Of a stretch of DNA of 64,000 nucleotides, positions 1-64,000 are shown one piece after another. The DNA comes from Rhodamnia argentea (taxonomy: Eukaryota; Streptophyta; Magnoliopsida; Myrtales; Myrtaceae). The notes beneath the pieces were generated by a model. It made no database searches. It had not been told where the DNA came from and saw only the letters and a list, made by a program, of their open reading frames with translations. The position numbers and the translations under genes were made by a program. Where the stretch lies: NCBI RefSeq assembly GCF_020921035.1, contig NC_063150.1:27389826-27453825 (forward strand). The letters run 5' to 3'. How positions within the stretch are numbered: position 1 is the first letter of the stretch; every line of letters starts with the position of its first letter.

Positions 1-2543
1 TAATCAGGCCTAGCAATATTATATCATTAAATAATAAGTCGATGTTTGTTAGAACCCGCGTGGCGTCCCAGGCTCGCCACGTTACTATCGGATAGAATTA
101 ATTTCAATAAATACACGCAGGCTTGAGTTACCAAAACACGGCACTTATTTATTAAAATGCCGACAACGGTTGGGTTCGTTTACATATAACCTGGGAGGTA
201 CACATCAAGTGGCTTTCAAAAAGTGGCCCGTCGCCCTACCCGGTCATCAAAAAGAACTCAGAGTAGGAAAAAGCGACTCCCGACAAAACTCCCATAACAA
301 CCCGATATTCATACATATCAACGAGGACTTTGGCCCATGCTGTACATCATAAACTTTCTACACTACTTTACTAGGGCCTTCTAAGGCACCACGTAGTTAA
401 AGGGTAAGGGCCCCACAAATCCCAGGTCATCCTCCAAAACGCCGTACACGACCACATAAATATGTGGAAATCCGTCCACATCTAATCCGCCGTTCACCCG
501 GATGGTGACGATGACTCGAACCATATCAAAATCGGGCAGCCTAGGGCACACGTAGGGCTCCACGCTCACAAAGACTTGCGTGGGTATCCCGTAGAAAATG
601 GTCCGCGGACTAGCCATTACCTAAAAAAATGAACGACAACGGGGTGAGAAAAACTCAGTAAGTTGAATTCCTAACTCACTAACTAATTTACTCAAAATGA
701 TGAACAATCGACGACAATACAGATCATCATCAAAATTTCCACCGAGCCTCCATTTGTCACTCACTAACAAGTTCACTACATGCATTAGCATATAAGTATC
801 TACTCGTGGTGGAATGAAATTATGATATGATGCATATGGTATGTTTTTGCTCAGTACTACGGTGACTCGAACAATTTAGTTAATTAGTTTCGATGTAATC
901 TCCTTCCACCACAGAGACTAGTTCGGATCACACAGCGGGGTCCTCTCATACACTCCATGGGAAACACGTGCTCGAGCTTGGAGCTTGCTTCCACTTCTCA
1001 CCTTTGGTCGAAATAAAATATGGAATAATTTATTCATATATGTACGTGAATGATGCACATCTAACTTTACCATACCGAGCATCCACATGATAATTTTATA
1101 CTCATTGTATCCGCTACGACAAACTTTATTATCATAATGCATTACGAGATTGTCACTCGAAACTACCCAATATGATTACCAAAACAAATAGGACTAACAC
1201 CAATCATGCATTCTGCGCTTAGATACCATGATCTATCAATCCCAGTTATCTAATGTATTTCCAACTTTCTTCTCAAACCCCGTGGTTCGAAGCCTTCCCA
1301 AACAGGCGTGCTTTTTATTGCCTTACTTTCCTCGTCCCATTCCATCTCACAGTATCCTACCCACTAAAGACCAATTCTTCCCCATTTTTCTCATCCCAAC
1401 TCAGACTTCTCGGTTCCACCAAACATCAGCCGCACGCCCCTACAAATTTAGATGCATCCGCAGAGCCAATTTGCGAAGATTCCTTCGCACCTGGCATCCA
1501 CCGTCCCCAATTTTGTCGCAAGAAAAATACTCGCCTCAACCTGCAGCTTACGACTACGTAACCCAGTCCCTTCTATCTATAATTTAAAAATTCCCGAGAA
1601 CCCCAACCAATTAACATGCATTGCAGCTTTGATCTCCAAACCCGCACTTCCTCCCTCTCAATATTCTACAACCGAATAACAACTGGGCCAACTTCACGGC
1701 ATTTTCCTCACCACACTAGTACTCGTGTCCTCCAAGAACAACACATACCCAAGATTCTTTTGACATGCAGACACACACGACGTCCGACGTCGGCCACCCG
1801 AGAATCACCCGCCAACGTGCCCACCGTCATCGTCACCCATTGCGCAAACTAGTGAGCGGGTTAGGAAGGTGACTTACCGAGATCTCGGTCGCGCCGAAAC
1901 CGGTGGTTGCTGGTTGAAATCGAGCCGAAAAGTTGTTGTGCGCACAGGCCGAAGAAGAGAAGGAAGCGTCGTCGGGAGTTCTCCGGTGAAGACGACGAGG
2001 TGCAGCAAATGAAAAGAAAAAAATGGGTTTCGGTTGAGTCAAATTTGAGTCACCAGGTGGGCCAAGACTCACGACACTTTATCCACAACTAAGTAGTACA
2101 AAATGGGAATTTGGCCTCCCCTTTTTCACAGCTAAAACTTGAAGAAAGAAAGAAATTTGTGGGCTGATCAGCCTACTACCTCCCTCAATCCCGAATCGGT
2201 GGGCGAGCAACCCGGCTCACTCGGCCTATGTGCTTGAGCTAGGCAGCGCAGGCCCACTTGGCCCAAAACAATTGGGCCGCTTAAAATACCAATGTTCGCT
2301 TCAATTTCTAAATTAGTCCAAAAAGCTAATTGGCCCCTTGCACATCTGATTTAAAATACAAGATTCTCATGATAGTTTTATACCCAAAACTTTTATTCCT
2401 CGAGCTTCGCTCACTACTCGAGCCCACCGATTTAATCTGATAGTTACGTTAAGATTTCGCTATCTCTCACCACACGAGTCAGCTTTCCAATCCGTTTCAT
2501 CTAATTTCTATTGATTTAGAACTATTAAAAATTGGGTGTCACA
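1..2543 (-). repeat. Probable LTR-retrotransposon terminal region
   Basis: Read on the minus strand, the stretch ending at 2543 begins TGTGACACCCAATTTTTA, a terminus common among plant Ty3-type LTRs (family knowledge from memory). The other end is not in the window, and I cannot find the matching LTR, a primer site or coding domains. Only short unsupported ORFs occur, the longest minus-strand one at 381-617 (78 codons) with no domain I recognise. The region could equally be a non-coding derivative or another repeat; its identity rests on the terminal motif alone. Confidence 0.35.
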
Positions 2544-3430
2544 ATGTTGAACTTGCCTTAGAATGCAAAACAACCCTCAACCTTTAGTGGAAATCACCTT
2601 GATCCTTCTTGCAAACCTCTTGAGAGCACTTGAGAGTGTAAGATTTTTGAAAAATTAGAGTGAGTGAGAGGGTGAGATTCGGCCAAGGGGGTGAAAAAGG
2701 GTGAGAGAGTGAGCTTGAGTGTAAGTTACCAATTGTCATTGATTTCATTGGCTATCATGTGTGGTAAAATGACCACTTCTTGAGGTAAAATTATGAAGTT
2801 TAGTTAATTAAATTTTGGCACATTTCCCCTAGGTTGGCCAGCCATGATTTGTGGGGATGAAATGTCCATTTTGCCCCCATAAGTTTAATTATGTACATTA
2901 TGTACATTAAGTCTTAGGTTAGACTATAGTTTCCTCTATAATTTAATTAGTAATTCAATTAGTATAATATTAGTAACTTTATTATCAAATAATTAGTCAC
3001 GTGGCATGCTCGAATTATTAGAATACTCAATTTTTTCTAATATCATATATTATGCTTTTGATAATTTTTTTCCTTAAAAGTTAAACATATACTATAGTCC
3101 TTTTAATTGATTCCTTAATATAATTGGCTTAGTAAAAATAAAAATTCAATTCATACCATAACCATACTCAATTGGCAAAGTAACATTTTTAGAGTATCCC
3201 CTTCATACGATAATTACCCATAATTTCTCGTCCGAGAAATTGAGCTCATATTGCGTATTATTGAAAATCACGACATTAGTCAATTCTAAGTCACGTAATT
3301 TAATTCTAAAATATTTATCGCCTTTAATTAATTAAGGGAGCAAAATCGGGATGTCTCAGCACTACCCTCCTCATTTACATCATCGGAATCCACTATATAT
3401 AAATGAGATCCAAATCTACTCTTGCAAATA
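2544..3430. other. AT-rich intergenic spacer
   Basis: There is no ORF of note. The sequence is AT-rich with many short A and T runs and looks like ordinary plant intergenic DNA. I see no element ends or RNA genes. Confidence 0.5.
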
Positions 3431-3435
3431 AATTT

Positions 3436-3800
3436 AGGCCGATTTAGTCCTAGAACTTTTGATATTTTGCTAATATAATCATTTCAATCAATTTTGGCCA
3501 AAATCGCCGACGTGGATGTTGACCATCCTACGTGACATGGCCAATGTCGACGTGGAAAATTTTTGCATTTTTTTAAGCCTGCGCATAGTGGGAAAAAAGA
3601 AGGACAAGAAAAGAAAAACAATAAAAAAAATTCCCAAATTTTTAAAAAATTTCAAAAATCATCTACTTCAGCACTAGTTAAATCATGTAAGATGACCAAT
3701 GCCTACGTCGGTCATTTTCGATTAAAATTGGCCAGAATGACTATATTGGAAAATCATTAGAAGGTTTATAACTAATTTGATTAATTTAAAAATTTTAGGA
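3436..3800. repeat. Fold-back MITE-like element
   Basis: The left part (from about 3436: gtcctagaacttttgata ... ggccaaaatcgccgacgt) and the right part (about 3700-3800, ending ...aaaattttaggaatgaatt) are imperfect reverse complements. Both arms carry the GCCGACGT/ACGTCGGT core and a ggcca box. Between the arms is a purine-rich segment. This arrangement fits a non-autonomous fold-back/MITE. I could not define a target-site duplication, so the exact ends are approximate. Confidence 0.5.
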
Positions 3801-4380
3801 ATGAATTAACATCCTCCGACCAAAAGAAAGCATTAACATCCATACAATACGTTCTAGACATTTTTTTGGCAATTATCCCCATAATTTGCATCTTAGTAAC
3901 CGTTCTTAACATTGGGTTCGCAATCACAAACTCCTGATTGAGTCATAGTTAAATAGAGCCAATCACAAATGATATAAAATATTGATGATGAGCGCAAGTA
4001 CAAAATCTTATCATATCAGGAAAAGAATCTCTATAGGATCGTCTTTTAAGTAGATCGGATTTTATTTATTTTTAAATGCAATGAGATTTATGAGTTTTAA
4101 CAGCCAATCTATCTCATTTATGACTTAGAGTATTTAACGGCTTAATCATTTCGCGGAAAGATAAATATTTGTTTTAGATGTATGAAAAGTTGGTGGTTAA
4201 CCTCTTTTAACTTTCTTTTTTTTTTTTTGAAAACCTCTTTTAACTTTTTATTTTTTGTCAATACTCTTTTAACTTATTTAAACAACAATATAATGATATA
4301 TTATACATGACCAAGCAGGTAGGCCAAATTCCGCCGAAACCCGCCGTTCGCAGGTACCACCAACTTCACCTCCCTCCTCC
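3801..4380. other. AT-rich spacer, no gene seen
   Basis: It contains poly-T tracts around 4210 and 4250 and no credible coding sequence. It leads into the promoter of the CW zinc-finger gene. Confidence 0.5.
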
Positions 4381-4385
4381 ACCAC

Positions 4386-4506
4386 CACGTGCCACTTCCC
4401 TCGCCCTGTCTTCGATCCTACGCATCCTCCCCCGTCCCCGAAGCGGAAGAAGCATTAGACAGACAGACACGTGCTCGAGCGAGACTCATGCACGAACCCG
4501 CACGTG
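4386..4506. promoter_or_regulatory. Cluster of three G-box cores (CACGTG)
   Basis: CACGTG occurs at 4386-4391, 4468-4473 and 4501-4506, about 0.7-0.8 kb before the ATG of the CW gene. G-boxes bind bZIP and bHLH factors (established). Their use here is inference; the palindromes are directly visible. Confidence 0.4.
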
Positions 4507-4745
4507 CATGTGAAAATATTTATCGAAGCTAAAACCGAAAAACAAAACGAATTTAAATATCAAAACTTCCTTTTTCACTGCCCAAAAGAAGAAGGAAAAA
4601 AAGAAGAAGGGAAAATGAAGGGAATAAATGCAAGAATATTATTACGAAAAAAAAGGGTAATTAAATAATAATAATTTGGGCCCAAAAGAGAAAAATAGGC
4701 ACAGCGCCTCCTTGTGCTGTATGTTCCCGTCGAAAACCAGGGAGG

Positions 4746-4767
4746 GAGAGAGAGAGAGAGAGAGAGA
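4746..4767 (+). repeat. (GA)n microsatellite in the presumed 5' leader
   Basis: There are about eleven GA repeats, roughly 400 bp before the ATG at 5171. GA/CT runs are frequent in plant 5' leaders and core promoters. It probably lies in the 5' UTR of the CW gene, but the transcription start is not visible. Confidence 0.6.
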
Positions 4768-5170
4768 AGAAATTCGAACGGATTTCGAACTCGCAATCGC
4801 GAGCTTGCTCGGACCACTCTCCAATTCCGGTTCAGCACTGATCGGCACCTGGATTCCGGCCATCCGATCCTTGCGTAACTGCCGTGAATTCCGACCAATC
4901 CACTACTATCTGATAATTTCACTGGTTTTTTTTTTCCTCTTGTAATTATTGGAGTTACTGGCGGACATTCAATGAGGGTTTCGCGTGGGGGGCGATCGAA
5001 TTGGGGCGTTGGAGGCATTGGTGGCGAGTTCTGGCGGTTTCTTTGAGGGTTGAATTTCGTCTGGAAGGGTGTGAGTGATGTTGGATTTTAGGGAGGGGGG
5101 ATTAGGGTTAGGGTTTTGGGGGTAGCTGGCTTTCAGGGTGGGTCGGGGTTTGGGGGAGCTGGTGTGCGAG

Positions 5171-8100
5171 ATGGATGAGAACAATACCGAGCTTGAGGAA
5201 GGAGAAGCTTGCTATTACAACGCCGGGGTCGCCGGCAAGGACAGCAACATTGACGCTGATATTGACCTCTCTTACATTGTAAGAGCCCTTTGCCTTTTGA
5301 TGTGCCTGCTTGAGTAAAGTTTGGTTTTTGGCTCGATTGGAATTCTGGTTGATGCTGGACTTTTCGGTTAGTGGAGATTTTGAGGAAGTTGATTTGTTGA
5401 TCATGTGTTGTTTTGTGCTTGATCAGTCAAGTGTCACCGGGAATTGGGTGAAAGTTCTTTGATTGTCTTAAAGGAACAAGGGAGGCTGGCAATAGGGTGT
5501 GATTAGTTTGGCTTTTAATTTAACTGGAATCTGACAAACTGAACTTTCGCTTGAAATGAGACTTTGGCCAAGCAGAGAGTACAGTTGAATTGGTTTCGCT
5601 GGAAGTGAAAATCATTTGCGAAGTGATGGACAGGAAAAGTCGACTGTAGAAAGTGTCCAAGATAGTGGGAGCTCTGGATTCTCTTGTGTGGGCTTCATGG
5701 TTGTTCTCGAATTATAGGCTTTTCAGCAAGAAATAAGGCCAAAAATTTTCATAAATCACTATTGTAAGAAACTTTTGTGGCAATTGCTGTCTTGAAACAT
5801 TCTTTTGGATGAGATCTCGGTAACTGCATACTTCTTTGATGTTCTTGTGAGTTTGTAATGCACATACAAGTGAGCCTTGAACATAATTTAAACCAGAAGT
5901 GGAGACTTCGGAGTGCTGGGATTGTAATGCACGGTTCGAATATATCTATGGCCAGTTCAGTTTGGCAGCCATATAAGGGGAATCATGTTCTTTAAATTGT
6001 TCACGCCTGGGAGGGCTTCACAGTCCTTGCAGTCGGTGGCCATATAATGACAATCATGCCGTTTACTTTGTCCACCTGAATGAGACAACAATGAATACAC
6101 CCGCTTCTGTAAGCCTCAGTAGACTCCCCAGAGAGTTCTATCTTAATCAAGAAGTGAGAACTTGACTGAACTTCTGTTGGGTTGACTGTGAAGTTGCTCT
6201 AGCCTTATCTTACTCTGTACTTGTTAAACAATTTATTTTTCTGACATGCAGCTTTTGTAATGAAGAGGATATGTCTTGTGATGCGTGTCGCAATTCCTGT
6301 CATTTTAGAAAATTATGGAGTTCTCATCTTCATTTTTGCTTTTCATTTTGCTCTTAACATCTGGCAAAACTGATGAGAATGCTATTTTTTACCAAAGGAT
6401 GAGAAAATTCAAAATGTTCTGGGTCATTTCCAGAAAGATTTTGAAGGTGGGGTTACTGCAGAGAATTTGGGTAAGTGATGTTGATCATTATAATCACAAA
6501 ATAGATGCAGAAAAGTGGTCAATGACTGAAAGTAATGGCGTGACATGTATTTAATTTGACAGGGGCAAAGTTTGGTGGGTATGGCTCTTTTCTACCTTCC
6601 TACGAGCGTTCACATTCTATCTGGTCTCGTCCAACTCCACCAAGAAATAAGATCATGGCTAAATCACCAAATCATTTTTCCACAGAGGTTTGGAGACAAT
6701 TAGCTCCTAATTCATCATCTTTGGTTGGAAGATGGAACATATGTGCTCACTTGGGAAATAGTGCACTAACTAGTGTTATGGATTCTGTTTCCATGCAGGG
6801 TGTGCATTTTAAAGCTCATGCGGCTGTGTCCCCTTTAGGGAAACCTGGAACTGCATCTGATGCACCAACTTTGCATAATTCAAAGGTTCTGCCAAATGAT
6901 CCTTTGAAGCAAGATTTGGCGATTTGCTCTGAGCTGGTTCCTAACTGTTCAATGAAAGAAGATATTTCAAACAAGCCAGGCAATCAATCTGATCAGCGGA
7001 CTCTAAAGGTCCGACTTAAAATGGGTTGTGATCCGAATGCCCAGAAAAATGCTGCAATTTACAGCGGTCTTGGGCTTGACAATTCTCCATCTACATCATC
7101 GGAAAGCAGCTCCGGAGAAAGCGAGGACCTATCAGCATCATCTGGAGAGATTATTGAGGTGTCTCCTGCTGGCATTCTTCAGGTGAAGGTTCCTCTTGCT
7201 TTGGTGTTCATTGAATCTATCTAAGTGGGTTGTTGGATGATGTATTGTTCTGGACTCATGTATTGTCTATTTTGGTTGCACTTATTTCTGGGACAGGTCA
7301 TGACGTCCTTTCCAGTTGCTAATGTCGGCTTGATATCTCCTCTTCATGAGAAGTTGCTTTCCTTGACAAAAAAGGAAAAATCCTTCGAGGATAGTAAACC
7401 TGTTCAATCCCCTACGGGCAGCAGAAAAGATGTCGCCATATTAGAGGATCTTTCAGTCATCCTTCCGGCTGATAAAGAGTTGTCTAAGGGGATTAAGACA
7501 ATATTGGACAACAGGAACGGAAGTTTAATTCGACAGAGGTATGAAGCAGGAGTTGATTCTGACGCCAGTAAGTCATCATCAGTGAAGAAAAAAGTGAAGA
7601 ATGGGATGATAGATGGCAAGCAGACGTTCGGTGGCAAAGGCAAAAAGATGCCTTTGGCTGATTCTAGCAACAGTTGCGACGTTGAGAGTCCAGCTTCTAA
7701 TCCATCTGAAAACCTTCAAGTAAACAAAAAGAATAAGGTGAAAGGCAGATCAGTGACGGTTTCGGTAAAGGATTTATCATCAAAGCCAATTACTAGCCAG
7801 GAGACTGGTGTACAGATGCAGAATGGAAGGAACAATTTGACTGAGAAGTCGCAAGAATGTGGGCCTGTAAACTCCCTAAACAAGGTGTCGGGTCAATTGA
7901 AAGTTATTGGTGAGTGGAAAGGTGAAAAAATTGTTCTTTCAAAAGGTTGTCCTCATTTAAGTGAAAATAGGGATGATTTTGAGGCTGGGCTTGTGGAGCT
8001 TGCAAGATGGGATGCTGCATTTGATAAGCAGACTGACACTGACATTTCTCATCATAAGGAAATGCCAGTAATGGGAGTGAAGAAAAAGTCAAAGGGTCTT

Positions 8101-11100
8101 GAGAGCAATGGCAGGGCAGCTGATCTTCCATTGACAGAAAGATCAAAGGTTGCTGTTGGTACTGGAGTACAAGATAAAAAGGGAACTAGTAATGCTAGCT
8201 CTCCTGCTAAAAAGAGGAAGTTTAAGTTAAAGCCAGAAAAGCATAGTATTAAGTCTTCCGGTATTCCAAAAGATCCACTAGGGAGCATAGATATGGGACA
8301 GGCTGATAAACATATGGAATCTTTAGCTATGCCTTCCACCGAAAGGCAGAAGGCAACCAACTCAAGCAATCTTCCAGAGGCGCATGATACTCTCTTGAAT
8401 AAATCCAAGGATAGATTTAGTGGTGGAAATACATCTGTATCTGGGGTATCAGTAAAAGATGGTCCTGCACGTCTTGGGTCAGAAAATGGACTCAATGTTG
8501 AGACTAAGCCTGCTGTGGTTCAACAATATGTGGAAGATTGGGTTTGTTGTGATCTTTGTCAGAAATGGCGGCTTCTACCCTTTGGTAGGAGACCTGACGA
8601 CCTACCTGAGAAGTGGGTCTGCAGCATGCTCGACTGGCTGTAAGTTCTCTTTACAACTTTTAGATTGCCGACAATCATGAAAAAATTAGTATTTCCGATG
8701 GTGTAATTAATTCTTTCATTCCCCTGTACTTTGTTCAACTTCTATCATCTTGCAGGCCTGGAATGAATCATTGTGACATTAGTGAGGATGAGACCACGAG
8801 GGCCCTTAATGCTCTAGTTCCCGATATTCTAAGTCATTTGAATGGATCTGCATCAGCAGTCATTTCTACGAATAATCAATCCCTTGGCAAGAGCAACCAG
8901 AATCTCCGTGGTCAAGCCACAGATGGTCTAGGAAAGACTAAACATAGTCTGAAGGATGCTCTGCAATCAGGCAACGGGACTGTTCAGTTTCCCAACCCCA
9001 AGAAGAACCAGTTCTCAGAGCCTGGCAGAAGCAGAAGCTTGAGTGACATGAGTGAACATCCTTCTGATTCAACATTAAAGAGATGTGATTTGCCTCAGTC
9101 AGGCAAGTCAAGCATTACGGTTGTGGAGAAACAGTTACCTACATTGAAGAAAAAGAGTGCAAATGGAGGTATTGATGTAAACAGGGGCAGTTTTTTACGG
9201 GTCTCCGGATTTTTCTGTGGAAGTATGTAATTTACTCATTCCCTTCTTTTATTATTTATGATGTGCAGGGGTTGCCAAACTAATAAAGGTGAAGGGTAAG
9301 AGGATGCCTGATCAATATGAGTCCGGACCCTCTAAAAGAATTAAGTCAGATAAATCTATTTATGCTGCCGAGCGAGAAAATCCGGCTGCTGAACTTGGAA
9401 GAATGGATCTTAGCTCAAGGACTCCAGGATCATCTACAGATATTAGGAAGAATAAGCATCTTCAATCCTTTTCCCCAAGGGAGGCAAAGCAAGATTCAAG
9501 AAAAAGAATATTGGTCTCCATAAAGACTCTTGGAGATCAACCTCAGGTTTCTGCAGGTAGTGCATCGGTAGATTCGAGAGGTGATGGTAGCAACTCCCGT
9601 AGGAAGCGGAAATTTAACGGTAGCATTGATGATGGGAACTGTGATAGGACATTTCATCACTTAGCACAGGACTTGAAGGTTTTACCTGATGAGATCGGTG
9701 ATGAGATTCTTAGAAATGAAAAGAAGCTGCGAAGATCGGAGACTGCGCTAAAGGAGTCCGGTAGCAGCGATGGCAACAATAAGTCCAAAAACGAAATCAG
9801 GGTCATGAGAGATTTGTTTGGAAGTGATTTTGCTGATTGCGCTGAGGATTTCAAAGTAGATAAGGACCAGAAACGGAAAAAAGCCAGAAAGAAGCTTCAA
9901 TCTGATCATGATTTGACAAGAGGCAATGGAAGACATGAACTGGTTACACTTGCTGCGGCTTCTAGCTCTTCAAAAGTATCGGGTTCTCAGAAGATGAAAG
10001 GAAACAATGAAGAAGTGAAAGGTTCGCCCGTAGAATCTGTTTCCTCATCCCCCATGAGGGTGTCCAGCTCAGTGAAGTTTAGATCTGTAGGAAGTGATGT
10101 TAGAGGTAAAGGTGATGCTGCAAGTTGTGATTTTCTAGTGATGGAGGCTGCCAGAAAAAGCAGGGAGGAGAAAGCCAGTGGTGGTAACAGAATTCCCGTA
10201 AAGATAAAGAAAGAGAAAGTTTCACGGGGCTATAATTCCGAGTCTCTAAGGTCTGGCACAGCAGATTACCGAGACAGAGGTGCTAATTACAAGTTTGCTG
10301 ATGATGCTAAGCCAACAGCTGGATTGGGAATTGGTCATCTAGATAGAAAATGTGATTATTCACAGAATGGTGAGTTTCACATGGAAAAGCATGGTTCAAG
10401 TCCTAGCTCTTATGAGAACAGGACGCACAAGAAGTGTGCTGGCAGCACTTTGTTTCCCCAGAAGCAAGGGAATAGTTCTGTTTTGCGAACTAAGGATAGT
10501 GATGTGGATTCTGCTTCTGACTTTAACAGAGACAAGGTAAAGACCGTAGATTTCTCATCAAAGAAGGAGCCTGTTTATCAAACTAAGGAGCAAAGGCATG
10601 ACTTGGTGGTCGACCATGGAGCAATGCAGATTGATAGATGTCCTGTTGAGAAGAATGAGAAGAACCATATTAGCAGGAGGGGATCTTTAGGAAACCTGTC
10701 AAATGGCAGTTTGAGGGACGATCTTCAACAACAAAATGAGCGTGACTTGTCAGATGGGAGGTTAAATGCTGAACATGAGACTAACAAATTGGCTTCTCCA
10801 CCACAGAAGCTGGTCCAGGATTCTACGATACGAAATAAAGCTGATTCCTTGCAGTTAGAGATGAGAAGTGGGAAGTCAATGTCATTTATACGTTGTGATG
10901 ATGATGGCAAACAACAAATATCTACTCATGATTCCTTACCGGAGGTACTGCAGCAAGGTGTATGCATCGAATCTCCACCTGATGCTTCTGGCCATAGTGG
11001 TCCATTGAAGCCATTGAGCAAATTGGGGATTGCTGGTAAAAAGAAAGGGGTGTACAATAGTGCTGGGTGTGCTACGCCTGAACAGCATGAGCTCAAAGAT

Positions 11101-13878
11101 GTTGCTTCAAGTCCATTAAGAGCCAATTTTTCAATTCAGACTGCTGCTAATGTTCTGAAAGAAGCAAAAGATCTTAGAAATTACGGTGATCGTCTTAAGG
11201 TTGTGTTTATAACTGATCTAGTTTTTAGGTTTCAGAAACAGATATGGCTATCTGTTAGTTGTTGTCAGAAGAATCTTTAATAGATGTTCTACTATTTCCT
11301 GTAGAGCTCTGGATTTGGCTTTGAAAGTAACGAGGCATGCTTCCAGGCTGCCCTGAAGTTTCTTCAGGGAGCTTCACTTCTAGAAACTTGCAATGGTGAT
11401 GGCAGCAAACATGGTGAAATGACTCCAATGCAAGTGTACAATTCTACAGCCAAGCTTTGCGAGTAAGTGGAAGTGAAAAGCAGTGAATGTTGAGCTCTCG
11501 AGGATAGCAGAAGTCTTGATTTATTCCAGTCTGCATTTTCTTTAGGAGACATTTTATTGTGTGAGACCTGCCTCGCTTCTGATGTTTGTGTATAAACAGA
11601 CCATACCTAATATAATTTCATTTAGTCTCTCCATTGCTTATGTAAATTGGGCTTAAGAGTCCTTTTTGGAAATTTTCACTCATAATCTGCTAATACCTCC
11701 AAGAAAACGCTATTTACTAATAATCTGCTGTATGTCATGCTAGTATCCAAGAAAATGCTTGCACAGAGCATCTTTCTCTTTTTCATTCATTCCATCGATG
11801 TAGCTGTTTTGAATCCCTCTTTTCTCATCTGGGTTGATTGGAACATTCAGCGGTGTGTCGCTAGTTTAAATTATCAGGGCAGGTTGTAGGGTTGAGAATG
11901 GGATGGTCCTCTTATGTATGGTGCATGAGTTTTTCGGCCTTCTGCTGAAACTTTCGGTTTGCAGATCATGTGCTCATGAATTTGAGAAAAGCCAAGAAAT
12001 GGGTGCTGCTGCATTGGCCTACAAGTGCATGGAGGTGGCGTACATGAGGGTTGTCTATTGTAAATATTCAAGCTTAAGCCGAGATCGGCATGAGTTGCAA
12101 GCTACACTGCAAATGGTTCCTCAAGGTATTCAGCCTGAGAACTCTCGTGTTTACTGTCTCTTTTTGTAGCCACCTCCTACCTTGCGTTCTTTTAAGCTTT
12201 TGACTTGCTGTCTTGATTCTAGTCTCCACTAACTTTTAAGTGGATGGGAAGGTGGAAATGTCAAATCTTGATGCTGTCTTATTCATGGTCTTATAAGGAA
12301 ATTAGCTTACTGGAGAGAATATTAAAAACTAAGAAGTTCAAGTAGTTTATTTGATATGCTTTAGTTATCCGTATGGGATGATTGAAGATGCATTGATAGT
12401 TGATTTTTTTGAAGTCTGGACAAAAGTTGAAGTGTTTTTTTTTTGGTCAAATAAAAAATAAAAATCTGGTTGAAGTCTGGACAAAATCTGGTTGAAGTTT
12501 GAGTGGTTATTTTTGCTTCTATTTGGAAGTAAAATCTGGTTGCATGCCATCGCGTTATTTCTTGATGCTGTCAACATTCAAGCTAATAACATATTCGTGG
12601 AAGATATGTTATTTAGAAATGACTGCTGCTCTTCCCTCTGTGGAGTGGGATCCCTGAGACATTTGATTTATAGTTGGTAGTGGTAATTTCATCTCGAAGG
12701 GATTCAATATCTCATCCGCATTTGCCGTGTCTTACACTTTGCATGTTAACACCGGGGGATGGTGGGTGTGGAAAAATGGGTTTAAACTTGGAGTGCTTCC
12801 CCCTCCCTGCCTACAACATTTCAAATTTAATCCTATTTTCGACACCCACCTCTCACCTCTCATTTCGCCATCCCTAGTGCGATTATAGGAGATGGAATTG
12901 GAATGTAATAATCCTCTCTATACTCATTGTTTTTTATTTTTAGGTGAATCACCATCATCTTCGGCATCAGATGTTGATAACTTGAACAATCAAGTAGCAC
13001 CGGACAAGCCTAACTTATTGAAGGGTGCTGCTTCACATGCCGTAGGAAATCACATTGTTGCTGCTCGGAACCGTCCCACTATAGCTCGGCTGCTTGATTT
13101 TGTAAGTTCACTAAAAAGTCCTTGCATTTCATCGGTCTTACTTTCTAACTTGCAGCCACTCTCTTCTGCCCTATCTAGTTTGGAATTTTTGTGGCTTTTT
13201 AGGACTCCTGCGAAGTTAGTTGGTTGTCCAATTTTAACACTGGGTACAGAAAGTAACTAACATTGTTGTTAGAATAGAAGATGTCAGTCCTTTTGCGTGC
13301 ACATAGTTGTATTTAGTATGAGTAGTTTCTATACTAGAGTCATGCTTTGTTGCTGAAGAAATGTTATGGCTGCTTTCGGAGACTGCTATGCGCTTTTCAT
13401 GACAATCATGTATTGGAGGGATATTCAAGGAATTGTGATGCTCTTAGTTTTCTTCTTTTTGGATGCTGTCACAAAGTTTGCTGGGTGGATCATGTATACC
13501 CATCTATCACCATGAGTATTGTTAGGATTGTAAATGATTCTGTCCATCTCCGATGGAGCCTAGGTTTCTCCCTCCGTGATATATATATCCCACCCTTTGG
13601 GGATGAAATTTTAGGTACATTGTTGGAAATAAATAGGTGACATGCTAGTGTTTTTGCAGACATTTGACGTTAATTGTGCAATGGAAGCCTCAAGAAAATC
13701 ACAGGTTGCTTTGGCAGCAGCTACTGCCAACCTGGAAGAGGCACAAAACATTGAGCAAGTAACTTGCATTAAAAGGGTAATTGACTTCAGCTTCCAGGAT
13801 ATAGATGAACTATTACGGCTGGTTCAGCTCGCAAGGGAGGCCATAAGCCGGTCAGGTATCAATGGTGCTAGGGATTAA
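5171..13878 (+). CDS. CW-type zinc-finger chromatin protein (CWZF family)
   Basis: I assembled eleven coding exons: 5171-5278, 6398-6470, 6563-6687, 6799-7182, 7297-8639, 8756-9168, 9269-11199, 11305-11462, 11965-12125, 12944-13101 and 13660-13878. They total 5073 nt, in frame, giving 1690 residues. The N-terminus is acidic (ELEEGEA), followed by the family-typical EKIQNVLGHFQKDFEGG and KFGGYGSFLP. The CW domain lies at about residues 642-690: EDWVCCDLCQKWRLLP, then PEKWVC and NHCD across the exon 5/6 junction, with conserved Cys and Trp. A long Lys/Ser-rich disordered middle follows, then a conserved C-terminal block (SCAHEFEKSQEMGAAAL). CW domains read methylated H3K4 (known of the family), so a nuclear chromatin role is inferred. 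The adjacent PPR gene suggests orthology to At4g15730 (from memory). Exon 3/4 may be unspliced, because the intervening 111 nt stay open. Confidence 0.88.
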
Positions 13879-16800
13879 GTCGACTCTTTACATATGTGCT
13901 TGTTGCCCTTGGTGAGCAAGGATTGAGATGGATAAAATGCTGCCATGAGCACCTGGCAACCTGCAGGAAGGCAGGTCACCTAGAGTCACCTCTCTGTACA
14001 TGTGTACAAAGTGAGATTGATCTGAAATTTTGTGATGTAATTTTAGTGTTTAGATAAATTCTAGACGTGGATAAGGTGCACAGTTCTCAACCTTAAGTTT
14101 CAGTGGTTGGGATAAGAGGAATGAGTTTTTTGCTTTGCTGGCGGTACAATTGAGAATCATGTAACATATCTTTATTGTTTTTGGCTCCTCTGACTGGGAG
14201 CAGGAAAGGTGAATTATTATTGAGATCAAACCAAGTCAAATTTTTTGAGGAGGTTCACTACTGTCACTGTGAAATTGGCCATTTGTACTAGATTCTGACA
14301 ATTGGTGGCTGTTCTGTTGTTTATTTTTGGTTTCATATTAAAAAGCAGTTCGATGGAAATAGCAAATACAATTCTTGGAGACAATGAACTGTGTATGTTG
14401 ATGCTGTTTCAGCTTTTCTCTTTAGTAACTCCGACTTTCCAGTCATTCTAGCTGCAGGTAAGTAGTTTTATTTAATGTAGCGGCACCTCTTTAATCTATT
14501 TTTACTCCCCTTTCTTTAGACAAGTTTTGAACGTCTTCTTCTGTGTAGGTTGGTTATAGCGCTTTGCACTTCTATTCTTGCAATCCAATTTTTCAACCGA
14601 AGGGAAGCAACCTGCAGATCTCCTCCAGATGACACTACATCTTCCATGAGATGTTCTCTGACGTGTAATCCATTTGACTTTTGCTAGTCTTTTGTTTTTC
14701 CATGCTTATATGGTCTCTCTGTTTGTGTAGTTGTTTTATTCTTAACCTGCATTGGTCCTCTTTGAATGCACTTGGGGACGGTAAGATCTGCCGTGCCTGC
14801 ATGGATGAAGTATGCTGGTGGTTTCCAACTTCATCAGCATCTCTGCAGAGGTAAACTTAGAGCTGTCTTCTGCGGAATAGAGATGTCTCTGTGGTTCTTG
14901 GAAGGTGGTGGCCTCAGTCGATTATTTACTTAACTATGAGGCACAAATGAACCTCTTTGTTTCTCTTAAATGGATGCTAGCCTCAGTCCGTCGTTCCAAG
15001 AAACAGAGTGAGCAATTATGTTCGCAGAGGATGGGCATCTCTTTACAATGAATTATATATATAATCCTTAACCTTTGTGCACATTCTTTGACTGTTTTTC
15101 AATTCCTATTATTTGTCTTGTTGCACGCAGGTTCAACTGTATCTGAGGAAGTGTTCACATGGTCCCCGGTTAGTTCATTATAATGCATGCGTTCTAATAT
15201 GAGACATCGACACATGCCACCTGAATAAATGTCTACAAACATGGAATTTTTTGAGAATACTGTGTTTGGAAGATGGCGCCGGAAGTTGGTGATAGCTTTG
15301 GTTGCTAGCAATCTGATATCAAGTCCTTCAACAGTTGTCATATACATTACCAGGCAAATGTTCAATGGTGTAACTTTTTGAGCAGACAAAACTCACTAGC
15401 ACTTGCAGCAGATAATCTGTACATCATACACATTGTTCTGATTCTGAAAAAAATGTGCTGCGGGCATTGATTTACATGTTTCCATACTTCAAATGGATCA
15501 GCAAGAAAGTGCAGACGGTGGGAATCATGGTACCATGAGGCAGGTTATAGAGTTGTGGTACTAGCAGCTGTTCTCTGGGGTTCGGATTGTTATGCAGGAA
15601 AATGCCTCTCTACGTCAGATTGAGTTCTCTTCTTGTTCACGCAGCATGACTGTATTTAGATGGCAAATTTTGCATGACAAGATATTAATTGAAAATCGTT
15701 CTCTTCTTTCTCTCTGCCTGTTGATATATTCATTTGACTATGTAAACTGGGCTATATCTGATGTTCAACGTCTTGCCATTCCCTCTTGATTGCATGTGGT
15801 GCTGGCAGGTGTTAGGCCAGGAGGATTACGTTTAGCAGTTCTCGTGATGTTTTCAATGAAGAAGAGAACTTTTTACTTGACATTATCCACACCAAATTAC
15901 CTATAACTGTACATGGAACAAATTTCAACCCCGAGTGGTTCACCGGATGAACCAACCTGAAATGGCTGTTCTGGTATTGTTGCAAGTCATGCACACAGGC
16001 ACGAGTACTAGCATGTCGCAATCGTAGTGTTGAACTGGCCTTTAGCAAAGGAACTGCTCCTTTCAATTGTGAAGGGTCTTTCTCTTACCTTGCCATTGCA
16101 TATACTTGCATGTTCATTTCTAGCATTTTCATTAGATTATTTCTATGGATTTCCGTTAAATGCTTGTTGGACTTGCTGTCTTGGTCACTGGTGACTCAAT
16201 GATCAATGTGCATGGTCGCTTGGATGACTTCGCAGTTCCTTTTGTCATCAGCAGGGGATAGATTCTGTGGTTGCAGAAATTAAACTTGATTAAGTTGCAT
16301 ACATCTCTGTACCTATGCAGCTCATATGTTTCAAGTTGCTCATTTCGTATATGAGATTGAGAATAATGCTTGGTATACTGAAAGTATATTAAGACGGATT
16401 TCCAACTTGGATCATCAGAGAAGTGCAACAACTGAAAACAACGACCTGGCTTATATTATGCTAAGGAAGCACAAGGACTTATCCGTAGATATGTTTGTAC
16501 TCAAAAGGAAAGCTAAGTAGGCCCCCTTGGTGGCTTGATATCAAGTAGTTGGAACGTTTCAAACAACGAAAACCTTTGAATTGTGTCTATTTTCAAGGCT
16601 AATTGCACTTGTGTTTTGTACACTATAATGGCTTCTGTTTAATTAATCGGGGAGCTTTAAGAAGGGGGTAATTCTTAATTATCAGTTTTTCATAATCCAT
16701 GCCAAGGTGATCATCATCATCTATCTCCTCAACTTGGAAACAGCAGCAGTCATCCGAACGTGGTGGCCTCGTCGACGTGCAGAAGTTACTGTCCGAGATT

Positions 16801-17143
16801 GTGAATCCCTGAGCCACGAGCGACAATTATGACATTGGTTATGGAGCAAGAAATTGAGGTAGCCGCCTCATGAGGATGTCTTGGGAAAGTTGAAGGTTAC
16901 CTACGATGCCTTAAGTACAAATCTTTCTCGTTATTACATGCTTCTTCATCCACGATGATACGACACTTTCCTAATGCTATGATAGAGAACCAGATTGATA
17001 AGTTGTGTATATAGAGCCATAATATTTGGTTTCTTGTGTAATGGGTATGCAACATGCAGTCTATTATCAACAAGCCCTCAAGGTCAGTCATTTGCTACTT
17101 TGGAAATCCCTGAAATCCGCAACAAATTAAACAAATTCAGACA
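13879..17143. other. 3' UTR of the CW gene and intergenic spacer
   Basis: The CW gene's 3' UTR must begin here, and the composition stays transcript-like (mixed, not very AT-rich) to about 16.6 kb. No ORF shows a recognisable domain; the longest are under 100 codons. An extended or spliced 3' UTR or a non-coding RNA is possible, but nothing in the sequence proves it. The PPR gene on the opposite strand ends at 17144, so the two genes converge. Confidence 0.45.
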
Positions 17144-18982
17144 TCACCAAAAGTCCCTGCATGCGCAGGATCCATTTTTAAAATGATGAAATCTATTCAC
17201 ATCCCTAACAATGAATTCTCTTTCCACAATCTCACTAATGATCTTAAAGGCCTCATGACAAGCCCCACATATTCTCAAATTCTTCATTATTCTCATGGTA
17301 ACCCATTTTGGGGTGCTCATCAGGCCAAAAGCTAAAGCCAGTCTTTCACTGTGCAAGCTCACTATTTCCTCTTGACCCTCCTCTTCCACTTCCACAAACA
17401 CTAATCCCTCAATCCCCCCCATATATCCCTTCAACTTCATCTTTCCCTCCAATTCCTTCAGCAAACCCAACAACTCATTGCGCCTTGGACACCGTAGATC
17501 TCCAGCATAGAACATGTATGTTAAATTGTTAATCTCGATCCAACTGCAACCGCGTGCCTTATGAACCCCTGCATGCTTCATCCGAACTCTAAGACCATGA
17601 GCATTTTTCCAGTCTCCAACCATTGCATGAGCATTAGAGAGCATAATATATGCACCAGATAGTTGTTGATTCGACTTTATTAACCAGTTGCTTGCTTCTG
17701 TGGCAATCTCAACCCGTCCGTGAAGCCTACTTGCTGATAGAAGAGTTCCCCACAAGAGCGCTCCCTCTTCAGGCCTCACCTGGATAGATTTCGCCAACTC
17801 ATAAGCCTTGTCAAGTTGGCCTATTCGGCCAAGCATATCAACTACACATGTATAATGCCTTGCGTCTGGGATTATTCCGTATTTTTTATCCATGGACTCC
17901 AAGATGGCAAGGCCATCATCAACAAGTCCCGAGTGGCTGCATGCATGCAGTATCCCGAGAAAGGTGACATCATTGGGTTTAACACCTCTATCAATCATCT
18001 CTTCCAACAGTTCTAAGGACAACATCCCGAGTCCATACTTTGCAGCACCCACAATCATGGAGGTGTAGGGAAAAACAGATGGATTTTCTATCCTCCTGAA
18101 AACTTTCTCACAGTAATTGAAATACCCGCACTTGGCATACATATCCACCAATGCACTCGCAATTACATCATTAGTATCGTAACCATAGCGAATCACTGCT
18201 CCATGAGCAATCCTTCCCGAGACTAGAGAGCCTGAGCTTGAACAAGCATTCACGACACTAGCCAGCATGAAATGATTTGGAAAACCAAATCTGGAATAAT
18301 CGAACTCCCAAAACAGATGAAGCGCCTCTTTCCCTTTTCCGCTCTGTGCATATGCCGTGATCATCGATGTCCAAGAGACAATATTCTTATTGGACATCGA
18401 GTCAAAAACCCGTCTAGCTTCATCAACTTCATTGCACTTCCCGTACATGTCCACCAGTGAAGAACACACCACAAGATTACCACGTAGACCAAACACCTCG
18501 ACATGGGCATGAATTCCTCTCCCCACTCTAAGGTCGGCAAGAACCGAGCAAGCATTGGCTGCAGTTGTAAGAGTAAACTCATTAGGCAACACTGCACTTC
18601 TCCTCATCCTCCCATATAACCAAAGAGCCACCTCGGGTCGGCCCACGCCGATATACCCGGCCATGAGCGAAGTCCACGACACGACATTCGGCTCGGGCAA
18701 TTCGTCGAACAACCGGCGGGCGTGTTCGATTTCCTGCAGTTTCGCGTAGCGGTTGATGAGGTGATTCGTGGCGGTGGTGTGGGTCAGGAGGCTGGACTTG
18801 AGAAGGCGAGTGTGTATCGAGAACGCAGAGTAAAAATCGTTGCTTTCTGGGGGTTTCCGAGCGTGGAGGGTTTTGCTGTGGAACTTTGTCAGTTGATTTT
18901 GGCGCCAACGTCGCGCGTTCTTCAGGGCAAAGAGGAGATTCCCTGTGAACGACGTCTTCTTCATATGCGAAGACGCCTCCAA
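17144..18982 (-). CDS. DYW-class PPR protein, complete copy (unit A)
   Basis: This is an intronless 612-codon gene. After a short basic, presumably organelle-targeting N-terminus come PLS-type repeats, e.g. NVVSWTSLMAGYIGVGRPEV, NIVSWTSMITAYAQSGKGKE and VTFLGILHACSHSGLVDDGL. An E/E+ region (ALLWGTLLSASRLHG, CSWIEI) and a C-terminal DYW cytidine-deaminase-like domain follow. Deaminase hallmarks are visible: HSERLALAFG (HxE) and CGACHEAFK (CxxC). The terminus is RDFW rather than RDYW. Such proteins choose and edit specific C-to-U sites in mitochondrial or plastid RNA (family knowledge). From memory it resembles At4g15720/REME2, and its neighbour resembles At4g15730. The tandem duplication begins inside this gene at 17658, so unit B has only its 5' portion. 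Start: a TATA box sits only about 22 bp upstream of the first ATG, so Met7 (18964) may be used. Confidence 0.9.
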   Translation of the reverse strand: MEASSHMKKTSFTGNLLFALKNARRWRQNQLTKFHSKTLHARKPPESNDFYSAFSIHTRLLKSSLLTHTTATNHLINRYAKLQEIEHARRLFDELPEPNVVSWTSLMAGYIGVGRPEVALWLYGRMRRSAVLPNEFTLTTAANACSVLADLRVGRGIHAHVEVFGLRGNLVVCSSLVDMYGKCNEVDEARRVFDSMSNKNIVSWTSMITAYAQSGKGKEALHLFWEFDYSRFGFPNHFMLASVVNACSSSGSLVSGRIAHGAVIRYGYDTNDVIASALVDMYAKCGYFNYCEKVFRRIENPSVFPYTSMIVGAAKYGLGMLSLELLEEMIDRGVKPNDVTFLGILHACSHSGLVDDGLAILESMDKKYGIIPDARHYTCVVDMLGRIGQLDKAYELAKSIQVRPEEGALLWGTLLSASRLHGRVEIATEASNWLIKSNQQLSGAYIMLSNAHAMVGDWKNAHGLRVRMKHAGVHKARGCSWIEINNLTYMFYAGDLRCPRRNELLGLLKELEGKMKLKGYMGGIEGLVFVEVEEEGQEEIVSLHSERLALAFGLMSTPKWVTMRIMKNLRICGACHEAFKIISEIVEREFIVRDVNRFHHFKNGSCACRDFW

Positions 18983-19003
18983 AGTCCAAAGTTCAACTCG
19001 TTG

Positions 19004-19014
19004 CCCTTTTTATA
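19004..19014 (-). promoter_or_regulatory. TATA box of the PPR gene
   Basis: On the minus strand TATAAAAAGGG lies about 22 bp before the ATG at 18982. At the usual 30-bp spacing, transcription would start at or just after that ATG, favouring the in-frame Met at 18964. The unit B copy keeps the same box near 36842-36852. Confidence 0.4.
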
Positions 19015-21340
19015 ACGTCGTTACGGCAAAAACGTCGTTCGTGACTCATACGACGCCGTTTCATGAAAGCACTTTGATGAACGCCTTTGAAAATTCCCGC
19101 CGCAAATACAAAAAGTTAATAATATTATCGTATTAACAGAATTACCCGTCACCTATTCGATTCATCGACTATACTTCACTCGTGATTTGGATCGCATAAA
19201 GGAATTCATGGAACTCTATCCATTCTACAGGTCGTGTTGTTGTCTTATTTTCTCGAATTGCGAGATCACAACTTAAAAGCAGGAAGGGAAAATAAAAAAG
19301 GATCATTGACCTTCTTTTATCGAATCAATTAATCTCTTTATTCTATTCAAAAGTAATTTTTGGACAAGATGATCGGTCGAATCATTAAAGCTACAAAGAG
19401 GCAAAAAGATGGAGGACCACAAAGTTAGGTCACAATTAGGACCTACAAACTTAGGTTAATCATACAAAAGCTCATTATCCTCCAAAGTTCATCATCATCC
19501 ACAGCACACACAAAAAAAAAAAAAAAAAAAGGGAGGGTGGGGGGTGTTCCATCCCCAAGAATCCGAAAGAGGCCAATGAAAATGATCAGATTAAGGGTGT
19601 TCAAAGTGCTAAAAATTTGTTTGAAAAATGCAACCGAGTCCTAAAATTTTTAAAAAGCACAATAAATGGAAGGCCTTGATTTCACTAATTTGACAAGACA
19701 CGTTCTTGAAAGTTTCAGGACTTGATTGCAATTTTTATGATTAGTTTTAGGACTTGTTTGCACTTTCGAAAGTTTTATGACTCAATTGCACTTTCGGGAT
19801 AAGTTTTTAGGACTTTGGGTGCGCTGCACCCAAACCCATCTTCAGAGATCATATAGCTATAACTGGTGCGTGTGAGACAGAGACATAGAGAGTCATTTAG
19901 CTGGGATGCTGTAAATTTTTCTCTTCACTTCTGCATCCTGAATCCTGATTGCCCAGCAAATGTTCTGAAAATTGCTGTGCACCTCATTCAAATTGGGTCA
20001 CAACAGCCATGGATTCTACCCTTTAGCTAGAGGAGGAAGAAGACAAGATGAAGGTGGGGGAAAGACAAAAGGAAAAGGATAGAAAAGAGAGAGTGAGGCC
20101 CATTGGTGCAGCAGGGTCCAATAATACATGACTTCACTACAAGACAACCTCTTTTGTTCCTTTGTACTGGTCTGAAAAAGGAGCCAGAAGCATTTTCCAT
20201 GGTTTCTTGACTGCTAAGAATTTCACTGATGTCACTTATAGTCTTGCCCCTAAAAATTTCTTCACCTGCCCACTGCATTTTAAATAATCTACCACCATCA
20301 TGCATACAGGAAAACTTTTTGCATTCCATAATCATTGTGTTTTCAACATGTCTTCTTTGTGCTATACATTTAATGGAAATAGTAGAAAGTGTGTGTACTC
20401 GTCGTCCTAGCTCAAGGTCCAAGTTCGTACCGCTGCACTTACGCATTCTCTAGGGACGCTGGCTCGTGGGGAACACGGACTTGTGTGCTCCTGCAAATTG
20501 TTCGATTCATGTCAGATGATGAGATAGCCACATCGAGCGAGAGATTAGTCGGTTGCCAACTGGTATCGGAAACCTCTTATGACGACATGAAAACAACACA
20601 AAATTTCCCGGGGCAAAAGCATCTGTGCTGAATTTCCGTTTGCTCGGTCTTACCCGCCCATTGGAATTATGACAGTGACACTAGGTTTGGTCTTACAGAG
20701 ATGGAGATACCTGCTAATTACTCAAGAAGGGCCCTTCCTTCTATCACACCACTCATAAGAGGACGAGGTAAAGTATTGTCACAAGAGACAAGGGAAAGCC
20801 AGCCACTCACTCAGTTGTACCGACAGATTCCGTTTTCAGGGAGGGCGTGGACTCTCTCAATTCTTGATCCTGTGTTCATTTAACACGTTGGGAAAGATTA
20901 CAACAAGAAGACAGAGACGAGACAAATGAAGCCAAAATGTTGCAAGTTGGCATATATGAGGACTTACCAAGAATGATTGATGATGCTGTGGCTATGATCT
21001 CACACATGGTGTTAGTCTTGTCATAATGAACCGGACCTGCATTAGAACAGCTCCTTGTTGGTTGATGAGCAGGTTTCTCCCTAGCCTGAGGATAGAAAAG
21101 TTCTAATGTCCCACATGATTTTACACATGGAGAGCAACAAATAAGGGGAAGAAACGATTGATTCGGGAATGCATGAGATCAGCAGTGTCCAAGCAGCTGT
21201 GCGAGATGAGGTCGAGCGTACTGAATCAGTCTCTTTTGCCTGATGTTTTCGCGTTGGCCAAAACCAAAAGAAATTGGTGGTGTTGCTTTTTCTCCGCTCT
21301 CTAACAATTGATTGGTCATAAGAAAGGATCAAAGGTGGAG
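19015..21340. other. Spacer of unit A between PPR and Copia-1
   Basis: No gene is recognised. An 18-A tract lies near 19511-19530 followed by a G-rich run. A repeat at about 19580-19810 is listed separately. Small ORFs at 20027-20631 and 21081-21332 recur in unit B with changes but have no recognisable domain and look incidental. The region includes the distal upstream sequence of the dioxygenase gene. Confidence 0.5.
19580..19810. repeat. Dispersed 'aggactcaattgcactttc' repeat, unit A copy
   Basis: It contains inverted and direct versions of a phrase such as gtcctaaaattt / aggacttgattgcaattttt / ttatgactcaattgcacttt. The same phrase builds the fold-back element at 45908-46680. The unit B counterpart is at about 37565-37805, so this repeat predates the duplication. 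Confidence 0.5.
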
Positions 21341-21345
21341 GAGAG

Positions 21346-21587
21346 TGTTGGAATATGTAGTGTGTTGGAATGTGTAGAGATAGCTGTCATAGCTATTAAT
21401 TACTGTTAGAGTTAGCTACGGCTATTAATTAGTGATTAATTGTCATCTTGATATAGTCTATCTGTTAGGTGCCAACTACATATTAAATAGGTCTTATCTC
21501 TTATTGGGTTCCTGATGTATATAAATAGAGACTGATTGTAACTTTTGAAAATGAATGAAAAATACGTTTGTTCTTTCTCCTTCAACA
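21346..21587 (+). repeat. Copia-1 5' LTR
   Basis: The LTR starts tgttggaatatgtagtg and then restarts tgttggaatgtgtagag, a 17-bp partial tandem duplication missing from the 3' LTR. TATA-like tatataaatag lies at about 21517-21527. It ends in CA directly before the primer-binding site. Confidence 0.92.
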
Positions 21588-21664
21588 TGGTATCAATTCC
21601 CGAAGGTCCTTTATCTATTTACCTCGGGTGATTTTTGGTCTTTCCCTTTGATCGTTCAATCACC

Positions 21665-24600
21665 ATGTCTGAAGAGTCATCAATCACCCGGTCTAATCAC
21701 TCATCACTTCTCACAAAGTCCACCGAACCTCATGCTATTCGGATCACTTGCATAAAGATGAATGGAGATAACTTTTTTCAGTGGTCTCAATCCGTTCGAA
21801 TGTATATACGAGGCAGAGGAAAGATTGGCTATATGACTGGAGATATTGTAGAACCTACTCCAAATGACCACTCTTGGGCTGTCTGGGATGCGGAGAATTA
21901 GACTATTATAACGTGGTTGACCAACTTCATGGAAGAAGATATTGGTGCGAACTATTTGGGCTATCATACTGCTAATGAACTCTGGAATGCTGTGTGTGAG
22001 ATGTATTCAGATTTGGGTAATCAATCTCAAATCTACGAGTTAACCTTGAAACTAGGAAAGATGCGGCAAGGAGAGGAAACTGTCACAAAATACTTTCACT
22101 CCTTGACACATTTGTGGCAGGAGCTGGATTTATTTAATGACTATGAGTGGAGGTGTGCTGAAGATGGTAATCAATACAGGAAAATTGTAGAAGCTGAACG
22201 TATCTATGCTTTCTTAGCTGGTCTTCGAGATGAGTTTGATGAGGTACGCAGCAGAATACTTGGAAAGCAGCCTCTTCTACCTATTGGAGAGGTCTTTTCG
22301 GAGGTTCGGAGAGAAGAAAGCAGACGAGGAATAATGCTGGGCAAGGCAGCTACCGGCGGAAAGGATGTATCATTGGAAGGTTCAGCCTTGGCTTCCTTTG
22401 AAGACAAGAAGATTCGTGTGCTTGCAACAGTAGTCTCCAAGTCAAATGTAAGCAAAATCCCTGTTAACTTGCGAAGTTCGGATGGGAGACCGCGTATTTG
22501 GTGTGATGTCTACAACAAACCCCATCATACACGGGAGACCTGTTGGAGGATTCATGGCTGACTAGCTTCATTCAGCCGTAATAATAAGCCATCTCATAGT
22601 GTGCCTCCTACAGCTAATGAGGCCACTGCATTTCCTTTCAGCAAAGAGCAACTAGACCATCTTATACAGCTACTTCAAGTGGGTCCGCATTGGGTAATCC
22701 CTCTTGCTTCAATTGCCCACCAAGGTAGAAATCTAAAAGCCCTTTCTTGTTGTTTGCAACCTGTCCCTTGGATCATTGATTCTAGGGCATCTGACCATAT
22801 GACTAATATTCCATATTTATTCACATCCTATGTTCCTTGTCCCGGCAACCAAAAAATTCGAAATGCCGATGGGAGTTTTTCGTCTATTGCAGGCAAAGGA
22901 TTAGTTCCACTTTCCGATTCTATTACGCTTCATAATGTACTGCATGTTCCTAAGTTAGCTAGTAACCTAATGTCCGTTAGTAAACTTTCTAAAGAGTCTA
23001 ACTGTCGTGTTGTCTTTTTTGCTTCCCATTGTGAGTTTTAGGATCAGATCTCGGGAAAGACGATTGACGGTGCTAAGATGAGGGATGGTCTCTACTATTT
23101 TGAAGAGTTTTTCTTTGATAAAAAAGCTCGGGCATATGGAACTTTCTGTTCTTTCTCTGTCCAAGAAAAAATTATGGTTTGGCACCAAAGATTAGGCCAT
23201 CCTAGCTTTGGATACTTGAAACATTTGTTTCCTCATTTGTTCGAATGTGTGGATGTTTCTTCCCTACACTTGTGAAAATTGCCTTTTTCTAAAAGTCATC
23301 GTACTCATTATAGTCCAAAACAGTATCGTGCGTCATCACCATTTTATTTAATCCATAGTGATATTTGGGGTCCTTCACCCGTGCCAACAAAAATCGGGAA
23401 ACGGTGGTTTGTCACCTTTATAGATGATCATACCCGTTTATGTTGGACATACTTGATGAGTGCCAAGTCTAAAGTCGAGTCCCTATTCAAAACTTTTTAT
23501 CAAATGGTTGTGGCCCAATTCTGCACTACTATTAATATCCTTCGTACCGATAATGGTACTGAATATTATAATAAGCATTTGGGGAGTTTTTTGAGAGAAA
23601 AAAGGCATCCTTCACCAGTCAACTTGCCGCATTACACCCCAACAGAATGGATTGCTGAACGCAAAAATCGCCATCTCCTTGAAGTATTCCGTGCCCTCTG
23701 TTTTTCAATGCATGTACCTAAATACTTATGGGGGGAAGCTGTGTTAACATCATCTTATCTAATCAATAGGCTACCTACTCGGGTACTGAACTACACTACT
23801 CCCTTAGATTGTTTCAAACAAGAGTACTCCACGGCTCGTATTTATTCCGATGTTCCTCTAAGGGTGTTTGGTTGCACCGCATTTGCCCACCTTCCAATTC
23901 AGTGCCGATCTAAATTAGATCCTCGGGCTGAAAAATGTGTGTTTATAGGATATGCACCTAACCAAAGAGGTTACAAGTGCTACAATCCACATATTGGCAA
24001 AACTCACATCACTATGGATGTCACCTTCATAGAGTTACAATCGTTCTTTTCCAACAAATCTCTTCAGGGGGAGAATGCTGAAGTTAGTGAAGAGATTTTG
24101 TGGCATTCAAACTCTCCTGTCCTTCCCAATCCTTTGTTTGAGTCTTCGAAAACACCTTTGCCGAATCTTGATTTGTCAAAGACAGGGGGAGAAAAAGTTC
24201 AAGATCACAGTGTGATCAACAAGCCTGATCTTCAGGTTTATACTAGAAGAAAGACTCTTCAAAAGGTTGCAGATAAGAACTTTGTCTTGGAGCCTCACTT
24301 GTTTGCAGCCCCGGGAGATGATTCCTTGCCTTCGTCATCGGGTGATCCTAGTAGTACTCCTTTTTTTTCCCTCCATTCTAGTCTCAAATTCTAATCTTGA
24401 TATGCCTATAGCTCTTAGAAAAGGGGTTAGATCATGTACTCAACATCCTGTGTCAAAACATGTGTCATACCAAAAGTTGTCTCATCATCATAGAGCGTTT
24501 GTGTCAAATCTGTCTCACATAACCATTCCTAGAAATATCCAGGAAGCTTTGAAGGATCCAAAGTGGAAGATGGCCGTTGAGGATGAAATGCAAGCACTTA

Positions 24601-26060
24601 TGAAGAATGACACTTGGGAATTGATCGATGCACTAGAAGGAAAAAAGATTATTGGCTGTAAATGGGTATTTATTGTAAAATGTAAACCCGATGGGAGTGT
24701 TGAGCGATATAAAGCAAGGCTAGTGGCAAAGGGATTCACTCGGACTTACGGAATTGACTATCAAGAGACTTTTGCTCCTGTTGCCAAGATAAATTCTGTT
24801 CGGATTTTGCTATCTTTGGCTGCTATTTTTGATTGGCCCTTATACCAATTAGACGTGAAGAATGCGTTCTTGAATGGTGACTTGGAGGAGGAAGTGTTTA
24901 TGAGCTTGCCACCAGGTTTTGCAGAAAATGAAGGCAAAGTCTGCAGATTGAAAAAGTCGTTGTATGGACTTAAACAATCTCCAAGAGCGTGGTTTGAATG
25001 GTTCGGGAAGGTGGTTAAAAGGTTCGGCTATCAACAAAGTCAAGGGGATCACACTCTATTCTACAAACACTCAAAGGAAGGTAAGCATGCTATTCTAATT
25101 GTCTATGTTGATGATATAATATTGATTGGTGATGACAAAGTTGAGTTGGAAAGCTTGCGAGAGAAGTTGGTTCGGGAGTTTGAGGTTAAGGATTTGGGTG
25201 TCTTGAAATATTTTCTTGGAATAGAATTTGCGAGATCCAAGAAGGGCATATTCATAAACCAACGCAAATATGTTCTTGATCTGCTCAAAGAGACAGGTTT
25301 ATTAGGATGTAAAGCGGCGGAGACACCCGTGGAGCCAAATCTGAAACTTGAACCAACCAAGGCTGAAGAAGTGGTTGACCGAGAAAGGTATCAAAGGCTT
25401 GTCGGTCGACTTATTTATTTATCTCATACTCGACCCGACATAGCATTTCCTGTAAGTATGGTGAGCCAATTCATGCACTCACCAGGGCCAAGGCATTTTG
25501 AAGCTGCATATAGAATTCTACGCTTCCTAAAGGGAAGTCATGGTAAGGGTTTAATGTTTGAGAAACATGGACATTTGGAAATTGAAGTGTTTACCGATGC
25601 AGATTGGGCTAGAAGCGTTATGGATAGGAGATCTACTTCAGGCTATTGCACATTTGTCGGTGGAAATTTAGTTACTTGGAAGAGTAAAAAGCAGAGTGTG
25701 GTGGCAAGAAGCGGTGCCGAAACCGAGTTTCGGTCGGTAGCACATGGTGTCTGCGAAGTTATGTGGATTAAAGATATATTAGATGAACTATGGATCCCGA
25801 GTTCTACACCAATCAAAGTGTATTGTGATAATAAGGCAGCAATCACAATTGCTCATAATCTCGTATTACATGAACGGACAAAGCATGTGGAAGTTGATAA
25901 ACATTTTATCAAAGAAAAACTTAATAGCGGGCTGATTTGTATGCCGTATATTTCAAGTGATGAATAGGCTGCTGATATTCTGACCAAGAGACTGCAAAGA
26001 AGGCAATTTGACCACCTTGTGAGCAAGCTGTCTATGGAAGATATCTTCAAGCTAGCTTGA
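21665..26060 (+). pseudogene. Copia-1 gag-pol, inactivated
   Basis: Gag starts at ATG 21665. In-frame stops occur at about 21898-21900 (TAG), 22559-22561 (TGA), 23039-23041 (TAG), 23273-23275 (TGA, destroying the CxxC of the integrase zinc finger) and 25965-25967 (TAG in the ADILTK region). A frameshift occurs in a T-run near 24360. Protease has DSR (22778-22786) where the catalytic motif is normally DSG. Integrase is recognisable from WHQRLGHPSFGYL through FIDDHTRLCW and RTDNGTEYY to the conserved WGEAV block. RT spans about 24550-25320 with YVDD at 25104-25115. RNase H follows, with TDADWARS and DNKAAI. It cannot encode its own proteins. Confidence 0.93.
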
Positions 26061-26067
26061 GGGGGAG

Positions 26068-26292
26068 TGTTGGAATGTGTAGAGATTGCTGTCATAGCTA
26101 TTAATTACTGTTAGAGTTAGCTACAACTATTAATTAGTGATTAATTGTCATCTTGATATAATCTATCTGTTAGGTGCCAACTACCTATTAAATAGGTCTT
26201 ATCTCTTATTGGGTCCCCGATGTATATAAATAGAGACTGATTGTAACTTTTGAAAATGAATGAAAAATACGTTTGTTCTTTCTCCTTCAACA
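26068..26292 (+). repeat. Copia-1 3' LTR
   Basis: This 225-bp LTR begins tgttggaatgtgtagag and ends ccttcaaca. It follows the polypurine tract and is followed by the TSD gagag. Confidence 0.93.
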
Positions 26293-26297
26293 GAGAG

Positions 26298-27070
26298 TAA
26301 TATCATGATGTGGGAAAGGAACAGATAGTTGCAAGCTGCAAGACTTGGATTATGAGTCATTTCTGCCGAAAGCTACTCTTTGCCTTTGCATAATTCCAAA
26401 ACCATCAAGCAGTTTTCGTAGTCGTCTGAGTTGGGAAGAACCTGTCCTATGGCGAGACCGATTACTTCTGCAGCATTTATGCCTCTTAGGCCTAATCTAA
26501 GTTTCAAACATGATGTTTGTGCCAAATGGCGGGTAACCGAAGCGAACATCTATGATGGTATTGGAAGTTAGACAAGGTGGCAAAATCTCCTACTATGTAA
26601 AACATTAGGTTTCTTTAGTTATGCCGGTGGCTGCGGTGGCTGCAGTCGCGGTCTTGTGGTATAGTCAAGGGTCGGGGCAGTGAACCCGGCGGAGTTGGAG
26701 CAGTGCCACGAAGACGAACCTCGGTCGGTCACCATTCATAGTAGTTAAAGAGAATCTTGCCTACATCTTTTTTGGTTGATCCCGCAATCCTAGTGGAATT
26801 ATGCCTGCTTAGTTCCGTGGTTCGAGGACAACCAAGCATTATGACTGACATCATAGCAAAGCTATGTAACATACTTGACTGGACTATTCTAAAGTCTATC
26901 AAATTGGTCCCACACACCATGAATGAACAAAGCCCATACAGTGCGAACATGTTTCATTTCTCTCCATCTATAAATTCAGACCCTTCGTGGCTTAGACCTT
27001 CGTACCCAGAGCTTCAAAAAAAAAAAAAAACTAGTTGAACAAAACTCATTGCCATCTCTATAACCGTTCG
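26298..27070 (+). promoter_or_regulatory. Upstream region of the unit A dioxygenase, with TATA box
   Basis: CTATAAATTC at 26969-26978 lies about 100 bp before the ATG at 27071, with an A-tract near 27017-27030 in the leader. The sequence matches 39311-40088 of unit B. Copia-1 now sits about 0.8 kb upstream of this ATG, separating the gene from its former distal upstream DNA. Confidence 0.5.
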
Positions 27071-28407
27071 ATGTCTCTGGTACCCATTACTCCGATCAAG
27101 GTCGGTCACATAGACGATGTTCAAGAACTCAGAAGGTCCAAGCCTATGAAAATCCCCACGAGATTCGTTCGGGATATGGACGAGAGGCCGACTCTAGAGA
27201 CTGTCGCTCTGCCTTCGCCTTGTGAAGTTCCGGTCATTGATTTGTCTAAAGCTCATGCGTGGAACAAAAGATGTTAGCAACGCTGAAATATCACAGCTCG
27301 CAGCTGCCTGCCAGGAGTGGGGATTCTTTCAGGTACAGATGGAAATAATTTTTTTTCTCTTCTTTAGCACTTGAAAGATAGTTCATACATAGTCTCAGCA
27401 TTTTTGTTGTTCTGCTAGGTGGTGAATCACAGTATTGATTTGGGTTTGCTCGAGAGGATAGAGGAGGCGGCGAAGGATTTCTTCATGCTGCCTCTGGAGG
27501 AAAAGCAGAAATACCCAATGGCTCCAGGAACTGTTCAGGGGTATGGTCAGGCCTTCGTGTTCTCCGAAGACCAGAAGCTCGATTGGTGCAACATGTTTTC
27601 TCTCAGCATCGAACCCAAGTTCAATCGGGATCCAAAGTTATGGCCTAAGAATCCACCTGAATTTAGGTAATGATGTGTTAGTCAGTCCAAACTTCCATGC
27701 TTGCGAGTATATTGATGGTCGAAGCTTATTTTCCAGCGAAATTGTGGAGGCTTACTCTAAGGAAGTAAGGAAGCTGTGCCAGAGTCTGCTGAAATACATA
27801 GCCGCGAGCCTCGGGTTGAGAGGTAACGTGTTTGAAGAGATGTTCCGGGTAGCCGTGCAAGTCATCGGGATGAATTACTACCCTCCCTGTTCGAGGCCTG
27901 ATCTTGTTCTCGGTTTGAGTCCCCATTCGGATGGAAGTGCTCTGACCGTGCTGCAGCAAGGAAAGGGTAGCTCGGTAGGACTACAAATACTCAAGGACAA
28001 TAAATGGGTGCCGGTCCATCCTATTCCGAATGCTTTTGTGATCAACATCGGCGACACAATTGAAGTACGAAACTCGGTCCTCATTTTTCGTAGTAATCCT
28101 GATCTAGGCATCCGGATAGTCTTTCTCACCGAGATCATATATGCAGGTCCTAACGAATGGGAAGTACAAGAGTGTGGAACATAGAGCTGTGACTCATAGG
28201 GAAAAGGACCGCCTATCGATCGTCACGTTCTACGGCCCTAGCTATGATGTAGAGCTCGGACCGATGGCGGAATTCGTGGACAGGAGCAACCCATGCAAGT
28301 ATAGGAGATACAATCATGGTGAGTACAGCAAGCACTACGTGACCAACAAGCTGCAAGGGAAAAAGACCCTCGAGTTCGCTAAGGTTCAAACCGAGAACTC
28401 GAGTTGA
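27071..28407 (+). pseudogene. 2OG-Fe(II) dioxygenase (SRG1-like), unit A, frameshifted
   Basis: Four exons match the intact unit B gene: 27071-27332, 27419-27666, 27737-28064 and 28147-28407. Exon 1 has one extra A in a run near 27248 (ctaaagctc against ctaagctc in B). This shifts IDLSKLMRGTK to IDLSKAHAWNK and stops at 27275-27277, about 70 residues in. Everything catalytic lies downstream: the HxD motif in LSPHSDGSAL, the distal His in VEHRAV and the DRLSIVTF arginine. Those exons remain open and all splice sites are intact, which suggests recent inactivation. Start and family assignment follow copy B. Confidence 0.85.
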
Positions 28408-29566
28408 AAGCAGTCCCATCTTAGTCCGCCACCTCACGGTTTCCAATAATTGGAGGAGGCATAAAACTAGTACCTTGTAAATTACCATGTGTCTGTATTG
28501 CTTCAGGTTAGTCACTGTATTTGACATAGGCAACAGCTCTAGTTGGACGGTGTTTTGTAGCGGAAGAAAGAGATGTGATCATTTGTGGACAGTATCGTTA
28601 GTGGGAGTTATTGCCGGTTCGTAAAGTGACTATCATTAATGCCGAAACTAAGTGGGGTCTTATGATAAACAACTTTTGCCTTTGAGATTGTCCATATTCA
28701 TGAGTCCCTGAGGTTTGATCCACTTGCAGCATTGAGGGAGAAACACAATTTAGAACACGAAATGCCACTGTTGCTTTTTGGCCTACCAGATTGCCAATAT
28801 GGAAAACAGCATCAAACGATGACGATACCACAGACATCGAAACAAAACATTATTGTCAATGGTAATCACATTATGAACCATGGTCTGAAGGAAAACTGAG
28901 CTGCACGAGTACTCGTCTAGTTTACAGCAAAACTCATACAGAGGCTGCAATAATGAGAACCCACCTAAGCATAAGAGTTAAGCTGACCAGAAACAGAAGC
29001 AAACTGACACAAGCCAACTACAGTTAACCATAGAGATCTTTCATTAGAATATGCCCAAGTTGGAGATTCTGCATAGATTCTTATGAAGTTATGATAGACC
29101 TCGAGAAAGTTGACGGGGGGAATACTGTTATACACTTCGTGATCGAAGAATGATCGTGTGGAGCTAATGTCGATTCTCCGGTCAAAAAGATTGACATCAT
29201 TAACCCAGAAGAAGTGCCTCTATTTGCTGTCGAATTTGCAATCTTACACCAAGTGAAGACTCTTTCTGTCAGCATCCAATTAGCATAGTTCAAGTTCAAG
29301 TCGAAATTTCTCTTTGTTCAGCCAGATTTTAGCATCAAAAGTTCAGGGATGATGAAAAAATTGACTGCAACTGACCCTAACATGATTACGGCAGCAACTA
29401 CTCGTTATATTCATTAGTAACTCAGGACTCAAATACTAGGGGGTCATTAGCTAAAAAACAAGTGATTGATGCATAAAAGTATAAATCAAGAATATATCGG
29501 ATACAATCATTGACTAATTTAGAATTGCCGGATTCAACTAAGTAAAGACGCGAACTTTAATGGAAC
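28408..29566. other. 3' flank of the unit A dioxygenase
   Basis: It is collinear with 41425-42591 of unit B. Short minus-strand ORFs at 28598-28837 and 29081-29299 recur in B, but at 29081-29299 the reading frame differs between copies, which argues against coding function. Copia-2 is inserted at the right edge. Confidence 0.5.
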
Positions 29567-29571
29567 AATGT

Positions 29572-29681
29572 TGTTGAAAGGGTAGTTTAGTCTTTTCTAT
29601 AATTAGTGAGCCCTAATGTTCACTATATATATAGATGATGTAATCTGATAATGAAGTGAATGACAATTATGTTTTTCAACA
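29572..29681 (+). repeat. Copia-2 5' LTR
   Basis: This is a 110-bp LTR beginning tgttgaaagg and ending tttttcaaca, with an internal tatatatatag box. It is identical to the 3' copy. Confidence 0.95.
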
Positions 29682-29693
29682 TGGTATCAGAGC

Positions 29694-30619
29694 CTATGGT
29701 CACCAAAACCCTTCTCCGCTTTCAGTAAAAAAAAAAAAAAAAAAAAAAGAGGATCCAGAGCGGTCGGCGTTGCCCGACGCCACCCGGCGTTGCTCGACAC
29801 CGCCCAACCCTAGATCCATAGCAACCGGCGTTGCCTAACGTCACCCGACGTTACCCGACGCAGCCCAAATCCAGCGTCACTCGACGCTTGGCGCCGTCGT
29901 CTGACTCCACCAGGCGAGCCCTTGGCCGTCTCTCCGTCTCCATGTTGGATCGATGAATTCCTTCGTCGAATTATAAATTGGCGACGTGAATCCACAGCTG
30001 CAGCCACTGTTACCGTTATTGGATCGATGAATTCCTTCGTCGAATGATTGCAACAACAAGGAGAATCACGTGTTCATGTCCACCACCAGCTTGGAATGGT
30101 GCGAGATCACGAACTGATGCTTTAATTTTGGTTTTCTATTCATTTATGGTGTTCGGTTGCTTGGTTGCCAGAAAGTTCTTTTTTTTGGTAGTGCTTCATT
30201 CTGTGTTGCAACAGAAATTGCGGTGAAGATTAGTTTAGGAGGCTCATCATCAGTTTCAGCATTGAAATTTGAATCTCTCTTAGTTTATAATAAGAGGGAG
30301 AGGCAGTGACGGAGGGCTTGTTCCTGCATGCCTCTTGGTTTGCTTTGCGTTTATCTCAGGTTGTTGGAGTCCAGTACCTTTGAAGGTCTCTTTTGTCGTG
30401 GCATTTGATCTGTTGGAACCTTATTGTATTGGCTTGAGACTTCAGTTGATGTTCCGCCTTCCCTTGGCCAAAAGACAGTGTTGATTTGTTAATGCCCTCT
30501 ATTGATTCGTGTTTATGTTCTGATGAGTTATTTCCATTGGTGGTAATTGGTGGTAATTATTACCTTTAGTGCACAAGGTGCCAATTTTCGTAAGTTCACT
30601 TTTATATTATTATTGAACT
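29694..30619 (+). other. Copia-2 untranslated leader with internal repeats
   Basis: It contains an A20 tract near 29729-29748 and a low-complexity run of cgacgc/ggcgttgcc-type phrases (about 29765-29890). A perfect 27-bp direct repeat starts ttggatcgatgaattcc at 29945-29971 and again at 30019-30045. No ORF precedes gag at 30620. Confidence 0.7.
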
Positions 30620-33600
30620 ATGGCTAGTAATTCTGGAAACACGGATACTAGTCTCACAAATCTGAAGCTGACCTCCGTTAAGCTCGATGGGACCAATTAC
30701 CCTTCTTGGTCTATGGCAGTCGAAACATATCTTTTGGCCACAAAACAACCGAGTTATTTGACTTCATCTCCACCTATGGATAAAACAAAGGAGGATGATT
30801 GGCGTTCTGGCGATGCTGCTATTAGGACATTGTTGTGGAATACCATGGATTCCAAGATTAGTCCTCAGTTTATGCGTTGTACCTCAGCCAAAGCTATTTG
30901 GGACAAATGTGCTCTCATGTTTTCGGGTCGTGATAATATGACCCGTGTTTGTGATGTGTGGGAGGAACTATTTGACCTTCGTATTGGAGACATGTCTGCA
31001 TCTGATTATTATTCTAAGTTCACTACACTTTGTGAGAAACTGGATACTTATTTGCCCGCCACCGATGACATTAGAGAGCCGGCTAAGCGCCAACAGGATA
31101 TGAGAGTTGTGTTATTTCTTCGGGGGCTTGGTCCTACTCATTCTTCTCTTCGACAGCAGATTATCTCTCAGGGTACTCTTCCATCAGTAGATGAGGTTTT
31201 TTCTCGAGTACTTCGATGCGTGCTCGACTCATCATCATCAGCACCTGTAGCAAGTGCCATGATTTCTCGGTCTGGCGGCGGTCGTGGAGGCCGGGGGCGT
31301 GGTCCTCGAGGTCGTGGTAGGTCTCTCTTTTTACCAGGTCGTGGCCGAGATAGTGGTAAGGGTGCTGGAAGTTCTCGTTATTGCAATCATTGTCGCCGAG
31401 CTGGTCATACCGAGCCTTATTGTTATATCCTACATCCCGAGCTTCGCCCACGGGCTGCTTATGCTGAAGCAGTAGAATCTCCAAGTCTGAAGGTTGCTGA
31501 TCGGTCACAAGAGTTGCCTAGTACCATTATGCTGACTCGCGGTGAGTACGAATCCTTAGTGCGTCCCAACCAGGTGGTGGATTCCTCTGCTCCTATTGCT
31601 ACTTTGGTACAGACTTCTTCGGGTAGTCCAACTTGTTTACTCTCTTCTGCGCCCACAACTTGGGTCATAGACTCTGGCGCCACAAATCATATGATTGGTA
31701 ATTCTAAGTTGTTGTCTGGTATTACTTCTATATCACCTAGTTCCGTTACACTCGCCGATGGTTCACAATCCCATATCACCGGTCAAGGGAATGCAACATT
31801 GGGTCCCTCTCTTACTCTTTCATCTGTTTACCATTTGCCAGCTTTCCCATATAACTTGCTCTCTGTTAGTTCTCTTACTAGAGATTTGAACTGTTCCGTA
31901 ACGTTTACTTCCACTCATTGTGTCTTTCGGGATCCGAGGACCGGACGGATGATTGGTGGCGGACATGAGTCCAATGGGCTTTACTACCTGAACAAAGACC
32001 TTATTGCTGCAGCTGCTCAAAAGAAAACTGCTTCCGACTTATTCCGGATGCATTGTCGTATGGGTCATCCACCAACCGATATTCTTCGTCATTTTTCACC
32101 TATTTCGGAATCTATGAGTCATATTCGGTGTGATGCTTGCCAATTTGGCAAACACCATCGGTTATCATTTCCTTCTCGTGTCCAGCGTCGTGTGTCAAGT
32201 CCTTTTGAGTTGGTCCATTCTGATGTTTGGGGACCATGTCGTGTCGGTGACATATCTGGTTATAAATATTTTGTTACATTCGTGGATGATTATTCCCGAA
32301 TGACGTGGTTATATTTAATAAAAGATCGAACTGAAGTTTTTTCTTGTTTCCGTATGTTCTACTTTGAAATTCTCAATCAATATCATGTTTCTATTAAATG
32401 TTTGCGTTCTGATAATGCAAAAGAATATATGGCTATTTCTTCCGGTTTTCAATCATTTCTTATATCTCATGGGATTTTGCATCGGACTTCTTGTCCCTAT
32501 ACCCCCCAACAGAATGGGGTAGCCGAACGAAAAAATCGCCATCTTCTAGATGTGGCCCGTTGCCTCCTTTTTCATATGAACCTCCCCAAAATATACTCGG
32601 GGCATGCTATTCTTACAGCATGCTATCTCATAAATCGCCTTCCATCCTCGGTGCTTCGTGGGGGCATACCTTTCTCCACTATCCATCCTACAAGTTCACT
32701 TTTTACTTTACCACTTCGTGTGTTTGGATGTGTCTGTTTTGTGCATCGTCTTGCTCCTGGTCATGATAAGCTCGATCCACGGGCTGATAAGTGTGTATTT
32801 CTTGGGTATTCTCGAACTCGGAAAGGGTATAAGTGTTATAGTCCGGTCGGTCGGCGATTATATGTCTCTCGCAGATGTAACCTTTTTCGAGGATCGGTCA
32901 TATTACTCCTCTACAGTAGTTCCTTCGGAAGATGTTACGTCTTCGACTATGGCTCCACTGCCGCCTATTCCATTAGCAAGTGTGCTCGAGCCATCAACAT
33001 CGTCATCTACTTTTCGGTTCGCCGATAAGACCTATCAACGACGCCGGTCTGTTCAACGTGAGGTAGTACGGTCGCCGCCTACTTTGGATATTCATGTTTC
33101 TCCACCCGTCGATGTCCCGTCTTCTGATCCTCCGATCGCCGCCGAGCCCGATTCTACTATTGACATTCCCATTGCATTGCGCAAAGGTACACGTTCTTGT
33201 GTTGGTCAACCTAATCCTCGATTTACTCCTTATAGTGGATTATCTTGTCATACACATACTCGGTACCCTCTTTCTCAATTTTTATCCTATGATTGTCTTT
33301 CTCCTACATATTCCTCGTTTGTTGCTTCTTTATCTACTGTATCTGTGCCAAGTACCGTTGTAGAGGCTCTTGCTCATCCAGGTTGGCGACAGGCTATGGA
33401 GGATGAAATGCGGGCGCTACGGGATAATGGGACATGGCAACTTACATCGTTTACTCTGGGGAAACAGTCGTGGGGTGCCGTTGGATTTTCACACTAAAGT
33501 TTCAACCAGATGGCACCGTTGAGCGTCTCAAGGCACGTTTGGTAGCCAAAGGCTACACCCAAACATATGGAGTTGATTATGATGATACATTCTCTCCCGT

Positions 33601-34882
33601 AGCAAAGATACCTTCCGTTCGTGTTTTCATCTCTCTTGCCGTCCATTATGGTTGGATTCTTCACCAACTTGATGTCAAGAATGCTTTTCTTCATGGGGAC
33701 TTGGCGTAAGAGGTATATATGGAGCAACCCCCGGGATTTGTTGCTCAGGGGGAGTCTGCCAGTGTTTGTCGCCTGCGCAAGGCATTATATGGGTTGAAAC
33801 AATCTCCTCGTGCCTGGTTTGGTCGTTTCGGTGATGCGGTTATTCGGTTTGGTTTGCGACGTTGTACTGTAGATCATTCTGTTTTTAGCTCTACTTCCCC
33901 TGCTGGGTGTGTTCTGCTAGTTGTGTATGTGGATGATATTATCATTACTGGTAGTGATTACGTGGGCATAAAAAAATTGAAACAGTTTCTACGGACAGAA
34001 TTTAGCACAAAAGATATGGGCTATTTGCGATATTTCTTAGGCATTGAGGTGGCTTACTCACGTGATGGTATCTCATTATCACAGCGAAAATATGTATTGG
34101 ATATTCTTAGTGAGGTTGGCTTTCTTGGAGCGAAACCTGTTAATACTCCGATGGATCCTAATGTGAAGCTTGATGCAGAACATGGCGAATTACTTCATAA
34201 TCCAAGTAAGTATCGGAGGCTGGTGGGTAAGCTCAATTATTTAACTGTTACCCGACCGGATATATCTTTCTTTGTTAGTGTTGTTAGTCAATTTATGAGT
34301 ACTCCTCGTACTACACATTGGGAGGCAGTACTACGTATAGTTAAATACTTGAAGGGAGCACCGGGCAAAGGGATATTGTTCAAGAATAATGGACATCTTG
34401 ATGTTATTGGCTACTCTGATGCTGATTGGGCTGGTTGTCCTTTTGATAGGCGATCAACTTCTGGTTACCGCGTATTTTTGGGAGGCAATCTTGTGAGTTG
34501 GAAAAGTAAGAAACAACAGGTGGTGTCTCGATCAAGTGCCGAGGCGGAATATCGCGCCATGGCTCATGTGACTAGTGAGTTGATTTGGTTGAGGATGTTA
34601 TTATCCGAACTCAGAATATCATCGTCAAGTCCCTCAATCCTATGTTGTGATAACCGATCTGCTATGCATATCGCTTCAAATCCAGTTTTTCATGAGCGCA
34701 CGAAGCATATTGAAGTAGATTGTCATTTTGTGCGAGAAAAAATTCAAAACAAGAGCATAACACTTCAATACACAAGGACTGAAGATCAACTTGCTGATCT
34801 TTTCACTAAGTCATTACAGGGAAGTAGAGTAATTGCTTTGTGTAACAAGTTGGGACTCTTTGATGTTTATGCCCCAACTTGA
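30620..34882 (+). pseudogene. Copia-2 gag-pol, nearly intact
   Basis: A single frame runs from ATG 30620 through gag, a CCHC zinc knuckle (CNHCRRAGHTEPYC, 31383-31424), an intact protease DSG (31670-31678) and integrase (HHCC finger, FVDDYSRMTW, RSDNAKEY). Near 32872 a 1-bp change shifts the frame. A second shift near 33455 and a TAA at 33707-33709 (where GAA would be expected in the LAEEVYM context) interrupt RT. The rest is open to 34882, with YVDD at 33926-33937 and RNase H SDADWAGC, AEAEYRAMA and DNRSAMHIA. With only three lesions but identical LTRs, it may have been copied in trans by an active relative. Confidence 0.92.
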
Positions 34883-34889
34883 GGGGGAG

Positions 34890-34999
34890 TGTTGAAAGGG
34901 TAGTTTAGTCTTTTCTATAATTAGTGAGCCCTAATGTTCACTATATATATAGATGATGTAATCTGATAATGAAGTGAATGACAATTATGTTTTTCAACA
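34890..34999 (+). repeat. Copia-2 3' LTR
   Basis: This 110-bp LTR is identical to 29572-29681, preceded by the polypurine tract and followed by TSD aatgt. Confidence 0.95.
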
Positions 35000-35004
35000 A
35001 ATGT

Positions 35005-35470
35005 GATTAAAGATATATGGGATTAGAGGAAGCAAAAGGAATCCGATGCACCGTTCAAGTTGTGTTTAACACCCTATAGTGCGCGTGTGCAGAATTTGAA
35101 TTGCTTTCTACAGTTAAACCAACTGATCTGATATCACATAGGAGCTGTAACAAAACTGAATAGAGATCAGCTGCCTCGATTGTGTTTCATCGTATCTTCT
35201 TCACAGCATCGTGTATTTCTCGTCTTTTCTCAGTTTGCTGTTGTCATCGCCTCCTTGCGTTTCCAATCACTTCATCCATTCCATCAATTTGGTTTTTTTG
35301 TTTGCCCCTTTTCCACCCAGATGGCTCAACCAGTTGGGAGGAGCAGCTTTTCCTCAGTGGAATGAAGAAAAGGTTGAGGCCACAATTATATGTTGTATCT
35401 TTACTTGTTCATATTATTGGTGCTCAGGGAAGCACTAACCAGGCAACTTTAGCGCGGGCTTCGCCGATTC
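35005..35470. other. Terminal block of unit A
   Basis: It matches 42596-43060. The short plus ORFs at 35180-35625 are not supported by the paralogous block, whose frames differ. There is no recognised gene. Confidence 0.45.
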
Positions 35471-35496
35471 TTAAGCTGAAAATTCGGCGAAGCCCG
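35455..35496. repeat. Inverted repeat and templated filler at the A/B junction
   Basis: CGGGCTTCGCCGA (35455-35467) and its exact reverse complement TCGGCGAAGCCCG (35484-35496) flank a 16-nt loop. In unit B's right end only the first arm exists (43041-43053), so the second arm is new at the junction. The 14 nt at 35482-35495 belong to neither parental sequence. Confidence 0.9.
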
Positions 35497-36820
35497 ATAG
35501 TTGTTGATTCGACTTTATTAACCAGTTGCTTGCTTCTGTGGCAATCTCAACCTGTCCGTGAAGCCTACTTGCTGATAGAAGAGTTCCCCACAAGAGCGCT
35601 CCCTCTTCAGGCCTCACCTGGATAGATTTCGCCAACTCATAAGCCTTGTCAAGTCGGCCTATTCGGCCAAGCATATCAACTACACATGTATAATGCCTTG
35701 CGTCTGGGATTATTCCGTATTTTTTATCCATGGACTCCAAGATGGCAAGGTCATCATCAACAAGTCCCGAGTGGCTACATGCATGCGGTATCCCGAGAAA
35801 GGTGACGTCATTGGGTTTAACACCTCTATCAATCATCTCTTCCAACAGTTCTAAGGACAACATCCCGAGTCCATACTTTGCAGCACCCACAATCATGGAG
35901 GTGTAGGGAACAACAGATGGATTTTCTATCCTCCTGAAAACTTTCTCACAGTAATTGAAATACCCGCACTTGGCATACATATCCATCAATGCACTCGCAA
36001 TTACATCATTAGTATCGTAGCCATAGCGAATCACTGCTCCATGAGCGATCCTTCCCGAGACTAGAGAGCCTGAGCTTGAACAAGCATTCACAACACTAGC
36101 CAGCATGAAATGATTTGGAAAACCAAATCTGGAATAATCGAACTCCCAAAACAGATGAAGCGCCTCTTTCCCTTTTCCGCTCTGTGCATATGCCGTGATC
36201 ATCGATGTCCAAGAGACAATATTCTTATTGGACATCGAGTCAAAAACCCGTCTAGCTTCATCAACTTCATTGCACTTCCCGTACATGTCCACCAGTGAAG
36301 AACACACCACAACATTACCACGTAGACCAAACACCTCGACATGGGCATGAATTCCTCTCCCCACTCTAAGGTCGGCAAGAACCGAGCAAGCATTGGCCAC
36401 AGTTGTAAGAGCAAACTCATTAGGCAACACTGCACTTCTCCTCATCCTCCCATATAACCAAAGAGCCACCTCGGGTCGGCCCACGCCGATATACCCGGCC
36501 ATGAGCGAAGTCCACGACACGACATTCGGCTCGGGCAATTCGTCGAACAACCGGCGGGCGTGTTCGATTTCCTGCAGTTTCGCGTAGCGGTTGATGAGGT
36601 GATTCGTGGCGGTGGTGTGGGTCAGGAGGCTGGACTTGAGAAGGCGAGTGTGTATCGAGAACGCAGAGTAAAAATCGTTGCTTTCTGGGGGTTTCCCAGC
36701 GTGGAGGGTTTTGCTGTGGAACTTTGTCAGTTGATTTTGGCGCCAACGTCGCGCGTTCTTCAGGGCAGAGAGGAGGTTCCCCATGAACGACGTCGTCTTC
36801 ATATGCGAAGACGCCTCCAA
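35471..36820 (-). pseudogene. PPR gene copy truncated by the duplication (unit B)
   Basis: The 449-codon ORF is collinear with the complete gene at 17144-18982 up to ...SNQQLSG. It then runs into the junction filler, which encodes FAEFSA and a TAA at 35471-35473. All PPR repeats up to the start of the E region remain, but the E+ and DYW deaminase domains are lost. About a dozen substitutions separate the copies (e.g. KKTSFTGNLLF against KTTSFMGNLLS). The promoter region and TATA box are duplicated too, so it could be transcribed. Without DYW it could only bind RNA or act with a partner deaminase in trans; a decaying copy is more likely. Confidence 0.88.
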
Positions 36821-36929
36821 AGTACAAAGGTCAACTCGTTGCCCTTTTTATAACGTCGTTACGGCAAAAATGTCGTTTCTTGACTCATACGACGCCGTTA
36901 AATGTTCAATACGATTCGCCGACTTTACT

Positions 36930-36931
<2 letters not shown>

Positions 36932-36983
<52 letters not shown>
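36932..36983. repeat. Compound (CT)n(TA)n microsatellite, unit B only
   Basis: About fifteen CT repeats run directly into about ten TA repeats. They sit in the roughly 140-bp block (36899-37047) that unit A lacks, upstream of the truncated PPR copy. Confidence 0.85.
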
Positions 36984-37047
36984 TGTAATTAATCAAATAA
37001 ATTCACATCAATAACACTTATCATTATTATTTTTTTTATCTTTTCAG

Positions 37048-39980
37048 GAAAACACTTTGATGAACGCCTTTGAAAAATTCCCACCGCAAATACAAAAAGT
37101 TAATAATATTATCTTATTAACAGAATTACCCGTTACCTATTCAATTTCATCGACTATACTTCACTCGTGATTTGGATCGCATAAAGGAATTCATGGAACT
37201 CTATCCATTCTACAGGTCATGTTGTTGTCTTATTTTCTCAAATTGCGAGATCACAACTTAAAAGCAGGAAGGGAAAAGAAAAAGGATCATTGACCTTCTT
37301 TTATCGAATCAAATAAGCTCTTTATCTATTCAAAAGTAATTTTTGGACAAGATGATCGGTCGAATCATTAAAGCTACAAAGAGGCAAAAAGATGGAGGAC
37401 CACAAAGTTAGGTCACAATTAGGACCTATAAACTTAGGTTAATCATACAAAAGCCCATTAGCCTCCAAAGTTCATCATCATCCACCACACACAAAAAAAA
37501 AAAAGGAGGGTAGGGGTGTTCCATCCCCAAGAATCCAAAAGAGGCCAATGAAAATGATCAGATTAAGGGTGTTCAAAGTGCTAAAAATTTGTTTGAAAAA
37601 TGCAACCAAGTCCTAAAACTTTTAAAAAGAACAATAAATGGAAGGCCCTGATTTCACCAATTTGACAAGACACGTTCTTGAAAGTTTCAGGACTTGATTG
37701 CAATTTTTATGATTAGTTTTAGGACTTGTTTGTACTTTCGAAAGTTTTATGATTCAATTGCACTTTCGGAATAAGTTTTTAGAACTTTGGGTGTGTTGCA
37801 CCCAAACCCATCTTCAGAGATCATATAGCTATAACTGGTGCGTGTGAGACAGAGACACAAAGAGTCATTTAGCTGGGATGCTGTAAATTTTTCTCTTCAC
37901 TTCTGAATCCTGATTGCCCAGCAAATGTTCTGAAAATTGCTGTGCACCCCATTCAAATTGGGTCACAGCAGACATGGATTCCGCCCTTTAGCTAGAGGAG
38001 GAAGAAGACAAGATGAAGGTGGGGGAAAGACAAAAGGAAAAGGATAGAAAAGACAGAGTGAGGCCCATTGGTGCAGCAGGGTCCAATTATACATGACTTC
38101 ACTACAAGACAACCTCTTTTGTTCCTCTGTACTGGTCTGAAAAAGGAGCCAGAAGCATTTTCCATGGTTTCTTGACTGCTAAGAATTTCACTGATGTCAC
38201 TTATAGTCTTTACCCCTGAAAATTTCTTCGCCTGCCCACTGCATTTTAAATAATCTACCACCATCATGCATACAGGAAAACTTTTTGCATTCCATAATCA
38301 TTGTGTTTTCAACATGTCTTCTTTATGCTATACATTTAATGGAAAGAGTAGCAAGTGTGTGTACTCGTCGTCCTAGCTCAAGGTCCAAGTTCGTACCGCT
38401 GCACTTACGCATCCTCTAGGGACGCTGGCTCGTGGGGAACACGGACTTGTGTGCTCCTGCAAATTGTCCGATTCACGTCAGATGATGAGATAGCCACATC
38501 GAGCGAGAGATTAGTCGGTTGCCAACTAGTATCGGAAACCTCTTATGACGACATGAAAACAACGCAAAATTTCTCGAGGCAAAAGCATCTGTGCTGAATT
38601 TCCGTTTGCTCGGTCTTACCCGCCCATTGGAATTATGATAGTGACACTAGGTTTGGTCTTACAGAGATGGAGATACCTGCTAATAACTCAAGAAGGGCCC
38701 TTCCTTCTATCACACCGCTCATAAGAGGACAAGGTAAAGTCTTGTCACAAGAGACAAGGGAAAGCCAGCCACTCACTCAGTTGTACCGATAGATTCCGTT
38801 TTCAAGAGGGCGTGGACTCTCTCAATTCTTGATCCTGTGTTCATTTAACACGTTGGGAAAGATTAAAACAAGAAGACAGAGACGAGACAAATGAAGCCAG
38901 AATGTTGCAAGTTGGCACATATGAGGACTTACCAAGAATGATTGATGATGCTGTGGCTATTATCTCACACATGGTGTTAGTCTTGTCATAATGAACCGGA
39001 CCTGCATTAGAACAGCTCCTTGTTGGTTGATGAGCAGGTTTCTCCCTAGCCTGAGGATAGAAAAGTTCTAATGTCCCACATGATTTTACACATGGAGAGC
39101 AACAAATAAGGGGAAGAAACGATTGATTCGGGAACGCATGAGATCAGCAGTGTCCAAGCAGCTGAGCGAGCTGAGGTCGAGCATACTGAATCAGTCTCTT
39201 TTGCCCGATGTTTTCGCATTGGCCAAAACCAAAACAAATTGGTGGTGTCGCTTTTTCTCCGCTCTCTAACAATTGATTGGTCATAAGAAAGGATCAAAGG
39301 TGGAGGAGAGTAATATCATGATGTGGGAAAGGAACAGATAGTTGCAAGCTGCAAGACTTGGATTATGAGTCATTTCTGGCGAAAGCTACTCTTTGCCTTT
39401 GCATAATTCCAAAACCATCAAGCAGTTATCGTACTCGTCTGAGTTGGGAAGAACCTGTCCTATGGCGAGACCGATTACTTCTGCAGCATTTATGCCTCTT
39501 AGGCCTAATCAAAGTTTCAAACATGATGTTTGTGCCAAATGGCAGGTAACCGAAGCGAACATCTATAATGGTATTGGAAGTTAGACAAGGTGACGAAATC
39601 TCCTCCTATGTAAAACATCAGGTTTCTTTAGTTATGCTGGGGGCTGTGGTGGCTGCGGTCACGGTCTTGTGGTATAGTCGAGGGTCGGGGCAGTGAACCT
39701 GGCGGAGTTGGAGCAGTGCCACGAAGACGAACCTCGGTCGGTCACCATTCATAGTAGTTAAAGAGAATCTTGCCTACATCTTTTTTGGTTGATCTTGCAA
39801 TCCTAGTGGAATTATGCCTGCTTAGTTCCGTGGTTCGAGGACAACCAAGCATTATGACTGACATCATAGCAAAGCTATGTAACATACTTGACTGGACTAT
39901 TCTAAAGTCTATCAAATTGGTCCCCCACACCATGAATGAACAAAGCCCATACAGTGCGAACATGTTTCATTTCTCTCCAT
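37048..39980. other. Spacer of unit B
   Basis: It corresponds to 19060-21345 joined to 26298-26968 of unit A without the Copia insertion; the join at about 39305-39315 shows the empty target. The dispersed repeat of 19580-19810 recurs at 37565-37805. No gene is recognised. Confidence 0.55.
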
Positions 39981-39990
39981 CTATAAATTC
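39981..39990 (+). promoter_or_regulatory. TATA box of the unit B dioxygenase
   Basis: CTATAAATTC lies about 100 bp before the ATG at 40089. An A17 tract at about 40030-40046 would fall in the 5' UTR. Confidence 0.5.
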
Positions 39991-40088
39991 AGACCCTTCG
40001 TGGTTTAGACCTTCATACCCAGAGCTTCCAAAAAAAAAAAAAAAAAACCAAGTTGAACAAAACTCATTGCCATCTCTATAACCGTTCG

Positions 40089-41424
40089 ATGTCTCCGGTA
40101 CCCATTACTCCGATCAAGGTCGGTCACATAGACGATGTTCAAGAACTCAGAAGGTCCAAGCCTATGAAAATCCCCACGAGATTCGTCCGGGATATGGACG
40201 AGAGGCCGACTCTAGAGACTGCCGCTCTGCCTCTGCCTTGTGAAGTTCCGGTCATTGATTTGTCTAAGCTCATGCGTGGAACAAAAGATGTTAACAACGC
40301 TGAAATATCACAGCTCGCAGCTGCCTGCCAGGAGTGGGGATTCTTTCAGGTACAGATGGAAATAATTTTTTTTCTCTTCTTTAGCACTTGAAAGATAGTT
40401 CATACATAGTCTCAGCATTTTTGTTGTTCTGCTAGGTGGTGAATCACAGTATTGATTTGGGTTTGCTCGAGAGGATGGAGGAGGCGGCGAACGGTTTCTT
40501 CATGCTGCCTCTGGAGGAAAAGCAGAAATACCCAATGGCTCCAGGAACTGTTCAGGGGTATGGTCAGGCCTTCGTGTTCTCCGACGACCAGAAGCTCGAT
40601 TGGTGCAACATGTTTGCTCTCGGCATCGAACCGAAGTTCATTCGGGATCCAAAGTTATGGCCTAAGAATCCACCTGAATTTAGGTAATGATGTGTTAGTC
40701 AGTCCAAACTTCCATGCTTGCGAGTATATTGACGGTCGAAGCTTATTTTCCAGCGAAATTGTGGAGGCTTACTCTAAGGAAGTAAGGAAGCTGTGCCAGA
40801 GTCTGCTGAAATACATAGCCGCGAGCCTCGGGTTGAGAGGTAACGTGTTCGAAGAGATGTTCCGGGCAGCCGTGCAAGCCATCAGGATGAATTACTACCC
40901 TCCCTGTTCGAGGCCTGATCTTGTTCTCGGTTTGAGTCCCCATTCGGATGGAAGTGCTCTGACCGTGCTGCAGCAAGGAAAGGGTAGCTCGGTAGGACTA
41001 CAAATACTCAAGGACAATAAATGGGTGCCGGTCCATCCTATTCCGAATGCTTTTGTGATCAACATCGGCGACACGATTGAAGTACGAAACTCGGTCCTCA
41101 TTTTCCATATTAAGCCTGATCTAGGCATTCGGATAGTCTTTCTCACCGAGATCATATATGCAGGTCCTAACGAACGGGAAGTACAAGAGTGTGGAACATA
41201 GAGCTGTGACTCATAGGGAAAAGGACCGCCTATCGATTGTCACGTTCTACGCCCCTAGCTATGACGTAGAGCTCGGACCGATGGAGGAATTCGTGGACAG
41301 GAGCAACCCATGCAAGTATAGGAGATACAATCATGGTGAGTACAGCAAGCACTACGTGACCAACAAGCTGCAAGGGAAAAAGACCCTCGAGTTCGCTAAG
41401 GTTCAAACCGAGAACTCAAGTTGA
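40089..41424 (+). CDS. 2-oxoglutarate/Fe(II)-dependent dioxygenase, SRG1-like (intact copy)
   Basis: Four exons (40089-40349, 40436-40683, 40754-41081, 41164-41424) total 1098 nt, encoding 365 residues, normal for the family; all introns are GT-AG and 70-86 nt. The N-terminal DIOX_N-type domain includes VPVIDLSKLM and CQEWGFFQ. The catalytic jelly roll has MNYYPPCSRPDL, the iron ligands His and Asp in LSPHSDGSAL, the third His in VEHRAV and the 2OG-binding Arg in DRLSIVTF. Intron positions (after FFQ, after PEF, after GDTIE) match SRG1-type genes as I know them. Such soluble enzymes oxidise specialised metabolites or hormones; the substrate cannot be told. The unit A paralogue is frameshifted, so this is the functional copy. 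ATG 40089 is the first after the TATA box. Confidence 0.9.
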
Positions 41425-43067
41425 AAGCAGTCCCATCTTAGTCCGCCACCTTACGGTTTCCAATAATTGGAGGAGGCATAAAACTAGTACCTTGTAAATT
41501 ACCATGTGTCTGTATTGCTTCGGGTTAGTCACTGTATATGACATAGGCAACAGCTCTAGTTGGACGGTGTTTTGTAGCGGAAGAAAAGAGATGTAATCAT
41601 TTGTGGACAATATCGTTAGTGGGAGTTATTGCCGGTTCGTAAAGTGATTATCATTAATACCGAAACTAAGTGGGGTCTTATGATAAACAACTTTTGCCTT
41701 TGAGATTCTCCATATTCATGAGTCCCTGAGGTTTGATCCACTTGCAGCATTGAGGAAGAAACACAATTTAGAGCACGAAATGCCGCTGTTGCTTTTTGGC
41801 CTACCAGATTGCCAATATGGAAAACAGCATCAAATGATGACGGTGCCACAGACATCGAAACAAAACATTATTGTCAATGGTAATCACATTATGAACCATG
41901 GTCTGAAGGAAAACTGAGCTGCATGAGTACTCGTCTAGTTTACAGCAAAAATCATACAGGGGCTGCAATAATGAGAACCCATCTGAGCATAAGAGTTAAG
42001 CTGACCAGAAACAGAAGCAAACTGACACAAGCCAACTACAGTTAATCATAGAGATCTTTCATTAGAATATGCCCAAGTTGGAGATTCTGCATAGATTCTT
42101 ATGAAGTTATGATAGACCTCGAGAAAGTTGACGGGAGGGAATACTGATAAACACTTCGTGATCGAAGAATGATCGTGCGAAGCTAGTGTCGATTCTCCGG
42201 TCAAAAAGATTGACATCATTAACCCAGAAGAAGTGCCTCTATTTGCTGTCGAATTTGCAATCTTACACCAAGTGAAGACTCTTTCTGTCAGCATCCAATT
42301 AGCATAGTTCAAGTTCAAGTCGAAATTTCTCTTTGTTCAGCCGGATTTTAGCATCAAAAGTTCAGGGATGATGAAAAAATTGACTGCAACTGACCCTAAC
42401 ATGATTACGGCAGCAACTACTCGTTATATTCATTAGTAACTCAGGACTCAAATACTAGGGGGTCATTAGCTAAAAAACAAGTGATTGATGCATAAAAGTA
42501 TAAATCAAGAATATATCGGATACAATCATTGACTAATTTAGAATTGCCGGATTCAACTAAGTAAAGACGAGAACTTTAATGGAACAATGTGAAGAAAGAT
42601 ATATGGGTTTAGAGGAAGCAAAAGGAATCCGATGCACCGTTCAAGTTGTGTTTAACTTGCTATAGTGCGCGCGTGCAGAATTTGAATTGCTTTCTACAAT
42701 TAAACCAACTGATCTGATATCACATAGGAGCTGTAATAAAACTGAATAGAGATCAGCTGCCTCGATTGTGTTTCATCGGATCTTCCTCACAGCATCGTGT
42801 ATTACTCGTCTTTTCTCGGTTTGCTGTCGTCGTCGCCTCCTTGCGTTTCCAATCACTTCATTCATTCCATCAATTTGATTGTTTTGTTTGCCCCTTTTCC
42901 ACCCAGATGGCTCTACCAGTTGGGAGGAGCAGCTTTTCCTCAGTGGAATGAAAAAAAGGGAGAGGTCACAATTATATGTTGTATCTTTACTTGTTCATAT
43001 TATTGGTGCTCAGGGAAGCACTAACCGAGCAACTTTAGCGCGGGCTTCGCCGATTCTTAGGCTGAAA
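41425..43067. other. 3' flank and terminal block of unit B
   Basis: It matches 28408-29571 joined to 35000-35481. It shows the Copia-2 empty site at about 42587-42592 (acaatgtgaag). ORFs such as 42046-42318 (-) are not frame-conserved with unit A. No gene is recognised. Confidence 0.5.
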
Positions 43068-43355
43068 TGACGCTAGTGTCGAAGCATATTGAGCATAAAA
43101 CGAATGCCAGAGAAGCATCTGACGTTGAGATTGTTCACAAAAAGAATTTATTTAACAAAAGCAAGCTACTATACTCTCAGTGGCAATGCCCCACCTCAGA
43201 GCTCAGCTCACACCAAGTACTATAAAATATGCCACACATAGATGAATTCAGGGAGACATAATAAGCAAATTAAATGATGATGCAATCAGCAAAGTGAGCA
43301 GGAATGTAAAAAAAAAACCAGTGCACTTGAGGAAGAAAGGGGATGATGATGCAAC

Positions 43356-43439
43356 GCAAACAAGAACAAAGTGGAGGAATATAAGAATAAATGCAATGCA
43401 AACGAGAACAAAGTGGAGGAATATAAGTATAACTTTCAC
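43356..43439. repeat. 42-bp direct repeat, two copies
   Basis: gcaaacaagaacaaagtgg starts at 43356 and gcaaacgagaacaaagtgg at 43398, period 42. A multiple of three keeps the surrounding ORF open, so that ORF is likely a by-product. Confidence 0.75.
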
Positions 43440-43619
43440 CAAAAACCAAATTGCTTCAAATGATTACCTCACTGCCCATCGTTTCATCAGAGAGCTTGTG
43501 GGCAACAAGAATCCAATTACCCCCATTGTTTTCCCGTCAATTATTCAGACCTTCACTGTGAACTCTAGATTCTCATCATCAAAGGTACAGGAGGGAAGAA
43601 AATAAATCTGTGAAATATC

Positions 43620-43790
43620 CATATGCGTTGGTCAAATCTTGTTGAGTCGTTAAGCGCTTGTTTTGGGTATGAAAATCCCGTGTTCAAATCACACAACTTC
43701 ATATTTAGAGAGTAATCTGCCACTAACTATGCAGCCCTACTCGACGGCACCCGTACCGTGCTATTTGTGCATAACGAAAATATGGAATAG
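43620..43790 (+). repeat. Possible degenerate tRNA-derived SINE
   Basis: A region with gttaagcgcttg followed by gtgttcaaatcac resembles the tRNA head of plant SINEs; GTTCAAATC is a good pol III box B core. The A box is weak, and I cannot define a 3' tail or a target duplication. Confidence 0.3.
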
Positions 43791-44534
43791 AACGACCATA
43801 ATGCATCCCTAGGAATGTTACAACTAACGAACAAGCTACTGAAAGTATCTTTTTGATTGGTAAAACGGTGGGAACGAGCGGCCAACGCTTGCCGACCCTA
43901 CTGACTGTTACTGAAAGGATCTGTACTGGTCTATCTCCTTAATTTCAATCCATATGAAGGGATTCCACCTGCAGTTTGCAATTCAACAGGAAGGGCAAGT
44001 AATAAACCAAACATATTTTTTTCCAATTGGGCACATTAAATAAAAAAGCTTTAATATGTCACAGCTTGATCTTGATGGGACCACAAGGCAGTTGGAACTC
44101 TGGAATCCAATGTATGAGGAGCAGAGAAGATTTTCTCAGCCAAAGAAGGTTGGACTCCTGTTCAAGTGACTATGACAAGCACTGATTTACTTTTCTTCTT
44201 TTTAAAACATTAAACAAGCCTATGCTCAAAGCAATGTGTCGGTTGCTAATAAATTGCCACTGCATCTGGGAACTTCATCCCCCCCTCCGTTTCTCACCTT
44301 CACTTTTGCTTTTCATTGTGTTTTTTGTGGGGTGAGATCACCCAAGTGGGTCCAGAATTCCATGCTCAAGAGAGGAACTTTTCATGAGTTGCAAATGCCT
44401 AACCTTGCATTTAAATACTTGTTTAAGATCCCTTCATAGTACCTGTGTGGCATGCGCTAAGCATGCCTAATAAGAAGCATTTCGATTTTCATCGAAAAAT
44501 TGGTTTATATGAAGGGGAAAAAAAAAGACAAAAG

Positions 44535-44705
44535 AACACCCGAAGTGCCAAAATTTATTTATGGCACTTACTTTAGTGCCAAAGTATTGCGCCGGCTTAC
44601 TTAAGTGCCAACTCAGAAAAAAAAAAAATATCACTTAAGTGTCAAATCTGATTTGATTGTCCAAAAATCATAAGTGGCATTTTTTTCATTAATAACTTAA
44701 GTCTA
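44535..44705. repeat. Fragment of the 'aagtgcc' MULE-like MITE family
   Basis: Repeated phrases (gaagtgccaaaatttattt, cacttactttagtgccaaag, ttacttaagtgccaactca) parallel the arms of the complete element at 46713-47140. The copy is diverged and I see no target duplication. Confidence 0.6.
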
Positions 44706-45440
44706 TGTAGCTCGCCGGAGGATCCAATCACCAATAAAAAAAAAGTAAAAGTTCAAAAAATATATTAAAAAATAAAAATGTTGAAAAATAAGCTAAAAAA
44801 CTCAATTTTTTTTTTATAAATTTTGGCATTTCTGCTGTCCTTTTTCCATGAAAGAAAAAAAATAAAGAAAAGTAATTCGCCGAAATTGCTTAATGTTCGG
44901 TTTTCTCATGTCGTTTTTGTTTGACCGATTTATATTTTTTCCATAAGCAAGCTCCCTCCGGCCATCCAGCCCCTGGACGGCTCTCGGTTCTTGAGCATGT
45001 TGGAAATAGTACCTGTTGTTGCGGGAGACAGAGAGCTTTAGAGTAAGGATTTGCTGCTGGTCTTTTTCTTCATGAGTTGAAACGAGCGACTGATAATCTT
45101 TTCATACTGAAAATCATGTGAAGATGGCCGTCTATTTTGCTTCATTCACTACCATTTGCACTTGCACACACCATCAACCCAAAAAAAAAAGGTGGGAACA
45201 CTTCTTTTTCGCATGTTGTTCACACATATTCATTGAATCTTCCTGTAGCAAGCAATCCCCACCATTCTCTAAGCACAAAAATCTCCTAAAGAGGACAAAT
45301 TAGTTGACAAAAGCTTTTGGCTCTCCTTTCAGTGATTTGACGAGAGACGTGTTAGGCTTCGACCCAGATTTCTAGTTCACGTCAAACTCCAGTGCTGTCA
45401 ACATGATGGCATGAGATCATAACAACGGGAAAAAGTAAAA
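44706..45440. other. AT-rich spacer
   Basis: It has several A- and T-runs and no credible gene. The ORF at 45118-45303 has no recognisable domain. Confidence 0.4.
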
Positions 45441-45447
45441 AGGAATA

Positions 45448-45790
45448 ATAATATAAATGGTCCTGAAACTTTGCCCCGGTATGGAACGTGATTTATGAAT
45501 TTATAATTTATTCAATATAATCCTTAAACTGTAACCCAACATGTAATTTGATCATTGTACTTTTAATTTGCTTAATGTGATCACTAAACTTTTGATAATA
45601 ATATGAAAATATTCAATATTATCCTTGAACTTGAATTAATGGAAGGACAATGTTGAATATTTTAGCATAGTTCGGAGATTAAGTTAAACATATACCAAAA
45701 GTCCAAAGATCGCATTGAACAAATCAAAAGCACATGGACTACATTGTGGATTGTGCCAAATTTTAAGGATCATTTATGTCATTATCCCCA
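45448..45790. repeat. Fold-back MITE
   Basis: The left arm (ataaatggtcctgaaactt ... tgatcactaaacttttgat) is imperfectly complementary to the right arm (ccaaaagtccaaagatcgc ... ttaaggatcatttatgtca). Arms are about 150 bp with a short centre (ggaaggacaatgttgaat). Within each arm a roughly 45-bp phrase is itself repeated. The ends are approximate. Confidence 0.6.
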
Positions 45791-45907
45791 AAAAGAAAGA
45801 TAGAAATTTTTATATTATTACATGAGAAAAGGCTCACCCTATTTTTCAAGTGAGCAAAACACATAATTCATTAACTACCGACAATAACAACCACGAGAAA
45901 CATGTTC

Positions 45908-46680
45908 TCTAGAAATCTTAAAACTTGTCAATAAAGTGTAGTTGAGTCATAAAACTTACAAAAAGTGCAATCGAGTCCTAAAATTTATCAAATTGATGCA
46001 ATCGAATTCTTCCGTTAACTCATCCAATTTGACTAACGGAAAATGCTGATGTGACTTTTTAAATATTTTTTCTCTCTTATGTAGCGACGACATGGCTATA
46101 ACGACGCCATTTTGGTCCAAATTTATTTTTTTAATATAATTTTAATTTATATTAATTTTTTAAATATGCTAAAATTAGAAAGAAACAAAAGAGAATGCAA
46201 AAGCAAAACTAGGTGGTGAGGGTGCCACCGCCCCACCACCATCGAAAAGGGTCGTCGATGTTAGGGAAGTGGATGTCGAGCCTCGACCGGGGGCCAGCTG
46301 GCCCTTGCCGGCCCCCGGTCGATGCCCGGCGACCTTGGGCGGTTTTTTTTGGGCGGTGGTGGCGACAAGCAGAAGCCCTCGTCCCGGGTTCTGCTTACGC
46401 ATTTTTAATTTTATTATTTTAGCTTATTTTTAAAACCAATTTAAATAAAAATTATATTAGAAATTAGATTTGGACTAAAACGACGCCGTTTTAGTCACAT
46501 AGGATAGGGACAATATTAAAAAAATTCACGTCATTATTTTTCGTTCGCCAAATTGGATGGAGTTAATAGAAGAACTCGATTGCATTTTTTACAAGTTTTA
46601 GAACTTAATTACATTTTTTGCAAGTTTTAGGACTCAATTGTACTTTCGTGATAAGTTTTAGGACTTATAATAAACATATC
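45908..46680. repeat. Long fold-back element with GC-rich centre
   Basis: The left arm (cttaaaacttgtcaataaa ... aacgacgccattttggtcc, up to about 46180) is complementary to the right arm (about 46430-46680: ttggactaaaacgacgccg ... ttttaggacttataataaa). The centre at 46205-46395 is GC-rich (gaccgggggccagctggcc and similar), unlike the AT-rich arms, and holds only short ORFs in both strands. A captured sequence inside a MULE-like or fold-back transposon is my reading. Confidence 0.6.
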
Positions 46681-46712
46681 CCTAACCACAATAAAATCAA
46701 CGAACAAGGGGG

Positions 46713-47140
46713 GGCTTAAGTACACCCCAAGTGCCATAAGTTGTGTACGGCGCTCACTTTAGTGCCAAAACTTTCAAATCGATCACTTTAGTGCCAAGTT
46801 TTTGTAACTTCGATCACTTGAGTGCCAAAACTTTCAAAACGATCACTTTAGTGCTAAGTTTTTGTAACTTTGATCACTTAAGTGCCAACTTCTTTTAAAA
46901 ACGATCACTTTAGTATCAAATTCACCGAGCCACGTCATCTCAAATATTAATAAAAAATACCACGTGTCGAATTTTTGGCAAGCCACGTTAGCTCTAGCAT
47001 TAAAGTGATCGTTTTTAAAAGAAGTTGGCACTTAAGTGATCGAAGTTACAAAAACTTAGCACTAAAGTGATCGATTTGAAAGTTTTGGCACTAAAGTGAG
47101 CGCCGTACACAACTTATGGCACTTGGGGTGTACTTAAGCC
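46713..47140. mobile_element. MULE-like MITE with 10-bp target duplication
   Basis: The element is 428 bp with long terminal inverted repeats. It begins ggcttaagtacaccccaag and ends in the exact reverse complement cttggggtgtacttaagcc. The 10-bp sequence aacaaggggg lies on both sides (46703-46712 and 47141-47150). Target duplications of 9-11 bp with long TIRs are typical of Mutator-like elements. It is non-coding. The arms contain repeated subunits (cactttagtgccaaaact, gtttttgtaactt). Related fragments occur at 44535-44705 and 58645-58790. Confidence 0.85.
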
Positions 47141-47150
47141 AACAAGGGGG

Positions 47151-48600
47151 AGGATGAAAATTCCTATTTATTGAAAAGCAAAAGCCGCACATTATCATTA
47201 AAATACAAGACAATCCGTATTGATCAAAGCCACGATGTTCTTACTCCACAACCTTATATTTTTGTTGTTCATCTGTGTACAAATTTCATTTCCTCTCTTC
47301 TACTTACCAATGTGCTCAAGCCGATTTCTGTCAAGGATCATTTTCTAATGAGTTTGAACCTTGGTCGCAATCTCTGATGATTATTAGCATTTATTAAATA
47401 TAAATCATAATCATATAGCGTTCACAAATTTAACCCAAAATTCCCCTAAAAGAGCTTGGACTGAAGAATTATACTATCCCAATGAGTTATTAGAGATTGA
47501 ATTCCAGAAAAACTTTGTAAAGAGATGTACTTTATTTTTAAATTAGAATCCGCATCATCAAATTTGTAGAAATACTCAAATCTTAGATATTCTCATAGAA
47601 AAAACAAACAATGGCTTAGGAAAGGTTGATAAAAAAATCAACATATGGCTTAGGAAAGGTTGATAAAAATCAACATATCCTTTGATCTACGTTTGAGGAA
47701 TACGAGGTCCCAATGAGAGCTATTGGACCCAGTAAATTTTAGGGTATGTCTAGATCTATTTTAGGGGTGGTAATAGGGTGAGCCATGAGAAAATACTAGA
47801 TAAAATCAAAGGCAACTTTTAATAATCCGCGAAGGGTTGAACCCGTCAATTTGCTCTCAAGTAATAAAATCACAGTGTACCGGGTAAAACTGATCTCTGA
47901 ACTGATCAACACTATTTCTCATCGAAAATTTTGCTTCATTAACAATTAAAAACTCAAAGAAACAAAAGGGTCCCCCAAGTCACTCCCTCCCTCTCTTTTC
48001 TTCTCTCTAGTTTCAACCCAAAAACAAGGAATTGAGGAAAATTAGAAAAGAACAAAAGAGGCCGGTTTCACGTTCTCCCTAAAACGACAAGTTTTTTCTT
48101 TTTCCCTCTCCAAGAAGCAACGGTGGAGAATCCCACAACCAACTCCATGGAGCTCCTTCAGTCTACAAAAAGCATGAAGCTGCTTGTCATTGCTCAACAA
48201 TCATTAGTGGCACTAACATGTCAAAGTGATCCCAACGATTAAAGATGGCACCTTCGTCAGTTCCAATCTCTCGTCTCTCCGCCCACAAAAAGGTGCTTTT
48301 TTCTCTTTGGCAACTAGTCAGTGTATTGAGCTCGCGGTTCTTGCCACATTTGACTAATCACGATCCTTTCATTTTGACAATTTGTAGGCGAGAGAGACAC
48401 CGTGCCGTGTGGGGAAGTTCATTCCCAAACACTTGAAGACTATCCAAAACCGCACCAAATCCCTCATAGCTGTTTCCACACAAAACCTGGGGAGATATAA
48501 CTTCACTCTCAGTGCTAATGGGACAGATCTTGCTCTCAAATTCTTGGGATGTCCCGTCGATCGTGGTGCTTTCTCGATCTACAGAAACTTAGCATGATCA
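47151..48600. other. Spacer before the CUL1 3' end
   Basis: No gene is recognised. A 34-bp tandem duplication (atggcttaggaaaggttga) starts at 47611 and 47645. Short plus ORFs at 48245-48436 and 48409-48597 show no domain. The 3' UTR of CUL1 (minus strand) presumably reaches into roughly 48600-49079. Confidence 0.45.
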
Positions 48601-49079
48601 AGTGATTCCGCATGAGAATGGCATCACGCATACAAAGATAAAGTGAATATCATAAACTTACTATTCCATGAAGAACGGTATAAAACAAGGCTGTAGAACA
48701 CCTAGTTGCAGCTCCAGTTAGGAAGATGAGAAAGTTAGAAATCGCACCGACATCTCGTGCTAAAACAAATGGTCTCATTCTTAAATATTTGGGACTGATG
48801 ACAAATCAACCCGAAAACACCAATAGTCATCTGGGTGCTTGCATACCAGCAGAAGATGCTGGATGGTCCCGCTCTAAGTATCAGACCAAATCAATCACTT
48901 CATGACATCTTCCAGGATGGGTGCATATTCTTTAACCATTTGTACTTGGCTCTCAAGGCGAAATATACAGGCATTTTCAGCTCGTGCGCTCCCAATTAAT
49001 CGAGTGGAAGATGATTGAACCCATCTGCCATTCCCGTATCTGCAGCAACTTCTGCAGCTGGGCAGCAGACGAGCATTTT

Positions 49080-55030
<5,951 letters not shown>

Positions 55031-55063
55031 CTTGCTAGAACCACACCTTAACTCTCAATTCCT

Positions 55064-55632
55064 CTGCAGGAAGAACAAATTCACAGCTAAGAATCTCACC
55101 AATGCACAAGGACCAAAAACACCAAAACCCACCAGGTCAACAACTAAGAGCCAATAAGACGAAGGTCACAAGCTTCAACTTTCTAAATCGCCGATGACAA
55201 CTGCAAGCCCTAAGAGGCAACACAGCTATGTTCCCCCCGTCCCCCTCTTCGGGTCCCTAAAAAAAACCCCATGCGTTGAAGCCCTAAATTGCATCAAAAC
55301 GTCATCACTCCCCAAACAGAAGCCACCTGGCCACACCGTATCCCCACACTTTCTACGCAAGCGCAGAAACGAAGCTGAAGGCTCCCACCGGCCCCACCAA
55401 ACGAAAACCCAAACAAAAAAAGCTCCAAAAACACGCAGCAGCAATCACTGACAGATCACGGCCACGAAGAACGCGAATTTGCACGAGCGAGAACCAGCAG
55501 CCTCGCGACGGAAGCCTAAGAACGACGTCGGGCGCAAGCACGGACGAATCAAAAGGAGGCCCAAAAAAAAAAAAGGACGCAGAAGAAGATCAACAAACGG
55601 ACAGCCACACATAAGATAGAGAAGGGAGTGAC
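55064..55632 (-). other. Probable 5'-UTR intron of CUL1
   Basis: On the minus strand a donor (ATCAG|gtcactccc, exon end 55633) and an acceptor (cctgcag|AGGAATTG, exon start 55063) bracket 569 nt before the ATG. A leader intron is plausible for a highly expressed plant gene. It is inferred from splice motifs only. Short ORFs inside it are incidental. Confidence 0.6.
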
Positions 55633-55760
55633 CTGATTCGCGGAGCAGCGAGAGGGACCGAAACTCGCAATCGCAGCGAAATCAGTTTGAAGGAGAGGGG
55701 GGTGGAAGAGAGATGACGATGACTGGGGAGACCGGGTCGGACCCTCTCCATGTATCATTC
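55633..55760 (-). promoter_or_regulatory. CUL1 5' leader and proximal promoter
   Basis: A CT/GA-rich segment (gagaggggggtggaagagag on the plus strand around 55694) lies directly upstream of the leader intron and probably contains the transcription start. No clear TATA box is seen. Confidence 0.4.
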
Positions 55761-56973
55761 CCCACTAAGAATAAATAAATCGTAGAATGCGTTAAAAAGA
55801 ATTTTGATTTCTTCGAGTTTTACTCTTTCTTTGTTATATATGAAGAAGAGGTTTTTTTTTTTTAAATTTTTTTTCAAATGCTAAAAATATTTTGACAATT
55901 GAAAAAAAAAAAATTCGAATCAGCGACTGACTTGGGATTTTTTTTTTTCGGACGAATCGAACGAGCCTCGCCGGCGATCCTCCTCGAACATGTGAGAGCG
56001 ATGTCCGCATGTTCGAGTTCATTGACAGGGATGACATTGTGTTCAGAGTCTCCATCTTCGGTAGTTATATCGACATCACCACTACAATATGTGCATAACT
56101 TTCAGCCATCTAAATCACCTACTTCACTCGGCAACTCTATTGTTCGGTTCAATTCGTTTTCTATTTTTGGTCTAGTTGGTTCCTTCACTCACTCCTGCTG
56201 CCTAACTCTATTTTCTTTTAACCTACAAAAAACGCAGCATCACTAAAGTAATACAACAATGACCAAAATGAATGTCACCAGCTGAACCACAAACTACTAT
56301 CCAGCCATACATATTTCATCACTCGTATGTCCTCTTCTAATGAAAGGAGACCTCTTCGAGTGTAAGAGCAAAAGATGACGATGCATAATGTAGAAAAGAA
56401 TTGTCTTCCCCCCACCCCAAAACCCTCCTTGCATGATCAAATGATAAAGGTCATTCATATGTCAAGATATTAACCTAATGCTCACAGCAAAGGACATGTA
56501 GACACCGATGACTTGTTCAAACCTAAATACGTATTCTGTACAAATGCAATACGGGCACGTACGAAAGGGCTTCACCATCCGAGGTCCCTTGGACGGGGAC
56601 AACTTAATGTTATCCCATGATGCTATTACATAGATGAAACAAATGGATGAACTTGCGTAAGGATATGACACACACCTACAAGGGTCAAAGTTTCTAAACA
56701 AAAACAGGAAATCAAAGCCTCAGCAATAGAGACTAGCAGATAAATTTTCAAATAGCACACAAGAACTCGGAGTGGTCATCTTAGATGAATTAGCCCAAGC
56801 ATAGCATCTCACAAAGCAGAAAGTTAAGCCATGGTTAATTGCCGTTAGGCTATAATAAAAACCTACAACCACATGATTAAGCAGTCTAAGACATCACCAT
56901 AGAAAATTACATGCCTAAGATGCATGTGAGACCAAACAAGAAACGAGTTTTAGTGCACATCAATGAAGTTTAG
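55761..56973. other. Intergenic spacer
   Basis: T- and A-rich around 55850-55960. A stretch at 55950-56250 stays partly open on the minus strand (e.g. around CTYCSGDVDITTEDGDSEHN) but carries a stop just upstream and no recognised domain. The rest shows nothing I can name. Confidence 0.4.
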
Positions 56974-57276
56974 TCAGATTTGTCTTCTTGATGATTGAGA
57001 AGTATCTTGTTCACAAAGTTTTACCTTCTTCTTAAGTGCTCGAATTCTTTTATCAATATCTTCACTTGGGCAGTTGCGATTACTTCCCTCCCGTGCATCC
57101 AAGGAAGAGATGGTTCCAGTAGCATTTGCAGATGTAGTGAGGTCATTCATCTAAGTTGTCGGTGCTTTAACAGATTCTTGTTCATTAACGTAGACTTCAT
57201 ATTAGCACTGTGTTTCCTATTCATCAATGTTCCCACCTACATATGCTTAAACATTTTTACCCCTTTCAAGAACAAC
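56974..57276 (-). pseudogene. PYM-like (partner of Y14-Mago) gene fragment
   Basis: Read in one frame from a splice-acceptor-like site (ttgcag|GTTGTT at 57276), 101 codons contain EDIDKRIRALKKKVKLCEQ. From memory this closely matches the C-terminal KRIRALKKKIRL region of plant PYM, the exon-junction-complex disassembly factor. Upstream residues (VYVNEQESVKAP, MNDLTTSANATG) also look like the PYM linker. Four in-frame stops (TAA, TAG, TAA, TAG) precede this block, and the expected ending after it is missing. It is therefore a decayed exon, not a gene. The match is by recollection and not proven. Confidence 0.5.
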
Positions 57277-57888
57277 CTGCAATAATAGGAGAATTAGTTT
57301 GGTTCTGCCACTAATTGAGGGAAAAAGGATTCATCCGGTTTTCTCTACATATCTACACAAGAATACGTTCAAAATTCAACCAAAATGCTCATGCCACATG
57401 CGTACCAATTATCATAAAATCAAATTTAAGCATTTTTCAAACTATGCTAATGATACCAAATGTCGTATCTATGAGACAAATGTCATCTGGATTTTGCATT
57501 ACTTTCTGATGCGATAAGCACTAACTTACAAGATATATGACCCACTTTCGGAACCTTATATTCACTTTCTTCAACAGAACTTGAACACTCACCTTTACAC
57601 ATTCAATATATTATGTGATACAGGACAACTTGAACACTCACCTTTACACACCAGCAGCAACCCCTATTGTGGTCAATGTCGTTTTCCTCGCTTTTGCACT
57701 CTGTCTACAACAAGATATTCAATTTTATTTCACTCATTTCTCCATTGAATAGAAAAAAAATTTACTAACCTTTACCCCATAACTTTAGCTCTCAACAGAT
57801 GGACAAACATGTTCTTTTTCCCGCTTTTACACTTTGTCAACAACACGACATTGAATAAGATTTCAATTATTTTATCGTCAATGGACAA
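57277..57888. other. Spacer, possibly the rest of a decayed minus-strand gene
   Basis: A 23-bp phrase (acttgaacactcaccttta) is duplicated at about 57579 and 57628. Exon-like patches with flanking AG and GT on the minus strand occur at about 57655-57710 but show no known domain. Confidence 0.35.
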
Positions 57889-58356
57889 AAAACAACAAAT
57901 GACTAACATTTACCTTCGATTAACCGAGATTCGTTCGCGTGAGAAGCCCCATTTGCTTGAGACCTTCAAACACCGATGTCGATTCAAACGCACAATGCAG
58001 GTCGATTCAAACACAACAAATGACTAACATTTACCTTCAATTAACCGAGATTTGTTCGCGTGAGAAGCCCCATTTGCTTGAGACCTTCAAACACCGAAGT
58101 CGATTCAAACACACGATGCAAGTCGATTCAAACACAACAAATGACTAACATTTACCTTCGATTAACCGAGATTCGTTCGCATGAGAAGCCCCATTTGCTT
58201 GAGACCTTCAAACACCGAAGTCGATTCAAACACACGATGCAGGTCGATTCAAACACAACAAATAACTAACATTTACCTTCGATTAACCGAGATTCGTTCG
58301 CCCGAGAAGCCCCATTTGCTTGAGACCTTCAAACACCGAGGTCGATTCAAACACAT
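57889..58356. repeat. 121-bp minisatellite, about four copies
   Basis: Units begin acaaatgactaacatttac and recur every 121 bp (starts near 57893, 58014, 58135, 58256), with the last copy incomplete. Copies differ by a few bases. Because 121 is not a multiple of three, each unit produces the same staggered short ORF (MRSPICLRPSNT...), which is therefore an artefact. On the minus strand each unit carries AATCGAAG|GTAAATG, a strong-looking splice donor. Confidence 0.92.
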
Positions 58357-58644
58357 GATCCACAGCGATTGATAGACCTTTGCTTTCACTGTTAGAATGG
58401 AAGCCCAAATTCGCGCGAGAGACCAACAGATGTGTTCAGAGAATGATGAACACAAATTTGCCCTAATTCTCTCCCCAATCTCTCCATTTTGCCCTAAATC
58501 TATCACTGCAGAAGGTAGACGTCGTCTCCATTAGACAAAGAAACGACGTCGTCTCTTCTTGTCGACGTGGATAAAATTTTCCACGATGGCAAATTAGGCC
58601 TTTTCCAAAAATTACACGTAGGAATTAAAAACTAATTCAAATTT
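58357..58644. other. Possible first exon of a decayed minus-strand gene
   Basis: A minus-strand ORF starts at 58506 (MIDLGQNGEIGERI) and runs into the first unit of the minisatellite, ending at its splice-donor-like site. There is no recognised domain. Functional status is doubtful. Confidence 0.3.
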
Positions 58645-58790
58645 ACACGTAGGATGACTGGCCGGAATTAGCACTCAACCGCACACTTTTACTCCGATAT
58701 GGCACTCAAGTAAACGTTTTGAAAGTTATAGCACTCAAGTGAACGCCGTACAAAAGTTATGGTACTTCTAGTGTACTTTTCCCGGAATTT
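58645..58790. repeat. Fragment of the MULE-like MITE family
   Basis: atggcactcaagtaaacgt, tatagcactcaagtgaacg and ccgtacaaaagttatggta parallel the right arm of 46713-47140. Only one arm is present. Confidence 0.6.
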
Positions 58791-58961
58791 GTACTATTTC
58801 CAAGTCCGCAAAGCTTGTTGATCGTGTATGATTATGAACTTATCTAATCTATACCTTGTGGGAACCTAATAGAACAGTATTACTAGTATAATGATCGTGT
58901 CATAGGAACCTAATAAAAGTATATTACTAGTATCTTTAAACAGATTGTGAGGTGAAACATA

Positions 58962-59965
58962 GGTTTCGTTTGTTTTGCAAAAAATGTGGCATTTCTGAAA
59001 AATGTTTTCCAGAAAAACATTTTCTAGGAAAATTACGATTTTTTTTAGTGTTTGGCCGAAATCTAAAAACGAACTAGAAAATATTTTCTGTCCTTTAGTA
59101 AGGAAAATCAATTTTCATTGTATACGTCTTTTAACAATTTTTTAAAATCATTTTCTTCATTATTTTCTTTTATCGTTTATCGCTTTTGTTTTTCTTTCTT
59201 ATTTTTTTCTTTTATATTTTGTTTTTATTTTATTTTATTTTATTCTTTTTCCTTTCTTCTTAGGCTGGCGAGCGGCCACGGTGACCGATTGTTGAGCCTT
59301 ACGACCGGCGGGAGGAGCTCGAGGCTCGGCCGATGGGGCTCACGGTCATGGATGAACCATAGACGGTAGCATCACAAGCCAACCATGTACGAGCCAAGCT
59401 CGAGAGTAATTCTGTCCCTCATCCTCGGTCGTTGTCGGCATTGTTCGGGTAGATCCGGTTGGCCTTATCTTCCCTAACCTCATATGAGTAATTGACTGCA
59501 CACCTAGATCAGCAGCAAGTTCCTACCCTTGTGGTCTCGCCGATGGCGAGCTCGAGAACGGCGAGGCGAGCTCTTGGCTCGCCTCGCCACCCTTGAGCGA
59601 GGCCGAGCCTCATGGCCTCGCCAGATCGGGCGAGCTCATGGCTCGCCTCGCCGCCCGGAGCTCACCATTGAGGTGAAGATACCCTGCATTGCAGCTGGCA
59701 AGCGTGGAAAAGGCAGACTCAAGAGAGAGAACAAGGATGGAGGAGAGCGAGAATGTGAGGAGAGAGAAGAGGGAGAGAGAAAGGAAGATTTTTTCAGTTT
59801 CAAAAAGTAACACGCGAGAAAGAAGTATGAAATAGGGGGAAAAATGATTCTCCAGATTTAGAAGGATATTTTTCATTGACTAGAAAATATTTTCCTTAAT
59901 TTCTGGTGTTTGGGGTTGGGGATAATGTTTTCTAAGAAAATATTTTCCGTGAAAAAAACGGAGCC
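58962..59965. repeat. Fold-back element with GC-rich centre
   Basis: The left arm (aaaaatgttttccagaaaa ... aactagaaaatattttctg, to about 59110) is complementary to the right arm (about 59860-59965: gactagaaaatattttcct ... aagaaaatattttccgtga). Between them are a poly-T tract (59160-59240) and a GC-rich block (59262-59690) with repeated ggcgagctc / tggctcgcctcgcc phrases, then a purine-rich run. No gene is credible inside. It has the same architecture as 45908-46680 but a different family. Confidence 0.6.
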
Positions 59966-60845
59966 ATATTATCAGGCGAAGCAATTTATACAAATAGAGA
60001 ACAATTGTAAGCACTAGAGTACATGCATTGGCCTGAGCATTGGCCTAAATCTAGTCCATATGCATTGGATGGACAGACAAAAAGAAGCTACTTTACTTTG
60101 CTTAGCAATGAGAACAAAAGATGCAAAGCATTTAATTTGTTCCTAGTATTGGAGCATGCAAAACAAGCACGGCAGGTGATGCGCAGAATGGTTAATGATG
60201 GCGCAGACATTGGAATGTATTCAACGTGGAAAGAATCAAAAGCGCTCCAGGATTAGTACTCCTCGATAGAAAAAAATTGTCTATTTACTTCTCATGTTCC
60301 CAGCGGCATCCACATCATCGAAAAAAGCCGCAAACAAACGAAATAGCAGCATTACCATGAATATCTCGAATTATTAACACATGCATAACTGGTAGTTCAA
60401 ATTGCATTATGAGATGCCAAAAATGCTATGATTCTATGGTTTATCAGTTGCTTCTGAATCTTGTTTTGACTTTTGAAATACCGTCGTGAACTGGGCTGCA
60501 GCATTAGATTGTCGTTCATAGAAGCAATACGTGGAGTAAATTCCCATATAGCAATGTCGGCACTCAAAATAATCCGCATGTCAATACATGTGCTGTGTAC
60601 ATGAGAAATCGACACACATGCTAAACACATGAGGAGCAAGCATCTTGACAGTATCAGGATATGAAGAGACCGTGTGCAGGATGCATGAGGATCCCTATAG
60701 GTATTGGTTAATGAGAAACATTAAGCAAGCCATTGATACCAGCAAGGAAAAACGCCGCGTTTCCAAGCATGAGGGGTAACACCGTGCGTCCAAAGTAATA
60801 AAACATGCGATTAATGGATTACAAGCTATAAGCATTAGTGCCAAC
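59966..60845. other. Spacer, no gene seen
   Basis: Small ORFs at 60023-60256 (+) and 60397-60639 (-) lack recognisable domains. No repeats or RNA genes are evident. Confidence 0.4.
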
Positions 60846-62856
60846 TGTCGTGACCCAAAAATTAAATTTCAAGTTAATGGATTATTAGATTAATTAATTA
60901 GATTAACTAACCTAGTTCGAGCTCTTCCAAGACCTACCAATTCACAACTAGGTTCATGTGATTAACATGCAAGGGATTTTCAATTTGGAGCCACCACTAA
61001 TTAGTTACAGTAGGTTGATTAGAAACCTAAATAAAGTATCGGGAGAAATGTTTTATTTTTACGAAACAGAGATTAAATAAGTTCGGCAACTTAATTAGGT
61101 TAATATTTCAATTAACGCCATTTCAGTACCAATTTTTCATAAAAAATCTTTGGATAGGCAATGTGGATTAATTTTTTTAGGATTTTCTCTTATTAAATGC
61201 AATGCTAATGCAATTACTCTATATGACATGTGAAATGCACCGAACTAACTTAATCAGGCAAAACTATATTATATGCAAAAATAAATCTAACCTAAGCTAT
61301 ATGCAAATAATCAACTTAACATGCAAACTAAACACTATGCAAGAATTATGTCTAATCTAAATGACAAGCAATAGGTCGATCCCCTATCAACTTTGGTTAT
61401 CACATTCCGTGCCTCCTTGCGGTCCTTCTACTTAGCTTTTCCATGGACTTTAGAGCTAGCCGATAGGCCACTTTCTGCATCCGATGCATTGAGATTTCAT
61501 CTTGGATGTCTAACCTCAAGCCCTATCAAGCAAGGGATTCTTTGTCGGATTCACTCAAGCCACTGTGAAATAAACAATTGGTAGAATTCTTAGGTTAAAT
61601 AACCTAACACGCAAGCTAAATTAATGAATTAAACCTATATCCTGAATGACATGCACATAATGACACAGCATAAATATAGCATATGCATGAATAACATGGC
61701 AAAGATGCATGACATTGCAGAATGACATCTAAACTATATGCTATCCAATATGAATGACAATTTTTGTATTTTTATGCATTTTCGGATTTAGAGAAAAATA
61801 AGGTGAAAAATTTATTTTAAAACAAGTAACATCCAACAGAATTCAAGAAAGCGATTTCTTAAAGTCCCAATTTACATTGAATGTTATTTTTTGGCATGTA
61901 AAATGCGAATAAAAACATGATTTAACCTAGGAAACATCAAGCAATTTTTATGGGAAATTAATTAATTAAGAAAAACATGAAATTTGAACAAAAATAATCA
62001 ATTGTGCCTATAATACACCTTTTAATTCCAAAAATTTCAATTTTATTCACAACATCTCCTAGATTGGGGCCAAAAAGTGAATTTAATGTAGAATAACCGT
62101 CGTCCCAACTACATAGGGCAGACCTTGAAATTTTATTTTGGAATTATTAATCCTTTCGACGAGATCAAGGACATGATGTATAATTTCCATGTGTTTGCAT
62201 GATCGTATTATTGGATTGAAGTAAGATATTACCCTAATGCACATATTCCTCAGGACAAGGCACATTGGGGAGCACGTATTATAGGCAAAATTATTATTAA
62301 TGTTAAAATTAAATCACATAACCTTAAAAGATAAGATAAACATGAAGTAATAGATAAGACTCAAAATTCTACATACCTAGAGATAATATGCCTAATTTAT
62401 CTATAAGATAACGCAATATTACCTTATTTACAAGGATTTGCATCCTTTCAAAAAAGGCAATAATTATCTGCCGGGCAATACATGTTAGATATGCAATGGA
62501 TGGGATAATATCCAAACAATTCAAATTTGGAAACAAATTATCCTCAATCTAGATAGAACGATGTTCAGACAATTCAAATTAAGAAACAAAATTGTCACAA
62601 ATCTAGATGGGATAATGTCTTTACCTAATTCGAATACACTCGAGATAAGCTTCCAAATTTTACTTAAGTGAACCGGTTCAACTCTAGCTTACGGGTGAGG
62701 AGACCGACTTGGCTAGAACCCATGGCTTACGGGTCGAGCTTGCACCAAGGACCAATTCGAGCTAACTCTTCTCTAGCGGTGACTCGTAACACCAAGACAA
62801 GGGGTTTCTTGGCTTCTCGACTCTTGGTAATAGCAACGACTCATGATGGTAGTTCT
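60846..62856. repeat. Probable LTR-retrotransposon sequence
   Basis: It starts TGTCGTGACCCAAAAATTAA at 60846, a start I associate with plant LTRs, and continues as AT-rich non-coding DNA with many atgcaa/atgacatgca phrases. No coding domain or second LTR is in view. The right limit is arbitrary. Confidence 0.3.
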
Positions 62857-64000
62857 TGTTGATGCTAACAATGCAACCTAGAAAGGGGTGAATAGGTTGT
62901 TTCAAAAAAATTTCAGATTTTACGGAAAATCAAAGGTGATATGAAAAAGATCGGGTGAGCAAATGTTTCGCTAAATAGTAACTAGGTATGTGCAGATAGA
63001 TATAACAAATAGAAAAGATTGGCACACCGGATATATAATGATTTGGCTATATCCACTCCATGCAACTAACAGCCACAACACCGGTTGGAATGTACTAGTA
63101 AACTGTCTCACAAGTTACAAACAAGACGTGAGCTAATCTTTCATAAGATAGATCACACTATCTTGATATAGCCTCACTACTCAAGAATGTACACTTGTTT
63201 TTGCACGATTACAATGCTATTAGATGATCACAAGATCTTTTTACACTAATGCTTTTAGACTAGAACAATTTCTAGACCAACACTTGGCTATTCAATCAAT
63301 TCGGTACTCATTGGTCTTCAAGATCTCCTCCTTTTATAAGCCTCGCCATTCTAGCCGTTTGAGCTTCCTTGGAGAAGCAAGAGAGCCATTGAAGTTCGAT
63401 GAGGCAGCTTGTATTTACGCTGGATCAACTTTCTATTCATCGGACAGGACTTTCCTAAAATAGGTGTTGACTTTTAATTTCGTGCCGATAGTTTTAACTT
63501 TTCTCCGATACGACAGTGTCTTGTTCCCAAGAAGATAGAAATCCTCCCGTTGGCTTTTTCCATCAAGCGTAGCCAACTTCAGCTGATCTTTTCGAAACGT
63601 TGGCATGTATGGACTTTATACTCCTCGTTTGACCCGATCTTTCAAGCTCCGATATCAAATATGCGATGACCAAATATTTTGGGTCCTCAGCAAATGTTTT
63701 CATGAAAGTGCTTTAGTCTTCAAGCGATTTTTATCCGATGGCCATCTTGTGATCCTTAGCCATATATAATAAACATCTGCACATCAAAGGTAAATAAAAT
63801 ACCAAATGATAGTTTTGAAATCATCAAAATGTTTTGAGAGATGTTTGTCCAATAGTTCTTCTCGCTAACAACATCAATAGATGAAGAAACCCTAGGAACG
63901 GACGCAAAAACCGCAGCAATAGTGCAAAAAACCGTAGGGACTAACTCAAAAACCACAGCAGTAGGGAAGAAACCGCAGCAATAGATAAAAAAAATCACAG
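62857..64000 (+). repeat. LTR of a SIRE/Maximus-like Copia element, cut by the window end
   Basis: TGTTGATGCTAACAATGCAA at 62857, followed by cctagaaaggggtgaatagg, matches my recollection of LTR starts of SIRE/Maximus-type Copia elements. The sequence stays non-coding to the end of the window. A short phrase aaaccgcagcaatag recurs near 63909-63985. Confidence 0.45.

Follow-up and report, generated by a model that had tools for sequence, protein, structure and literature searches.

A templated inverted filler at the seam of a tandem duplication in Rhodamnia argentea, probably left by theta-type snap-back end joining

Within the 64,000-nucleotide stretch of Rhodamnia argentea DNA analysed here (the window), a segment of ~7.5 kb is present twice, head to tail, as a direct tandem duplication (unit A, then unit B), and between the two units lie 14 bases that belong to neither parental border; most of them repeat, in inverted orientation, the nearby end of unit A. 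This seam is probably the scar of one end-joining event of the Pol theta type, in which snap-back synthesis on a broken end would have produced the filler and the joint itself would have produced the duplication.

Structure of the duplication and its seam

When the window was compared with itself by BLAST, units A and B aligned as four collinear blocks (coordinates of all features are collected in Table 1), with the start of B matching A from 17658 (17655-19060 against 35493-36899, 98.1% over 1,407 bp) and the end of A (to 35481) matching the end of B (to 43067) at 94.4% over 486 bp. Once the two copia insertions and one target duplication for each are subtracted, unit A measures 7,439 bp; of the resulting 133-bp gap in length between B and the element-free A, a net 126 bp sit in the block 19061-21346 / 36900-39311 and could reflect either an insertion in B or a deletion in A. 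Within this block, net 126 bp longer in B than in A, B has a CT/TA-rich stretch (36900-37060). The units have diverged by 2.8% (210 of 7,431 aligned bases differ), and substitutions are about twice as dense in the last 485 bp (42583-43067 against 34996-35481; 26/485) as elsewhere (184/6,946), a post hoc contrast (Fisher p 0.0015) in which ~14 block-end positions are counted twice; no such rise is seen over the initial, coding 250 bp of B (2/250). Given these 210 differences and the insertions confined to A, the units are not one locus read twice, and such duplicate reading is ruled out for them. An assembly artefact in general is weakened by the same differences and by the clean empty sites in B for both A-only insertions, the 14-bp filler itself being assembly sequence alone. 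A 2OG-Fe(II) oxygenase ORF was duplicated along with the units (27543-28184 in A, 213 aa; 40452-41201 in B, 249 aa).

Table 1. Features of the duplication, its seam and the later insertions (positions in the window)
Feature	Position	Strand	Description
Unit A	17658..35481	+	17,824 bp
Unit B	35496..43067	+	7,572 bp, without both copia insertions
Filler	35482..35495	+	14 nt, from neither parent; 12 nt (35484-35495) are an inverted copy
Template arm	35455..35467	+	CGGGCTTCGCCGA; right end of unit A
Loop	35468..35483	+	TTCTTAAGCTGAAA (35468-35481) plus untemplated AT (35482-35483)
Second arm	35484..35496	+	TCGGCGAAGCCCG; reverse-complements 35455-35467 exactly
Right end of unit B	43041..43067	+	one arm only, then GCTGAAA and the right flank
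DYW-type PPR ORF, unit A	17144..18982	-	crosses breakpoint 17658 into the left flank
Truncated PPR ORF, unit B	35471..36820	-	end cut off at the seam
Ty1/copia-type LTR element 1	21346..26292	+	confined to A (B has the empty site); GAGAG target duplication
Ty1/copia-type LTR element 2	29572..34999	+	confined to A (B has the empty site); AATGT target duplication

At the seam and at the two parental borders, the sequence was inspected directly and aligned. Unit A terminates in ...CTTAAGCTGAAA (35481), the filler ATTCGGCGAAGCCC follows, and unit B opens with GATAGTTGTTG... at 35496, the position equivalent to 17658. The reading and alignment confirm the claim of the earlier note that these fourteen bases belong to neither side; its further claim, that all fourteen form an inverted copy, holds for twelve of them (35484-35495, or thirteen with G35496) and fails for the first two, AT, to which no template is assigned. 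G35496 is common to the second arm and to the start of B, and may be counted as the last templated base or as the first base of B. An inverted-repeat scan returned the same coordinates as had been given in that note, namely 13-bp arms in a perfect inverted repeat around a loop of 16 nt, with the templated part of the filler copied from 15-26 nt away. The note was also correct that the right end of B has a single arm: it is the first arm, at 43041-43053, and the exact complementary arm has no second site in the 64-kb window besides the seam. When up to 2 mismatches in 13 were allowed on both strands, further arm matches in the window were limited to 29764 and 31438. The loop part 35468-35481 is the same as the end of B except for one base, and its TTC (35468-35470) can pair with GAA (35478-35480); in the predicted DNA hairpin of 35440-35510 (-20 kcal/mol, z -5.28; none of 200 shuffles did as well), this GAA/TTC pairing is present and AAT (35481-35483) is bulged.

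Chance, border homology and polarity

A chance origin of the match between filler and flank is unlikely. Against the 60-nt flanks in both orientations, the longest match of the filler was 12, in reverse complement to the left flank, and a match of at least 12 to the flanks was reached by 4 of 100,000 random 14-mers of window composition and by 0 of 100,000 shuffles of the filler. Among real 14-mers of the window (zones 35300-35600 and 42900-43200 excluded), 42 of the 59,445 drawn matched the flanks over at least 12, and a check of all positions under the same exclusion found 14-mers reaching 12 clustered around 17658-17701 only, where the paralogue of the right flank lies. Perfect inverted repeats with arms of at least 11 bp and loops of 3-30 nt occupy nine rows for the 64-kb window, two of which overlap in one A-rich stretch; arms of 13 bp occur in two of the nine, at the seam and at 46283-46322, and eight Markov sequences of the same length yielded two repeats in total with arms of at least 11, none of 13. 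A chance palindrome at the seam is rejected on these counts together with the filler randomisations and the hairpin shuffles. The repeat at 46283-46322 falls within a region (45919-47140) crowded with tandem units of 29-60 bp and with inverted repeats (including 46713-46856 / 46995-47140 at 94.5%), which is perhaps MITE-like, although this is a guess.

The 201 bp around 17658 and the 201 bp around 43067 show no significant homology: the best local scores were 17 in direct and 22 in inverted orientation, the latter reached by 64 of 1,000 shuffles and made up of 14 matching bases in 16 (17693-17708 against 43102-43117), a match that is treated as chance. A simple join of 43067 to 17658 offers 1 nt of microhomology, and in the alignments the seam has filler and no hybrid repeat. 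Unequal crossing-over (NAHR) is rejected as the origin for want of significant border homology and of a hybrid repeat at the seam. The earlier note had seen no homologous repeat at both breakpoints and had preferred fold-back template switching to unequal crossing-over, without choosing between MMBIR/fork stalling and theta-mediated joining; the scores uphold the observation, and the preference stands on the lack of border homology, the 1-nt microhomology and the templated inverted filler. From the first two of these it follows that the filler was made by copying.

A transposon-driven duplication, as judged by target duplications at the borders and by Helitron end marks, is not supported. Helitrons end in TC at the 5' side and CTRR at the 3' side, and unit B has no 5' TC or 3' CTRR on either strand. 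Maize reversed-ends Ac/Ds events resemble the seam in being direct tandem duplications in a plant, whereas their joints are described, in the part of the source drawn on here, as carrying 8-bp target duplications (PMC3744419); such duplications are absent here, where the 15 nt outside the left border and the 15 nt outside the right border have no k-mer of 4 to 8 in common, not even a 4-mer, and on that comparison alternative transposition of the Ac/Ds type is not supported. As expected for plant DNA, the right border gave 0 matches as an exact 22-nt pattern in viral_contigs, a scan that may omit records of the window's own genome.

The left border can be polarised by the PPR reading frame of unit A, in which PPR repeats are accompanied by an E motif at residues 421-483 and a DYW deaminase domain at 527-612 (residue numbers start at the TTG opening the ORF). 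Because this PPR-DYW frame is intact across 17658, the left side of A would be the original neighbouring sequence, the start of B being the new joint, and the left flank of A is taken as ancestral on this evidence from the sequence. A limited search nearby found nothing comparable spanning 43067, and for that border we infer the ancestral state.

Candidate mechanisms and their precedents

In the reading that we favour, resection at the right border would have left a 3' end (top strand, ...CTTAAGCTGAAA-3') that folded back on itself, its terminal bases pairing with TTC 35468-35470 over 3 bp (GAA/TTC) provided that the last A had frayed or been trimmed, and otherwise over 2 bp. A polymerase of the Pol theta type would then have slipped or put on two untemplated bases, extended the end by copying 12-13 nt of that same strand (from 35467 back to 35455), and released; a joint with 0-1 nt of microhomology would have linked the new 3' end (...GCCCG) to G17658, the left border of the sister copy. 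Because an end from the right border would thereby be joined to an end from the left border, the product would be a head-to-tail duplication with an inverted filler at its seam. A break, a sister chromatid as partner and a theta-type enzyme are presumed in this scheme, as is the origin of filler and duplication in one event.

The letters of the seam agree with the scheme in several respects. The top-strand sequence TCGGCGAAGCCCG needs the top-strand sequence CGGGCTTCGCCGA as its template, on the same strand and set back by 14 nt from the ancestral 3' end (35481); the template would thus lie on the strand of the presumed 3' overhang, so that an intramolecular snap-back would need no strand invasion. 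Beside the template, priming pairs of 3 bp (end 35480, GAA/TTC) or 2 bp (end 35481, AA/TT) are available and are followed by 2-3 untemplated bases, although pairing this short could readily arise by chance. The letters do not all fit one clean primer register, because AT is untemplated and the 3-bp pairing needs the last ancestral A unpaired. The filler is one templated stretch with no patchwork, and its shortness and singleness, the 2-3-bp priming, the two untemplated bases and the template strand favour theta-mediated joining without amounting to proof; the enzyme cannot be read from one junction.

Published repair behaviour, here drawn from parts of the cited sources, offers precedents for most of these steps. 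Human Pol theta is reported to start stem-loop synthesis from two terminal base pairs and to slip when nucleotides are restricted, and the authors model repair products with an inverted repeat (PMC11292364); the enzyme is also reported to mix untemplated, cis (snap-back) and trans additions (PMC4912351). Break repair in Arabidopsis leaves templated inserts, some of them reverse-complementary and many matching within 100 bp (PMC5217109), and such inserts are assigned to a TEBICHI-dependent path by a source that also cautions that flank-matching inserts need not derive from juxtaposed ends (PMC10923293). The products of theta snap-back joining are like the seam in their short inverted copy near the break, 2-3 bp of priming, few untemplated bases, 0-1 nt of microhomology at the second joint and borders without homology; the cases described in these sources come from in vitro reactions, nuclease breaks and T-DNA junctions, whereas the seam belongs to a natural ~7.5-kb tandem duplication. 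Counting against the likeness, plant TMEJ outcomes are mostly templated inserts that are very frequently patchworks, as far as the part of the source used here goes (PMC8654963), in contrast to the single stretch at the seam. Tandem duplications in worms have been tied to Pol theta (PMC7368036), and the Pol-theta-dependent duplications of C. elegans brc-1/brd-1 and helq-1 are, like this one, kilobase-sized, head to tail and formed by end joining, sometimes with inserts (PMC7368036, PMC8654963); they are described from repair-defective animals, whereas the present case comes from a genome assembly. The seam combines these two known outcomes, templated inverted inserts and Pol-theta tandem duplications, and is a clear natural example of an already known repair route.

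The same end product could come from replication (MMBIR/FoSTeS), if, at the right border, a collapsed fork or a BIR strand made a brief switch to an inverted template, moved on to the left border and kept copying the unit. Replication template switching is reported to make reverse-complement copies (PMC8794818) and MMBIR to make templated insertions (PMC8421209), at least in the parts of these sources drawn on here, and the denser substitutions near the right border are a hint, noticed post hoc, of mutagenic replication. No rise in substitutions is seen in the first 250 bp of B, and a single short insert, templated at most 27 nt from the end on the presumed 3' overhang strand and with no further patches, suits end joining equally or better; template switches are present with 0-3 nt of microhomology, as would be expected equally under either route. 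We regard MMBIR/FoSTeS as unlikely, if deserving of some weight. Less probable again is a fold-back copied by Pol delta with its second end caught by classical NHEJ, as in budding yeast. To our knowledge yeast has no Pol theta, so it cannot show which enzyme a plant would use. Its local fold-back insertions (Pol delta plus NHEJ) place, as at the seam, an inverted insert of similar size beside the break, and on the published figures (inserts mostly ~5-34 bp; second-joint microhomology of 0-5 bp, median 2) the 12-13 nt and the 0-1 nt found here both fit; the yeast events, however, were primed by a longer, imperfect microhomology of 10 bp, against the 2-3 bp available here, with a 41-nt loop, and they are described as repair at one cut site rather than duplication of a segment (PMC11724301). 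A two-bp start is, moreover, reported to be rare among human polymerases, with Pol delta degrading the single strand and giving no extension (PMC11292364).

Two further histories would place the origin of the filler outside the duplication event. Had a plain join come first, a short template-switch mutation might have added the inverted copy afterwards, and single-event hairpin-making mutations are described in the part of the literature drawn on here (PMC8794818); such a mutation would nevertheless have to strike the exact seam, one position in ~7,572 of unit B, and two events would be needed instead of one, which makes this order scarcely credible. Equally hard to credit is a right border that once had both arms, with the filler ancestral and the second arm lost by deletion from the right end of B: the right border, for which the ancestral state is inferred, leaves room for such a history, but an unrelated deletion that ended exactly at the unit border (43067) would be needed. 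Theta-type snap-back joining, by comparison, would account for filler and duplication in one event.

Consequences for the PPR gene and later insertions

The seam illustrates how a repair joint makes a truncated PPR ORF. The copy in unit B continues to residue 443 and then reads FAEFSA before its stop (tail GFAEFSA-stop): codons 443-446 are entirely filler, 442 and 447 are partly filler, and 448-450 (S, A, stop) fall in the end of unit A, while Ser442 and Gly443 coincide with the residues of A. No E-motif or DYW match was found in the unit B ORF at E 0.001. Its reading frame is still open across the part common to A, and between residues 7 and 441 the two copies have a dN/dS of 0.53 (13.5 non-synonymous and 7.5 synonymous changes), indistinguishable from neutrality (Fisher p 0.11 on rounded counts).

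At 2.8% divergence the filler is still preserved together with its template and probable priming site, which allows a repair mechanism described at experimental breaks to be proposed for a natural gene duplication. Whether the case generalises is doubtful, taking three propositions jointly: that snap-back joining of the theta type regularly makes multi-kilobase gene duplications in natural plant genomes, that such duplications leave hairpin seams still readable once the copies have diverged by a few per cent, and that they at once create altered genes, as would be exemplified here by a PPR ORF without DYW whose tail comes from filler and border. The seam opens no new principle, and no claim of a first report is made for fold-back seams at natural duplications in plants.

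Both Ty1/copia-type elements were inserted into A after the duplication, given their target duplications and the uninterrupted empty sites in B, and this one locus shows the order of events: the duplication, then two retrotransposon insertions into A. The LTRs of element 1 differ at 7 of 226 compared bases and the 110-bp LTRs of element 2 are identical (0/110 differences); by this small sample, element 1 would be of roughly the same age as the duplication, and element 2 a young insertion. RVT_2 is found in both elements, and gag and integrase also in element 2, where the gag/integrase matches and the RT match lie on two separate ORFs. The start of the 5' LTR of element 1 has a 17-bp tandem duplication (21345-21377) that is absent at the start of its 3' LTR (26068). 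Elsewhere in the window, a tandem array at 57888-58370 has a 121-bp unit in ~3.9 copies with 95% matches.
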